The notes under the pieces are model-generated. The model had not been told where the DNA came from, searched no databases, and was given only the letters and a program-made list of their open reading frames with translations. The position numbers and the translations under genes are program-made. Below are positions 1 to 64,000 of a stretch of 64,000 bases of DNA, piece after piece. Source of the DNA: Lachnospiraceae bacterium (GTDB lineage Bacteria > Bacillota > Clostridia > Lachnospirales > Lachnospiraceae). Numbering within the stretch: the first letter of the stretch is position 1; each line of letters starts with the position of its first letter. Where the stretch lies: the NCBI GenBank assembly GCA_011960625.1, contig BLMJ01000224.1:1-64000 (forward strand), in the 5' to 3' direction.

Positions 1-120
1 CTCCCCCCCCGAAAAAAATGTCAGCATCAACAACGCCGACAAGGTGAGTAATAAAGCAAAAGCACTGATAAAAAGATATGGAATGCTTTTTTTTAACTGG
101 CAGGGTGTCAGGTCACTCAT
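1..120 (-). CDS. N-terminus of a membrane protein, cut by the window edge
   Basis: Minus-strand reading from ATG at 120: MSDLTPCQLKKSIPYLFISAFALLLTLSALLMLTFFSGGE..., open to base 1; hydrophobic segment; directly downstream of the LytTR regulator. Not in the ORF track because it has no stop in the window. Confidence 0.4.
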   Translation of the reverse strand, partial: MSDLTPCQLKKSIPYLFISAFALLLTLSALLMLTFFSGGE

Positions 121-152
121 TTACTAAAAGCAGAAAAAAAACATCCTCTTCA

Positions 153-860
153 TTAATTTCTCTCCGTCACATACCGGAAATACGCTTCCCGAATAGCACG
201 GCGTTCCCGAACCCGTATCGGAACAATATCCCCTGTTTCCATACGAAACACATCCTTCGCTGTATAGATCCGATCCATATTTACAAGAAAACTCTGATGA
301 CAGCGCAAAAATGATTTCTCAGGAAGCTTCTCTTCCATCTCATCCAACTTCCCATAATAATAAATCGTTTCCTTCACTGTATGAATTGTCAGCCGGTTCC
401 GGTTGCTCTCGATATACACAATCTCAGACGGCGAAAACGTATACACACGGCTCCCTTGACGTAAGGTAACCATAATGGGCTCTTCCCGCTTAAACAGACG
501 GCATAATAACTGCCGCAGCTTCATCTTCTCCAGCGGCTTTAGAAGATACCCCTCTGCCTCTACCTCGTATCCCTCTATTGCAAAGTCTTGGGTCGTCGTA
601 AGGAAAACAATGGCCTCCCTATAGCCCGTCGAGCGCAGACGGCGGGCCGTCTCTATGCCGTCTATTCCTTCCATATAAATATCCAAAAAAACCAACTGAA
701 TATCCATTCTCGACTTTTCCCAAGCGTCCAGTAAAGCATTACCGCTTCCGAATTTTAAAAACCTGGCATCTGCATCAAAAGCTTTCAGTTCATCTTTTAG
801 TACACGACACAATTCCTCCCTGTCCCTACGTACATCGTCACAAATTGCAATGTGGAACAT
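153..860 (-). CDS. LytTR-family response regulator (receiver + LytTR DNA-binding domain)
   Basis: MFHIAICDDVRRDREEL..., VFLDIYMEGIDGIETA phosphoacceptor region, C-terminal VYIESNRNRLTIHT...FLRCHQSFLVNMDRI typical of LytTR. Confidence 0.93.
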   Translation of the reverse strand: MFHIAICDDVRRDREELCRVLKDELKAFDADARFLKFGSGNALLDAWEKSRMDIQLVFLDIYMEGIDGIETARRLRSTGYREAIVFLTTTQDFAIEGYEVEAEGYLLKPLEKMKLRQLLCRLFKREEPIMVTLRQGSRVYTFSPSEIVYIESNRNRLTIHTVKETIYYYGKLDEMEEKLPEKSFLRCHQSFLVNMDRIYTAKDVFRMETGDIVPIRVRERRAIREAYFRYVTERN

Positions 861-930
861 GAAATACCTCCTCCTTCGTTTAGCGTAATCTTACTGATTA
901 TATAATTTTTCTTTTCCCCATAGAGCAATA

Positions 931-960
931 CAGGAGAATTATCGGACTTTTCAGGAGAAT
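931..960. promoter_or_regulatory. Perfect 9-bp direct repeats CAGGAGAAT-N12-CAGGAGAAT, candidate LytTR operator
   Basis: 931-939 and 952-960 identical; 21 bp start to start; lies just upstream of a minus-strand TATAAT (897-902) with poor -35 driving the LytTR gene. Confidence 0.55.
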
Positions 961-1078
961 CGATATCGAATACTCTTTTACTTAGCCTCCTGCATCTTAT
1001 TTCTAACTTTATTATACTATGATTCTCTATCTGAAAAAAAGGATTCCCGAACACTCGGAAACCCTTTCTCTTTCTTGA

Positions 1079-1258
1079 TTAATCCTGTGGAATGATTTCT
1101 TTTTTGTTGTATGATCCACAAGCCTTGCAAACTCTGTGAGGCATCATTAACTCGCCGCATCTGCTGCACTTAACAAGATTCGGTGCGCTCATCTTCCAGT
1201 TTGCTCTTCTTTTGTCTCTTCTTCCCTTAGAAGACTTATTCTTTGGACAAATTGACAT
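1079..1258 (-). CDS. rpmF: 50S ribosomal protein L32 (59 aa, missed by the ORF track)
   Basis: Translation MSICPKNKSSKGRRDKRRANWKMSAPNLVKCSRCGELMMPHRVCKACGSYNKKEIIPQD with two CxxC zinc motifs; next to yceD. Confidence 0.95.
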   Translation of the reverse strand: MSICPKNKSSKGRRDKRRANWKMSAPNLVKCSRCGELMMPHRVCKACGSYNKKEIIPQD

Positions 1259-1261
1259 AGG

Positions 1262-1807
1262 TTACACCTCCTTAAAATTCTTAAACACATCGCGGATAAC
1301 TGACATTCTCGGGTCAAGGCCCGTGTCTTCACAGTCACAGGTTCCTTCATTCAGATTCTGACCACATACGCTGCAAATCCCCTTACAGTCTTCGCTACAC
1401 AGAATTTTCGTCGGCCACCCTACTAATAACTCGTTGTAGATCAACTGTTCTACGTCAAAGTTATATCCGTCAATATAATTTGATTCGTCTAAATCTTCTG
1501 TCATAGCAGCAGCTTCCGGATCTACGCTCACCTTCCTGCGAAATGAAAGCGGAATCTTTGCCTGCACCTCTGAAAGGCAGCGGTCACACGGAATCACAGC
1601 CGTTACTTCTCCCTTGCCGGAAATCTCTAACGTCTTATTCCCTGCATAGGCAATACACAGCGACAGCAAAGATTTCTTTATAAGCTTAAAATCTCCCGTC
1701 TCACAGCGAAAAACGTCCATCTCAACGGGAACCGACTGTTCAATTGTATTATGCTGTTCCGACAGAACGCTGGATAGGTCTAATATCATAGCTAAACTCC
1801 TATTCAC
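1262..1807 (-). CDS. yceD: YceD/DUF177 family protein
   Basis: C-terminal CSEDCKGICSVCGQNLNEGTCDCE...DPR motif; canonical yceD-rpmF pairing. Confidence 0.9.
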   Translation of the reverse strand: MNRSLAMILDLSSVLSEQHNTIEQSVPVEMDVFRCETGDFKLIKKSLLSLCIAYAGNKTLEISGKGEVTAVIPCDRCLSEVQAKIPLSFRRKVSVDPEAAAMTEDLDESNYIDGYNFDVEQLIYNELLVGWPTKILCSEDCKGICSVCGQNLNEGTCDCEDTGLDPRMSVIRDVFKNFKEV

Positions 1808-1854
1808 ACCTAGACTATTATATCACGTAAAATGAATTTGTCAACACCCATCTT

Positions 1855-3045
1855 CTAAACTAATGCAACTGTTTCACGGGCAATTGCCAATTCCTCGTTG
1901 GTCGGGATTACCATTACTTTCACTTTAGAGTCTGCCGTAGAGATTGCAATCTCTTCTCCGCGTTTCTTGTTCGCCTCTTCGTCCACACTGATTCCCAGAT
2001 ATCCAAGGTACTTCAGTACAGAAGAACGTACGGTTCCGGAATTTTCTCCGATACCTGCCGTAAATGCGATAACATCCACGCCATTCATAGCTGCTACGTA
2101 GCTTCCTACATATTTAGCGACACGGTATGCGAACACATCCAACGCAATCCCCGCCTCTTTATTGCCAGAATTAGCGCCATCCTCTAAGTCGCGGAAATCG
2201 CTGGATAGGTTGTTAGAAAGCCCGAACACTCCTGACTTCTTATTCAGCATATTCATAAGTCCTGCAATATCCAGCCCTTCCTTCTTGGAAATGAACTCAA
2301 GAATAGCCGGGTCAATGTCTCCGGAACGTGTTCCCATCACGAGTCCCTCCAAAGGAGTCAGTCCCATAGACGTATCCACAGACTTACCATTCTCTACGGC
2401 ACAGATACTAGCGCCGTTTCCGAGATGACACACAATAGTCTTTGTCTGGTCGTAAGGCTTCTCAACAAGCTCTGCCGCCCGTTTTGAAACAAAGCTGTGA
2501 CTTGTACCGTGGAAACCATATCTTCTTACTTTATACTTATCATAATACTCATACGGAAGGCCGTACATATACGCTTTCTCCGGCATGGTCTGGTGGAAAG
2601 CAGTATCGAATACGGCTACCATAGGTGTTCCTGGCATCAGCTTCTGACATGCATTGATACCGATCAGGTTTGCAGGATTGTGAAGCGGCGCAAGGTCGTT
2701 ACAGTCTTCGATTGCCTGTTTCACTTCGTCTGTGATAACTACAGAACTTGCAAACTTCTCGCCTCCGTGTACCACACGATGTCCTACAGCCCCAATCTCA
2801 TTTAAGCTCTTCACAACGCCTGTCTCTGCGTCCGTCAGCGCGTCGATTACGAACTGAATTGCCTCTGTATGGGTTGGCATAGCCTTATCTGATTTTACCT
2901 TCTCCTGGCCCTCCGGCTGGTAAGTAAGACTTCCGTCAATCCCGATTCTCTCGCAGAGACCCTTTGCAAGAACCTGCTCAGACTCAGAATTGATTAACTG
3001 AAATTTTAAAGATGAACTTCCACAGTTGATAACTAATACATTCAT
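1855..3045 (-). CDS. ackA: Acetate kinase
   Basis: [57 protein letters not shown] motifs. Confidence 0.98.
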
Positions 3046-3100
3046 TTGTTTTTCCCTCGCTTGTCTTATTTTTATTCAATCTAAACGAAAAAGCCCTTCA

Positions 3101-4102
3101 TTAGCCTTCCGCCATACACTGTACGGCCGTGATTGCTACCACGCCCTCAATATCCTGTGCGCTGCAGCCTCTTGACAGATCATTCACCGGCGCTGCAATT
3201 CCCTGTGTAAGAGGTCCATATGCCTCAGCCTTCGCAAGTCTCTGTACCAGCTTATATCCGATATTGCCTGCGTCTAAGTCTGGGAATACCAGGACATTGG
3301 CCTTTCCGGCTACCGGACTTCCCGGAGCCTTAGATGCGCCAATCTCCGGCACGATTGCTGCGTCTAACTGAAATTCTCCGTCAAGCAGCAGACCTTCCGG
3401 CGCATTCTCCTTAGCGATGCGCGTAGCCTCTAACACTTTGTCCACATCTGCATGTTTTGCGCTTCCCTTGGTGGAATGGGAAAGCATTGCTACAACCGGC
3501 TCTTTTCCGGTCAGCGTCCGGAAAGACTCTGCAGAAGACAGGGCGATTGCCGCCAGCTTCTCTGGATCCGGATTCTGCTCAAGACCAGAATCTGCAAAAA
3601 TGAAAGTTCCGTCGGCGCCCATGTCACAATCTGGCACTACCATCACGAAAAATGCAGAAACCAGCTTGGTTCCCGGCTTCGTCTTTAAGATCTGGAGACA
3701 AGGCCTTAAGGTATCGGCAGTTGAATGGCACGCACCGCTTACCATACCGTCCGCATCTTTCATCTTTACCATCATTACGCCATAATAAAGATAGTTTTTC
3801 AGCAAAAGTTCTCTTGCCTGCTCTTCTGTCATTCCCTTCTTCTGCCTTAACTCCACAAGCTTGGCAATGTAAGCATCGGTCTTCTCGCTGGTAGCCGGAT
3901 CCACAATCGTAGCGCCGCTAATGTCAAATGACCCTTTGTTCTTCGCGATCTCTTCTTCACTTCCCACCAGAACCAGATTCGCAGTTCCTTCCTTCAGTAC
4001 GGCCTCGGCTGCCTCGTATGTTCTGATATCCTCAGTCTCCGGCAGCACAATCGTCTTTTTGTTTGTCTTAGCTTTTGCCTTGATTTCATCTATAAATCCC
4101 AT
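3101..4102 (-). CDS. pta: Phosphate acetyltransferase
   Basis: MGFIDEIKAKAKTNKKTIVLPETEDIRTYEAA...; ends IAAPVNDLSRGCSAQDIEGVVAITAVQ. Likely start at 4102 rather than the 4168 ORF start. Confidence 0.97.
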   Translation of the reverse strand: MGFIDEIKAKAKTNKKTIVLPETEDIRTYEAAEAVLKEGTANLVLVGSEEEIAKNKGSFDISGATIVDPATSEKTDAYIAKLVELRQKKGMTEEQARELLLKNYLYYGVMMVKMKDADGMVSGACHSTADTLRPCLQILKTKPGTKLVSAFFVMVVPDCDMGADGTFIFADSGLEQNPDPEKLAAIALSSAESFRTLTGKEPVVAMLSHSTKGSAKHADVDKVLEATRIAKENAPEGLLLDGEFQLDAAIVPEIGASKAPGSPVAGKANVLVFPDLDAGNIGYKLVQRLAKAEAYGPLTQGIAAPVNDLSRGCSAQDIEGVVAITAVQCMAEG

Positions 4103-4213
4103 GATTATAGACTCCTTTCCATATTTTCTCAATATTTTTATTATAATACAAAGAAACCTTAGGGACAAGAGCTCTTCCCCAATCTTATGTCTATTTTTTC
4201 ATACATTATCCAT

Positions 4214-5590
4214 CTACAGTGCAAACACTGCGCTTATAATGGCAAAATACACGCTAATAGTACTGATGTCTACCAGAGTAGATATTAAGGGCGTCGCCAT
4301 AATCGCCGGGTCAAGCCCTATTTTCTCTGCCACCAATGGCAAGGTACACCCTACCACTTTTGCAATGATAATCGTACAAGACATGGTCACCCCAATCGTA
4401 AACGCCATCGTAGCATCCCCCTGCCCCATCAGCATAATACGAATACCATTAACCACTGAGAGCACCGCGCTGATACAGACGGCAATGCGCACCTCTTTCC
4501 AAATTACCTTTAAAATGTCGGCAAACTCAATCTCTTCCACTGCAAGCCCCCGTATAACAAGCGTTGAACTCTGGGAGCCGCAATTTCCCCCCGTCCCCGT
4601 CAGCATGGGGATAAACCCTGCAAGCTGCGGCATGACAGCAAGGGCGCTCTCGTAGCTGTTCATAATCATCTGCGTCACCGTAGCGGAAAGCATCAAAAAC
4701 ATCAGCCACGGAATACGGCTTTTCACATGCTCCATTACCGTCGTGCCGAAATACGATTCTTCACTTGGATGGACGCCTGCCATGATACTGATATCCTCAG
4801 TAGTCTCCTCCTGCAGGACCAACATAGCATCGTCAACCGTGACAATCCCCACCATACACATCTCATGGTCCACAATGGGCAGCGCAATAAGCCCATACTT
4901 GGTAATGGTCCACGCCACATCCTCCTGATCGTCCGTGGTTCGGGCATACAGCATATTCGTCTCCATGATCTCTTCGATCAGTTTAGACTCACTGGTAGTT
5001 AAAAGCTCCTTCACATCCACCTGTCCGATTAGCTTCTTCTTCTCCGTCACATAGCAGGTATAAATCGTCTCTCGGTTCAATCCCACCTGCCGAATCTTTA
5101 GAATAGCCTCGGCAACCGTCATCTCCTTGCGAAGTGCAATGTAATCTACATTCATTACACTCCCTGCGCTGTCCTCGGGATACTGTAACAGTACATTAAT
5201 CTGCTTACGCTTCTCCTCGTCTGTAGCCATCAGAAGACGGTCCACCACATTCGCCGGCATCTCCTCAAGCACGTCTACCGTATCGTCCAGATACATCTCT
5301 TCCATGACTTCCTCAAGCTCAGAGTCCGTCAGAGAGTTGATTAGCAGCTCACGTAAGTCACTGTTCATATATGCAAAGGTCTCTGCAGCCTCTTCTTTTG
5401 CCAAAAGCCGGAAAACCATTACCATCTGCTTTTGCTCAAATCCTTCCAGTATCTCCGCCAGGTCAACCGGATACATATTGTTCTCTAATTCCTCTTTTAA
5501 CTCTTTGTACTTGCGTTCCTCCAACATCTTAAGAATCCGTTCTTCCGTCAAGGCTTCCTTGCGTTCTTCTACCCATTCTTCACTCATCAT
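4214..5590 (-). CDS. mgtE: Magnesium transporter MgtE
   Basis: MgtE N domain, CBS pair, C-terminal TM domain with GGNCGSQSSTLVIRGLA. Confidence 0.95.
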   Translation of the reverse strand: MMSEEWVEERKEALTEERILKMLEERKYKELKEELENNMYPVDLAEILEGFEQKQMVMVFRLLAKEEAAETFAYMNSDLRELLINSLTDSELEEVMEEMYLDDTVDVLEEMPANVVDRLLMATDEEKRKQINVLLQYPEDSAGSVMNVDYIALRKEMTVAEAILKIRQVGLNRETIYTCYVTEKKKLIGQVDVKELLTTSESKLIEEIMETNMLYARTTDDQEDVAWTITKYGLIALPIVDHEMCMVGIVTVDDAMLVLQEETTEDISIMAGVHPSEESYFGTTVMEHVKSRIPWLMFLMLSATVTQMIMNSYESALAVMPQLAGFIPMLTGTGGNCGSQSSTLVIRGLAVEEIEFADILKVIWKEVRIAVCISAVLSVVNGIRIMLMGQGDATMAFTIGVTMSCTIIIAKVVGCTLPLVAEKIGLDPAIMATPLISTLVDISTISVYFAIISAVFAL

Positions 5591-5714
5591 GTATCCCTCC
5601 TTCCTGACATAATCTGCCCAAACTGCAGCAAAACCGTCCTATTTCAACATACATTTGCACATACAACTTTAATATAGTATAATCAATTTCAGAAAGATAT
5701 ACAAGGAGATTCTT

Positions 5715-6998
5715 ATGAAAATAGTCGGACTAATCACGGAATACAACCCGTTTCACAACGGACATCTCTATCATATTGAGAAAGCAAAGGAGATTACAGG
5801 CGCAGATTTTGTCATTGTTGTCATGAGTGGAAACTATGTACAGCGCGGCGCTCCCGCAATCATGCCAAAACATCTGCGGGCGGAGGTTGCCTTAGAAGCT
5901 GGGGTGGATATCCTGATGGAGCTGCCGGTCTGCTACGCTGTGGGAAGCGCAGAATATTTCGCCGCCGGAGCCATCGATCTGTTTGAACAGCTTGGCTGTG
6001 TGGACTCTATCTGCTTTGGCAGCGAATGCGGCGATTATGGACTTCTTGCAAGGATAGCCCATATCCTTTCTGATGAGCCGGAGGGATATAAACAGTCTCT
6101 AAAAGAAGCTCTGAAAACCGGCAGATCCTTTCCGCTGGCACGCCAAATAGCGCTGAAGGAATATCTGCAGGACGACACGCTGGACTTGGTTCTTGAACAG
6201 CCTAACAATATCCTGGGAATTGAATACATCAAAGCTCTGTACCAACGGCACAGCTCTATGAAATCCTACACCATTAAGCGCATGGTTTCCGGATATCACG
6301 ACTCAGACCTGTCCAGCTCCTACAGCTCTGCCTCTGCCATCCGCAGACTCCTAAGCTTTACCAGCCAGTCTGTAATGCTGGAAAAAGACGGCATGTTTGA
6401 CGAACCTTCCATGACCGAGGTTCTAAGCAGGTTAGAAGGACAAGTCCCTCCCTCCTGCATCCGTATGCTGGAGGAGACGCACCACAGCCGTTACCCAGTC
6501 TACACCAACGATTTTTCGCTGCTTTTAAAGTACCGTCTCTTGACCGAGACACGCCAAACCCTGACAACATATCTGGATATCTCGGAAGAGCTGGCCAACC
6601 GCATCATTAACAATGCTAACGACTTCATTTCCTTCGACCAGTTCAGCGATCAGCTAAAGACCCGCGACATGACCCTAAGCCGCATCTGCCGCTGCCTGTT
6701 CCACATTCTGCTGAATATCCGAACGGAAGACCTGTTAGCCTATCAACAGGCAGGCTACTGCCAGTATGCTCGTATCCTCGGCTTCCGAAAAGACGCCAGG
6801 CGACTGTTGACTTTGCTAAAAAATAGTTCAAACGTTCCTCTGATCACCAAGCTCGCTCAGACAGAGAAGCTAAGCGCCACAGGCTTGTCGATGTTAAAAA
6901 CAGATATTTTTGCGGCAAACCTATATGAAAGCCTCATTACCAACAAATATAAAATGCCCTTTATCAACGAATACCAGCAGCAGATCTTAAGGATCTGA
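5715..6998 (+). CDS. tmcAL: tRNA(Met) cytidine acetate ligase (nucleotidyltransferase family)
   Basis: MKIVGLITEYNPFHNGHLYHIEKAK (HxGH), VVMSGNYVQRGAPAI. Confidence 0.93.
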   Translation: MKIVGLITEYNPFHNGHLYHIEKAKEITGADFVIVVMSGNYVQRGAPAIMPKHLRAEVALEAGVDILMELPVCYAVGSAEYFAAGAIDLFEQLGCVDSICFGSECGDYGLLARIAHILSDEPEGYKQSLKEALKTGRSFPLARQIALKEYLQDDTLDLVLEQPNNILGIEYIKALYQRHSSMKSYTIKRMVSGYHDSDLSSSYSSASAIRRLLSFTSQSVMLEKDGMFDEPSMTEVLSRLEGQVPPSCIRMLEETHHSRYPVYTNDFSLLLKYRLLTETRQTLTTYLDISEELANRIINNANDFISFDQFSDQLKTRDMTLSRICRCLFHILLNIRTEDLLAYQQAGYCQYARILGFRKDARRLLTLLKNSSNVPLITKLAQTEKLSATGLSMLKTDIFAANLYESLITNKYKMPFINEYQQQILRI

Positions 6999-7007
6999 TG
7001 CTGGTAT
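6971..7007. terminator. Bidirectional hairpin between tmcAL and degV, overlapping the tmcAL stop codon
   Basis: ataccagca-g-cagatc-ttaag-gatctg-a-tgctggtat. Confidence 0.7.
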
Positions 7008-7012
7008 CTCTT

Positions 7013-7870
7013 TTAATATTCTGCCTTCTTAATACACGCAATGGCCTTAGAGCCCGCTCCGATATGGCAAGATACACTAAGGGACAGCTTGTCCATATGG
7101 ATATCATAACCAGGGAACTTCTCCTCAATCTCCCCTTTCCACTCCTTGGCCTCTTCCTCAGAACAAGTATACGCCGCGTGGATATACATCTCTTTGCCTT
7201 TAAATCTCTCCGCCAAATCCTTCGCCGCTGCTTCCAGCATCGTCTTCTTTGCCGCCTTCCAGCCGCGCACCTTTGCAAAGGAATCCAGCTTCTCTCCCTG
7301 AATCTGAAGCACAGGCTTTAAATTCAATACCGTACCAATCGCCGCTGCAGCCGGTGTGACACGTCCGCCCTTTTTCAGATATTTTAGGGTATCCACAGTA
7401 ATATAAATACTTGCCTCCAGCTTCTCGCGCATCAGCACATCATCAATTTCCTGGGCGCTCATACCTTTCTTAGCCATCTCCAAGGCATCCAGCACCGACT
7501 GGCGCTGGGAAATGGAAATTCTCTGATTGTCAATGACGTGCACCTTGCCGTCATAATCCTTTGAAAGCCCCATCGCCGTCTCACAGGAACTACTCAAGCC
7601 GCTGGACATTGGGATATAGATAATCTCATCATATTCCTCTAAAATCTCGTCCCACAGGTCAATCACATCCCCCGGTGACGGCTGAGAGGTGGAAATATCT
7701 GCATCCTCTAAAAGTCTCTTATAAAACTCCTCCTGTGTCAATGTAATATCCTCAAGGAACAACTCTCCGTTGATAAAAAATGGCATTGGCAATACCCGTA
7801 TTCCGAGTTCTTTCGCTTGCTTTTGTGTAATTCCACTGTTACTGTCTGTTGCAATTGCTACTCTTCCCAT
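7013..7870 (-). CDS. DegV family fatty-acid-binding protein
   Basis: MGRVAIATDSNSGITQKQAKELGIRVLPMPFFING, SSGLSSSCETA, LKKGGRVTPAAAAIGTVLNLKPVLQ. Confidence 0.95.
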   Translation of the reverse strand: MGRVAIATDSNSGITQKQAKELGIRVLPMPFFINGELFLEDITLTQEEFYKRLLEDADISTSQPSPGDVIDLWDEILEEYDEIIYIPMSSGLSSSCETAMGLSKDYDGKVHVIDNQRISISQRQSVLDALEMAKKGMSAQEIDDVLMREKLEASIYITVDTLKYLKKGGRVTPAAAAIGTVLNLKPVLQIQGEKLDSFAKVRGWKAAKKTMLEAAAKDLAERFKGKEMYIHAAYTCSEEEAKEWKGEIEEKFPGYDIHMDKLSLSVSCHIGAGSKAIACIKKAEY

Positions 7871-7898
7871 CCTAACACCTCACCTGTTTTAAACTATT

Positions 7899-8699
7899 TT
7901 ATAATGTAATGACCTCTGACACGGTATCCCGCTTAGCAACCATCATAGGGATGTCCTCGCCCTGGTAAGGATTGTCGCCAAAGCTAACCTCCAGCTTCAC
8001 CGTCTCATAGGCCAGCTCTTCATAATTGTTCTCCTTACTCAGATGCCCTAAAACCACATACTGCAGACCATCATGCAAAATATCACAGAGCAGCCTTCCT
8101 GACAACTCATTGGACAGATGCCCCTCGTCACCCATAACCCGCCTTTTCAGCGAATAGGGATAAGGTCCCACCTCCAACATATGGATATCGTGATTTGCCT
8201 CTAGTACCACTGCATTCAGATTCTTAAGATGTTCCACTGTGTATCCGTCATATTTACCCAAATCCGTTGCAACCGCCACCGATTTCTCCTGATTCTCAAT
8301 CCGGTATCCTGACGGCTCCCGCGCATCATGAGAAATCGAGAAGGGACAGATCTTCATGCCGCCTAAGACGAGAGTCTCGTCCACCCTGACCTCACTGAGA
8401 AGTCCGTCTGGCAATTTCCCCAATGCATTACAGCAGCGGATTCCTTCCAAAGTACCGCGTGTCCCATAAATCGGAATCTTATATTTCCTGCTAAACACAC
8501 CGAGTCCCTGAATATGATCTATATGCTCGTGAGTGACCAGTATTCCGCTTAATTCCTCACCCTTGACGCCCAGCGTATGTAATCCTTCCTCCACCCGTTT
8601 CTTGCTGATTCCCGCATCTACCAAAAGATGCGTACTGTCATCCCCCACATAGATACAGTTGCCGCTGCTTCCGCTGGCAATGCTGCATAGTCTCATCAT
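7899..8699 (-). CDS. MBL-fold metallo-hydrolase (YycJ/WalJ-like)
   Basis: MRLCSIASGSSGNCIYVG, VTHEHIDHIQGLGV, LEANHD. Confidence 0.93.
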   Translation of the reverse strand: MMRLCSIASGSSGNCIYVGDDSTHLLVDAGISKKRVEEGLHTLGVKGEELSGILVTHEHIDHIQGLGVFSRKYKIPIYGTRGTLEGIRCCNALGKLPDGLLSEVRVDETLVLGGMKICPFSISHDAREPSGYRIENQEKSVAVATDLGKYDGYTVEHLKNLNAVVLEANHDIHMLEVGPYPYSLKRRVMGDEGHLSNELSGRLLCDILHDGLQYVVLGHLSKENNYEELAYETVKLEVSFGDNPYQGEDIPMMVAKRDTVSEVITL

Positions 8700-8714
8700 T
8701 TTCTTCTGCCTCTC

Positions 8715-9305
8715 CTACAAATCTGCCACAATCTCGTCAAGCTGTGCCTGAGTTTCTTCAAACGTATTGCTGTTATCAATTACCCGGTCGCAGTGCTTCA
8801 TGAACTCATCCTTCGGAAGCTGTGCCGCAATAATATCATCCACCTTCCTTGCGTCATAGCCTCTTGCATAGACCAGCCGCTTCTTACGAATGGATGCCTC
8901 CACATAAATATACCAGACCTCGTCACAGATCTCGTCATAATGGGTCTCAATCAGAAGCGCAGACTCTATGATAAACAGATTTGTGTTCCTGCGCTCCTCC
9001 TTGGCAATCTTGCGATGGATTTCTTCTGCCACCGCTGGATGGACGATTGCATTCAGCTCATTTCGTTTGACAGTATCGGAGAACACAATGCCGGCCAGCT
9101 TATCTCGGTTAAGCTCGCCTTTTTCATCCAGAATCTCAGTTCCAAAACACGCAACAATCTCATCAAAGCATTTCGTTCCCTTCTTCTGGAGTTTCTTTCC
9201 TACCATATCCGTCTGGCAGACGGTTGCGCCGTATCTATTGTTCAGGTATTCTAATATCTGTGTCTTTCCTGCGCCGACACCGCCTGTAATTCCTATAATC
9301 TTCAT
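8715..9305 (-). CDS. coaE: Dephospho-CoA kinase
   Basis: MKIIGITGGVGAGKTQILEYL P-loop; HP.V motif. Confidence 0.95.
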   Translation of the reverse strand: MKIIGITGGVGAGKTQILEYLNNRYGATVCQTDMVGKKLQKKGTKCFDEIVACFGTEILDEKGELNRDKLAGIVFSDTVKRNELNAIVHPAVAEEIHRKIAKEERRNTNLFIIESALLIETHYDEICDEVWYIYVEASIRKKRLVYARGYDARKVDDIIAAQLPKDEFMKHCDRVIDNSNTFEETQAQLDEIVADL

Positions 9306-9317
9306 GTCCTTACACCT

Positions 9318-11933
9318 CTACTTCGCCTCGTACCAGTTTTCTCCCGTATGCATATCCACTTCCAACGGTACATCCAAAGAAACCGCCTGCTCCATCTCTT
9401 CCTTAAGAATTGTCTTGACCTCCTCAAGCTCCTCGGCATAAGCCTCAATAAGCAATTCGTCATGGACCTGCAGCACAAGCCTTGACTTCAGCTGTCTCTC
9501 CTTCAGTCTCTTGTGTACGCCGATCATCGCAATCTTAATGATATCGGCAGCCGTCCCTTGGATTGGGGCGTTCATCGCCACACGCTCACCGAAGGAACGC
9601 TGCATAAAATTACTGGAGGACAGCTCTGGAACAGGCCGCCGTCTTGCGAACAGCGTCACAACGTATCCCATCTCTTTTGCGTGCTTCACAGTATCGTCAA
9701 GGAAACTTTTGATTCCTGGATAGGTCTTAAAATAATCCTCTATATACTGCGCCGCCTCTTTTCGGGTGATACTTAAGTCCTGGCTCAGCCCAAAAGAACT
9801 AATCCCATATACAATTCCGAAGTTGACTGCCTTCGCATTACGCCGCTGCTGGGAAGTCACCTCTTCAAAGGGCACATGGAATACCTGGGAGGCTGTGATT
9901 CTATGGATATCCTCTTCCTCCCTATAGGCTTCAATCAAATTCGGGTCGCCGGAACAGTGGGCAAGTACCCTTAGCTCAATCTGAGAATAGTCTGCATCCA
10001 CAAATACAAACCCATCCTCCGGAATAAATACCTTCCGAATCAGTCTTCCAAGCTCCATACGAACCGGAATATTCTGGAGGTTCGGCTCAGTACTGCTAAG
10101 TCTGCCAGTTGCCGTAATGGTCTGGTTAAACTTGGTGTGAATCCTACCGTCCTCACAGATATAATTGGCAAGCCCGTCTGCATAGGTAGACTTTAATTTC
10201 GAATACTGACGGTATTCCAGAATCTTTGCTATGATTGGGTAGTCCGGCGCCAGCTTCTCCAACACATCGGCTGCCGTAGAATAACCCGTCTTGGTCTTTT
10301 TCCCGCCTGGAAGCTTCATATTTTCGAACAGGACGACGCCCAGCTGCTTCGGTGAGTTGATATTGAAGATCTCGCCGGCCTCCTCGTAGATCTCCTTCTC
10401 AAGCTCTGTAATTTTACTGCCAAGCTGGCTGCCATAAAACTTCAAGGCTTCCGCCTCCACCCTGACGCCGTTTTGTTCCATGTCATAAAGCGTGAAAACA
10501 AGAGGCATCTCAATCTCGGTAAACAACTTATCCATCTGGCACTTTTCCAGCTTCTCCCACAGGATGGCAAAAGCCGCATATGCTGTATATGCCTGATAGC
10601 AGACTTTCACATATTCCTGCGCATTGTCGTCGATGATAATATTCAACTGCTCTCTCGCAACGTCCTCATACGTGTAATTATTCTTCAAGGGATACAGAAG
10701 ATAAGCCGCCACCGTTGCGTCAAAACAATTTTTCCCATCTTCGATTCTAATATACGGAAGCGCCTCCTTAAGGTCGAACATCACGAATCTTCCCGCACGA
10801 TTTGCAACCTTTGACAATTGCTCCAAAAGCCATTCCTTAGAAATTCCGTTCCCGGTTCGGATACAATAGCTCTCATTATTCCGAAAGCACAGACCGATTC
10901 CGCCCATCTCTGCCTGATTGGCAAAGAGAGGCAGCGCCTCCTTCTCACTGCGGAAAATACAGGCTCCTACGCAGTCTGCCCCCAAAGCCTCCTGCAATAT
11001 CTTCTCAGCCAAATTCAAATCCGAAATCTCACGGAAGCCTTCCTCTGCCTTATCTGTCTGTGCAGTCACCTCAAATCGTGACAGCAGATTCTTGAACTGC
11101 AATTTCTGGAAATAAGCGTAAGCTTCTTCTGTATAAATATTGCCAAGCTTTGCCTCCTCAAGCTCATAAGGAAAATCTGCCGTCACATTGATAGTCGCAA
11201 GCTCCTTGCTCATGACAGCCATATCCCAGTGCTCCATAAGCGCCTTCGACGCTCTGGGGGGCTTAAGCTCCATTACATGCTCATGGGCGTTTTCAATGGA
11301 ATGGTACTCAGAAATAATCTTCGTCGCCGTCTTCTCACCAATACTTGGAACTCCGGGAATATTGTCGGAGGAGTCTCCCATCAGCGCTTTTAGGTCGATA
11401 AACTCCTGAGGCGTCACCTGATACCGCTCTTTCACATCAGCGGCATAGTAATCCTCCACCTCGGTACGTCCCTGCTTCGTCTTTGGGATACGAATCTTCA
11501 CATGCTCTGTCGCAAGCTGAAGCAGATCTCGGTCTCCGGAAATAACGGATACCTCCATACCTTTCTCCTCGCACCTTCTTGAGAGAGTCCCTAAAAGGTC
11601 GTCTGCCTCAAGACCGGCACACTCTACTGTGAGCACTCCCATGGCATGGAGAACCTCCTTGATAACCGGCACCTGCTGGCGCAGCTCCTCCGCCATAGGC
11701 TTTCTGGTTCCCTTATATTCCGCGTACATCTCATGGCGGAAGGTAGGCGCATGAACATCAAACGCCACCGTCAAATATTCCGGCTTCTCTTCCTCAAGTA
11801 TCTTAAACATAATCGTCAGAAAACCGTAAATTGCATTGGTGTGCAGTCCTTCCGCGTTTGTCAGGTCTGGCAGCCCATAAAATGCACGATTCAAAATACT
11901 ATGCCCGTCAATTAATACTATCTTATTGCTCAT
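9318..11933 (-). CDS. polA: DNA polymerase I
   Basis: 5'-nuclease N-terminus, DADYSQIELRVLAH, RRNAKAVNFGIVYG, QVHDELLIEA. Confidence 0.98.
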   Translation of the reverse strand: MSNKIVLIDGHSILNRAFYGLPDLTNAEGLHTNAIYGFLTIMFKILEEEKPEYLTVAFDVHAPTFRHEMYAEYKGTRKPMAEELRQQVPVIKEVLHAMGVLTVECAGLEADDLLGTLSRRCEEKGMEVSVISGDRDLLQLATEHVKIRIPKTKQGRTEVEDYYAADVKERYQVTPQEFIDLKALMGDSSDNIPGVPSIGEKTATKIISEYHSIENAHEHVMELKPPRASKALMEHWDMAVMSKELATINVTADFPYELEEAKLGNIYTEEAYAYFQKLQFKNLLSRFEVTAQTDKAEEGFREISDLNLAEKILQEALGADCVGACIFRSEKEALPLFANQAEMGGIGLCFRNNESYCIRTGNGISKEWLLEQLSKVANRAGRFVMFDLKEALPYIRIEDGKNCFDATVAAYLLYPLKNNYTYEDVAREQLNIIIDDNAQEYVKVCYQAYTAYAAFAILWEKLEKCQMDKLFTEIEMPLVFTLYDMEQNGVRVEAEALKFYGSQLGSKITELEKEIYEEAGEIFNINSPKQLGVVLFENMKLPGGKKTKTGYSTAADVLEKLAPDYPIIAKILEYRQYSKLKSTYADGLANYICEDGRIHTKFNQTITATGRLSSTEPNLQNIPVRMELGRLIRKVFIPEDGFVFVDADYSQIELRVLAHCSGDPNLIEAYREEEDIHRITASQVFHVPFEEVTSQQRRNAKAVNFGIVYGISSFGLSQDLSITRKEAAQYIEDYFKTYPGIKSFLDDTVKHAKEMGYVVTLFARRRPVPELSSSNFMQRSFGERVAMNAPIQGTAADIIKIAMIGVHKRLKERQLKSRLVLQVHDELLIEAYAEELEEVKTILKEEMEQAVSLDVPLEVDMHTGENWYEAK

Positions 11934-11972
11934 ATCAGATTCCCCCTGTTTATGTACAGTTCAGAATACCAT

Positions 11973-13079
11973 CTACCCTGCAATCTCCTTAAGCCGCTCT
12001 ATAATCGGGAGATGCTGGGTACAGTGCCGTTCACATCTGCCGCAGGCAATACATTCTCCCGCTTTGTCCTTTGTAATGCCCCAGTGGTTTTCAATACGAT
12101 CCTGTATAGCAGGTTTCTCTCCTGTCAGAATCATCTGGTTATATGCATCCATATATTTCGCAATCGGAATCTTCTTTGGACATACCTGACAGTAGGAACA
12201 TCCAGTACACAGATTATTAAGCGCTACTCCCTTGCCCTCGTATGCCTTCACAAGCTCACGGGCCGGCTTCTCTTCAAGATTCTCCACAGCTTTTACCGCG
12301 TCGTCCACATGGGCCTTTGTGGTACAGCCCGCCAGAGTCACCGTAATCTCCTTATGGGAGGCGACAAACCGAAGGGCCGCCTGAGGTACGGTCAAATCTG
12401 TTCCTTCCGTCAGATAGGAAAATGCCTCTGGATTGTCTGGTATCATACCTCCGCCCAAGGGATTCATGACCACCACGCCCATGCCCTTCTGGTTTGCCGC
12501 CTCAATTCCACTCTGGCGAAAACGATAGTTCAACGCATTGTACCCAATCAGCATACCGCGAAATTTTCCTGTCTCAACCACTGTCTCAATCTCGTCGCCC
12601 TGCATATGAGAGGAAAACACAATATTCCGAATTAACCCTTCCCGTTTTGCATCCTCGAAAAATCCATAGAGCGCATCCATGTGTTTCTCCCAGGACTTAA
12701 GGCTTAACATACACCACATATGATAGAAATCAATATAATCCGTCTTAAGTCTATCCAGCGACATTTCAAGTCTTCGCCTGAAATCCTCCTTTTTTGGATG
12801 TTCTCCTGCATCTATTGTTCCCAGATTCGTCTTGGAAGTTACATAAATTTTACTTCTTTTTACCTGAGATAAGGCGATACCCGTCACAATCTCACTCTTA
12901 TCTTCACAGTAGAAAGGCGCTGTATCCCAGTAATTAATTCCTTTTTCAAAAGCATAGAGAGGAATCTCCGCGCATTTTTCCAGACGGTCTGCCTTGATAT
13001 CCTCCTCATCATAACGCATGGTGCCAAGCCCCACTGCCGATACCTTCATATCTGTATTGCCATACTGCTTATAGTACAT
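11973..13079 (-). CDS. Aldo/keto reductase with C-terminal 4Fe-4S domain
   Basis: MYYKQYGNTDMKVSAVGLGTMR; CTGCSYCQVCP and CIACGRCERHC clusters. Confidence 0.93.
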   Translation of the reverse strand: MYYKQYGNTDMKVSAVGLGTMRYDEEDIKADRLEKCAEIPLYAFEKGINYWDTAPFYCEDKSEIVTGIALSQVKRSKIYVTSKTNLGTIDAGEHPKKEDFRRRLEMSLDRLKTDYIDFYHMWCMLSLKSWEKHMDALYGFFEDAKREGLIRNIVFSSHMQGDEIETVVETGKFRGMLIGYNALNYRFRQSGIEAANQKGMGVVVMNPLGGGMIPDNPEAFSYLTEGTDLTVPQAALRFVASHKEITVTLAGCTTKAHVDDAVKAVENLEEKPARELVKAYEGKGVALNNLCTGCSYCQVCPKKIPIAKYMDAYNQMILTGEKPAIQDRIENHWGITKDKAGECIACGRCERHCTQHLPIIERLKEIAG

Positions 13080-13133
13080 TCTCTTACCCTCCTTAATATT
13101 TCCATCGCCAGACTCACGCCGGATAAAACAAAC

Positions 13134-13158
13134 GGGCTGCCAGAAATTTTGGCAGCCC
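13134..13158. terminator. Hairpin terminator
   Basis: gggctgcc-agaaatttt-ggcagccc. Confidence 0.5.
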
Positions 13159-13178
13159 TTATGCTTCTCAAATCGTGC

Positions 13179-13216
13179 AAAAAGGTGCGAAACCAAAATC
13201 AGGCTTCGCACCTTTT
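13179..13216 (-). terminator. Terminator of tRNA-Leu
   Basis: aaaaaggtgcgaa...ttcgcacctttt inverted repeat just 3' of the tRNA. Confidence 0.65.
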
Positions 13217-13218
13217 AC

Positions 13219-13301
13219 TGCGGATGGTGGGACTTGAACCCACACGAGGTCGCCCCCGCAAGATTTTGAGTCTTGTGCGTCTGCCATTCCGCCACATCCG
13301 C
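13219..13301 (-). tRNA. tRNA-Leu (anticodon CAA)
   Basis: Minus strand gcggatgtggcggaatggcagacgcacaagactCAAaatcttgc...gggttcaagtcccaccatccgc; class II variable arm; acceptor stem pairs. Confidence 0.93.
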
Positions 13302-13383
13302 TAATCGCTGCCGATATGTATCGGCAACGTAATAAATTATAACTGCAAATGCAGCCTTTGTCAATGCTTTTATTAAAAAAACT

Positions 13384-14022
13384 TTAGAAAGCATCTGACG
13401 GGAACAATGCATCGTCCAAAGCTGTCATATCGGTCTGATCGATAAAATACACACCGTCAGAGTCTGGCTTAACGTTAATCGTCACTGTCGTAGGCTCTCC
13501 AAAAGTAGGAGACGCTACCTTTTCAACCATGATATCATACATCTTCTGGAATACCAGCTCATTGACTGCATTCTGGTCAGTCACATCAACGTTCTCTAAT
13601 TCTGCCATTGTAGCAGCCTCTACTTCTGCCTGCAGTCCGTCAAAACCAGTAAACGGCTTAACCGTCACATCAACTGTGTATGCCTTGTCTCCTGCCTCCT
13701 TTGCCTCACCAACTTCATAGTTCGCCTGCTTAATCATGTCCAGGAATAACTGTCTGTAATTGTTGGTCAGTTCTTCAGACAGCCCAAGCTGTGAAAAGCC
13801 TGCTTCTTGCATGGTGGTATCAATATTACTCTCATAAAGCTTCTGCGCTTCTTCCTTTGACGACTTCGTCCATTCAACATACTTGTCAAACTCTCCCTTA
13901 TAGCTTGCGTCCATAATGGACTTTGCATAAGACTGTGCGTCCTCCGCACTCATACCTCCGCAGCCGCACAATAATGTCATTACTGCGATGAGTAATACTG
14001 CCAGCAATCCTCTTTTCTTCAT
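13384..14022 (-). CDS. Secreted lipoprotein of unknown function
   Basis: MKKRGLLAVLLIAVMTLLCGCGG lipobox; start 14022. Confidence 0.8.
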   Translation of the reverse strand: MKKRGLLAVLLIAVMTLLCGCGGMSAEDAQSYAKSIMDASYKGEFDKYVEWTKSSKEEAQKLYESNIDTTMQEAGFSQLGLSEELTNNYRQLFLDMIKQANYEVGEAKEAGDKAYTVDVTVKPFTGFDGLQAEVEAATMAELENVDVTDQNAVNELVFQKMYDIMVEKVASPTFGEPTTVTINVKPDSDGVYFIDQTDMTALDDALFPSDAF

Positions 14023-14213
14023 GATTATTCCTCCTTCACAAAATAATGCGCGGGCATCTGGCAAAATGCCTGCACCTGCGATTGTCAGCTCCTCTCTTTT
14101 ACGCTGACGATTTACACATAAACTATATTACTCTTTTTATTGTACAAAATCAACTCTTGACAAAGGAATAATTTGGGAGATATTCATTTTTAAGCCAAAG
14201 ACCCAACAAAAAC

Positions 14214-15488
14214 TCATTGCGCCTTTAATTTCTCTCCGATTTCAAAGCAATCAAAAGTTGCGAAATAATCGGAAGGGGTTTCTGCTCTTCGGATTAGCTG
14301 TACCGAACCATCCTCTTTCAATAAAAGCTCCGCTGATTTCAGCTTCCCGTTATAATTATATCCCATGGAAAAACCATGAGCCCCTGTGTCGTGGATGACT
14401 AATAAATCTCCGTTGTCGATCTTCGGAAGCATACGGTCAATGGCAAACTTGTCGTTGTTTTCGCACAGAGAACCGGCAACGTCGTACTTATGATCGCATG
14501 CCTTCTTCTCTTTGCCCATGACGGTAATGTGGTGATAGGCGCCATACATGGCAGGACGCATCAGGTTAACGGCACAGGCGTCCACGCCTACGTATTCTTT
14601 GTGGGTGTGTTTCTGATGGATTGCTTTTGTGACAAGACAGCCGTAGGGTCCCATCATGAAACGTCCAAGCTCTGTGTAGATGGCAACGTCCCCCATGCCC
14701 TCCGGAACCAAGACCTCCTCGTATACCCGGCGGACTCCGTCTCCAATGATACGGATATCGTTCGGCTCCTGGTCCGGGGTATAGGGGATTCCGATTCCGC
14801 CCGACAGGTTGATGAACTTGATATGGACGCCTGTCTCCTGTTTCAGCCTGACAGCCACCTCAAACAGTATCTTAGCGAGCATCGGGTAATATTCGTTGGT
14901 CACTGTGTTGCTTGCAAGGAAGGCATGGATACCGAACTCCTTCGCACCTTTTTCTTTCAGAAGCTTAAACGCGTCGAACAACTGCTCTGTAGTCATGCCG
15001 TATTTTGAATCTCCCGGATTATCCATAATGTCGTTGCTGATCTTGAACAGACCGCCGGGATTATAGCGGCAACTAATCGTCTCCGGAATATGGCCGATTA
15101 TATTTTCCAAAAAATCAATGTGGGTGATATCATCTAAGTTAATAATCGCACCCAGACGGTCGGCATAGGCAAATTCCTCGGCGGGCGTATCGTTGGAGGA
15201 AAACATGATATCTTCCCCCACCGCCCCTACCGCTTCCGAGAGCATAAGCTCCGTGTAGGAGGAACAGTCGCAGCCGCAGCCGTATTCCCTCAGTATATTA
15301 ATCAAAAACGGGTTCGGCGTCGCCTTTACGGCAAAATATTCTTTATATCCTTCATTCCAGGAAAACGCTTCTTTTAATGCCTTGATATTCTTGCGGATTC
15401 CCTTTTCATCGTACAGATGAAAAGGAGTCGGATATTCTTTCACAATCTCATCTAACTGGTCTTTTGTCACAAATGTCTCTTTCTTCAT
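14214..15488 (-). CDS. lysA: Diaminopimelate decarboxylase-type PLP enzyme
   Basis: YFAVKATPNP, CDCSSYTELMLSE, GGIGIPY, DTGAHGFSMGYNYNG. Confidence 0.88.
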   Translation of the reverse strand: MKKETFVTKDQLDEIVKEYPTPFHLYDEKGIRKNIKALKEAFSWNEGYKEYFAVKATPNPFLINILREYGCGCDCSSYTELMLSEAVGAVGEDIMFSSNDTPAEEFAYADRLGAIINLDDITHIDFLENIIGHIPETISCRYNPGGLFKISNDIMDNPGDSKYGMTTEQLFDAFKLLKEKGAKEFGIHAFLASNTVTNEYYPMLAKILFEVAVRLKQETGVHIKFINLSGGIGIPYTPDQEPNDIRIIGDGVRRVYEEVLVPEGMGDVAIYTELGRFMMGPYGCLVTKAIHQKHTHKEYVGVDACAVNLMRPAMYGAYHHITVMGKEKKACDHKYDVAGSLCENNDKFAIDRMLPKIDNGDLLVIHDTGAHGFSMGYNYNGKLKSAELLLKEDGSVQLIRRAETPSDYFATFDCFEIGEKLKAQ

Positions 15489-15490
15489 TG

Positions 15491-16234
15491 TTACCGGTTC
15501 TCCTCTCGCATCGATAGTAATTTGATTTCGTTGGAAAGTGCAGTCTTATATAATTCTACGAAATTCTTCTGTCCGGAATACAGGCAGGTATTCATGCTCC
15601 CCTCCCCGTATTCGCCGGTAAGGACATAGCGGGAATCAGCAATTACGCCGATGCGCATGCCCCTGTCCTCTCCTATGTATACCTTCGCCCTTGGAAAAGC
15701 AGTTGGCTGATCCGTAATGATGACCACCCGTTTCATGTCCATAATAAGCTCCTGCAGCTCCCCAATCAGAAGCAGCAGATAGTTTCTGGTAAGGCTGATA
15801 TAGACCTGCTCCTCCACTTTTTTCAGAATATTACGCATCTTGTCCAGGATATGCTCAGTGCCTTCGATGGTGATATAACCATCCACATAAGTTTTCTCCG
15901 AAGGCATATGCTCTCCCAGCCACTTCTTGGAATCCTCCAGTTTCCGGATACGGTTCTTACAAAATTCATCCAACGGCACAGGAACGTATTTGCGCGTATG
16001 TCCCTCCTCCACCAGATAAGCGGCGCCCTTCTCCGTCATGTTTGCCAGCGAATTGTACGCATTGGATCTGGAAATCCCTGTCTGCTTCGCCACCTCGTAT
16101 CCTGTCACCTTCCCCTCGGTGAGCAGGCATTGATAGATGTTCGCCTCCTGGCGCGTAAGTCCGAAGTCCATCAGGCGTTCTGTAAATGATACTTGCTCCA
16201 ATTCTTCACTCCTCATCCCCATTGTATCCCGCAC
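15491..16234 (-). CDS. TrmB-family HTH transcriptional regulator
   Basis: LTRQEANIYQCLLTEGKVTGYEVAKQTGISRSNAYNSLANMTEKG winged helix. Confidence 0.85.
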   Translation of the reverse strand: MRDTMGMRSEELEQVSFTERLMDFGLTRQEANIYQCLLTEGKVTGYEVAKQTGISRSNAYNSLANMTEKGAAYLVEEGHTRKYVPVPLDEFCKNRIRKLEDSKKWLGEHMPSEKTYVDGYITIEGTEHILDKMRNILKKVEEQVYISLTRNYLLLLIGELQELIMDMKRVVIITDQPTAFPRAKVYIGEDRGMRIGVIADSRYVLTGEYGEGSMNTCLYSGQKNFVELYKTALSNEIKLLSMREENR

Positions 16235-16446
16235 CTCACAGGCCTGTAAAATACAACCTTCAAGGGCGTTCTAGTAGTTCTCACAGGGAACACTATACTG
16301 TATCATGAGATGAGTGTCAATATTTTTTTACAATAAACTCCTTTGGTGTAATTGATTTCCATAAGCTGGACAACACAGAAATTAGAGATAAACCTTTTAC
16401 AATACTTTGAGAAATGGAGAAGAATAAAGTCTATAGAAATGTTGTT

Positions 16447-16469
16447 CGGACAGCCCCAAGAGCTGTCCG
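16447..16469 (-). terminator. pyk terminator hairpin
   Basis: cggacagc-cccaaga-gctgtccg. Confidence 0.55.
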
Positions 16470-16478
16470 AGCCTTCCT

Positions 16479-17915
16479 CTACTCAATCACAGTAATCCGC
16501 ATAATATTACTTGCGCCGCCACGCTCTGCAGTCACATTCGCCGCTGGAATCCCTGCAGTCAATACTACGATGTCACCCGCTTCTGCCATCTGCTTTGCAC
16601 ATACCAGATCAATGGCTCCGTTGCAGACATCCTCTGTAGAGCTTAACGGAATAGATTTCAGCGGAATGATTCCCCAGTAAAGCTGCATCCGGCGCAGCGC
16701 CGCCTCATTAGGCGTCACTCCGATAATATCCATACGCGGCTTAAACTTGGATACCACTCTTGCGGTTACTCCGGACACCGTAGGCGTAATGATGCATCTC
16801 GCCCGTAAATTATTCGCTGTCGTCACCGCCGCATGGCACAGCGCACTGGAGGTGCTCTTCATATGGTGGGCCTCCGTCTTTTTCATCATCAATTCATAAT
16901 CCAGATGCTGCTCCGTATCTTTCACGATATGCACCATCATCTGCAGCGCTTCCTCAGGATACTTACCCTGGGCAGTCTCGCCGGAGAGCATCACGGCATC
17001 CGTCCCGTCATAGACCGCATTCGCCACGTCCGTCACCTCCGCCCTTGTAGGACGCGGATTGCGCATCATCGAATCCAACATCTGAGTCGCAGTGATGACC
17101 GGCTTATAATTCTCATTGCACTTCTGGATGATCAGCTTTTGCAGATAGGGAACCTCCTCGGCAGGAATCTCCACTCCCAAATCTCCGCGGGCAATCATGA
17201 TTCCATCCGCACAGCGGATAATCTCATCGATGTTCTTGATTCCTTCCGCATTCTCAATCTTTGCGATAATCGGGATGTTCGGCGCCTTACATTCTTTCAG
17301 GAAAGCCCGTATCTCAAGGATGCACTCCGCATTGCGCACAAAGGAGGCAGCGATAAAATCAATCTGCTGCTCTGCGCCAAAACGGATATCCTCCCTGTCC
17401 TTTTCCGTAATCGCCGGAAGCCTCACCGGGACATTGGGCACATTGACCCCTTTCCGCTCGCCAAGCTCGCCACCGTTCACGACCGTACAGACAATCTCCC
17501 TGCCATTCTTCGCCTTGACCTTAAGCCCAATGAGCCCGTCGTCAATCAAAATGGTACTTCCGACCTGGACATCATCCACAAGACCTTCATATGTAATGGA
17601 TACCTTCCCGGCATCTCCCGTCAATTCTTCCGCCGTCAGAACGAAGGTGTCCCCTTCCTTCAGCGCGACCTTCTTCCCATCCTTTAGAATACCCGTCCGA
17701 ATCTCCGGCCCCTTGGTATCTAACAGTATGGCAATGGGTTTCCCTTCTTCGTCGCGGATTCTTTTCAGTCTGTCCATCCGCGCCTTCTGTTCTTCATGGG
17801 TTCCATGGGAAAAGTTGAATCTGGCAATATCCATGCCTTTTTGGACCAGGCTCCTCATCAGCTCGTCGTCATCGGTCCTCGGTCCAAGCGTACATATGAT
17901 TTTTGTCTTCTTCAT
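16479..17915 (-). CDS. pyk: Pyruvate kinase
   Basis: MKKTKIICTLGPRTDD, ARFNFSHG, MIARGDLGVEIP, ATQMLDSM. Confidence 0.98.
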   Translation of the reverse strand: MKKTKIICTLGPRTDDDELMRSLVQKGMDIARFNFSHGTHEEQKARMDRLKRIRDEEGKPIAILLDTKGPEIRTGILKDGKKVALKEGDTFVLTAEELTGDAGKVSITYEGLVDDVQVGSTILIDDGLIGLKVKAKNGREIVCTVVNGGELGERKGVNVPNVPVRLPAITEKDREDIRFGAEQQIDFIAASFVRNAECILEIRAFLKECKAPNIPIIAKIENAEGIKNIDEIIRCADGIMIARGDLGVEIPAEEVPYLQKLIIQKCNENYKPVITATQMLDSMMRNPRPTRAEVTDVANAVYDGTDAVMLSGETAQGKYPEEALQMMVHIVKDTEQHLDYELMMKKTEAHHMKSTSSALCHAAVTTANNLRARCIITPTVSGVTARVVSKFKPRMDIIGVTPNEAALRRMQLYWGIIPLKSIPLSSTEDVCNGAIDLVCAKQMAEAGDIVVLTAGIPAANVTAERGGASNIMRITVIE

Positions 17916-17980
17916 CGTTTCGTCTTCCTCCTGCTATTATGATTTGTGACTGTCCTGACAGCAGCCACGTATCACTGCTG

Positions 17981-18856
17981 TCACTTGACATGTGTATGTG
18001 TGAACAGATGATCCTGACAGTATTCAAAATTGCCGTTACATTTGGAACAATATCTGAACTCTAGGTTCGGATCATCCAGTTCAGTCCTCTTACAGATTGC
18101 ACACATATGCTTTGCGCCGTTTGCATAGTTCTGGACGGGACGCTGTGCCCTTCTAATATTCTGCTGAAATTCTTTTTTTCTCCTTCGCTGTCTGGGCATA
18201 TAAGGCCTCATATTCCTTGAGCCGAAGAAGAAAATCAAGAAATTCAGCAGCGATACGACAGATTCCAACGCCGCCGCTTTATAGAAACTGCCCATCAGCA
18301 CATTCCCGCCGTATGCCGGCAGAAAGGCTTGTATGATAGGATAAATGAAATACAACGCGTCAATCAGCGCAAGATATTTTACCTTGACAGGGATAACAAA
18401 AAACATTAAAAACTGTACGTCCGGATACAGTGCGGCAAACGCAAAGAACAGAGACATGTTCAGATACCACACGGACATCGGTAAGAGCATGCCTGTAAAT
18501 ACATACAACAGCAGCGCCGCCGCCACATGGAACAGCATTCCGGAAAAAAAGTACAGGTTAAACCGAAACGCTCCCCAGGCATTCTCTAACTGCTGTCCGA
18601 TCATATAATAGAGATACAATGCAAATACAATGAATACCAGGCTGCTTGACGGAGGCTGGATGATAAAGGTCACAATCCTCCAGACCTGCCCGTTCAGAAT
18701 TGCCTGGGCATTCAGGCTCAGATACCGATAATAAAATTCCGGATTCAATATATTTAACACGAATCCAGCCGCATACAATATAATAATATAGTACATGAGG
18801 TTGGGAATCGCATACCTGCCAAACTTTCTCTCCAGCTTTGAAAGCCAATTTTCCAT
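17981..18856 (-). CDS. Rhomboid/derlin-like membrane protein with C-terminal Cys-rich domain
   Basis: Multiple TM helices; FAALYPDVQFLMFFVIPVKVKYLALID; C-terminal CAICKRTELDDPNLEFRYCSKCNGNFEYCQDH. Confidence 0.65.
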   Translation of the reverse strand: MENWLSKLERKFGRYAIPNLMYYIIILYAAGFVLNILNPEFYYRYLSLNAQAILNGQVWRIVTFIIQPPSSSLVFIVFALYLYYMIGQQLENAWGAFRFNLYFFSGMLFHVAAALLLYVFTGMLLPMSVWYLNMSLFFAFAALYPDVQFLMFFVIPVKVKYLALIDALYFIYPIIQAFLPAYGGNVLMGSFYKAAALESVVSLLNFLIFFFGSRNMRPYMPRQRRRKKEFQQNIRRAQRPVQNYANGAKHMCAICKRTELDDPNLEFRYCSKCNGNFEYCQDHLFTHTHVK

Positions 18857-19018
18857 AAGACAAACTCCTTAAATTCAATATTTTACAGCAGATGAAGATA
18901 TCTAAACATTCTCTTAACATCATTTTTATACTGTAGTAATTCTACCGTTTTACGCACTGTTTGTCAATTCTGCTATGGAACTTTACAACTTTTTTAGATT
19001 TCTATAGCATTTTCTTAA

Positions 19019-19047
19019 TTGTTATTTTAAAAATTTTGTCGTATAAT
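19019..19047 (+). promoter_or_regulatory. Sigma-A-like promoter TTGTTA-N17-TATAAT
   Basis: 19019-19024 and 19042-19047, upstream of the 19116 CDS. Confidence 0.6.
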
Positions 19048-19115
19048 GTTACAGGCTGTAAAAGATATCATGGAATATAGTGTCTATGATAATTACGCCG
19101 TAAAGGAGTGTTATT

Positions 19116-22100
19116 ATGAGTAAAAACGAATTGTATACACTGGGCATTGACATCGGTTCAACCACTGTGAAAATCGCGATACTCGACAAGGATAACGATG
19201 TCGCCTTTTCCGATTACGAAAGGCATTATGCTAATATCCAGGAAACTCTGTCCGACCTTCTCGGGCGGGCAATCTATAAATTAGGGGGAATCTACGCCTC
19301 CCCCGTCATAACGGGGTCCGGCGGGCTGACACTCGCCAAGCACTTAGACGTGCCTTTTGTCCAGGAAGTCATCGCCGTATCCACGGCGCTGCAGGATTAT
19401 GCGCCCCAGACGGACGTAGCCATTGAGCTGGGCGGCGAGGATGCGAAGATTATCTATTTTGAGGGCGGCAATGTGGAACAGCGCATGAACGGAGTCTGCG
19501 CCGGAGGTACGGGTTCCTTCATCGATCAGATGGCTTCCCTTCTCCAGACGGACGCGTCGGGTCTGAACGAGTATGCAAAGAATTACCAGTCCCTCTACTC
19601 TATCGCCGCAAGGTGCGGCGTATTTGCCAAATCCGATATCCAGCCCCTGATCAATGACGGCGCCTCCAAGGAAGACCTTGCGGCCTCTATCTTTCAGGCG
19701 GTGGTAAACCAGACCATCAGCGGGCTTGCCTGCGGCAAACCAATACGGGGGCATGTGGCATTTTTAGGCGGACCGCTTCATTTCCTTTCTGAATTAAAGG
19801 AAGCCTTCGTCCGGACGCTTAAACTGGATGATAAACATACCATTGCCCCAAAGCATTCCCATCTATTCGCAGCTATCGGTTCCGCCATGAATTCTAAGAA
19901 AGACCGGCAGGTTTCCCTGCAGGAGATGCAGAGCCGATTGGAGAGCCGTATCAAGATGGAGTTTGAGGTTGACCGGATGGAGCCCCTGTTTACCAGCGAG
20001 GCGGATTTCCATGCATTTGAGAAACGCCATGCCAGACACCAAGTCCCAGTCAAAGATCTGGCAAGCTATACCGGCAAGGCCTTCCTTGGAATCGACGCCG
20101 GCTCCACCACCACTAAAGCAGCCCTTGTGGGCGACGACGGAACCCTTCTGTACGCCTTCTACCATAATAATGAAGGAGATCCTTTGGGAACCACCATCAC
20201 GGCTATCAAAGATATTTACAGTAAACTGCCGGAAGGCGTAAAAATCGTCCACTCCTGCTCCACAGGGTATGGGGAGGCATTGATTAAGTCTGCCCTTCTT
20301 CTGGATGAAGGCGAGGTAGAGACGGTTTCTCACTATTATGCGGCCTCTTATTTTGAGCCGGATGTGGACTGTATCTTAGATATCGGCGGGCAGGATATGA
20401 AATGTATCAAAATCAAGAATCAGACCGTGGACAACGTGCTGCTCAATGAAGCCTGTTCATCGGGCTGCGGCTCTTTCATCGAGACATTTGCCAAATCCCT
20501 GAATTACTCTGTGGAGGACTTTGCCCATGAGGCTTTATTTGCCCATAATCCCATTGACCTTGGCACACGCTGTACGGTATTCATGAACTCAAAAGTAAAA
20601 CAGGCGCAGAAAGAAGGCGCGGAGGTTGCCGACATCTCTGCCGGGCTTGCATACTCTGTCATTAAAAATGCACTGTTTAAAGTAATCAAGGTATCCGATG
20701 CGTCCGAGCTTGGAAACCATATCGTCGTGCAGGGCGGTACTTTCTACAATAACGCCGTCCTTAGAAGCTTCGAAAAAATTGCCGGCTGCGAGGCCATCCG
20801 TCCGGATATTGCCGGAATCATGGGGGCTTTCGGTGCTGCCCTGATTGCCAGGGAGCGGTATATGGACTGCCAGGGGACGACGATGCTCTCCATCGAAGAG
20901 ATCGAGGCCCTTGAATATTCTACCACCATGGCAAAATGCAAAGGCTGTACCAATAACTGCCGCCTGACCATCAATCATTTTAGCGGCGGAAGGAAATTTA
21001 TTACAGGGAACCGCTGTGAACGGGGACTTGGAAAAGAAAAGTCCGACAACAAACTGCCCAACCTGTTTGAATACAAACTCCATCGTTACTTTGACTATAA
21101 ACCTCTGGAAGGGTATGAGGCGTCAAGGGGCGTTATCGGCATCCCTCGGGTGCTGAACATGTATGAGAACTATCCCTTCTGGTTTACGTTTTTTCATTCC
21201 CTTGGCTTTCAGGTGGTATTATCTCCTGCTTCGACTCGGAAGATTTACGAACTTGGGATCGAATCTATTCCCAGTGAGTCTGAGTGTTATCCGGCGAAGC
21301 TGGCCCACGGGCATGTGCAATGGCTGATTAATCAGGGAATACACAGGATTTTCTATCCCAGTATCCCTTATGAACGAAAGGAATTTCAGGAGGCGAACAA
21401 TCACTATAACTGCCCTATCGTTACCTCCTACCCGGAGAATATTAAGAACAACATTGACGCTATCTCAAACGGCGAAGTGGACTTCCTTCATCCTTTCCTG
21501 TCGCTGGAAAGTGAAGATACGGTTTCTTATCGTCTGGTGGAAGAATTGTCCGAGAAGTTTTCTATCCCTGCAGCTGATATCCGTTCTGCCGTACATAGGG
21601 CGTGGACAGAGCTTTACGCATGCCGGGAAGATATGAAGCGAAAGGGCGAGGAAACCGTTGAGTACCTGAATCGCACCGGCAACCGCGGTATCGTCCTTGC
21701 CGGACGTCCCTACCACATTGATCCAGAGGTAAACCATGGGCTTCCGGAGCTGATTAACTCCTACAATATTGCAGTGCTGACGGAGGATTCCATTTCCCAT
21801 CTGCTTCCGGCCGAGCATCCGCTTAACGTGATGGATCAGTGGATGTACCACTCCCGTCTGTATGCGGCGGCAAACTTCGTAAAGACCACGGATAATCTGG
21901 ATTTGATTCAGTTAAATTCCTTTGGCTGCGGGCTGGACGCCGTTACCACAGACCAGGTCGCTTCTATCCTGAACGACTCTGATAAGATTTATACCTCCCT
22001 GAAAATTGACGAGGTGAATAATTTAGGAGCGGCCAGGATTCGGGTACGCTCTCTGCTTGCAGCCATTCGGGTGCGGGAAAAACGACAGGAGAAACGGACG

Positions 22101-23360
22101 ATTCAATCTTCTGCCGTCACAAAGGTTCCGTTTACCCAGGAGATGAAAAAGGATTATACCATCCTCTGCCCTCAGATGTCGCCCATCCATTTCGACCTGT
22201 TAGGGCCTGCTTTTGCGGCTTCGGGGTACAATATTGAGGTTCTGCCCAATGACAATAAACAGGCAGTGGATGTAGGACTTAAATATGTGAATAACGATGC
22301 TTGTTACCCTTCCCTGATGGTGGTTGGACAGATTATGGATGCCATCCTGTCCGGCAGATATGATACGGACAAGATTGCGGTCATTATCAGCCAGACCGGG
22401 GGCGGGTGCCGCGCTTCTAACTATATCGGTTTCATACGCAGGGCGCTGAAAAAAGCGGGATACGAGCATATCCCTGTCATTTCTCTTAACTTAAGCGGTC
22501 TGGAGGGAAATCCGGGCTTTAAGCTGACCCCGCTCCTCGTACTGAGGGGAATGTACGCCATCGTGTTAGGGGATATCTTCATGAAATGCCTGTACCGCAT
22601 CCGGCCCTATGAAGCCGTTAAGGGCTCGGCCGACGCAATGCACGAAAAATGGAGGCAGGTCTGCAAGGAATTTCTGTCTCAGGGATACCCCTCCCGGCGC
22701 AGGTTCAAGCGGCTCTGTAAGGATATCATTGACGATTTTGACCAAAACATTGAGCTTTTGGAGGTTAAGAAGCCCCGTGTGGGCGTGGTTGGGGAGATTC
22801 TGGTTAAGTTCCTGCCAGCCGCCAACAACTATTTGGTGGAGCTCCTAGAGAGCGAAGGCGCCGAGGCTGTGGTGCCAGATCTTCTGGATTTCCTGCTTTA
22901 CTGCTTCTATAACCAGAATTTTAAGGTCTCCCATCTGGGTATGAAGAAGTCTAAGGCAACCATAGGAAACCTTGGAATCAAGGCTCTTAAATGGCTGCGG
23001 GCACCGGCGAGCAAGGCTTTTCGGGAAAGTAAACATTTTGACCCGCCGGCTGATATCCACGAGCTTGGGAAGCTGGCGTCTGATATCGTATCACTGGGCA
23101 ACCAGACAGGGGAAGGCTGGTTTTTGACTGGCGAGATGCTGGAGCTGATACATAACGGCGCGCCGAATATTGTCTGTACCCAGCCTTTTGCCTGCCTGCC
23201 CAACCACGTGGTAGGGAAGGGCGTAATAAAGGAGCTGAGACGGCGGTATCCGGAATCGAATATCGTTGCCATCGACTTCGATCCGGGAGCCAGTGAAGTG
23301 AACCAGTTAAACCGAATTAAGCTGATGCTCTCTACGGCGAATAAGAATTTGGGCGTTTAA
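19116..23360 (+). CDS. 2-hydroxyacyl-CoA dehydratase activase-related fusion (two BadF/HgdC ATPase domains + DUF2229/HgdB-like region)
   Basis: [15 protein letters not shown] and [23 protein letters not shown] motifs; [32 protein letters not shown]; 1414 aa. Confidence 0.92.
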
Positions 23361-23381
23361 TTTTTGAACAGGTAAAATGAT

Positions 23382-23431
23382 AGAAACAGCATGATATCCC
23401 GATAAAATTTTCGGAAGAACATGCTGTTTCT
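23382..23431. terminator. Convergent bidirectional terminator
   Basis: agaaacagcatg...catgctgtttct perfect 12-bp stem. Confidence 0.65.
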
Positions 23432-24859
23432 TTACGTTTCCTTGTAATAACTACAAAGCAATATTAAAATCGTCACCCTCCCACCATGGGTTTCCCGATT
23501 CTCAATCACCAGCTTTCCACCCTGTGCTTCCACAAAACTTTTCACCGTATAAAGCCCTATCCCGTAATGGGTCTTGCTGCTCCGGCTCTGGTCGCCCTGG
23601 TAGAACTGCCTTGTTGCATTCTTTAAATCCTGCGGCGTAAATCCCGCCCCGTCGTCCTCAACGGTCACGGCAAAATACTCTTTTCCAGCCTCCGTTTTCA
23701 TCTCCAAGAAAACTTGCAGCTCGCTATTTTGGGGACTATAGTCCATGGCATTGCTTAATATATTCTGAAATGAGCGCAGGAGTTGGTTTTCATTGCACAA
23801 AATCTCTCCATACAGAGTCTTTCTGTGAAAACCAACCTGAAACTGTCTCACAGAGGTAAGGAGCCGACCCTGTTCCGTAAATAGATCTGCAAGACAATCG
23901 CAGGATATCCTGGTCTTTTGCACCTCCGACGTCCCTTTCTGCCCTTCTTCCTCCAATATTCCATTCAATACTGCCAGATATTCTTCCATCAAAGACACAC
24001 TCTTTAGGATATCTTGATCATACTCCCGCTCTTCTTTTGCAAGATTCCCTTCCGCCAAAAGCTCCGCATTGCCCCGAATAACCGTAAGAGGCGTCTTGAT
24101 ATCATGGGTAAGGGCAAAAAGCTGCTCCTCCCTGCTCTTTTCCAGATTCCACTGCCGATAGAGAGCCTCCTTGAGCGCCTCCTTCATCTGGTTCAGGGAA
24201 TTTAGGACCTCCTCCACTTCCTTGATTTCTGAATGTTCTTCCTCAAATTCCAAATCTCTATCCTTGATCCTTGCTGTGACCTCATTCAGGATGCAGAGCC
24301 TTTTCTTCATATATTTCCCAAAATGGCGGGACACCAGCAGCGTTTGGATGAGAAACAGTACAATAAATACCAGAAGCAATAGAATATCCGGGTTCGGCAG
24401 ATATTTCCCCAAAAATCTGTTTCGAAACTGTGAAGCAATCTTATACTTTGTGATACATACCTCCCCGGAAGCCCTTACAAAAAACCGATAATAGCATCTT
24501 GAAGAAGCATAAATACTGTTCCTTGTGTAATTTCCCCACGCCTTTTCTATTTCTTCTGAGGAAAACGTACCGTACAGCCAATTTCCGTCCCCTTGGTATA
24601 CTCCGTATAGACATCCCTCTGGCAGTAAGTCCTCCGTGACCTTAGAAGCCTTTTGTATCTCGTCGGCGGCCTCATTCAGCCTTGTCTCCATATAGTTTGC
24701 CGGAAGGACTTGTTCGGTCGCATACAGTACATACCAAACGGCGCACAGAAAGAATATCCAAAATAATACGCCTGCCGTGTAGAAACAGGCATATCTGAAA
24801 AAAACCGATGAAATTGTCCTCTCCTTACCCTTTACCTCCATCGATACCCAATCCCCCAT
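23432..24859 (-). CDS. Sensor histidine kinase (CprK/LanK-like)
   Basis: Two TM segments, LFALTHDIKTPLTVIRGNAELL, NILSNAMDYSP, DDGAGF, HYGIGLYTVKSF. Confidence 0.93.
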   Translation of the reverse strand: MGDWVSMEVKGKERTISSVFFRYACFYTAGVLFWIFFLCAVWYVLYATEQVLPANYMETRLNEAADEIQKASKVTEDLLPEGCLYGVYQGDGNWLYGTFSSEEIEKAWGNYTRNSIYASSRCYYRFFVRASGEVCITKYKIASQFRNRFLGKYLPNPDILLLLVFIVLFLIQTLLVSRHFGKYMKKRLCILNEVTARIKDRDLEFEEEHSEIKEVEEVLNSLNQMKEALKEALYRQWNLEKSREEQLFALTHDIKTPLTVIRGNAELLAEGNLAKEEREYDQDILKSVSLMEEYLAVLNGILEEEGQKGTSEVQKTRISCDCLADLFTEQGRLLTSVRQFQVGFHRKTLYGEILCNENQLLRSFQNILSNAMDYSPQNSELQVFLEMKTEAGKEYFAVTVEDDGAGFTPQDLKNATRQFYQGDQSRSSKTHYGIGLYTVKSFVEAQGGKLVIENRETHGGRVTILILLCSYYKET

Positions 24860-25491
24860 ACTGTCTCAATAGGCGCAAAACCTGCCTTCTGGCATTTTGC
24901 CCGAATGTTTTTAACATGTTCCGTAATCACAGAATTGTCGCTTTCTTTCTCATACCCAAATACATGCTCATAGATTCTGTCTTTTGAAAATACCTGCCCG
25001 TGGTTCAGCGCAAGGTATTCGCAGATGGCATACTCGCTCTTGGTAAACCCAAGTTCTCTGTCTCCATAACAAACTTTTTTCTCCTTCAGATAGAGCCGGA
25101 CGCCATCTATTGACACCACATGCTTCTTTTCTCTCGTCTCCCTCCGCAGATGCGCCGCCACCCGAGCGCGCAGTTCACCGATTCCGAATGGCTTGGTGAC
25201 GTAGTCGTCCCCGCCAATCCCAAGCCCCTTCATAATATCCGCCTCTGTTGTCTTTGCCGTCAGGAATAGAATCGGGCAGTCCACCTTGCCTCGAATCTCT
25301 TCGCACAGCGTAAATCCGTCCATCCCTGGCATCATGACATCCAGAAGGATGAGCTGATAATCCGTAAGATTTAAGTTTTTCAGCTCCAGAGGGTCATTTT
25401 GTACCGTCACCTCATACCCTTCCTTCGCCAGCGCATTTCTGATTAGTTTCAAAATCTGCCTGTCGTCATCTACCGCCAATATCTTCGTCAT
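24832..25491 (-). CDS. OmpR-family response regulator (CprR/LanR-like)
   Basis: MTKILAVDDDRQILKLI, LLDVMMPGMDGF, winged-helix C-terminus; likely start 25491. Confidence 0.93.
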   Translation of the reverse strand: MTKILAVDDDRQILKLIRNALAKEGYEVTVQNDPLELKNLNLTDYQLILLDVMMPGMDGFTLCEEIRGKVDCPILFLTAKTTEADIMKGLGIGGDDYVTKPFGIGELRARVAAHLRRETREKKHVVSIDGVRLYLKEKKVCYGDRELGFTKSEYAICEYLALNHGQVFSKDRIYEHVFGYEKESDNSVITEHVKNIRAKCQKAGFAPIETVWGIGYRWR

Positions 25492-25565
25492 ACCCTTCTC
25501 CGTCCACTGATCTTTTCTTTTATATTTTCCATATTTCCTAATTTCACATTCCTGAAAAATAGAAA

Positions 25566-26423
25566 TTAGTCCTTGCACCGCCTTCCCTCATAGAAAGGAA
25601 TCCACAGGAAAACACCGCACCATAACAGAAGCGTGATTATCGCGCTGATAACCAGATTTTTTATCATATACTCCATTGCTGCCGTTCCGCTTCCTATCCA
25701 ACATTTTAACAGATATCCGCACCATCTGCCACCCCATGCACAGGGGAAAAACTGCCACCGGCCCTCGCCAAGCTCTGTGAGAAACAATGCGGCAACCAAA
25801 AGCTCAGCCGTTCCTACCCACAGGGAAATATTTTTTGAGAACGCAAGGTTCAAAAACAGATGGATAAGATATAAGTTCATACCGCAAAGCCACAGCGCCC
25901 ACGCCAAAGTCAGGGCCTCCCCCGTCGACAGCCAAACCTTTCCCGCCCTTAGCTGAAATCCTTTGGTAAACCCCAAAACTGCCAGAAGAATCGCTGCAAA
26001 GCCCATGGCAGCCAAGACCAGCCACTTGGCAAACAGAGGATTCCCTCTGTACACTGCAACTCCCAGAAATGTCTGAAAATGCCCCTTCTCCTCCATCTCC
26101 ACAGACATTGCGCAGATTATACTTACGACCAGCGGAAATACGATGGAAAGTACCTGTATATATCCGGATATTTTCCCCTCGTCACTCCAGGCTGCAAAAG
26201 AGTAGTAAAAAAGGAATACCAGAATCCCCAGTACAGGAAGCAGGACGTGCAGGACAGGAAGCAGCGTACGACGCATTTTCCACAGCTCTCCCTTAACATT
26301 CTGGTATAATTCCCCAAATATATTTCTGTTTGATCTAATAACGGACGGCTTTCTATTTTCAAATGTATTCTTACTCATACTTCCATGCTCCCCTCTCATT
26401 TTATCGCTCTGCCTGCCTCTCAA
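25566..26423 (-). CDS. Lantibiotic-immunity-type ABC transporter permease
   Basis: Multiple TM helices; operonic with ATPase and second permease. Confidence 0.8.
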   Translation of the reverse strand: MRGRQSDKMRGEHGSMSKNTFENRKPSVIRSNRNIFGELYQNVKGELWKMRRTLLPVLHVLLPVLGILVFLFYYSFAAWSDEGKISGYIQVLSIVFPLVVSIICAMSVEMEEKGHFQTFLGVAVYRGNPLFAKWLVLAAMGFAAILLAVLGFTKGFQLRAGKVWLSTGEALTLAWALWLCGMNLYLIHLFLNLAFSKNISLWVGTAELLVAALFLTELGEGRWQFFPCAWGGRWCGYLLKCWIGSGTAAMEYMIKNLVISAIITLLLWCGVFLWIPFYEGRRCKD

Positions 26424-27165
26424 ACCACCTTCGGCCTGCCAGCCAAAGGAGCAGGAACCAGAAAACAGAAGCAGCGATTCCCATAGGCAGCCCTTTCCAA
26501 TCCAGCAATTCTGGTGTGAATGTTATACTGCCTGGCTGTGCCACCAGCCCGTTGGGAAGGATCTTTACAAGGATGCACATCAGCCTTGCGGTAATCCCGC
26601 CCGGCAGCAGCATAAAGAAAGAATGAAGCGACCATTCCACCGACAGCACGACATAGCTCCCCATATGAAGCAATATCATGGGAAATGTACCTATGAGCTG
26701 CTGTAAGAACAGACAGAACGGAATCTGCCACAGCGAAGTTACAAATAAGACTGCCACTGCCAAAGCCTGTTCTCCCAGCGTTGGCTGTATAAGGAATACC
26801 TGCCCTGCAGTCTGCAAAAGTACGTTGCTGACTACAATCGTGATACCCAAGAACACAAGCAGCGAAATCCCCATACACCAGATGCCATATAAGTTCTTCC
26901 CATCCCATACCGCGTCTATTTTCACAGGGAGCGTCCATATCGTACGGTTTTCCATCTTTTTATCCCGATTTCCGACAGAGGAACAGATCAACGCCAGCAT
27001 TCCTGGAAACAGTGTCATATACCACCAGTTATAGCTGTCAATGATAAAATAATCACTCGTAAGCCATGCCGCAAAGAGTACGGTAATCAGCGGCGTAAGT
27101 ACCAGCAATTTCTCTGTATAAGTATGGCGGTTCTTCATTCTTTCCGCAAGAAAATATTTCCGCAT
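26401..27165 (-). CDS. Lantibiotic-immunity-type ABC transporter permease
   Basis: Multiple TM helices; follows the ATPase gene. Confidence 0.8.
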   Translation of the reverse strand: MRKYFLAERMKNRHTYTEKLLVLTPLITVLFAAWLTSDYFIIDSYNWWYMTLFPGMLALICSSVGNRDKKMENRTIWTLPVKIDAVWDGKNLYGIWCMGISLLVFLGITIVVSNVLLQTAGQVFLIQPTLGEQALAVAVLFVTSLWQIPFCLFLQQLIGTFPMILLHMGSYVVLSVEWSLHSFFMLLPGGITARLMCILVKILPNGLVAQPGSITFTPELLDWKGLPMGIAASVFWFLLLWLAGRRWFERQAER

Positions 27166-27900
27166 CTATCTCACCTCCTTCTGCCTTTCCGGAATTTCGA
27201 AAGAAGTACCCTCTTTCGCCGCAATCTTCATAAACAATTCTTCCAGACGGTCCGTCTCTGGCATCCCGCCCTGGTATCCTAATACACCGTTTACCATGAT
27301 TCCCATATGGTCGGCGGTCTTCGCAATCTCGCTAAGAATATGGCTGGAGACAATGACCGTGATTCCCTCTTCAGGGAATCTCCGTATCATTTGGCGCAGT
27401 TCTTGAATACCAATGGGATCTAATCCGTTGGTTGGCTCGTCAAGAACCAGCAACTTAGGTCTGGAAAGGAGTGCAAGCCCGATTCCAAGCCGCTGTTTCA
27501 TTCCCAAGGAAAATGTTCCCACTCTTTTCTTCCCTGTACCTGCCAAATCCACCAATTCCAATACTTCCCTGCTTCTTTCGTCTGGTATGCCAAGCATCAG
27601 TCCGCGAACTTTCATATTCTCCCATGCCGTCAGGTTCTCATACACAGGAGGCGTCTCTATCAATGCGCCGATATCCACCAGGTCTTTTCTGCTCCATACA
27701 TGGCCGTCAAAGAGAATCTCCCCATTCGTGGGACGCAGGATTCCTGTCAGCATTTTTAGCAGAGTGGATTTTCCTGCGCCGTTTGGACCTAGAAGTCCGT
27801 ATACACATCCCTCTGGTACTGCAAGTGAAATACAATTGACCGCACAGTGATTGCGGAATGATTTTGTCAGACACTTTGTTTCTAAGATGTTTTGGATCAT
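27166..27900 (-). CDS. Lantibiotic-immunity/bacitracin-type ABC transporter ATPase
   Basis: GLLGPNGAGKSTLLKML, TFSLGMKQRLGIGLALL, LLVLDEPTNGLDP. Confidence 0.94.
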   Translation of the reverse strand: MIQNILETKCLTKSFRNHCAVNCISLAVPEGCVYGLLGPNGAGKSTLLKMLTGILRPTNGEILFDGHVWSRKDLVDIGALIETPPVYENLTAWENMKVRGLMLGIPDERSREVLELVDLAGTGKKRVGTFSLGMKQRLGIGLALLSRPKLLVLDEPTNGLDPIGIQELRQMIRRFPEEGITVIVSSHILSEIAKTADHMGIMVNGVLGYQGGMPETDRLEELFMKIAAKEGTSFEIPERQKEVR

Positions 27901-28073
27901 ATCATTTTCTCCTTATTCCCTTTTTGTTCATGTTCTCTCTAAACTACAAGATAAGAATAAGACAGAAATATAAGGAAAGTATAAGGAATTTGCTCTTCTG
28001 TCAAGATTTTCTTCATTCATCGGCATTTCTTCTTTTCAGCTACAAAATAAAATAACCACATAATAAAAGCAGC

Positions 28074-28102
28074 GGGAGGTGATCCTGTAAAAATCACCTC
28101 CC
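28074..28102. terminator. Hairpin terminator
   Basis: gggaggtgat...atcacctccc. Confidence 0.55.
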
Positions 28103-28135
28103 ATTGAATAGTCCAAATTTATCAATGATACAAAC

Positions 28136-28163
28136 GGCAGCCCCTCTGTCAGTCAGGGCTGCC
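28136..28163 (-). terminator. Hairpin terminator downstream of the 28174 CDS
   Basis: ggcagccc...gggctgcc. Confidence 0.5.
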
Positions 28164-28173
28164 TCCTGCCCTC

Positions 28174-29025
28174 TTACATAAGTCCGGGCATCTTATCCTG
28201 TCTCACAAGCTGGTCCTTAAGGTAACGTAACGCATTCAGTTCCTCAAGTCTCTTTTGCTTCCCGCTTTCCTCCATAATCTGTATATAATTTACACGCAGC
28301 TTCCACTTCCTTAACTGTTCTGCCTCAATCTGCTCCCTCTCTTCCTTTGTAGGGCCGGTAATCTCCCCGCCGCTGCTGGTAACGGTACAATTCCTCACAT
28401 CTCCGTTTTCATCCAAATCAAACACATAACTTTTGCTCGCCTGATGCTCTGCCACATTGGCTCCGAAAGACGCCGCCACCGTATTATCCCATCTGTCGTA
28501 GTCCTCCTTCCACTGCCTGAGCTTCGCCACAATCTGCCTCGCATAGGCAGGGTCTGCATCCATCTTCTCCTGCAGGCTGTCCGGTATGAGGATTGCAATC
28601 CGCCCTGCCCCGATACTGCCGTAATTTCTCTGCAAATCCGGACGGGTCTGGGGAGGGTTCTCTCCTGTCGGCCTCCAATCATTCAAAGCATCCGCGCTGG
28701 TGTCCTTATCAAAATATTTCCAATAAGGAAAGTCATTCCTCTGCCAGTTCGCCGGGGAAATATCCGCATTCCCCACATGGGTGATAACCTGATACTGGGA
28801 AAAACCGTCCACAAAATTCGCTGCGCCTATCGTTCCAATGTTGAATAATTGGCTAATCGCCGAAACGTAATCCACGGAACCAGACATAACCTCCCTTTGC
28901 CATGTCAGATTTGCCGCCGCAAGCTCTGCAAAACTCATACCCTGGCGCTTTCCGGACGTCTCTTTCTTCCGATACCGCCCTTCCAGGCCATACTCTCTTG
29001 GTTTACCTGTCACTCCAAACTCCAT
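28174..29025 (-). CDS. Hypothetical protein (DUF6033-like)
   Basis: 283-aa ORF with RBS region; MEFGVTGKPREYGLEGRYRKKETSGKRQGMSFAELAAAN...; family assignment from memory. Confidence 0.6.
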   Translation of the reverse strand: MEFGVTGKPREYGLEGRYRKKETSGKRQGMSFAELAAANLTWQREVMSGSVDYVSAISQLFNIGTIGAANFVDGFSQYQVITHVGNADISPANWQRNDFPYWKYFDKDTSADALNDWRPTGENPPQTRPDLQRNYGSIGAGRIAILIPDSLQEKMDADPAYARQIVAKLRQWKEDYDRWDNTVAASFGANVAEHQASKSYVFDLDENGDVRNCTVTSSGGEITGPTKEEREQIEAEQLRKWKLRVNYIQIMEESGKQKRLEELNALRYLKDQLVRQDKMPGLM

Positions 29026-29044
29026 CTTCCTTCCTCCTTCATTT

Positions 29045-30511
29045 CTACTCGTTCTTCATCATAACGGACAATATAAATACCTTGCCCTCAATCCGAAAAT
29101 CCATCGCTCCCTGATACTTCTCCACCGTACTCTTAATATTGGCAAGCCCTAACCCATGAGAATTTTTATCTGCCTTCTCGGTCAACGGAAACTTATTTCG
29201 CCCCCTTTTCACAATCCATCCGTCAAAACTGTTCTCCACTTTCAGAATCAAAAGGCTCCCTTTCTGTAAAGAACTTAACCGGATAAATACCTCCGCCTGC
29301 CTATCCTTCTCCTTAAGCCTCCTGCACGCCTCTATCCCATTGTCCAAGGCATTCCCGAGGATAACGCCGATATCATAGCTTTGGATGCTGAGTTTCGGCG
29401 GGAACATCAAATGCTCCGCCTCCATCCTGAAATCCGGCATCTCCCGTACCGCTTCATGGTATTTCATATTCAATAAGGTATCCACAACCGTATTTCCGGT
29501 CTGAAAACGAACTTCCAGTTTTTCAAAGGTCCGGTTCATCTCCGACAGATAAGCCTTAAGCTCTTCGTTTTCCTCGGCTTTGTTCCCGGCAGAAAGACGC
29601 CATATGACAGAAATGGTATTCTTCATGTCATGCTTCATACTTCGGATGCCAGAATAGACACGATCCATCTCTTCTATATGCTCCCTAAGGCTCTCCACCT
29701 GCTTTTCAAGGATGATTCTGCCGCTTTGTTCCCGGTTCCAGTAAACCATGTCCTGAAACAGCTTCACGCCTTGCAGGATAGCCACCAGAGACAAGAACAG
29801 GATGACCGGGATCACCACGGTCAATACCGGGTATCTTTCATACAGTGTTTTCGTGAAACCGTCCTCCATTGTGACGATAATAATGCGAAGCAGCAGACAA
29901 ATCATCACCCCCACAGCCGCCGGAGTAAGGATAAACAAAAGCTCCGTCCTGTGAATGCCGTATTCCTTTTCCTGGAAATCCCCCGCGATTTTTTTCAGAG
30001 ACAAATACAGAATCAGCGCGATGGCAAGGCACTCCAAAATCCAGCCGCCAATCAGCCCGGAATTGACTGCGATACAAAAAGCATTCTCCGACCTGATTAC
30101 TCCGGCGCCTAAACACCAGTTCCAAATAAAGAGCATTCCATCCCCCAGCTCGCCGAACAGGATGACCGCCCCATAGCGGCTGATATCTGCAACCGCCTGA
30201 AAAGCAACAGCAAGAAAGACGGTAATCAGCCGAAACGCCCGATAAAAGCAGACGGCAAGGACAGCCAGAAGCAACAGCGACACAGAAAGTTTCCAGACAG
30301 CCGTCCTGTAATCCCAGGTTTCCCACGGCTCTATCTGCCCCAGCGTCATCCGCAATACCACATAAGCCGCCGCCGCGCCCAGGCCATTCAGGCGCTCATT
30401 TTTCAGCCTGCCTTCCAGAAAACTTCCGTAAAAATATTGGAGGCAGTATCCCTGGGACAGAAACAGAAAGAGAGGCAAAATTATATCCATTGTCTTAAAC
30501 ACAGGAAACAC
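29045..30511 (-). CDS. AgrC-like GHKL sensor histidine kinase
   Basis: N-terminal multi-TM, SMKHDMKNTISVIWRL, ILGNALDNGIEACRRL, HGLGLANIKS. Confidence 0.9.
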   Translation of the reverse strand: MFPVFKTMDIILPLFLFLSQGYCLQYFYGSFLEGRLKNERLNGLGAAAAYVVLRMTLGQIEPWETWDYRTAVWKLSVSLLLLAVLAVCFYRAFRLITVFLAVAFQAVADISRYGAVILFGELGDGMLFIWNWCLGAGVIRSENAFCIAVNSGLIGGWILECLAIALILYLSLKKIAGDFQEKEYGIHRTELLFILTPAAVGVMICLLLRIIIVTMEDGFTKTLYERYPVLTVVIPVILFLSLVAILQGVKLFQDMVYWNREQSGRIILEKQVESLREHIEEMDRVYSGIRSMKHDMKNTISVIWRLSAGNKAEENEELKAYLSEMNRTFEKLEVRFQTGNTVVDTLLNMKYHEAVREMPDFRMEAEHLMFPPKLSIQSYDIGVILGNALDNGIEACRRLKEKDRQAEVFIRLSSLQKGSLLILKVENSFDGWIVKRGRNKFPLTEKADKNSHGLGLANIKSTVEKYQGAMDFRIEGKVFILSVMMKNE

Positions 30512-31193
30512 CGCCGTTCTGCAAATACCACATATACGCTTTTACAAACTCGCCATATTTTTTCTTCGCCAGATACACGCTGTCCCCATTTGCAAGAAGA
30601 ATGCTGTCTTTGCCATACTCTGTAATATGCGCCATGTTCACAATGTACGCCCGATGGCAGCGGTAGAACCCTTCCCCAAGCTGTCCGCCCAATTCTTCCA
30701 TAGAACCATAGATTTCTATGCTTTCCCTGACCGTGTGCATCTCGACTTTCTTCCCCCTGCTCTCAATATACAAAATATCCGCCTCAGAAAGCATCAAATT
30801 TTTCGCCTTAATAAAAATCTCCCGCTTCTCTTTCTTTTTCGCCGCTTCCTTCCCCGCCCGGTCAAGGACTTTTGCAAATTTCTTCTCATCCACAGGTTTC
30901 AGCAAATATTGGAACGCATATAAATCAAGGGCGTCGAACACATACTCCCTAATTCCTGTAATAAAGATTAGGACGGTATCCTCCTGCCTTTCCCGCAGAC
31001 GCCTTGCCGTCTCGATGCCATTCAAGCCGCACATCCGCACGTCCAGGAAAACAATATCGAAAAACGCTCCTGATGCCAGCAGTTCTTCCCCTGTGGCATA
31101 GACTTTTATACGGCTTTCCGGTTTCTGCCTTTTTATCAGCCTGCATATATGCTCTCTTATCGCCTTCTCGTCATCCACCACTGCAATATCCAA
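30495..31193 (-). CDS. LytTR-family response regulator
   Basis: MDIAVVDDEKAIREHI, VFLDVRMCGLNGIETA, LYIESRGKKVEMHTV...FYRCHRAYIVNM. Confidence 0.93.
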   Translation of the reverse strand: MDIAVVDDEKAIREHICRLIKRQKPESRIKVYATGEELLASGAFFDIVFLDVRMCGLNGIETARRLRERQEDTVLIFITGIREYVFDALDLYAFQYLLKPVDEKKFAKVLDRAGKEAAKKKEKREIFIKAKNLMLSEADILYIESRGKKVEMHTVRESIEIYGSMEELGGQLGEGFYRCHRAYIVNMAHITEYGKDSILLANGDSVYLAKKKYGEFVKAYMWYLQNGGVSCV

Positions 31194-31345
31194 AATGTAT
31201 CACCTCAATTTCCATAAATCGTAAAGGTTTCCGCTTATTATATCGGCAATCATCTCTTATTTTTCAAGGGAATGGAACGAAATATGTGTTTTTAGGGAAT
31301 GAACGGGGCACTTTCTCACGAAAATGCCCCCGTCAATCCACGCTC

Positions 31346-31765
31346 TTATTCGCTTACCAGTTCCTTCACAGACACCCGTTGAATCATCCTCACCACCCCA
31401 CAAGTCCCTACAAACATGCACGCCGGCAAAAGCCCAATCCCCACGGACGCCCCCGCAAAAGAATTGACAAACGGAAATTCCGTAAGCCCAAATCCTTTCG
31501 CGTGTGCCGCCAGCGCCCCAGGCATGAGATACGTTCCCACCAAAAATCCCAGAACCGTCCCCACGGCGGCAGACAGGCAATTTTGCCACAGATATATCTT
31601 CAAAATCTGCCAGGACGTCATTCCCACGGCTTTCAACAATCCTATCAACTTCTGCTCCCGCCTTACCAGCAAAAACGTAAGATTGGTTGTCACCAGAACC
31701 ACGGTGATGAGCAGTAACGCTAACACGGTTCCCACAATTCCCTTCCCGGCAGGCATAACTTCCAT
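31346..31765 (-). pseudogene. C-terminal remnant of an FtsX-type ABC permease
   Basis: MEVMPAGKGIVGTVLALLLITVVLVTTNLTFLLVRREQKLIGLLKAVGMTSWQILKIYLWQN... = last FtsX domain only; no N-terminal TM/MacB domain in the window. Confidence 0.65.
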
Positions 31766-32259
31766 GCATTCAAGTAATCATGGAATCGCCCGGAAAAGGT
31801 GATAATCAGAAATTTTAATCCGGAAAGGTAACACAATGTAGGCAAATCGAAAATATCAAAGACGCTTCCCATCGGCAGGCTTGAGCCGAGTACCCCGGCG
31901 AAAGCAAGGGCAATGCATACAATACCGATTATTGTGCCAATCCCTCTGCCTTTTCTCTTTTTCTCATTTTCATTGAGTTGTCCCACCAGCCCTACAAGAT
32001 TGCTCTCTGATTTTTTCACATATTCCTCCGCCGAAAACTCTTCTGACGAGAACGCCTCGCCTGCCAGCAGTTCGTTCACGTCAATATGCAATTCCTGGCT
32101 GAGCCTCAAGAGGATGGAAGCATCCGGCAGCCGGTTTCCAGTCTCCCACTTGGATATGGTCTTGTCCGTTACGTCAATCCGCTCTGCCAGCTGCTTCTGC
32201 GAAAGTCCCTGCTCCTTTCTCATACTTGCAATAAATTTGCCGATCTTAATCTGATCCAT
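31720..32259 (-). CDS. XRE-family HTH regulator, C-terminus disrupted and reading into the FtsX remnant out of frame
   Basis: MDQIKIGKFIASMRKEQGLSQKQLAERIDVTDKTISKWETGNRLPDASIL; tail HDYLNAWKLCLPGRELWEPC is FtsX DNA in another frame. Confidence 0.8.
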   Translation of the reverse strand: MDQIKIGKFIASMRKEQGLSQKQLAERIDVTDKTISKWETGNRLPDASILLRLSQELHIDVNELLAGEAFSSEEFSAEEYVKKSESNLVGLVGQLNENEKKRKGRGIGTIIGIVCIALAFAGVLGSSLPMGSVFDIFDLPTLCYLSGLKFLIITFSGRFHDYLNAWKLCLPGRELWEPC

Positions 32260-32302
32260 TGTCTTTCCCTCCTGATACAGCAGCTCTTTTACTGCTGCTA
32301 AA

Positions 32303-32366
32303 ACTATATGATATTACAAACGGAGATGCAATCTCCGAATGGAAGAATGGCTCTCCGATTTGGAGA
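32303..32366 (-). promoter_or_regulatory. XRE gene promoter (TTGCAT-N17-TATAGT) with overlapping palindromic operator candidates
   Basis: -10 at 32303-32308, -35 at 32326-32331; palindromes cggagat-gca-atctccg (32321-32337) and tctcc-gattt-ggaga (32352-32366). Confidence 0.5.
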
Positions 32367-32468
32367 ATTGGGGGTAATCAGCGGTTTTTCACTGACTGGC
32401 GCATGGAATACAAAGGGCATGGCAATATCCGGAAATATCACCATGCCCCGCACGCTGCCCCTAATGTA

Positions 32469-33759
32469 TCACTGATGTAAACCTCCAATATACCTCTCGA
32501 TGATACACTGATGCTCCTTTTCATCATCATAATTAATGCCAATTAACAGAATATCTCCTGTATATTCTTTGAGCCAATCCGCATACTGCTTCTTTTTTAT
32601 CTGTGCAATAGCCCCCTCGGCTGATTTATTCCACTTCAGCTCAATTTATTGCATCCAAAAACTCCTGAGCCACCTCCAGATTTGGAATAAACACTTCTTC
32701 CGTCATTTCATCAAAGGTCAAATATCCCAGATGAACCAGCAAAGTCAAAACATCATCCTTTGTGAAAAATGTAGTCATATCATTCTGAAATTTTCGAGGA
32801 TTAATCTTACACCGCCCATTCCCCAGCATCGCAATAACAGATTCTCTCAATCCATCAAAATTCTGTTCAATATATACTTTTAATGCCTCGTAAGTTTCAG
32901 TTCCGGTCCAGTAGCTTTTAAACTTTTTCCATGTCAATACATCCACGACAGATTTGGGATTATAAACATTGATATCTCCTAACTGATAACCATCATACCA
33001 CTTTTCTACTTCCGCATAATTTATCCCGTACATCCCGCACTGCTTCTTGACTTCCTCCTGCGTAAACCCAAAATATTTTCCTAAATTTTTAGGTTCAATC
33101 ATCGAGTATTCATCAAAAATGTTTATAGCCGAGTGTTCCCCATATTTCTTTATAGGAAGTATTCCGGTCATATATGCAAGTTCCACATATACGGCTCCCT
33201 TAAAAAGCCCCCTTAAAAAATCTAAATAAGCCTTCTGCACATCCCCGCGCTCTTTCGCAAAACGGAATACACAGTCCCACTCATCTATAATAAGGATAAA
33301 ACCTTTTTTTGTATGTGTATAAATCTGCCCCAAAACTCCCGGCAATCCATACTGATCTACCTGAAACCAACCGCCGTATTCCTGTTCTAGTTCCCGAATT
33401 ACCGCTTCTTGAATCTTATCTATAAAAATATCAAGATGTGGCCCATCAAACAAAAACCTTTGGATATCCAGCCGAATCACATCATGTTGATTTAAATGGA
33501 CTTCAAACAGCTCGTCTTCTTCCACTTTCCTTCCGGCAAATAGCTCTCTTGAGTTGCAGTCCTTACTGTAATATGCTGTGAGCATATCTGCCGCCATAGA
33601 TTTTCCAAAACGGCGCGGACGGCTTACACAGACATATTTCACCCTTGATTTATTCAGTTTGCGGTTCATTAAAGATATCATATCTGTTTTATCAACATAT
33701 ATATCATCCGTTACTGCCTGCCTGAAAGCCTCATTGCCAGGATTCAGATATAGCCCCAT
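32469..33759 (-). pseudogene. AAA-ATPase-like / PD-(D/E)XK nuclease family protein with internal deletion
   Basis: MGLYLNPGNEAFRQAVTDDIYVDKTDMISLMN...PRRFGKSMAADML...IIDEWDCVF; stops at 32641, but ELKWNKSAEGAIAQIKKKQYADWLKEYTGDILLIGINYDDEKEHQCIIERYIGGLHQ (nuclease end) follows in another frame down to 32469. Confidence 0.75.
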
Positions 33760-33887
33760 GCCGCTCCCTCCCCATTCAGATACCTTATGATTTACAAATA
33801 ATTTACTTCTATAGAAGAACTTTGTCAACAATATTTCACAAAAAAGAGAGCCGACATGAATCAGCCCTCTTATTCTAACGCCCTTCT

Positions 33888-34862
33888 TTATCGAACCCGT
33901 AACCTCTGTCCCACATAAATAAGGTTCGGATTCCGAATCCCATTCAACTGTGCCAGCCTCTGGTAGGTCGTGCCGAATCGTCTTGCAATCCCGCCCAAGG
34001 TATCCCCGCGCCTTACCACATAATACACAGGCTCTACCGGATGGGTCGAACCCACTGGTATCCGAATTACCTGCCCCGCATAGATACGGTTCGGGTCCGC
34101 AATCCCGTTCAGCTGCGCCAGAGTCGCTACTGTAGTTCCATATCTGGCGGCAATTCCCCCAAGCGTATCGCCTGGACGTATTCTGTAAGTAATCGTCGGC
34201 TGTGGCTGCGGCGTCGGATCCGGCGTCGGATCTACTGTCCCCTCCGCTTTTACATATCCGTCCCAATCCCCGGGACTCCCGTAAAATACGTCAAGATCCA
34301 GATAGCCGTTATATCCCGCAAGCCTTCCCTCCGAAGTATACTGGTACAGCAGCGCCTTCCCCCATGCCCCAAGCCTTTCCGGCAGCGGCGCCTGAGGATT
34401 ATACCCCATCGGCGTCCCATAGGCATAATAATACGCATTCCAAAGCGGATATCCCGCCTTTGCAACGGCGCTCCAATCCAGATGGTTTACCATATAATTA
34501 CTCATGTAAATCACCGGCTTTACCTTCGTCAGCTCATAAACCCTGTCGAGCCACTGCTTCGACCATGCCGCCCCCTCCGCCATATCCTGTATCTCAAAAT
34601 CCAGCACCAACATCGCCCGTCCCACGTATCCTCTGATATTCCTTACAAAATAATCTGCTTCCGCGGCCGCATTCCCGCCGCCTGCGAAATGATAGACGCC
34701 TAGCTTCTTTCCTAGTTCCGCCGCCTGACGGAAATGCTGGTCGCAATACGGGTTCACATAAGTAGTTCCTTCTGTCGCCTTTATGACCACAAACTCACAT
34801 GGCACTGCCGCCAGATCAATCCCTGCCTGCCATCTGCTGATGTCAATTCCATTCATACTCAT
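33888..34862 (-). CDS. GH25 lysozyme with two C-terminal LysM repeats
   Basis: [15 protein letters not shown]...[42 protein letters not shown] and [20 protein letters not shown]. Confidence 0.95.
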
Positions 34863-34999
34863 AAAAAATCGCTCCCTTCCCTATATAATCTATGAAGGAA
34901 ACCGACGGCAAGTTCCAGTTACTTTTTTCCAAAAAGGGATGCCGGAAAATAACATCTTCCAGCATCCCTTGTACTTGCTAATAACCGTTTTTTCGTCCC

Positions 35000-36400
35000 T
35001 CAGCGCCGGAAACACCTCTCTAGTATCTCCACCGCCTCTTCAATCTGCCCTTCCGTCAGATTCGCATAGCCAAGCAGTATGGTCGGCTTTTCCTCTTTAG
35101 TCTCCCCAATCCAGTAATCCGACAGCCCATACACCCGCACATCCTCTTTTGCCGCCCTTTGGATAAGCTCCGTCTCTGTCAGCCCATTTTGAAACGTCAA
35201 AAGCAGATGCACGCCCGCATGTTCCCCGGAAACCGTCAGAATATCCCACATAGGCTTAAGCCCTTCAAGCAGCACATCATGGCGGCCCTTGTACAGCGCC
35301 CTCGTCTTGTTGAGATGCCGTTCATAATACCCCTCTTCGAGAAATCTCTGCATAATCAACTGGTCTACCTTGGAGACGGTAGAATGTACAAAGCCATTTT
35401 TCCTCTCATACGCCTCCATAAGCGTCTGCGGCAGCACCATATAACTTAACCGGATTGCAGGCGCCACCGACCGTGAGAATGTCCCCAGGTAAATGACTTT
35501 CTCATGGGCGTCATACCCTTGCAGGGCAGGAATCGGTTTCCCTTTATAGCGGTACTCGCTGTCATAATCATCCTCTACGATATACCGCCCATCCCTCTTC
35601 GCCGCCCACCTAAGAAGCTCCATCCTCCGGTTAATGGGCATCACGATACCCGTAGGGTACTGGTGGGACGGCGTTACATACGCGATATCCGCGCCGGACG
35701 CCTCCAAAGCGGAAACCACCATCCCGTTCTTGTCCAGAGGCACCGGGACCGTTTCATAGGACAATGCATTCGCCATATGATACGCCTGCTTGTATGCCGG
35801 GTTCTCAAAAGCAATCCTATGCTCCCTCCCCAATATCATGCTAAGAAGCATCAGGATATAGTCGCTTCCCGCACCTACAATAATCTGTTCCGGCGAACAA
35901 TTCACCCCTCTTGCCTGATGCAGATAGCTGCTGATGGCATTGCGGAAACCATACTCTCCTTTGGAATCACCGGAACGGAACAATTCCGTCCGGTCATCCA
36001 TCAGAATATCCTTCGACAGCTTCCGCCACGCATTATAAGGAAAGCTCCTTAAATCCACTCCGTTGGGCGAAAAATCATACCGGTACTTCTTCTCCTGCTT
36101 AGGTGCGAAAGCCTGCACCCTCTCCTTTTTCAGGTGATAAAGCTCCTCCGTCTGCGCCACAAAGAACCCTCTGTATGGCTCAGCCTCAATATAACCTTCC
36201 GATAAAAGCTGCTCATAGGCAAGCTCCACCGTACTCCTGCTGACCTCTAAATGTTTCGACAACGCCCGAGTTGACGGCAGTTTCTCCCGATATCCAATCC
36301 TTCCGCATTGAATGTCCGCCTTAATGTAGCTGTATATCTGTTCGTAAAGCGGAATTTTAGAACGGGTCTTCAAATTCATTGTCAATTCATTCATGAACAA
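35000..36400 (-). CDS. MocR/PdxR-type GntR-aminotransferase transcriptional regulator
   Basis: N-terminal wHTH IPLYEQIYSYIKADIQCGRIGYREKLPSTRALSKHLEVSRSTVELAYEQL; class I aminotransferase C-terminus. Confidence 0.94.
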   Translation of the reverse strand: MFMNELTMNLKTRSKIPLYEQIYSYIKADIQCGRIGYREKLPSTRALSKHLEVSRSTVELAYEQLLSEGYIEAEPYRGFFVAQTEELYHLKKERVQAFAPKQEKKYRYDFSPNGVDLRSFPYNAWRKLSKDILMDDRTELFRSGDSKGEYGFRNAISSYLHQARGVNCSPEQIIVGAGSDYILMLLSMILGREHRIAFENPAYKQAYHMANALSYETVPVPLDKNGMVVSALEASGADIAYVTPSHQYPTGIVMPINRRMELLRWAAKRDGRYIVEDDYDSEYRYKGKPIPALQGYDAHEKVIYLGTFSRSVAPAIRLSYMVLPQTLMEAYERKNGFVHSTVSKVDQLIMQRFLEEGYYERHLNKTRALYKGRHDVLLEGLKPMWDILTVSGEHAGVHLLLTFQNGLTETELIQRAAKEDVRVYGLSDYWIGETKEEKPTILLGYANLTEGQIEEAVEILERCFRR

Positions 36401-36403
36401 AGC

Positions 36404-38071
36404 CTACTTAGGCAGCTTAAAGGAGCTCTTTAAAGATACAATTCGGTTAAATACCAAGTTATCCGGCGAAGAATCCTTAGAATCAATACAGAAGTACCCA
36501 TTTCTCACAAACTGGAAGCTGTCGCATCCCTTTGCATCCGCGAAGCTATCCTCCACGTAGCACTCCTTGCGGACAGTCAGGGAATTAGGATTCAGGTTCA
36601 GAGATCCGTCCTCCTTATTGTAGACCCCCTTCTCCTCGTCCACCAGATTCTCATACAGGCGCACCTCCGCCTGTTTTGCGCAAGATGCCTCCACCCAGTG
36701 GATCGTACCTTTCACCTTCCGTCCGGTAAATCCAGTGCCGCACTTTGTCTCTGGGTCGTAGGTACAGTGAACCACAGTCACATTCCCCTCGGCGTCCGTC
36801 TCGTAGCTTACGCATTTCACAAAGTATGCATGCATCAGGCGCACTTCATTCCCCGGGAACAGACGGAAATACTTCTTCGGAGGCTCAATCATGAAATCCT
36901 CCCGCTCAATGTAAAGCTTACGTCCAAAAGGCAGCTTACGCATCCCAAGCTCTGGGTTCTCCAGATTATTCTCTACTTCCAGATACTCCGTCTCGCCTTC
37001 CGGGTAGTTGTCAATCACCAGCTTAATCGGATCCAAAACCGCCATCATACGGGGACGCTTCAGTTTTAAATCCTCCCGGATACAGTATTCAAGCATCGCA
37101 TAATCCACGGAACTCTGGCTCTTGGATACGCCGCACATATCGATGAACATCTGGAGCGACTCCGGCGTAAACCCTCTTCTTCTGAGCGCCGCAATGGACA
37201 CAAGCCTTGGGTCGTCCCATCCGTCCACAATGCCCTCCGTCACCAACTTCTTAATATATCTCTTCCCCGTCACCACATTGGTCAGATACAGCTTGGCAAA
37301 CTCAATCTGCCGCGGCGCAGGGTCAAACTCACACTCTTTCACCACCCAGTCATAGAGCGGCCTGTGATCCTCGAACTCCAGGGTACAGATGGAGTGGGTA
37401 ATCTTCTCTACCGCATCCTCAATGGGATGGGCGAAATCATACATCGGGTAAATGCACCATCTATCCCCCGTATTGTGGTGCGCCATATGCGCCACGCGGT
37501 AAATCACCGGGTCGCGCATGTTGATATTCGGGGAGGCCATGTCAATCTTGGCCCGCAGTACCTTCTCCCCGTCTTTCACCTTACCCTCTTTCATCTCTTC
37601 AAACAGACGCAGGTTCTCCTCCACGCTGCGGCCGCGGTAGGGGCTGTTCTTTCCCGGCTCCGTCAACGTGCCCCGGTATTCCCTAATTTCATCCGCGCTT
37701 AACTCACAGACAAACGCTTTCCCTTTCTTGATCAGCTTCATGGCACATTCATACATCACTTCAAAATAATCGGATGCAAAATACAGATGGTCTTTAAAAT
37801 CCGCGCCAAGCCATTCCACATCTTCCTTGATGGACTCCACGAACTCCATATCTTCCTTCGTAGGGTTCGTGTCGTCGAACCGAAGATGGAACGTCCCCTT
37901 ATACTTCTTGGCCAGACCAGAGTTCAACAGGATAGACTTGGCATGCCCAATATGAAGGTATCCGTTGGGCTCCGGCGGGAATCTGGTACAGACCTGGGTA
38001 TAGACTCCCTCAGCCAAATCCTTATCTATCTCCTGCTCAATAAAATTTCTGGAAACTGTCTCTTCTCCCAT
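36404..38071 (-). CDS. glnS: Glutaminyl-tRNA synthetase
   Basis: [29 protein letters not shown], class I KMSK-region equivalent. Confidence 0.97.
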
Positions 38072-38150
38072 ATTGTTCCTCCTTGTAGATACTTACATAA
38101 CATTGTGTTCCTTATCTTATCATAAAAAATATGGCGAAACAAGGTGGTTT

Positions 38151-38861
38151 TTACAGCCGTTTCTTAAGAAGCAGTAAGGCCTGTGCAATAATCGCGCCAT
38201 GGTCTGCCGCCGTCATCCCCTGATCTGTCACAGAATAACGCGCTTCCTTGATAATCCCATCCGTACTGATTTCTTCTTCAACCGTAGCTGTCGTATCCAA
38301 ACCTCTTTCTTGATTCTCCAAGTGTAAGGCATATGTATTCTTCGACCTGCTGCCTTCCTGCTTTTCTTCAAGCAGCTCCAGACGAACCTTGCACCATGCG
38401 GCGTCTGCGGCGTCGTCCCCTGCCCTAACCTTTACCTCATTTTCATCCACCAACGCCATATACGCCGTGGTGATTACCCTAGAGCGGGGGTCTCTGTCAT
38501 AATTTCCGTAGGTAGCAACCTGCTCCATTAAGAGTCCCTGCACCCCCGTCTCCTCCTCCAGCTCCCTTCTTGCAGTATCCGCAAGGTTTTCCTTCATATT
38601 GACAAAACCTCCCGGCAGGGCCCATGTCCCAATACATGGATGGTTGCTGCGCTTGACCATAAGAAGGCTTAATCCCTCCAAAGATGGCGCAAGCTTCCCT
38701 GAATGGGAAAAAATAAGGGCGTCTGTAGTACAGCTTGGGGACTCATATTCTCTCGGATCATAGGCTTCCAAAAATTCTTCCAGCGACTCGCCCTGTATAT
38801 TCCTTTCCCCGTTTCCCCGAAACCGAGACAAATCTGCTAAAAATGACGGCATGCTTCTCAT
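38151..38861 (-). CDS. NUDIX hydrolase
   Basis: GGFVNMKENLADTARRELEEETGV Nudix box. Confidence 0.93.
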   Translation of the reverse strand: MRSMPSFLADLSRFRGNGERNIQGESLEEFLEAYDPREYESPSCTTDALIFSHSGKLAPSLEGLSLLMVKRSNHPCIGTWALPGGFVNMKENLADTARRELEEETGVQGLLMEQVATYGNYDRDPRSRVITTAYMALVDENEVKVRAGDDAADAAWCKVRLELLEEKQEGSRSKNTYALHLENQERGLDTTATVEEEISTDGIIKEARYSVTDQGMTAADHGAIIAQALLLLKKRL

Positions 38862-38877
38862 CCTCCTATTATGAAAA

Positions 38878-38903
38878 AAAGTCCTTGAGAATCAAGGACT
38901 TTC
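38878..38903. terminator. Terminator of tRNA-Thr
   Basis: aaagtccttga-ga-atcaaggacttt. Confidence 0.6.
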
Positions 38904-38908
38904 AAAAA

Positions 38909-38981
38909 AGCTGCCTAGCGGAATCGAACCGCCGACCTCCGCCTTACCAAGGCGACGCTCTACCGACTGAGCCAAGGCAGC
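38909..38981 (-). tRNA. tRNA-Thr (anticodon GGT)
   Basis: Minus strand gctgccttggctcagtcggtagagcgtcgccttGGTaaggcggaggtcggcggttcgattccgctaggcagct; cloverleaf complete. Confidence 0.94.
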
Positions 38982-39184
38982 TTACATGCGATATGCAACA
39001 GTGATACTATACAATATTCCCCCTCTCTTGTCAATATCATTTCTTACTTTTTTCCAACTTTTTTCTACATTTTTTCACCTCTTTTTCTAACAGTTCAAAT
39101 GATATTTTCTAAATTCTCTTGTCCAAATCCATTTTTAGTGATATGATTAACACCGATGAAAATACAATGAAAGGAAACGAGAAC

Positions 39185-40495
39185 GTGACCTACAAAGAAG
39201 CAAGGGTATATTTGGACGGTGTGTCGAAATACGGAAGTGTACTTGGTCTGGGTACGATTCACAAGCTGTTGTGCGAGCTTAACAATCCGCAGAAGGATCT
39301 TAAGTTCATACATATTGCCGGAACCAACGGCAAAGGCTCTGTACTTGCATACACCTCCACCATATTGAGCAAGGCAGGATACAGAGTCGGACGTTATCTT
39401 TCGCCAACAGTGGTTTCCTATCTGGAACGGATTCAGGTAGACGGACAATGGATACCAGAAGACGTATTTGCTACGCTGACCACAATGGTCCAGGAAGCTA
39501 TTGCCCGTATGGAAGCAGCCGGTGAGACCCTCCCGACTGTATTCGAGATAGAGACAGCAATAGCTTTTTTATATTTTAAGGAGCAAGGCTGCGATCTGGT
39601 CGTGTTGGAGTGCGGCCTTGGCGGGTCGACGGACGCCACCAATATCATAGAAAATACGCTCCTATCCGTCTTTACTTCTATAAGCCGAGATCACTTGGGG
39701 ATTCTTGGAAATACACTGGAAGAGATTGCCGCCGTAAAATCAGGAATTATAAAACCAGGGTGTAGGGTTGTCTCGGGAACACAGCCCAAAAAAGTGCTGC
39801 AGATCTTAAAACAACGGGCAGAAGCTCTCCGCTGTCCCTTTATATGTGCAGATGAGAAACAAGCCCTGCTGCTGAAAGAAGACTACGACGGACAGCTTCT
39901 ATCCTATAAAGGAATTGAGAAGGTTTACTGTCCCCTTGCAGGGCGGCATCAAATCGGCAATGTCGTTACTGCGCTAGAAACCGTCTTTACACTCCGAGCA
40001 CTGGGCTACCACATTACAGACGACGCCCTTCGCCAGGGGCTTAAGGAAACCGTCTGGCTTGGACGCTTTACCTGCATCGGCACAAATCCCCTCTTCATCA
40101 TAGACGGGGCCCACAATGAAGACGCCGCAAGGAGACTTCGGGAGACATTGGAGGTCTATTTCCCCGAAAAACAGTTTATCTATATTGTAGGGGTGTTTCG
40201 CGATAAGGAGTATGAAGAGATCGCAAAAATCATGGGGCCTCTGGCCAAATCCGTATATACTGTAAAGCTTCCCGATTCCGCCCGTACACTTCCGGCCTCA
40301 GAGCTTGCAAAGGTTATGAGACGGCATTGTAAGAATGGAATATCCATACAGGCCGAGGATAGTATCAAAATGGCGGTAAAGAATGCCCTTACGGAGGCTA
40401 AGGAAACGGATATCCTCCTTTCTTTTGGTTCTCTTTCGTATCTTGGGCAGGTCATGTCGGACTTTGAGCTTTTATCTGCTTCGTCTATGGCTTAA
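39185..40495 (+). CDS. folC: Bifunctional folylpolyglutamate synthase/dihydrofolate synthase
   Basis: IAGTNGKGSVLAYTSTIL, SPTVVSYLERIQVDG, DGAHNEDAARRLRE; start uncertain (39119/39167/GTG 39185). Confidence 0.94.
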   Translation: MTYKEARVYLDGVSKYGSVLGLGTIHKLLCELNNPQKDLKFIHIAGTNGKGSVLAYTSTILSKAGYRVGRYLSPTVVSYLERIQVDGQWIPEDVFATLTTMVQEAIARMEAAGETLPTVFEIETAIAFLYFKEQGCDLVVLECGLGGSTDATNIIENTLLSVFTSISRDHLGILGNTLEEIAAVKSGIIKPGCRVVSGTQPKKVLQILKQRAEALRCPFICADEKQALLLKEDYDGQLLSYKGIEKVYCPLAGRHQIGNVVTALETVFTLRALGYHITDDALRQGLKETVWLGRFTCIGTNPLFIIDGAHNEDAARRLRETLEVYFPEKQFIYIVGVFRDKEYEEIAKIMGPLAKSVYTVKLPDSARTLPASELAKVMRRHCKNGISIQAEDSIKMAVKNALTEAKETDILLSFGSLSYLGQVMSDFELLSASSMA

Positions 40496-40547
40496 GAGCA
40501 ACAAACAAAATAAGCAAATTAATTTCATTTTTTAAGGACATAATAAT

Positions 40548-41108
40548 ATGGTAAATCAGAACAAAATCAAACAGGCGGTCCGCCTTCTATTAGAGGGAAT
40601 CGGTGAGGATATTTCCAGGGAGGGCCTTCTTGACACACCGGACCGTATCGCCAGGATGTATGGGGAACTCTTTGGCGGAATGGAGGAAGACGCCGGCGAA
40701 CACCTAAGCCGGACCTTCCACGCAGACAGCAGTGAGATGGTGCTTGAGCGAGATATTACCTTCTATTCTACCTGCGAACATCATATGCTGCCCTTTTATG
40801 GGAAAGTACATATTGCCTACATTCCAGACGGCAAGGTGGTGGGACTTAGCAAGCTTGCCCGCACTGTGGATGTATTTGCAAGGCGGCTGCAGCTCCAAGA
40901 ACAGTTGACCGGCCAGATTGCCGACGCACTTATGAAGCATATGCAGCCGAAAGGCGTGCTTGTTATGGTGGAAGCAGAGCACCTTTGCATGTCCATGCGG
41001 GGAATAAAAAAACCAGGGAGTCAGACGGTAACGCTGGCGCAGCGCGGGGTCTTTGAAACCAGGCCTGAGCTGGAAGAGCGTTTTTTCCGGATGCTTAAGC
41101 AGCAATGA
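40548..41108 (+). CDS. folE: GTP cyclohydrolase I
   Basis: [41 protein letters not shown]. Confidence 0.97.
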
Positions 41109-41593
41109 GACTCTCCTTCATCCAAAATCACCCCCTCTACGTCTCATCCTATGAAAGACTGCAGGAGCTTGAAAAAAACCGCAGCTTTTGCCGCCATCAG
41201 ATAAACCATTACTTAGACGTGGCCAGAATCGCTTATATTCTGAATCTGGAAGGGCAGCTTGGCATCAGCCGAGAGCTCATCTATGCGGCGGCTCTTCTCC
41301 ACGATATTGGCAAGAGCCGGCAGTATGAGGCACAGATTCCCCATGAGCTTGCAAGTGAAACAATCGCAGCCCAGATTCTTTCTGATATGCCGCCTGAGAT
41401 TTCATTTTCCCAAAATGAGCAAGGACAAATTCTCACGGCAATCCGTGGACATCGGCGGCTTAGAGAGGCTGCCGAGCCCTTGGAACTCCTTCTATATAAA
41501 AGTGACAAGCTGTCACGGGCCTGTTTTGCCTGCCCCGCCAAAGCAGAGTGTAACTGGAGCCTTGACAAGAAGAATATGAAAATTGGATTATAG
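41105..41593 (+). CDS. HD-domain phosphohydrolase in folate operon
   Basis: [48 protein letters not shown]; start overlaps folE stop. Confidence 0.88.
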
Positions 41594-41632
41594 CAACCGT
41601 AAACAACCCAAACACATCATGGAGATTCAATT

Positions 41633-42433
41633 ATGATTATAGGAAAAAAGGAATTTGACACAAACAAGCATACTTACATCATGGGAATCCTGAACGTTAC
41701 GCCAGACTCCTTTTCCGACGGCGGCAGGTTCCTTTGCCCAGACGCCGCGTTAAGACATGCGGAGGAAATGGTTCGAGACGGAGCAGATATTCTGGATGTG
41801 GGGGGTGAATCCACACGTCCCGGACATGTTAAGATTAGTGACGAAGAAGAGATTTTTCGAACCGCGCCTGTGATTGAAAAATTAAAACAAGAATTTGATA
41901 TTCCCATTTCCATTGATACCTACAAAAGTACTGTGGCCGAAGCCGCACTTCAGGCAGGGGCGGACCTTGTGAACGACATCTGGGGCCTGAAATATGATTC
42001 CCGTATGGCAAAGCTTATTGCAGACTATAAGGTTGCCTGTTGTCTGATGCATAACCGAAAAGAGGCTGTTTATGAGGATTTTCTATCGGATTTTATGGAG
42101 GATATGCGAAAATGCATCCAGATTGCCAAAGAAGCGGCCATTGCTGACGATAAGATCATTTTAGATCCAGGAGTTGGATTTGGGAAGACTTATGAGCTGA
42201 ATCTTGAGATTATTCGAGAAGTGGGCCGGATGCAGGAATTGGGCTATCCTGTCCTTCTCGCGGCCTCCCGAAAGTCGGTAATCGGGCTGACGCTTGACCT
42301 TCCCGCCGATCAGAGAGAAGAAGGAACCCTTGCCACTACCATTTATGGGGTAATGCATGGCTGCTCCTTTGTGAGAGTCCACGATGTAAAAGGGAATCGA
42401 AGGGCCCTAAAGATGATAGAAGCGATCATATAG
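41633..42433 (+). CDS. folP: Dihydropteroate synthase
   Basis: MGILNVTPDSFSDGG, DILDVGGESTRPG, NDIWGL, DPGVGFGKT. Confidence 0.97.
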   Translation: MIIGKKEFDTNKHTYIMGILNVTPDSFSDGGRFLCPDAALRHAEEMVRDGADILDVGGESTRPGHVKISDEEEIFRTAPVIEKLKQEFDIPISIDTYKSTVAEAALQAGADLVNDIWGLKYDSRMAKLIADYKVACCLMHNRKEAVYEDFLSDFMEDMRKCIQIAKEAAIADDKIILDPGVGFGKTYELNLEIIREVGRMQELGYPVLLAASRKSVIGLTLDLPADQREEGTLATTIYGVMHGCSFVRVHDVKGNRRALKMIEAII

Positions 42434-42451
42434 TATTTGCCAGGAGGACAT

Positions 42452-43282
42452 ATGGACCAGATTAAAATACAGAATTTGGAAATATTCGCACATCATGGAG
42501 TATTTCCAGAGGAAAATGTGCTTGGACAAAAATTCCTTGTCACTGCCACCCTATATACGGATACAAGAACTGCCGGTAAGACGGACGATTTGGAGTTCTC
42601 TATTCACTACGGAGAGATTTGCCAACGGATGGAACATTTTCTGACCACAAATACCTTCAAGCTGTTGGAGAGCGCCGCCGAAGAGCTGGCAGAAATGCTC
42701 CTTCTTACCACTCCCCGCTTAGAGAAAATTCGTCTGGAGATTAAAAAACCTTGGGCTCCAATCGGGCTTTCACTTGAAACTGTCTCGGTTGAAATTGAAC
42801 GCAGATGGCATACAGCCTATATTGCGTTGGGCTCTAATATGGGCGACAAGGAACAGTATCTTACACAGGCCATTGACGCACTAAGCAAGGCTTCTTCTTG
42901 TAAGGTGTCACAGGTTTCCTCTTTCCTTCGTACGAAGCCTTACGGGGTCACAGACCAGGATGATTTTCTGAATGGCTGCCTTAAGCTTCGCACCCTTTTA
43001 ACGCCTCAGGAATTGCTTAAGGTGCTTCATGGGATTGAGAAGGACGCCGGAAGGGAGCGCGTTCTGCGCTGGGGACCTAGAACGCTGGATTTGGACATCA
43101 TCTTCTATGATGATTGGATTGTGGAAGACAATGATCTGTGTATTCCCCATGTGGATATGCATAGACGGGAATTTGTGCTAAAACCCTTACATGAGCTTGC
43201 CCCTTATATGCATCATCCATGTACCGGCAGAACGGTTCAGGAGATGTTAGAAACGCTATGCCCTTCGTTCGCTGTGAAATGA
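42452..43282 (+). CDS. folBK: Bifunctional dihydroneopterin aldolase / HPPK
   Basis: IQNLEIFAHHGVFPEE (FolB); AYIALGSNMGDKEQYL...WGPRTLDLDIIFYDD (FolK); RBS aggagg. Confidence 0.95.
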   Translation: MDQIKIQNLEIFAHHGVFPEENVLGQKFLVTATLYTDTRTAGKTDDLEFSIHYGEICQRMEHFLTTNTFKLLESAAEELAEMLLLTTPRLEKIRLEIKKPWAPIGLSLETVSVEIERRWHTAYIALGSNMGDKEQYLTQAIDALSKASSCKVSQVSSFLRTKPYGVTDQDDFLNGCLKLRTLLTPQELLKVLHGIEKDAGRERVLRWGPRTLDLDIIFYDDWIVEDNDLCIPHVDMHRREFVLKPLHELAPYMHHPCTGRTVQEMLETLCPSFAVK

Positions 43283-43294
43283 TTTTCAGATAAG

Positions 43295-43336
43295 AAAAGA
43301 CCCGCCAGATTTCTGTTTGTTCTGGCGGGTCCTTTT
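43295..43336. terminator. Convergent terminator shared by the fol operon and polysaccharide operon
   Basis: aaaagacccgccaga-tttctgtttgt-tctggcgggtcctttt, perfect 11-bp core stem. Confidence 0.75.
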
Positions 43337-44468
43337 AACATGCTGGATTACAGTAGCTTTTTATTTCGTTTGCAATTATTGTAATATTCTCTTCACTAAG
43401 ATAAGGATGGATTGGTAATGATAATACTTTCTGACACAATTCCTCCGTCACAGGACAACTGATATACTTCTTTAAATCCTGAAACGCTGCCTGCTCATGC
43501 ATCGGCTTCCAGTAATATACCATAGCCGGTATTCCCTTCTCTTTTAAATATGCCTGTAATCCATCCCGTTGTTCCTGGCTTTCTAACTGGATGGTATACT
43601 GCGCCCAGCTAGAATACATTCCTTCTTTCACAATCGGTGTCTTTACCACTTCTTTCAACAACTCTGTGTATCTTTCGGCGGCTCTGTTCACCGCCTCTAA
43701 CTCATACTCTTGAAATGCCTTAAATTTCACTTGCAAAACCGCCGCCTGCAGGGTATCCAGTCTGGAGTTCCATCCAATCCTCACATTATCATACTTGAAA
43801 CTCCCTTTTCCATGGACCTTCAGCGATCGAAGATATGCCGCCGTCTTATCGTCATTGGTAAACACTGCTCCTCCATCTCCATAGCAGCCTAAGGGTTTTG
43901 CCGGAAAAAAGGAGGTGGTGGCTGCATCTCCAAAACTGCAGGCTTTCCTCCCCTCTATCTCTCCTCCAAACCCTTGGGCTCCGTCTTCCAATAATAACAG
44001 TTGGTACTTTTCCGCTATCTTTGCAAGCTTTAGATAATCGGCCGGCTGGCCGAACAAATCCACGGCTATGACGGCTCTTGGTTTCAGTTTCCCTTCCTCC
44101 TTCACCGCCTTTATTGCCCGCTCTAAGGATTCTATATCTGCATTAAACGTATCTCGTTCTACGTCATAGAAGACCGGTACCGCCCCCTCGAAGGAAACCA
44201 CTTCTCCCGATGCAAAAAACGTAAAATCTGGTACAAATACCGCGTCTCCTTCTTTTATCTCCCAGGCCATCAGCATCATCGACAGTGCGTCCGTCCCATT
44301 TCCGCAGGCAATGCAATGCTTCACTCCTACATATTCTGCCAAAGCCCCTTCAAGCTCTGTTACCTGCCTTCCGCTGATAAAATTCCCTTCTTCTATGACC
44401 TGATGTATCGCCCTGTCAATCTCATCCTTTAGAACCCTGTATTGTTCTTTTAGATCCCTAAACTGCAT
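43335..44468 (-). CDS. DegT/DnrJ/EryC1 sugar aminotransferase (WbpE-like)
   Basis: [63 protein letters not shown]. Confidence 0.93.
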
Positions 44469-45003
44469 AATGATTTTCCCTTCCGCATTTTTCACACCTA
44501 ACGCCCTTTTTTATGACCTCTCCACATTCGCATACCCAGCCGATTTGTCTGGCCGGTATTCCTGCCATCAAAGCATAGTCTGGTACGTCTGAGGTCACCA
44601 CAGCTCCCGCTGCAATCATTGACCATCTTCCTATGGTATGTCCGCACACAATGGTTGCGTTCGCCCCCACAGTTGCCCCTTCTTTTAAAACTGTTTTTTT
44701 ATACCCTGCTCTTCCCTTCGGGTATCTGGCTCTTGGCGTAAGGTCATTGGTGAATACCATAGATGGGCCGCAGAATACGTCGTCCTCTATCTCCACTCCC
44801 TCGTAAATAGACACATTGTTCTGGACCTTTACCCCATTTCCTATTTTTACATCACTGGACACATTTACATTCTGTCCAAAGGAGCAGTTCTCTCCAATGC
44901 TTGCCCCGCTCTGAATGTGGCAGAAATGCCATATTTTTGTCCCTTTTCCTATGGTTACCCTCTCATCCACATAACTGCTTTCGTGTACAAAATAATCACT
45001 CAT
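44458..45003 (-). CDS. Left-handed beta-helix N-acetyltransferase (WbpD-like)
   Basis: [46 protein letters not shown] hexapeptide repeats. Confidence 0.92.
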
Positions 45004-46078
45004 TTTCAAATTCTCCAGCCATATCCGTACTTGCAAATTGAGTCAAGGGAAGTCTTACTGCCTTCCCTTCCTTCTGACTCTTATAGATTGCCAATACAAG
45101 CTCCAATGCATTTTTTCCTGCATGTGCGTCTACATAGGGCGCCCTGTTATTTTCAATCGCATCTATCACATCTGCATAGAGGCTTGTATGTCCGTTGCCG
45201 TATACATTGCTCGTCTGTTCTTTCAGCCCCTTATTCGCCTGGTCTTTGTCTGTCTCGTCTGAAAAGCTCCACACATCAATATTGTTTGTGGACTTCCCGC
45301 CTATTTTCACGGTTCCATTTTCGCCAAACAGATACAGTGTCTCTTCTAAATTCTGTGGATAGACGTTGGTGGTTCCTTCAATCGTCCCAATAGCGCCGTT
45401 TTTAAATTTTACTACCGCCATTCCCACATCCTCGGCTTCCAGATAATCATGGAACTGCTGTCTGGTGGCCCCGTAAACCTCTTCGATGTCAGTCCCCATC
45501 ACCCAGCGCAGCAGGTCGATACCGTGTATGCACTGATTCATAAGCGCGCCCCCGTCCTGGGCCCAGGTGCCTCTCCAGGGAGCCTGTGTATAGTAGCCTT
45601 GATTCCGATTCCACCGCACATGAATAGAGCCGTGAGATAGTTTCCCAAATCTCCCGGCCTCCAAAGCTTTCCGCATTTCCTGAACTGCAATATTAAATCT
45701 GTTTTGATGACAGGCGGATACCTTTACCTGTTTTTCCTCTGAGAGCTGAATAATCCGCTTGGCATCCGCCATATTCATTGCCATAGGCTTCTCGATAATT
45801 ACATGAATACCATGGTCAATGCAGTAGAGGGCAATCTGAGCGTGGCTTCCGCTTTCGGTGGCAATTCCTACAAGCTGAATGTCATTTTCCTGAATTAATT
45901 TTTTGTAGTCTGTGTAGCGTTTGATTGAGGTATGATGATGTAAATCATGTTTTTCTAACAGTTGTTCCATATGTTCTGGGATAATATCACAGACGGCAGT
46001 GAGTTCTAAGTTGTTGTTTTGGACTGCTTTGATATGGTTTGCCGCGATTCTTCCGCAGCCTATTAATGCATATTTCAT
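44996..46078 (-). CDS. Gfo/Idh/MocA oxidoreductase (WbpB-like)
   Basis: [28 protein letters not shown]. Confidence 0.93.
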
Positions 46079-47166
46079 TATTTTTCTCCTTGTATTAATC
46101 TACAGATTTCATAGGCAGCTTTTCCCTGCCCATAATAATCTTCTTTTTTTGACCAGTCGCTCTTTGTATTCAACACTTTGTCTGCAAGGTCAAGTCGCTC
46201 TGGCTTTGCAAGTATATTACAATTACCCTTTAAAGTCTCAATCCATTCCGTCTGATCCCTTACAGTCACACACGGAGTCTCTAATATATATGTTTCTTTT
46301 TGCAGTCCTCCTGAATCTGTTATGGTTTTTTTAGCATGCTTCACAAAATAAAGCATCTCTAAATACCCCATTGGCTCTGTAAATATAATATTTTTATATC
46401 CATATTTCATGTTCAATGTGTCAACCAGTTTCTTCGTCCTAGGGTGAACCGGAAACAACACTGGTTCATCCAACATCTCTAATGCCGCCAAAATTTCCTC
46501 TACTTTTCTTAGGGTATCCGTATTTTCCGCGCGATGTATGGTTGCTATATACCATCTAGGAAGCGGCTTCACCTGTCCGCAGCTTCCCTGGAGTTTTTCA
46601 AAATAATAGGCTGCTTTATTTTCTTCTAACATCTGTGAATAAAATAAAACAGCATCGCACATAACATCTCCCGTATCATATACTCCCTTTACACGCCCTT
46701 CCTTTTCAAGGTTTTTGACTGCCTCTTTCGTAGGACACAGACACAATGTTGATATCCTATCTGTTAAAATTCGATTCTGTTCCTCGGGCATCTGCATATT
46801 ATAGGATCTTAAGCCTGCTTCTACGTGTACAATAGGTATACATAGCTTAGATGCGGCAATAGCTCCGGCTAATGTAGAATTTGTATCTCCATAGACTAAT
46901 AAATAGTCTGGCGACTCTTTTAAGAGCACGTCTTCAATTCTTACCATCATCTCTGCTGTCTGCCGGGCATGGGTTCCTGAACCGACCCCCAAATTTATAT
47001 CCGGCTTCGGTATTTTCAGTTCATCGAAAAAAATATCTGACATATTCGCATCATAGTGTTGACCTGTATGTACTAATATTTCTTGAAAATCTTTTCGAAT
47101 CAGTCTTGAGACAGCCGCTGCCTTAATAAATTGTGGTCTTGCTCCAACAATTGTTACAATCTTCAT
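46078..47166 (-). CDS. UDP-N-acetylglucosamine 2-epimerase-type enzyme (WecB/WbpI family)
   Basis: MKIVTIVGARPQFIKAAAVSR, VHVEAGLRSYN, PEEQNRILTDRIS, DSGGLQKE. Confidence 0.95.
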   Translation of the reverse strand: MKIVTIVGARPQFIKAAAVSRLIRKDFQEILVHTGQHYDANMSDIFFDELKIPKPDINLGVGSGTHARQTAEMMVRIEDVLLKESPDYLLVYGDTNSTLAGAIAASKLCIPIVHVEAGLRSYNMQMPEEQNRILTDRISTLCLCPTKEAVKNLEKEGRVKGVYDTGDVMCDAVLFYSQMLEENKAAYYFEKLQGSCGQVKPLPRWYIATIHRAENTDTLRKVEEILAALEMLDEPVLFPVHPRTKKLVDTLNMKYGYKNIIFTEPMGYLEMLYFVKHAKKTITDSGGLQKETYILETPCVTVRDQTEWIETLKGNCNILAKPERLDLADKVLNTKSDWSKKEDYYGQGKAAYEICRLIQGEK

Positions 47167-47180
47167 ACTGGATTTTTCTC

Positions 47181-48512
47181 CTACAAAACTTCGATATTTG
47201 TTCTATTCACAATATTTTTCATTACATTCTTGGTATCAAAAATTACTTTTGCACCTCTTTGAAGCATCTCATAGTCTACATTTGTATGTGCCGCTGTAAT
47301 CATAACAATGTCATATGTTCCTATAATCGCTTCATCAATCTTCATAATACTCGAATATTTACATCCTTTATATCTGTATTCTGTTACCCAAGGATCATAA
47401 TAATCAACATAAGCGCCATTCTTCTGAAGTACTTCAATCACTCTCAAAGCCGGACTTTCTCTATAGTCGTCTATATCTTGCTTATATGCAACGCCCACCA
47501 CAAGTACTTTTGCACCTTTCAAAGCCTTTTCAAATTGGTTCAAAATCTTTGAAGCTCTCTCCACCGTATACTCAGGCATCTTATCGTTAATCATCATAGA
47601 GCTCTCAATCATGGAAGTATGAAAACCATACTCTCTTGCTTTCCAAGTCAGATAATAGGGGTCAAGCGGAATACAATGGCCGCCAAGACCGGGACCGGGA
47701 TAAAATGCTTGAAATCCATATGGCTTTGTTTTCGCCGCATCAATTACCTCCCACATACTAATTCCCATTCGATTGCAAAGCATCGCCAGTTCGTTTACCA
47801 AACCAATATTTATATTACGATATGTATTTTCCAAAATTTTTTCCATCTCGGCAATCGCAGGAGAAGCTACCTCACAGACATCGCTTTCTAGAACCGCACG
47901 ATACATCGCTGCAATAACCTCCGTCGCCTCCTTCCCTACGCCGCCCACAACTTTAGGAGTGTTCTTTGTTTTATAAATCAAATTACCCGGATCGACTCTC
48001 TCTGGTGAAAATCCTAAATAAAATTCTTTGCCGCATTGAAGTCCTGAGCCTTTTTCAAGAATAGGCTTAATTAACTCTTCTGTCGTTCCTGGATAAGTGG
48101 TTGATTCTAATACTACCATTGTTTCTGCTTTCAAATATTTAGAAATAGCTTCTGTAGAAGTTTTGACATAACTAATATCCGGCTGCTGATGCTCGTCTAG
48201 CGGCGTTGGCACACAGATAGCAATAAAATCCACATTTTGAATAAAACTAAAGTCCGTAGTGGCTTCTAACATTCCACTGCGGACTAGTTTTTTCAAATCG
48301 CTGTCTACGACGTCTCCAATATAATTATGACCCTCATTCACATGTTCTACTTTTTCCTTCTGTACATCAAAACCGATTGTCTTAAATCCTGCTTTCGCTT
48401 TCTCAACCGCTAAGGGCAGACCGACATAACCAAGACCAACAACCCCCACTTTGATTTCTTTGTTTTTAATTTTTTCTAATAATTTTTGTTTCATATTTAC
48501 TCCTTTAATCAT
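47181..48512 (-). CDS. UDP-sugar 6-dehydrogenase (WbpA-like)
   Basis: VGVVGLGYVGLPLAVEKAKAGF, GPGLGGHCIPLDPYYL, VGVAYKQDIDDYRESPAL. Confidence 0.94.
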   Translation of the reverse strand: MIKGVNMKQKLLEKIKNKEIKVGVVGLGYVGLPLAVEKAKAGFKTIGFDVQKEKVEHVNEGHNYIGDVVDSDLKKLVRSGMLEATTDFSFIQNVDFIAICVPTPLDEHQQPDISYVKTSTEAISKYLKAETMVVLESTTYPGTTEELIKPILEKGSGLQCGKEFYLGFSPERVDPGNLIYKTKNTPKVVGGVGKEATEVIAAMYRAVLESDVCEVASPAIAEMEKILENTYRNINIGLVNELAMLCNRMGISMWEVIDAAKTKPYGFQAFYPGPGLGGHCIPLDPYYLTWKAREYGFHTSMIESSMMINDKMPEYTVERASKILNQFEKALKGAKVLVVGVAYKQDIDDYRESPALRVIEVLQKNGAYVDYYDPWVTEYRYKGCKYSSIMKIDEAIIGTYDIVMITAAHTNVDYEMLQRGAKVIFDTKNVMKNIVNRTNIEVL

Positions 48513-49606
48513 ATTTTTGTTATTTTTCTCAGGGAATAATAGAAAGAAGTCGGATAATCTGTATGCTGCTTTGGCTTCTCATTCATAATGCCCTTAAACT
48601 CTTCACGCGAGATATCCAGTTTCTGCAGAATAAAATCAATATCCTTTTCCATCTCTTCTTTATCATATAGCGGTTTTTCCATTTCCTTTAACGCTTCCTC
48701 CCTGGTCATCTGTCCGGAAACAATCATACTTGACAAATGAGAGGTCCGTTTGTCTACATGAAATTTATGATAAAACCAATATAGTTGAATAAATTTTGTT
48801 AATGTATTTTCCAAATGCTTACTTCCATAATATTCAAATCCACAAAATTCTTCTAATTCTTTTAATGCTCGTTTACGATTATAATCAACATAATTAAGAG
48901 GTCTTGGAGATTCAATTTTTAAAACTTTTTTATCAATCGCACGCTGCCATTCTGACAAAATCGGCAGCTTATCTATGGATGTTCTCCCAAATTTTTTATT
49001 GATATATTTTAAATTTTTCGTATCAAAGGCTGAATGGGTGTTGCCTCTTTGTAAGATACATTCAAGTGCAAAATTACCGCCTGATAAAAATGTATGAATT
49101 TTATGCTTACGCATATATTTATATATACACGCAAAGAGAACATTATCCTGCGGAACGGCCAGATTAGGCACACCCGCAAACACATATGCTCTCGTCAACT
49201 CATTAAACTGCTTCTCATCAGGCTTTATTGTAATCAGTTTAATTTTAGCTTTATTACATAATTTCTTAATGTTTCTTTTTGATATTTCTGTATCATATCC
49301 ATCATCTACGTGAATAGCTAAGATTCTTAATCCCCATTTTTTTGCGCCTAGATAAGCAAGGTATGATGAATCCAGACCTCCGGAAATTCCCATAATACAA
49401 TCATATTGTTTGTTTCTATTTTCTTTTTTTATTCTATCAATCAATACCTTTAATTTTTCCCTTCCTTCACTATTCGGGAAATAAACCATATTTTTAGCCT
49501 TCCATGCATCAGTACAATAATTGCATTGTCCATCCTTGTGAAATGTAATGGTATCGTCTGACTTGTTATCCATGATACATTTACTACATACTTGAACATC
49601 TTTCAT
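48509..49606 (-). CDS. N-acetyl sugar amidotransferase (WbpG/WbuX family)
   Basis: CSKCIMDNKSDDTITF, CNYC, GISGGLDSSYLAYLGAKKWGLR PP-loop. Confidence 0.92.
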   Translation of the reverse strand: MKDVQVCSKCIMDNKSDDTITFHKDGQCNYCTDAWKAKNMVYFPNSEGREKLKVLIDRIKKENRNKQYDCIMGISGGLDSSYLAYLGAKKWGLRILAIHVDDGYDTEISKRNIKKLCNKAKIKLITIKPDEKQFNELTRAYVFAGVPNLAVPQDNVLFACIYKYMRKHKIHTFLSGGNFALECILQRGNTHSAFDTKNLKYINKKFGRTSIDKLPILSEWQRAIDKKVLKIESPRPLNYVDYNRKRALKELEEFCGFEYYGSKHLENTLTKFIQLYWFYHKFHVDKRTSHLSSMIVSGQMTREEALKEMEKPLYDKEEMEKDIDFILQKLDISREEFKGIMNEKPKQHTDYPTSFYYSLRKITKI

Positions 49607-49645
49607 TTTATTATCCCTCCATCTGTTAACGGTTTATATACGTAA

Positions 49646-50974
49646 TTACAAAATCATTACAGCGAAAACACCCCCAATTATCAAGAAATATATACTAATA
49701 AATTTCAAATATCGCAGAAAGTTCTTTTTGAGACAATAAAAGTTTAGTCCCATATCAACTATCAATACAATACTCATTCCGATTGAAAACCAGATAATCG
49801 TTCCGACAAAACTGCCGCTGCTACTAAAGCCCCGCCATATAAAAAGGCTTATTATTAAAATCTGTATTATTGAATAGTACAAATTGATATTTTGACGCCC
49901 TATGGTAACTCGGCAATAACTCGTACATGTAGCGCAGAATTGCAGCACGTATTGCACTACTAAAATACTTGCTAATATTCCGGCCTCTCTCCACTGATTC
50001 CCCAATAGAAACGTAAATATTCTCTCTCCAAAAACAATAACTATAATACTAGGTATCAGAGAAATCCACATGATTTTTGAAATCAATTTATATGTAAAAT
50101 CAGATATGTTTTCTCCATTTCTATTATATCTGCTTGTTGTCCTAAAATAGACAGTACCAATTGGAGCCGCAATTAGTATGGCCGGATACTGCAAAAGTCT
50201 TACACACATTGTATAACTTCCAACTTGAGCATTTCCAAATATCCTGGAAAAAATCTGTACCGGCAGTTGTACTGCAAACTGACTTATAAAATTGGCTGGA
50301 TACTGAAATAAAATAAATTTTTTGTAAGATATAAACAAATTTTTTATATCTTTTAAATTTATTTCAAACCAAAATGGTTTTGTCCTTTTTATCATTTGAG
50401 TACATGTACAAATCAAACTAAGTATAGAAGCGCCTATAAACCCTATGATCCCCATATGAATGATTCCAAATGGCAGTGTAATCACTAATTTGGATATTGC
50501 TCCAATGATAGGATTGATAAAAAGTACTTTATTCATTCCTCTGCGGTTGGTGTACGTTATTAATAGAGAATTTAGATTTGTCAGTATAACGTAACCTCCC
50601 ATGATCATTAAAGTCATAGCGTATGAAAAGGAAACTTCAAAAAACCTATAGTAGGGCATAATAAGAATACAGCCTATCATTATAAATGAGGTAAGAAAAA
50701 GTTGTATATAAAATGTCATCGTCAATACCTTTTTCGCTTCACTATCTTCTTTCGGAAGCATAATCGACGAATTCAGTCCCAGTGTAGTGATCCCGACAAT
50801 TATTGTTGCGGTAGATGTAAATATTCCAAATTCACCATACACTTCATCTGTGTATAGCCTGCTAATGATAGGTATTGTTATGATATTAATGATTTGTGCT
50901 AACAAATTCCCTGCGCCTACGCTGAATACACTTTTTAAAAACTCATTTTTCTTTATACTACGTATAATATTCAT
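49646..50974 (-). CDS. Polysaccharide flippase (Wzx-like)
   Basis: ~12 TM; MNIIRSIKKNEFLKSVFSVGAGNLLAQIINIITIPIISRLYTDEVYGEFGIF. Confidence 0.93.
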   Translation of the reverse strand: MNIIRSIKKNEFLKSVFSVGAGNLLAQIINIITIPIISRLYTDEVYGEFGIFTSTATIIVGITTLGLNSSIMLPKEDSEAKKVLTMTFYIQLFLTSFIMIGCILIMPYYRFFEVSFSYAMTLMIMGGYVILTNLNSLLITYTNRRGMNKVLFINPIIGAISKLVITLPFGIIHMGIIGFIGASILSLICTCTQMIKRTKPFWFEINLKDIKNLFISYKKFILFQYPANFISQFAVQLPVQIFSRIFGNAQVGSYTMCVRLLQYPAILIAAPIGTVYFRTTSRYNRNGENISDFTYKLISKIMWISLIPSIIVIVFGERIFTFLLGNQWREAGILASILVVQYVLQFCATCTSYCRVTIGRQNINLYYSIIQILIISLFIWRGFSSSGSFVGTIIWFSIGMSIVLIVDMGLNFYCLKKNFLRYLKFISIYFLIIGGVFAVMIL

Positions 50975-52193
50975 TTTTACCTTCTTTCTTCCTGCAAAAA
51001 CAATGAAAACAAAATCCTAATAGCATAAAGAATTCTGTAGAAGCTATATAGCTTCCGGAAAAAAACAATGGAAATAATCCGATTCCGCAAAATATATATG
51101 CAATAAATATCATATCCTCATCATTATGATCAAAAAGAATTTCGCGTAAAGAATAAAGAAAAAGCAATATTAGAATAACCCCCAATACAATTCCAAATTG
51201 AAGTATTAATTCAACAAAAAAATTGTGAGGATACCATCCTATCGCCTGATCACCTATGCTTATTCTATTCTTCAATAAAACCCTATCATTTAAACATCCT
51301 ACTCCAAAGAAATAGTGTTCCGCCAAAATATCAAAGCTGTATTTTACAAGAGAGGCTCTCGCATTATCTTCAAAAAATGATGACGATGCGATTTTATCTA
51401 ACACACGAACACTGACATTCCATTTATAAAAAAGATTTAACAGCCAAGTAACTATGTTCATCATATTCTTGATTATGAGGATGCCTAACACCATGATTGT
51501 TCCTATGGAAAACACTTTATTCTTTATATTGTTTCTTTTTCTAAAAATAATATAAAATACTAAAATCAAAATGGAACAGAACAATGCCCCCCTAGCTCCG
51601 CATGACAATACCATAATTTCAGCGAAACAAAAATTTATAAAGTGTAACAGATGAAACTTATTCATAAAAAAAACTGCTGAAATAACCGCCGGAATCAAAA
51701 ATTGGTATGCCAGATATTGAGAATATGTTCCAGATGCAAGTTCCTGCGCATGAAATACAAAAATATTTACAAAAAGTGAAACATTAAAAATATATGATGT
51801 AATACCTAAATATTTTTTCAACTTCTCCATATTGTCTATAGAATTTGCAATGTAAAATGCCGGAAAGCACTTCAAAATAGTTTCGCTATACACTGTTTTT
51901 GCCATTTCCCAGTTAAAAAGCGGTGAAATTGCCGATAAAACTATAGAAATAAAGAAGAAATATGTAAAAATCAAATGTTCTTTTTTTATAGCTTCTCCTA
52001 TTTTTTTTAAAGATAAAAATACTAATACTACTAATATGCCATTAAATAATATTTTATCTAATCCTCTTGTATATCCAACTATTTTCATTATAGCATTTGA
52101 AAAAGTGATTTGTAATTGGCTATGACATAGAAAAGCACAACATAGAATGGTATTACTATTCTCATTGATATCCCGTACTGATATTTTAATCAT
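50958..52193 (-). CDS. O-antigen/capsule polymerase-like (Wzy)
   Basis: Many TM helices; HNFFVELILQFGIVLGVILI typical of Wzy ligase/polymerase loop. Confidence 0.82.
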   Translation of the reverse strand: MIKISVRDINENSNTILCCAFLCHSQLQITFSNAIMKIVGYTRGLDKILFNGILVVLVFLSLKKIGEAIKKEHLIFTYFFFISIVLSAISPLFNWEMAKTVYSETILKCFPAFYIANSIDNMEKLKKYLGITSYIFNVSLFVNIFVFHAQELASGTYSQYLAYQFLIPAVISAVFFMNKFHLLHFINFCFAEIMVLSCGARGALFCSILILVFYIIFRKRNNIKNKVFSIGTIMVLGILIIKNMMNIVTWLLNLFYKWNVSVRVLDKIASSSFFEDNARASLVKYSFDILAEHYFFGVGCLNDRVLLKNRISIGDQAIGWYPHNFFVELILQFGIVLGVILILLFLYSLREILFDHNDEDMIFIAYIFCGIGLFPLFFSGSYIASTEFFMLLGFCFHCFCRKKEGKNEYYT

Positions 52194-53373
52194 TCTTTTT
52201 CTCTTTCATAATATTATTTAGACTTTTCTTTAATTTTAGATTTTCCTTTTCCCAGCAAAGCTCTTTTTTTGCTTTTATAAGATTTTCTTTTAACCTGAAA
52301 TATATTTGAGGATTGTCTTTTAGCTTACTCACGCTTTTACAAACATTTTCCATATCATAAGGAGCACAGGTTATGCCTATATCATATAGATCGATAATTT
52401 TTTTAACTTCTGGAAAATTAGAGGCTAAAATGGGAGTCATACTCTGTATACTTTCGAAAAATTTGTTGGGCAGCATATAGTAATAACTCTCACAAATTCC
52501 TGGAATTAAAATCACTTCCAAATCAACCGCGCCTACATAATCTCCTAGCTGTTGCTGAGAAACTGCTTCTAAAAATAACACTTTTGAATCTATTCCTATC
52601 TGTTTACACAATTTTTTTAAACTTTTTAGATAGTTTTCATCCCCATTTCCTAAAACAATGCCCGCGGTATTAGAAACTGAACCAACGATATTAAGCATAG
52701 CTTCTATTCCTCTATTCGGAATAACCCCGCCATGATACATTAGCAAAAACGTATCTTTTTCCAATCCCATTTTTTTTAGAAACGTTTTTCTAAGTTCCGC
52801 ACTTTTCTGCTCATTGGTATGATAAGAATAAGGTATATTTCTGATGACTAGAGGACGCATATTTAAATTGTATTTTTCCTGTACCTTTGCTGCAATACTA
52901 TCGCTTACTACTATGGACAAATCACTCGTTCTTATTGCAAATTTCTCAAGTACGCCGATAATCTTCTTTTGGAGTAAGTTCCTTTTTATATTTCTTCCGA
53001 TTTCAAATTCATGCGCATCATAAATTAGTTTAGGAGGATTACTTACAAACCGTGTAGAAAAATATCCAATCAAGTATGCCGTCAAATCATGCCCACTGAT
53101 GATTTCCGGATTCAATTTTCTAATTCGCATACTCCATAAAAAAATTGTAAAAATTCTATTTAATGGAATTAAGAACCTACTCTCTCCCAAATACCTAGTT
53201 GTGTAAAAACATAATTTATAATTATTCCTTGTTGTTTCCACCTTGCGATCTTTTTTTCTGTCTCCTTTGGCAACGACTAGAATATCCATTTTCAATTCCT
53301 GTGCAACCGACAATTCTCTTTCATCTCGACTTTGATTTTTAAATTCTGCACAAACTATTTTTAAATATGTCAT
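52186..53373 (-). CDS. Glycosyltransferase (GT4-like)
   Basis: YDAHEFEIGRN, YHGGVIPNRGIEAML, LPNKFFESI. Confidence 0.87.
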   Translation of the reverse strand: MTYLKIVCAEFKNQSRDERELSVAQELKMDILVVAKGDRKKDRKVETTRNNYKLCFYTTRYLGESRFLIPLNRIFTIFLWSMRIRKLNPEIISGHDLTAYLIGYFSTRFVSNPPKLIYDAHEFEIGRNIKRNLLQKKIIGVLEKFAIRTSDLSIVVSDSIAAKVQEKYNLNMRPLVIRNIPYSYHTNEQKSAELRKTFLKKMGLEKDTFLLMYHGGVIPNRGIEAMLNIVGSVSNTAGIVLGNGDENYLKSLKKLCKQIGIDSKVLFLEAVSQQQLGDYVGAVDLEVILIPGICESYYYMLPNKFFESIQSMTPILASNFPEVKKIIDLYDIGITCAPYDMENVCKSVSKLKDNPQIYFRLKENLIKAKKELCWEKENLKLKKSLNNIMKEKKND

Positions 53374-53391
53374 CTTTCTACCTTCTATTAA

Positions 53392-54501
53392 CTATACTCT
53401 TAACTCTATTTGTCCATATAACTCAATTAGCTTTTTTTCTTCCATTTCCCAATTATACTTTTCTTCTGCCGCTTTACGTCCATTTTCTCCCATTTTTTTA
53501 GCTTTCTCTGTATCATTCTTCAGAGTCAAAATCGCTTCGATAATCTCATGTTGATTATACGGATTAACGCATATTCCACATTCCCATTCTTCAATAATTT
53601 TTTTCCACAGTTTAAAATCTGTACAAATAACAGGTATTCCAGCCTCCATATATTCAAATAATTTTGTATTTCCTAAAGTCCCCGTCTTATATCCTACATT
53701 TGCGTTATAAGAGTTAAGCGCCATACCTGCCAACGAACGGGCATATATCTTTTTTACCTCCTCATGGGGTTTTACTCCGAGATAGTTTACTCTTTCCCAC
53801 CCTTTTTCTTTTTTCAATTCTTCCATATAACCTCCGCTTCCTTTTCCAACAAGGTTATATCTCACCTCGCATTGTTCCAAGCAGCCTATGACGTTATGAT
53901 GCATCCACTGTTCTGATATTCCACCTGCAAAACAGATACTATCCGTCCTGCCTTCTTCACCTGCGCCAATTTGTATTTTATCGGTTATAATAGGGAAATT
54001 TGAAATAACGGTCGTCTTAATTCCTTTTTTAGAAAACCTATCTGAAATATGAGGCGAAACCGTTATAACTGCATCAAATTTTTGGGAAATATTTTTTTCT
54101 GTAACTTCTATTAAGAAAGAAACTATTCTTCTCAGTACAGACGGTATCCACGTTTTTCCTAACACCTGTCTCCCTATATCTTCATGAGCGTCGTATATCA
54201 CTTTCTTTCCTTTCTTTTTCAAAAGGTATCCACAGGGTAATAACTCTGGATCATGCAGATGGTAGATTTGACTGTCTGTTCGGAGCGCCTGCTTATACAC
54301 ACGGTATGTCGAAAAAAGGATTCTTTTTATACGATTTTTATCTTGGGGAATACCAATGATATGTATGGATTCTTTCTCTTTACTATCTCCTGGAGCTATG
54401 AGACTTACATCATATCCTGCCTTCTTTAATGATACACATTCTTTCTCAAATATCCTTACATCATCAGCCTTATGCACGCTAGTCAAATGACATATTTTCA
54501 C
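53392..54501 (-). CDS. Glycosyltransferase (GT4-like)
   Basis: MKICHLTSVHKADDVRIFEKECVSLKKAGYDVSLIAPGD, NTKLFEYMEAGIPVICTDF. Confidence 0.92.
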   Translation of the reverse strand: MKICHLTSVHKADDVRIFEKECVSLKKAGYDVSLIAPGDSKEKESIHIIGIPQDKNRIKRILFSTYRVYKQALRTDSQIYHLHDPELLPCGYLLKKKGKKVIYDAHEDIGRQVLGKTWIPSVLRRIVSFLIEVTEKNISQKFDAVITVSPHISDRFSKKGIKTTVISNFPIITDKIQIGAGEEGRTDSICFAGGISEQWMHHNVIGCLEQCEVRYNLVGKGSGGYMEELKKEKGWERVNYLGVKPHEEVKKIYARSLAGMALNSYNANVGYKTGTLGNTKLFEYMEAGIPVICTDFKLWKKIIEEWECGICVNPYNQHEIIEAILTLKNDTEKAKKMGENGRKAAEEKYNWEMEEKKLIELYGQIELRV

Positions 54502-55741
54502 TCTCTATATCCTCCAATATTTTCCTATACTTAGGCCCTAATACGTTAAAACTATATTTCTTTTCTATCTCCTCTTTTCCTCTTTTTCCCATATGTTTTT
54601 TTTCTTTTTCAGACATCTTATAGAGCCGTAAAATCGCATCTGCATACTTTTCTTCCTTCCCATACTCCATAGTAATTCCGCCCCCGCTATCTTTTACAAC
54701 ATTTTCTGCATCGCATGCAAAGACAACGGGCCTGCCCGAATATAAATAATCATTTAGTTTATTCATACTTAGCCCATATTTATACAAACTTACATTCTCA
54801 TGTGCTGCTAAACAAATTTTGCCCTTTTTTAAAGCTAACGCCACCTGCTCTTTTGTAATTTTAGAAAAGAATCTCACGTTTTCAATCCTATGCTTTTTAC
54901 AATATTCTAATAATCTCTCTTTTTCGTGCCCATCTCCAATGATTGCAAATTTAATTTCCGGTTCTTTTTCAAATACCATTTCTGCAGATTGCAGAATGAA
55001 TTGAACACATTCTGCCGCCACAAGACTTCCTGCATAAACTGCACACCAGTTCTCTTCTAAATACTGATTCATATCCTCCGGCAAATTTAATTCTTCATCA
55101 GCCAGGGCCTTATCTATAATGTCAGTATTAATACCGTTAGGAATCCATTCTATTTTTTTTCTTGATATCTTATACTGATTACATATGTATTGATAGGCAT
55201 ACGGCATTGTTGTTATAATTTTATCCGACCTATCATATGCCCTCTTCTCAATCAAGCCAAAAAAGTAGACAATTATATTTGCGGGAGACATACCGCATAA
55301 TTCGATAAATGATAATGGCCACAAATCTCTTACTTCACATATAAATTTACTGTCTGCCTTTTTTGATATCCAATATGCTGCCTCCCATGCCAATGGATGT
55401 ACTGATGAACCTATTACAAAGTCCGGTCTGCCATATATATTCTCTATCTGGTTATAATACTTCTTCACTTTTCTTACATAAGAAAACATATTTAATATAC
55501 GTTTTCCTCCGTTATCCATATATGGAGGACTCGTTCTCAGCCACACATATTTTATATTTTTTTCTATATTTTGAATAAAAAATTCTTGATCATTCAGATA
55601 AGTTCTTGGACCATGCAGAAAAGAAGAGGCAATAACAATAACCTTTATATCTGCATTCTTTACAAATTGTTTTGCTAATTCAAAATGGCGATGTCCCTCC
55701 AAACCAGCATGATGATTACATATCCAAATCGTTTTTTTCAT
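54479..55741 (-). CDS. Glycosyltransferase (WbuB-like GT4)
   Basis: CEVRDLWPLSFIEL, EWIPNGINTDIID, AVYAGSLV, YLYSGRPVVFAC. Confidence 0.92.
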   Translation of the reverse strand: MKKTIWICNHHAGLEGHRHFELAKQFVKNADIKVIVIASSFLHGPRTYLNDQEFFIQNIEKNIKYVWLRTSPPYMDNGGKRILNMFSYVRKVKKYYNQIENIYGRPDFVIGSSVHPLAWEAAYWISKKADSKFICEVRDLWPLSFIELCGMSPANIIVYFFGLIEKRAYDRSDKIITTMPYAYQYICNQYKISRKKIEWIPNGINTDIIDKALADEELNLPEDMNQYLEENWCAVYAGSLVAAECVQFILQSAEMVFEKEPEIKFAIIGDGHEKERLLEYCKKHRIENVRFFSKITKEQVALALKKGKICLAAHENVSLYKYGLSMNKLNDYLYSGRPVVFACDAENVVKDSGGGITMEYGKEEKYADAILRLYKMSEKEKKHMGKRGKEEIEKKYSFNVLGPKYRKILEDIESENMSFD

Positions 55742-55763
55742 TTTATCCCTCTAATTGTGTCTC

Positions 55764-56819
55764 TCATTTTTTTGTTCTATATAATGGAAAAAAATCTGAA
55801 TCCATTTCGATGAGATTGAAATTCATCCTAGTAAATTGATCATATTTCTCTTTATCAAATATCCTCTTTCCTATATAAAAATCCATCTCTCCCTCCGGAG
55901 CAAAGGATTTTTTATACCTATATATCCCATCGTCGCTGCCATATCCCCCGCCTAGCACAAAGTTTCTAAGTCCTTTTTCTTTGGCCCATTTTATAATCTC
56001 AACCTTCAGAAAATCATTTGGCCTTACATGAAAATAATGACTGTCCGTACCACCCAGATATGAGTAAGCGTTTTCACTTCCGTAGATTACCAACTCTGTG
56101 GATATAATCTGCCCTTCATACAATACATGGAAGTAACACACATTTTCTCTCATCTCATTTAAGGTCTTAAAAAAGCTTTCTTGAAAAAAGAACGCTTCTT
56201 CTGCCTCCGTACGCTCCATAGTTCCATAATAAATGCGGAGGAAGTCGTCCAACTTTTCTCCGCATTCGTCTATCATTATTTCAAGCCCGTTCTTTTGAGC
56301 TTTTCGATAATTTTTTCTTACTTTATGTTCAAAATTTGAAAAAATTTCTTCCATTGTCCCTTCCAGGCTGCGTACAATATTATGTGTCCTGGTTTCGATC
56401 TGTCCTGTATAATATTTACGATATGGTTCCATCAATTCAAATCGAACAAACTCACTCACATACCTATTCTTAGCACAATATGCATCATACTCCTTCAGAA
56501 TTATCTGGAAACTTGATTCATCTCCCATAAGCATAAAACCGCCGTATCCGTAGGGAGAACTTATATCAAAGTATTTTCCCTTTTCCAACTTTCCCTGAAA
56601 CTGAGCGCACTCTGCAATGTCTCTTTTCATAATCACATTGACTGCTTTGGCCTTACTGCACTCCACATAAATAAGAACCGGATTCCCCTCCCCCTCATTC
56701 TGAAAAGCTTTTGCATAACTGTTTAGATAGAACACGTCATATTTTTCAAATCCCTTTACAGCCGCATCCCATTCTTCCTTTTCATCAATCTGTATTTCAC
56801 GAATCACGCTTTTCACCAT
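55764..56819 (-). CDS. FemAB/GNAT-type aminoacyl/peptidyl transferase-like protein
   Basis: RKNYRKAQKNGLEI, LVIYGSENAYSYLGGTDSHYFHVRPNDFLKVEIIKWAKEKGLRNFVLGGGYGSDDGIYRYKKSFAP. Confidence 0.88.
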   Translation of the reverse strand: MVKSVIREIQIDEKEEWDAAVKGFEKYDVFYLNSYAKAFQNEGEGNPVLIYVECSKAKAVNVIMKRDIAECAQFQGKLEKGKYFDISSPYGYGGFMLMGDESSFQIILKEYDAYCAKNRYVSEFVRFELMEPYRKYYTGQIETRTHNIVRSLEGTMEEIFSNFEHKVRKNYRKAQKNGLEIMIDECGEKLDDFLRIYYGTMERTEAEEAFFFQESFFKTLNEMRENVCYFHVLYEGQIISTELVIYGSENAYSYLGGTDSHYFHVRPNDFLKVEIIKWAKEKGLRNFVLGGGYGSDDGIYRYKKSFAPEGEMDFYIGKRIFDKEKYDQFTRMNFNLIEMDSDFFPLYRTKK

Positions 56820-56822
56820 CCT

Positions 56823-57977
56823 CTATTTTTGTAAAGCCTCTTTAATCTCCGCTGGTATATCCCTGTCGGCAAGATAGATAAAATAATTCGTATCAAACGA
56901 TCTGTTCTGCACGATTTCCTGCAGCTCACTTGTCACCTGATTCTTCTTATACAGCCAGGAATACTCTTCACAGCGCTGGAACAATTCCTCCAAAAAAGCC
57001 GTCTGCTTTGCCACGAACAAAACGCCGCTGCTTCGTTGCTTCTGACTATCTAACCTTGGCCTTCTGTATCTATTCATAGCAACCTCAATGGAGCCTTTTA
57101 TATAGGAATAACCTGTACTCAGCTCTGTAAGTGGATATGAAATATGGTCTCCGCCTGAACGGGCGTTTAACTCGATAAGATAGATATCATCATTCACAAT
57201 CTTTATCTCTGTATGCGAGGTTGTATTATCCACGCATACAGCCTCCAATAATTGAGAAATTACACTTTTTATCTTACTTCTCATTTCATTGGTAAGCTTG
57301 GCCGGCTGCATATGTCCTAATTCAACGCAATGCGGGGGACCTGAGCTAAGTTTTTCAGTCACCTGGATAATATCATGACATCCATGATAGGAAATGCCTT
57401 CAACCGAATACTCTTTGCCTCCTTCTATGTATTGCTCGATGATAATCTTCGTCTTTTCCTTAGGCATATTAACATTTGCAAATGCAATCGCATCTTGCAT
57501 TTCTTCCTGACAATTGGCTACGGATATCCCACGTTTCCCCCCTAAGGAGGTCGGCTTAATAATGACTGGAAATTGTCTTACCATCGGCGCCGTATGACCA
57601 GGCTCACAAACTACATATTCCGGTTGTCTTAACTTATCCACCGTTTTTGCCTTTTCTCGCACATAACTCTTGTCCGTAATCTGTTCAGAAACCTTAACCG
57701 ACATTCCATTCAATCCCATTATCTGCGCCGTCTTTGCCGCAATATCTATGGTCAATTCCGTCGTGGCTATCACACCGCCGACCTTAAGCTTTCTGCAAAT
57801 AGTAACAATCTTATCTATTTCAAATATGGATACCAAATGGTGTTCATCCGAATGTCCTATGACCCTGTCAGAAGAATCATTTGAAAAGCTATGGGTCTCA
57901 AGATTCATCTTTTTCGCCTCGTCCGCGATGAGCACAGCCTGTTCTCCTGACCCAATAATTGCTAACCTGTCTCTCAT
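56823..57977 (-). CDS. ATP-grasp ligase
   Basis: N-terminal nucleotide-binding-like IIGSGEQAVLIADEA; PVIIKPTSLGGKRGISVANC; IELNARSGGDHISYPLTELSTGYSY. Confidence 0.88.
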   Translation of the reverse strand: MRDRLAIIGSGEQAVLIADEAKKMNLETHSFSNDSSDRVIGHSDEHHLVSIFEIDKIVTICRKLKVGGVIATTELTIDIAAKTAQIMGLNGMSVKVSEQITDKSYVREKAKTVDKLRQPEYVVCEPGHTAPMVRQFPVIIKPTSLGGKRGISVANCQEEMQDAIAFANVNMPKEKTKIIIEQYIEGGKEYSVEGISYHGCHDIIQVTEKLSSGPPHCVELGHMQPAKLTNEMRSKIKSVISQLLEAVCVDNTTSHTEIKIVNDDIYLIELNARSGGDHISYPLTELSTGYSYIKGSIEVAMNRYRRPRLDSQKQRSSGVLFVAKQTAFLEELFQRCEEYSWLYKKNQVTSELQEIVQNRSFDTNYFIYLADRDIPAEIKEALQK

Positions 57978-57992
57978 TCTTTTCTCCTTATC

Positions 57993-58934
57993 CTAACAAT
58001 GTATATTCTTTACCAGTTGATACGCTTCCTCCTCCATCCCATGCCTTTGATAAAAATGACGTCCTTTTTCATTCACTACGTCCACAAATGTAAACAGAGC
58101 TGTCTTCTTTCCACAAATTTCGTTTTCGACACTTTCAAACAACCTACTTGCAATGTGCTTTTTTCGGTATTCTGGAAGAACTGTAATTGCATTTAATAAA
58201 TACCGTTCTTCTTTCCGGTATTCATAAGGAAACACCCAAATAAAGCCCGCCAGCTCTTTTTTATCAAAATACCCATAAACAATCGCCTTATCCTGCATGA
58301 TATAATCTATAAGCTCTGTAATTCTAACGAACGCCGTCTGATAGTCTTCAGACTGTGTCAATATATGTGCCTTTGTATTAATAAGAAATAATTCTGCCAA
58401 TTCTTTCCGGTATTCATATGCTTGTTGAGAAGTAATCTTTTTTACCCCCCCCCCCTCATATTTTTCACCTGTCAGCTTCTTCTTTACAAGCTGTATTCTT
58501 TCCATCTGATACCCCATCCGATCATAGAAATTGATTGCCTCTCTATTGAAAGCCTCTGCATGTAAAAATACGGAATGACATCCCATCGTTTTCCCTATTT
58601 TTTCTATTTCAGACAGAAGCGTTTTCCCTACTTTACACCTTCTAAATCTTTCGTCCACATGCAGTATACTTACATATAACCGCTCTTTGTCATCGCGAAA
58701 TGGATATTGATACCCCCATATAAAACCAATCATTTCTTCCTCTGCCATTGCTCCGCAAACGACCGCCGTTCCCTCTTCCATATGGGTCAACATTTCTTCA
58801 TATTTTGTTTCAGCATCTGAATATTGATAAGCTTCTTCATATGAAGTATTTTTTACACTTTCATATATATATCGGATGATATTTCTCCTATGGCCTAAAG
58901 CCTCCTCAATACTTAACCGCTTAATTTGATACAT
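57993..58934 (-). CDS. Tandem (two-domain) GNAT acetyltransferase with G11 tract at the domain junction
   Basis: Domain 1 GFIWGYQYPFRDDKERLYVSILHVDERFRRCKVGKTLL...NFYDRMGYQMERIQLVKK; domain 2 GFIWVFPYEYRKEERYLLNAITVLPEYRKKHIASRLF...HFYQRHGMEEEAYQLVKN. Confidence 0.88.
   Translation of the reverse strand: MYQIKRLSIEEALGHRRNIIRYIYESVKNTSYEEAYQYSDAETKYEEMLTHMEEGTAVVCGAMAEEEMIGFIWGYQYPFRDDKERLYVSILHVDERFRRCKVGKTLLSEIEKIGKTMGCHSVFLHAEAFNREAINFYDRMGYQMERIQLVKKKLTGEKYEGGGVKKITSQQAYEYRKELAELFLINTKAHILTQSEDYQTAFVRITELIDYIMQDKAIVYGYFDKKELAGFIWVFPYEYRKEERYLLNAITVLPEYRKKHIASRLFESVENEICGKKTALFTFVDVVNEKGRHFYQRHGMEEEAYQLVKNIHC
58445..58455 (-). repeat. Homopolymeric G11 (C11 on + strand) inside coding sequence
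   Basis: aaa tat gaG GGG GGG GGG Gta aaa; counted directly. Confidence 0.97.
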
Positions 58935-58936
58935 TC

Positions 58937-60025
58937 CTATCCCCACTTTCTCAGATTTTCTGCTATCCTCTCTATATCCTCTTCGTCATATCGCTGATCA
59001 ATGGGGAAACATAATACCGTATCATATATTTCCTGAGCCTCTTTACATATTTGAGGCATAAAGCTGGGTTTGGGCCAGACAATCGGAGCATAAATATTCT
59101 GTTCTCTCATCTTAATCTGCAGTTCATTGCGTTTTTCTGACAATATTGCCAAATAAAGCGGCACATCCTTTTCTTTTAATTGGGGTGTTAGGATTCTGTA
59201 ATTCATATGATTTCTGATATTTTCATATAGTTTCTCATAGTTCTTACGCCGTTTTCTTTTTAACTCTTCGATATTTAAACTGCATTGGATTTCAATCCCT
59301 GCCTGGCTGATTCTAAAATACTTTTCCTCCGCGTCTAATATTTCCTCCGCCTCCTTGAAGCTTTTCAAGAACTCTTTTTTCTCACCCTTGCTCTCGTACA
59401 AATATTTATATTTTAAATAAGATGCCTCAAGCTTCTTATTTTCAAGCTCTTTATCATAATTTGCAGGCTTGTCTTCAAATACGCCTTCCCTGCAAACTGC
59501 AAAACCACCGTCTGGCAGCGCCGCCCATTTTCTCAAACTTCCAATGGTGTAATCCACAGGTAATCCCGAGAAATCACTGTAAAGACATTGCGTTCGATCT
59601 TCAATAAAAATGACCCCCTGCTCAACAAACTCGGAAGCTATCTTCTCAAATCCTTTCAATGTGTCGAACCCAAAATACCGATGTATAAGAACCACCTGCG
59701 CGCCGCTTGATATGAGAATCTCCCGAAATCTATTCTCATCAATATCCAGCGTAGGATTAATGGGATATGCCGCAATTTTGTAGCCTCTCTTCACAAACGG
59801 CTCGATTACTACCTCACAGGTAAAGGGAGGGACTAAGGCAATTTTTCTAATTTTAGGCTGCCTTCTCTCAATGGTGTCCAATACAAAGCCTTCCGCCCCT
59901 CGTCCTGTAGATAAAACAACCTCGTCGCTGCCCTTTATCCCATACCGGCCAATATGTAAAACAGAACCTTTATTAAGCATAATATTGGGATTAAGATCAA
60001 AATTACTACCTATTTCCTTCTGCAT
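58937..60025 (-). CDS. PLP-dependent aminotransferase-fold protein (DegT-like, divergent)
   Basis: SGAQVVLIHRYFGFDT, FIEDRTQCLYSDFSGLPVDYTIGSLRKWAALPDGGFAV. Confidence 0.75.
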   Translation of the reverse strand: MQKEIGSNFDLNPNIMLNKGSVLHIGRYGIKGSDEVVLSTGRGAEGFVLDTIERRQPKIRKIALVPPFTCEVVIEPFVKRGYKIAAYPINPTLDIDENRFREILISSGAQVVLIHRYFGFDTLKGFEKIASEFVEQGVIFIEDRTQCLYSDFSGLPVDYTIGSLRKWAALPDGGFAVCREGVFEDKPANYDKELENKKLEASYLKYKYLYESKGEKKEFLKSFKEAEEILDAEEKYFRISQAGIEIQCSLNIEELKRKRRKNYEKLYENIRNHMNYRILTPQLKEKDVPLYLAILSEKRNELQIKMREQNIYAPIVWPKPSFMPQICKEAQEIYDTVLCFPIDQRYDEEDIERIAENLRKWG

Positions 60026-60770
60026 TACAAGAAATTCTCCTCTCTATATTCAACGGTTGGTGAAGTATTATCTCTTTCCCATTTACAACGTAATGTAATC
60101 GTCCGTCTTTATCTTTTCTTGCTAAGGACACATCTGCTACATTCTTTCGCCCGATAACCTTTTTTATTGTTTCAAAAAATATTTTCGTATCTGCCGCAAA
60201 ACTAATATTCCCTATGTATTCTAAATCATATGCAAAAATTTCTTCCCAAGACAAAAAGCTTCTTCCATTAACCTGTGCCAGTCCCGTAAGTCCAGGACGG
60301 ACATCGTGCCGGTGATGTTCCGCTTTTGTATAATAGGGAATATATTCGGGCACCAACGGCCTGGGACCTACAATGGAACAATCACCCGCTATAATATTTA
60401 ACAACTCCGGCAGCTCATCCAGACTGGTTTTTCGCAAAAATTTACCGTAAGCTGTTAATCGCATTTCATCGGGCAGTAAATTTCCATTCTGATCTTTTCT
60501 GTTTGACATAGTGCGGAATTTGATAAGTTTAAATATTTTTTCATTTTTTCCCGGTCTTTTTTGTATAAAAAAAGGATTCCCTCTCATTGCGATACTTCCT
60601 CCTAAAATAAGACCTGCCAATAGCGGTGAAAGAAGGACTAAGGCAATCGTCGACAATATAAAATCGAGCGTTCTTTTTATATATACCGCATAAAATCCCT
60701 GCTTTTTTTCTATATGTTCACTTGTTTGCATCCTTCTTTTTCCTGTATTCTTATTTCTCCTTTGTATCAT
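60006..60770 (-). CDS. Initiating undecaprenyl-phosphate sugar transferase (PglC/WcaJ C-terminal type)
   Basis: KRTLDFILSTIALVLLSPLLAGLIL, KLIKFRTM, LRKTSLDELPELLNIIAGDCSIVGPRPLVPEY. Confidence 0.95.
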   Translation of the reverse strand: MIQRRNKNTGKRRMQTSEHIEKKQGFYAVYIKRTLDFILSTIALVLLSPLLAGLILGGSIAMRGNPFFIQKRPGKNEKIFKLIKFRTMSNRKDQNGNLLPDEMRLTAYGKFLRKTSLDELPELLNIIAGDCSIVGPRPLVPEYIPYYTKAEHHRHDVRPGLTGLAQVNGRSFLSWEEIFAYDLEYIGNISFAADTKIFFETIKKVIGRKNVADVSLARKDKDGRLHYVVNGKEIILHQPLNIERRISCNAEGNR

Positions 60771-61993
60771 GCAAAACACCTTTTTATGATTTCTATGATC
60801 TGTTCCTGTTCCTTTGCCGTCATCTTGTTATCGCTAGGAAGACATAACCCCCGCTGAAAGATATCCATCCCTACATCTAATGCTTTTCTCCCTCTTCCAT
60901 TCCCCTGGCGGGTGACAAATCCATTCATCCGGTAAATAGGCTGCATATGCATGGGTTTCCAGATTGGTCGTCCTTCTGCGTTATATTTCCCAAGCATTTC
61001 CAAAATCTCAGTGGGACAGCTCTTCCCTTTTTCACTAATATAAATTGCTTCCTGTTCTCCGCGAATCTGTCTGCACATGGCTTCTGAACGAATTGTCATA
61101 CATGACAGCCAATAATTTGGCTCGCTGTTCACCTTATCGAAGGGATTCATTTCGATTGGCAAATCCGTAAGGCCCTTTTGATACCTCTCATAAATCGCCT
61201 TCTTCTGCGAGATATGTTCCTCCAAGTATGGAATCTGTCCTCTGACCACACCTGCAATCACATTACTCATGCGATAGTTATAGCCTAACTCTTCGTGCTG
61301 ATACCAAGGTGCATTTTCCCTGGCCTGTGTAGACCATTTTCGCACTTTATCAGCATCCTCCAAAATATCCGTCAGCAACATCCCTCCGGAAGAGCCTGTG
61401 ATTATCTTATTCCCATTAAATGAGATACAACTATAAGCTCCGAACTTCCCCGTCTGCCTGCCTTTATAAGCTGCTCCAAAGGACTCTGCCGCATCCTCAA
61501 TCATCACCGCGCCATGCCGTTCACACACTTCCTTCAGCTCATCCATCTTTCCAGGCGTTCCATACAAGTGTGCAAATACAACCACCCTTACCTCTGGATA
61601 ACATTCAAACGCCTTCTCAAGCGCCACTGGGTCCATATTCCAGGTATCGTATTCTGTATCAATAAATATTGGTTCTCCGCCCTCATATACCACCGGATTC
61701 ACTGTGGCATCAAATGTCATATCAGAACAAAACACTTTCTCTTTTGGCCGCACTCCCGCCAATTTCACTGCCATATGCAAAGCAGCCGTCCCAGACGATA
61801 ATGCAACCGCATATTTACACCCAATCTTTTCACAGGCCATCCGTTCTGCTTCGTTGATATTTTCACCCACAGTAGACATCCAGTTCGTCTCATATGCTTT
61901 CCTAATGTACTCCAATTCCGGCCCATGCATGGTCGGTGAACTAAGCCAGATTTTTGACTCAAACGGACATAGATTTTCTTCCATTCCACTCAT
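60767..61993 (-). CDS. DegT/DnrJ/EryC1 aminotransferase (PglE-like)
   Basis: IWLSSPTMHGPELEYIRKAYETNWMSTVGENI, ALSSGTAALHMAVKLAG, EDAAESFGAAYKGRQTGKFG, SFNGNKIITGSSGGML. Confidence 0.94.
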   Translation of the reverse strand: MSGMEENLCPFESKIWLSSPTMHGPELEYIRKAYETNWMSTVGENINEAERMACEKIGCKYAVALSSGTAALHMAVKLAGVRPKEKVFCSDMTFDATVNPVVYEGGEPIFIDTEYDTWNMDPVALEKAFECYPEVRVVVFAHLYGTPGKMDELKEVCERHGAVMIEDAAESFGAAYKGRQTGKFGAYSCISFNGNKIITGSSGGMLLTDILEDADKVRKWSTQARENAPWYQHEELGYNYRMSNVIAGVVRGQIPYLEEHISQKKAIYERYQKGLTDLPIEMNPFDKVNSEPNYWLSCMTIRSEAMCRQIRGEQEAIYISEKGKSCPTEILEMLGKYNAEGRPIWKPMHMQPIYRMNGFVTRQGNGRGRKALDVGMDIFQRGLCLPSDNKMTAKEQEQIIEIIKRCFA

Positions 61994-62505
61994 ACCTCAT
62001 CTTCCTTCAACCTAATCCCCAGATAAACTTCTCTCTTCCTCCCCAGAAGCTCCTGCTCAATCCACACATACCTCTTGCGCAGCCTCTGCTTCACAATCCG
62101 GTCAAAATACACCCCCACCGGACCGTCTGCCCGTATAATCTGTCCCTGTGCATCCACCTCCACCAGTGAGCGTCTCACCACATGCTCTCCATCCTGTATA
62201 CTTCTTAAAAACATTTCCTCAGCTTCATCTACACAAAAAAACGAGTCCTGTTGATCGCTGAGAAGCTTCGTCAACTTAGGAACCCGTTTTAACTCCAAAA
62301 ACATCCTCTGCGGCTCTTCTGTCACCACAAACACATAAGCCGGAAACAACGGATACAAATCAATCTTATATTCTCCACCCACCTTACGGAACCGCTCTCT
62401 TCGAATACAGAAACATTCCTCGTAGTACCCTTTGGGAACAATTCTCTTTATCATGGTGATAAGCTCATCCTCCTCGCCGGTGTGTGTCTGAATCACATAC
62501 CACAT
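61990..62505 (-). CDS. LoaP-like NusG-family antiterminator (paralog 2)
   Basis: MWYVIQTHTGEEDELITMIKRIVPKGYYEECFCIRRERFRKVGGEYKIDLYPLFPAYVFVVTEE; start at ATG 62505 with gaggtg SD. Confidence 0.88.
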   Translation of the reverse strand: MWYVIQTHTGEEDELITMIKRIVPKGYYEECFCIRRERFRKVGGEYKIDLYPLFPAYVFVVTEEPQRMFLELKRVPKLTKLLSDQQDSFFCVDEAEEMFLRSIQDGEHVVRRSLVEVDAQGQIIRADGPVGVYFDRIVKQRLRKRYVWIEQELLGRKREVYLGIRLKEDEV

Positions 62506-62709
62506 CAAAATCACCTCATTTTAGGGTAAGCTTCGCCATATCCACAGCAAAAGCCCTGAATCCCCTCTTCCTCCCGATTTATAGCAAATGAAAACAAAAA
62601 TCATAGCCCATTACTACAACTTCGTTTCATGATTTGCCCTGTTTACGTGCCGCTTGTCCTAAAAGCCCGGCCGCTGACACTTTTTGAAAATCTTTTACAT
62701 CTGGCTTTC

Positions 62710-63225
62710 TCAACTCTTTGCCATAATCTCAAGCCCCGTCCACAGCCCTTGGTCCTGATAGATCTGCAATGGGCTGTCTATTCGTGCCATTCTTTTATGA
62801 CGGTCTATTTTCCGAATCTTACACTCTCTTCCGCAAAGAGGCCCTTCTGTCACAAAGGTCTCCCCGTCCCTGATATACCCTTTCGACATTGCAATACAAT
62901 GGGTATTTCCTCCCATATCCTCAAGGAAGTCTCTTTCAGGCTTTAGAAGCTTAAGACTATACATTCCGACGCCCAGTTCCCGAAATACTGCCGTTTCTTT
63001 TGCAGCTTTCTCCAACCGTTTCCTGCTGTCTATCTTTGCGAATACACACCCCTTTAGAAAAGTTTCTTCCTGACAATGCCAGTTCCCGTTATACCGCCTC
63101 ATTTTTTCAAAAGTAATCAGAAAAATTTCATCTTTCCCCAAACAACAATACCGTTGCCTAAGTAATTCTGCCGCCTGCTTTTCTTTTCCCTTTTCACAAT
63201 GCAGTATATACCAGATTAGAAACAC
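62710..63225 (-). CDS. LoaP-like NusG-family antiterminator (paralog 1), unusual start codon
   Basis: IWYILHCEKGKEKQAAELLRQRY...EETFLKGCVFAKIDSRKRLE...ETFVTEGPLCGRECKIRKIDRHKRMARI; homologous layout to paralog 2. Confidence 0.8.
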   Translation of the reverse strand: MFLIWYILHCEKGKEKQAAELLRQRYCCLGKDEIFLITFEKMRRYNGNWHCQEETFLKGCVFAKIDSRKRLEKAAKETAVFRELGVGMYSLKLLKPERDFLEDMGGNTHCIAMSKGYIRDGETFVTEGPLCGRECKIRKIDRHKRMARIDSPLQIYQDQGLWTGLEIMAKS

Positions 63226-63236
63226 CTCCCTACTTT

Positions 63237-63259
63237 TCGCTGAGTAAGATACTCTGCGA
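63237..63259 (+). repeat. Left inverted repeat (IRL) of candidate invertible promoter segment
   Basis: tcgctgagtaagatactctgcga; reverse complement matches IRR 22/23. Confidence 0.85.
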
Positions 63260-63456
63260 AAATTTTTGATACATTCGCCCTATAAATTATCAGAATAATA
63301 TAAAATTTAAAAATTTGAATTAGATAATAATATTTTTTTTAATAATTAGAGCAATAATTATAACCTGCATTTCATACCAAATCCTTCTAAAAGTAATTTA
63401 GGTATTGAATTATTTTCTTTAGATGGTTATAATAGATACGTTATTAAAAGAAAAAA
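63260..63456. promoter_or_regulatory. 197-bp AT-rich candidate invertible segment
   Basis: Bounded by the IRL/IRR pair; contains TTGAAT-N17-TATAAT on + strand. Confidence 0.65.
63405..63433 (+). promoter_or_regulatory. Sigma-A-type promoter TTGAAT-N17-TATAAT inside the candidate invertible segment
   Basis: TTGAAT 63405-63410; TATAAT 63428-63433; exact 17-bp spacer; points away from the polysaccharide operon. Confidence 0.75.
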
Positions 63457-63479
63457 TCGCAGAGTATCTTACTCTGCGA
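63457..63479 (-). repeat. Right inverted repeat (IRR), also a perfect hairpin followed by T-tract
   Basis: tcgcagagta-tct-tactctgcga, flanked by aaaaaa / ttttt. Confidence 0.85.
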
Positions 63480-63522
63480 TTTTTCTATGTTATCAATTAT
63501 TTTATAAAACTTGCCAATGCTG

Positions 63523-63552
63523 TTGACCATACTCCCACAAAAGTGTTATAAA
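63523..63552 (+). promoter_or_regulatory. prs promoter TTGACC-N18-TATAAA
   Basis: 63523-63528 and 63547-63552, ~40 bp upstream of the prs start, outside the candidate invertible segment. Confidence 0.6.
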
Positions 63553-63592
63553 TAACTTAGGATTGTATCAACAACACATATAGGAGATTAAA

Positions 63593-64000
63593 ATGCCAAA
63601 CATCAAATTAATGGAAACGGCGCTTCCAATCGCGCCACTAAAAATCGCGGCTCTCGATTCCTGTAAGGAGCTTGGGCAAAAAGTAGACCAATACATCGTA
63701 CAGTTCCGTCAGGACACCCTGCGGGAATCTCTGGATTCTCCGCTCTTTTCCAGCTACCAACTGGATACCTACCTGGTGGGCTGCCAATGCCCGCGCTTTG
63801 GCACTGGGGAAGCCAAAGGCCTGATTCACGAATCTATCCGCGGTAAAGATCTATTTATCATTGTTGACGTATGCAACCACAGCCTGACTTACACGGTCAA
63901 CGGACACCCGAACCATATGTCCCCTGATGATCACTACCAAGACCTAAAACGTATCATCTCGGCAGCCAACGGCAAGGCTCACAGGTTAAATGTAATTATG
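63593..64000 (+). CDS. prs: Ribose-phosphate pyrophosphokinase-like protein, 5' part (runs off the window)
   Basis: MPNIKLMETALPIAPLKIAALDSCKELGQKVDQYIVQFRQ...GEAKGLIHESIRGKDLFIIVDVCNHSLTYTVNG...SPDDHYQDLKRIISAANGKAHRLNVIM; not in the ORF track because it has no stop. Confidence 0.85.
   Translation, partial: MPNIKLMETALPIAPLKIAALDSCKELGQKVDQYIVQFRQDTLRESLDSPLFSSYQLDTYLVGCQCPRFGTGEAKGLIHESIRGKDLFIIVDVCNHSLTYTVNGHPNHMSPDDHYQDLKRIISAANGKAHRLNVIM

Follow-up and report, generated by a model that had tools for sequence, protein, structure and literature searches.

A putative phase-variable promoter at the head of a LoaP-linked capsule operon in a Lachnospiraceae genome, and the family of elements to which it belongs

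The capsule operon and the paired repeats upstream of it

Analysis of the window (the whole 64,000-nt stretch of DNA studied here) indicates that its minus strand carries an operon of ~20 kb, from LoaP1 down to position 43335, and its capsule-like gene content agrees with the surface-polysaccharide operon that the original prediction had placed on this strand. The first gene encodes LoaP1 (62710–63216, minus strand; 168 aa), a LoaP-like NusG paralogue with matches to NF033641 (96 bits) and PF02357. Profile matches identified a second LoaP-like NusG paralogue with an ATG start, LoaP2, at 61990–62505 (minus strand). NF033641, the NCBIfam model for LoaP, is the best family for both proteins, and we call them LoaP-like because their scores (96.2 and 97.2 bits) fall under the curated cut-off of 125 bits; the UpxY profile scored 25.6 bits versus 96.2 for LoaP. 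The genes at 43335–61993 (minus strand) were assigned to capsule or exopolysaccharide synthesis by domain matches and encode DegT aminotransferases, a Bac_transf sugar transferase, GNAT and FemAB-like transferases, an ATP-grasp protein, three glycosyltransferases, a Wzy-like polymerase, a Wzx-type flippase, a PP-loop enzyme, a UDP-sugar dehydrogenase, a UDP-GlcNAc 2-epimerase and a Gfo/Idh oxidoreductase. The divergent neighbour on the plus strand, a PRPP synthetase gene (63593–64000), runs past the window end.

The start of the operon had been put at about 63225. A minus-strand LoaP gene does come first, but the Shine-Dalgarno sequence AGGGAGGTG (63223–63231, minus strand; duplex −11.0 kcal/mol) covers part of the GTG at 63225, and an AUC codon at 63214–63216 (minus strand), 7 nt from that sequence, is the likelier start of LoaP1.

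Two 23-bp palindromes, both putative recombination sites, lie upstream of LoaP1. The LoaP-proximal repeat (63237–63259) reads TCGCAGAG-TATCTTA-CTCAGCGA on the minus strand and the LoaP-distal repeat (63457–63479) reads TCGCAGAG-TATCTTA-CTCTGCGA on the plus strand, so that the same 7-nt core is present in inverted orientation. The repeats agree at 22/23 positions when inverted and at 19/23 when compared directly, and they bound 197 bp of AT-rich DNA (63260–63456; GC ~16–25% between the repeats), the putative invertible segment, which has paralogues in both orientations relative to LoaP. The positions, identities and spacing reproduced those of the original prediction exactly. Dinucleotide-shuffling the window 100 times gave 0 occurrences of the 23-mer, up to 3 mismatches being allowed, and an Rfam search near the switch returned no family at its gathering score.

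The predicted promoter, TTGAAT-N17-TATAAT, is present at 63405–63433 on the plus strand and faces outward from the operon; mirroring it across the midpoint of the repeats again places its flipped −10 at 63283–63288 on the minus strand. Since a single match of this kind is unremarkable (2 found versus 3.3 ± 1.7 expected), we base the promoter call on its conservation: the extended form is kept in all 31 related elements described below, its −10 lying 21–26 nt from the repeat next to it.

The distal repeat and a U-tract form an intrinsic-terminator-like hairpin (63452–63484, plus strand; −14.0 kcal/mol, tail TTTTTCTATG; 0.1 expected in shuffles), located in the path of the outward-facing (OFF) promoter and ahead of the PRPP synthetase gene, which we propose it shields from that promoter. 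On either strand the repeat can fold into a convincing terminator-like hairpin. Among the related elements, a U-tract in the OFF direction accompanies 21/31 distal and 0/31 proximal repeats, and the hairpin expected in the transcript of the opposite (ON) orientation is weaker (mean −8.0 versus −11.7 kcal/mol). The distal site therefore probably doubles as a terminator that insulates the neighbouring gene, here PRPP synthetase.

A family of elements upstream of LoaP-like genes

Inverted pairs were selected as sites 120–500 bp apart with up to 4 arm mismatches; neither LoaP adjacency nor core identity was a criterion. This yielded 31 pairs, of which 12 come from the same draft genome as the window (G000; 2.42 Mb, 62.9% complete, 311 contigs), 11 from Sporofaciens musculi (G001) and 8 from a sister MAG (G005). 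Every one of them is directly upstream of a LoaP-like gene, the start of which is 14–20 nt from the element in 31/31 intact copies. Counting the capsule element, its own genome has no fewer than 12 such putative switches. The original prediction had not noticed this family, nor a candidate recombinase, the probable part of the distal repeat in termination or the AUC/AUU start. Genome-wide recurrence as ordinary terminators or REP-like repeats had been named beforehand as evidence against a switch; the repeats do recur, but as matched inverted pairs heading LoaP operons.

The arms are common to all loci, and the cores vary from locus to locus and agree within each pair. The central 7 nt match in inverted orientation in 31/31 pairs and in direct orientation in 0/31, and shuffling the partners gave a mean of 2.5 matches and a maximum of 10. 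This pattern is the footprint expected of a site-specific recombinase that checks overlap homology. Some loci within one genome have an identical core, and exchange between loci is therefore possible.

In a search of the genus the palindrome proved numerous in G001 and G005, and G007 and G010 each had a single copy; a doubtful match from G011 (L056) is probably due to chance. Viral contigs gave 0 matches to the paired-site pattern. Another five copies, from G001 and G005, lack a partner (L034, L037, L038:11193, L051 and L052). Two of these, L037 and L052, resemble half-elements with the promoter retained, and at L051:5000 (G005:C13) the repeat is followed by the first LoaP codons fused to unrelated sequence, possibly the result of recombination between loci or of a deletion.

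Of the 31 promoters, 29 face away from LoaP (OFF) and two face toward it (ON). Scoring by eye added three loci: an ON and an OFF element in G306, a genome consisting of a single contig, and an ON element in G010, whose contig ends inside it. The total is 30 OFF and 4 ON of 34, in different loci or species; an element in G363, whose promoter is ambiguous, was excluded from the count. The interiors of L049 (OFF) and L053 (ON) are 77% identical when one is flipped and 58% when it is not, and their LoaPs are 80% identical; for L035 and L063 the difference is modest (73% flipped, 66% unflipped). Because the compared loci are paralogues or come from different species, these alignments point to past inversion among paralogues and species and not to inversion of the capsule locus itself. 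Comparison with the related loci supports the predicted invertible promoter, in the OFF state in this assembly. The contigs with the elements L054 (G007:C92) and L055 (G010:C245) break off within the element or a few nt from it, which mixed orientations in the sample might explain, and the same might apply to L080/L113 (G319), where a contig ends inside a recombinase gene flanked by inverted repeats.

Start codons of the LoaP genes were sought as ATG, GTG, TTG, ATT, ATC, ATA or CTG before TGGTA. In all 31 loci the codon before UGG of the switch-adjacent LoaP1 gene, at the same position as in the capsule operon, is AUC (26 loci) or AUU (5 loci), with a Shine-Dalgarno sequence 5–10 nt upstream. 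LoaP2, LoaP3 and switch-unlinked LoaP genes whose starts were read mostly begin with ATG. Since some loci have an in-frame ATG or GTG 3–9 nt further upstream, we treat the AUC/AUU start as a prediction. Such a start at switch-linked LoaP genes (63214–63216 here; L031–L067 and L009 among the relatives) might act as a translational gate. A non-canonical start in Streptomyces sigR is described as repressed through IF3 (PMC5472188).

The candidate recombinase and the competing explanations

The absence of a recombinase from the window, which the original prediction had taken to mean action in trans, was confirmed, but a different contig of this genome carries the end of a recombinase gene. In a Hespellia MAG (G363) the element is adjoined by a gene for a 328-aa tyrosine recombinase (PF00589, 2.8e-24), in which the RHRY-type catalytic motifs LRLGE, HTLRHTFATR, LGH and NRYVH were read by eye. 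Orthologues with ~52–55% identity occur in G306, G001, G005 and G007, all of which bear the element, and those of G001, G005 and G007 are just upstream of rpsL. The five recombinases form one clade (support 100/99), with a long-branch warning on the tree. The window's own genome has a 1270-bp rpsL contig that ends in the final codons of the same gene, and G010, whose assembly is 78% complete, has one element and no close recombinase. This linkage and co-distribution are correlative and point to the rpsL-linked recombinase as the enzyme that would invert the element. A serine recombinase 1.8 kb from an element (G005:C19) was set aside, given that a relative occurs in the element-less G003.

The repeats with their matched cores, the family, the linkage to LoaP, the two orientations in relatives and the linkage and co-distribution of the recombinase are all read from the DNA, and together they make it highly probable that this is an inverton, in which a tyrosine recombinase acting in trans flips the promoter of the capsule operon and so makes it phase-variable. 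The recombinase encoded upstream of rpsL would bind each repeat by its palindromic arms and invert the segment through strand exchange within the core. With the switch OFF, the promoter would fire away from the operon and meet the distal hairpin and its U-tract, which would shield PRPP synthetase; with the switch ON, its transcript would cover a short leader, both LoaP genes and the ~20-kb capsule operon. LoaP1 and LoaP2 would let RNA polymerase read through this long operon. We presume their antitermination from family resemblance, because the scores are below the cut-off and a UNCG leader hairpin, as in dfn and mln, was found at no consistent position in the 31 loci, with the downstream 3 kb scanned. 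A search for a structured RNA between LoaP1 and LoaP2 was negative (z = −0.33). At least 11 other LoaP operons in the genome have the same switch, and one recombinase could therefore vary which surface polysaccharides a cell makes.

Two explanations dispense with a promoter flip. The repeats might be fixed hairpins at the edges of operons that terminate transcription in both directions or act as attenuators, as the terminator-like character of the distal repeat on both strands and the U-tracts at 21/31 distal sites would suggest. Terminators have no need of a matching core, however, and yet all 31 pairs match in inverted orientation with locus-specific cores; moreover, none of the proximal repeats has a U-tract, and loci differ in the direction in which the same promoter faces, with L049 and L053 aligning best when one is flipped. 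We regard this explanation as very improbable. A mobile repeat such as a MITE, ending in inverted repeats and inserting upstream of genes, would account for elements that are multicopy, ~210–260 bp long, AT-rich, intergenic and bounded by inverted repeats, but hardly for the single position that all intact copies occupy relative to the LoaP start, for interiors that diverge except at the promoter, for a separate core in every pair or for the linkage to a tyrosine recombinase; it has almost no claim on our belief.

The remaining alternative accepts the inversion and assigns it to a different enzyme, such as XerCD or the integrase of a mobile element. Many tyrosine and serine recombinases are encoded in element-bearing genomes, and the window's own genome has only a fragment of the candidate. 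Against this stand the adjacency in the Hespellia MAG, the co-distribution with the sites, the matching clades of sites and recombinases, and a sister clade whose recombinase genes are flanked by their own related palindromes. An enzyme other than the rpsL-linked one is quite unlikely.

Known switches and the sister recombinase clades

Mpi of Bacteroides fragilis is a serine recombinase. That species has it as its one global invertase, alongside seven invertible capsule promoters and UpxY/UpxZ (PMC12632263). The switch proposed here works like Mpi/UpxY switching without being a member of it. In both, numerous capsule loci are each preceded by a promoter, here putatively invertible, between short inverted repeats (PMC12632263), and the first gene of the locus encodes a NusG paralogue, here a presumed antiterminator; the one invertase in trans has its counterpart in our candidate recombinase. 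They differ in phylum, in the use of a tyrosine recombinase and of LoaP-like proteins instead of UpxY with no UpxZ identified, and in repeats that are near-palindromes, the distal one being also terminator-like. In Clostridioides difficile the flg and cmr switches depend on the recombinase RecV (PMC9286219, PMC7446863); these too belong to Firmicutes and have short inverted repeats bounding regulatory segments, whereas our elements precede capsule operons headed by LoaP-like genes and form a single site family with about a dozen copies in one genome. Within the literature surveyed, LoaP and phase variation appear together only in a preprint on Eggerthella lenta, in which capsule inversions adjoining loaP occur on a megabase scale at GATAAGCGCGGTTATG (PMC13174815). 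LoaP-linked capsule loci, a short inverted repeat and the lack of a recombinase beside the breakpoints are shared with our case, but the flip proposed here involves a promoter segment of ~200 bp and the GATAAGCGCGGTTATG repeat is unrelated. Antitermination by Bacillus LoaP needs a UNCG leader hairpin (PMC12691694); as in Bacillus, a NusG paralogue is found on a long biosynthetic operon, but that hairpin was not found here. If our reading is correct, Lachnospiraceae have a counterpart, built from different parts, of the combinatorial capsule switching of Bacteroides, which is relevant to how gut commensals escape phages and interact with the host. The known site sequence and the candidate recombinase make the switch directly testable in the sequenced Sporofaciens musculi WCA-9-b2.

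Seven siblings without the element (G002, G003, G004, G006, G008, G009 and G011) have a third recombinase clade and the palindrome AATGAAGTA-NNN-TACTTCATT. This palindrome is absent from G000, G001, G005 and G007, and G010 has one single-mismatch copy. The reciprocal distribution of recombinases and palindromes is the best evidence for the assignment of recombinase to site, still correlative. We propose, tentatively and with somewhat less than even confidence, that switching across the genus is run by one or the other of two global systems, each consisting of a recombinase clade and its own palindromic site, and that in the one described here the site serves both for recombination and as OFF-state terminator, and the AUC/AUU start of the first antiterminator adds a translational gate. 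Pairs of AATGAAGTA-NNN-TACTTCATT with matching inverted cores lie ~365–550 bp apart (L136:977–1423, L138:861–1429, L162, L163, L172 and L176); a few precede LoaP genes and others do not. The sister-clade tyrosine recombinase genes at L117:1308–2865, L118:1367–2860, L126:1283–2970 and L127:1401–2825 are placed between inverted palindromes ~1.4–1.7 kb apart, an arrangement which suggests that they invert themselves. By eye, a BTAD/SARP-like regulator adjoins some of the sister-clade genes.
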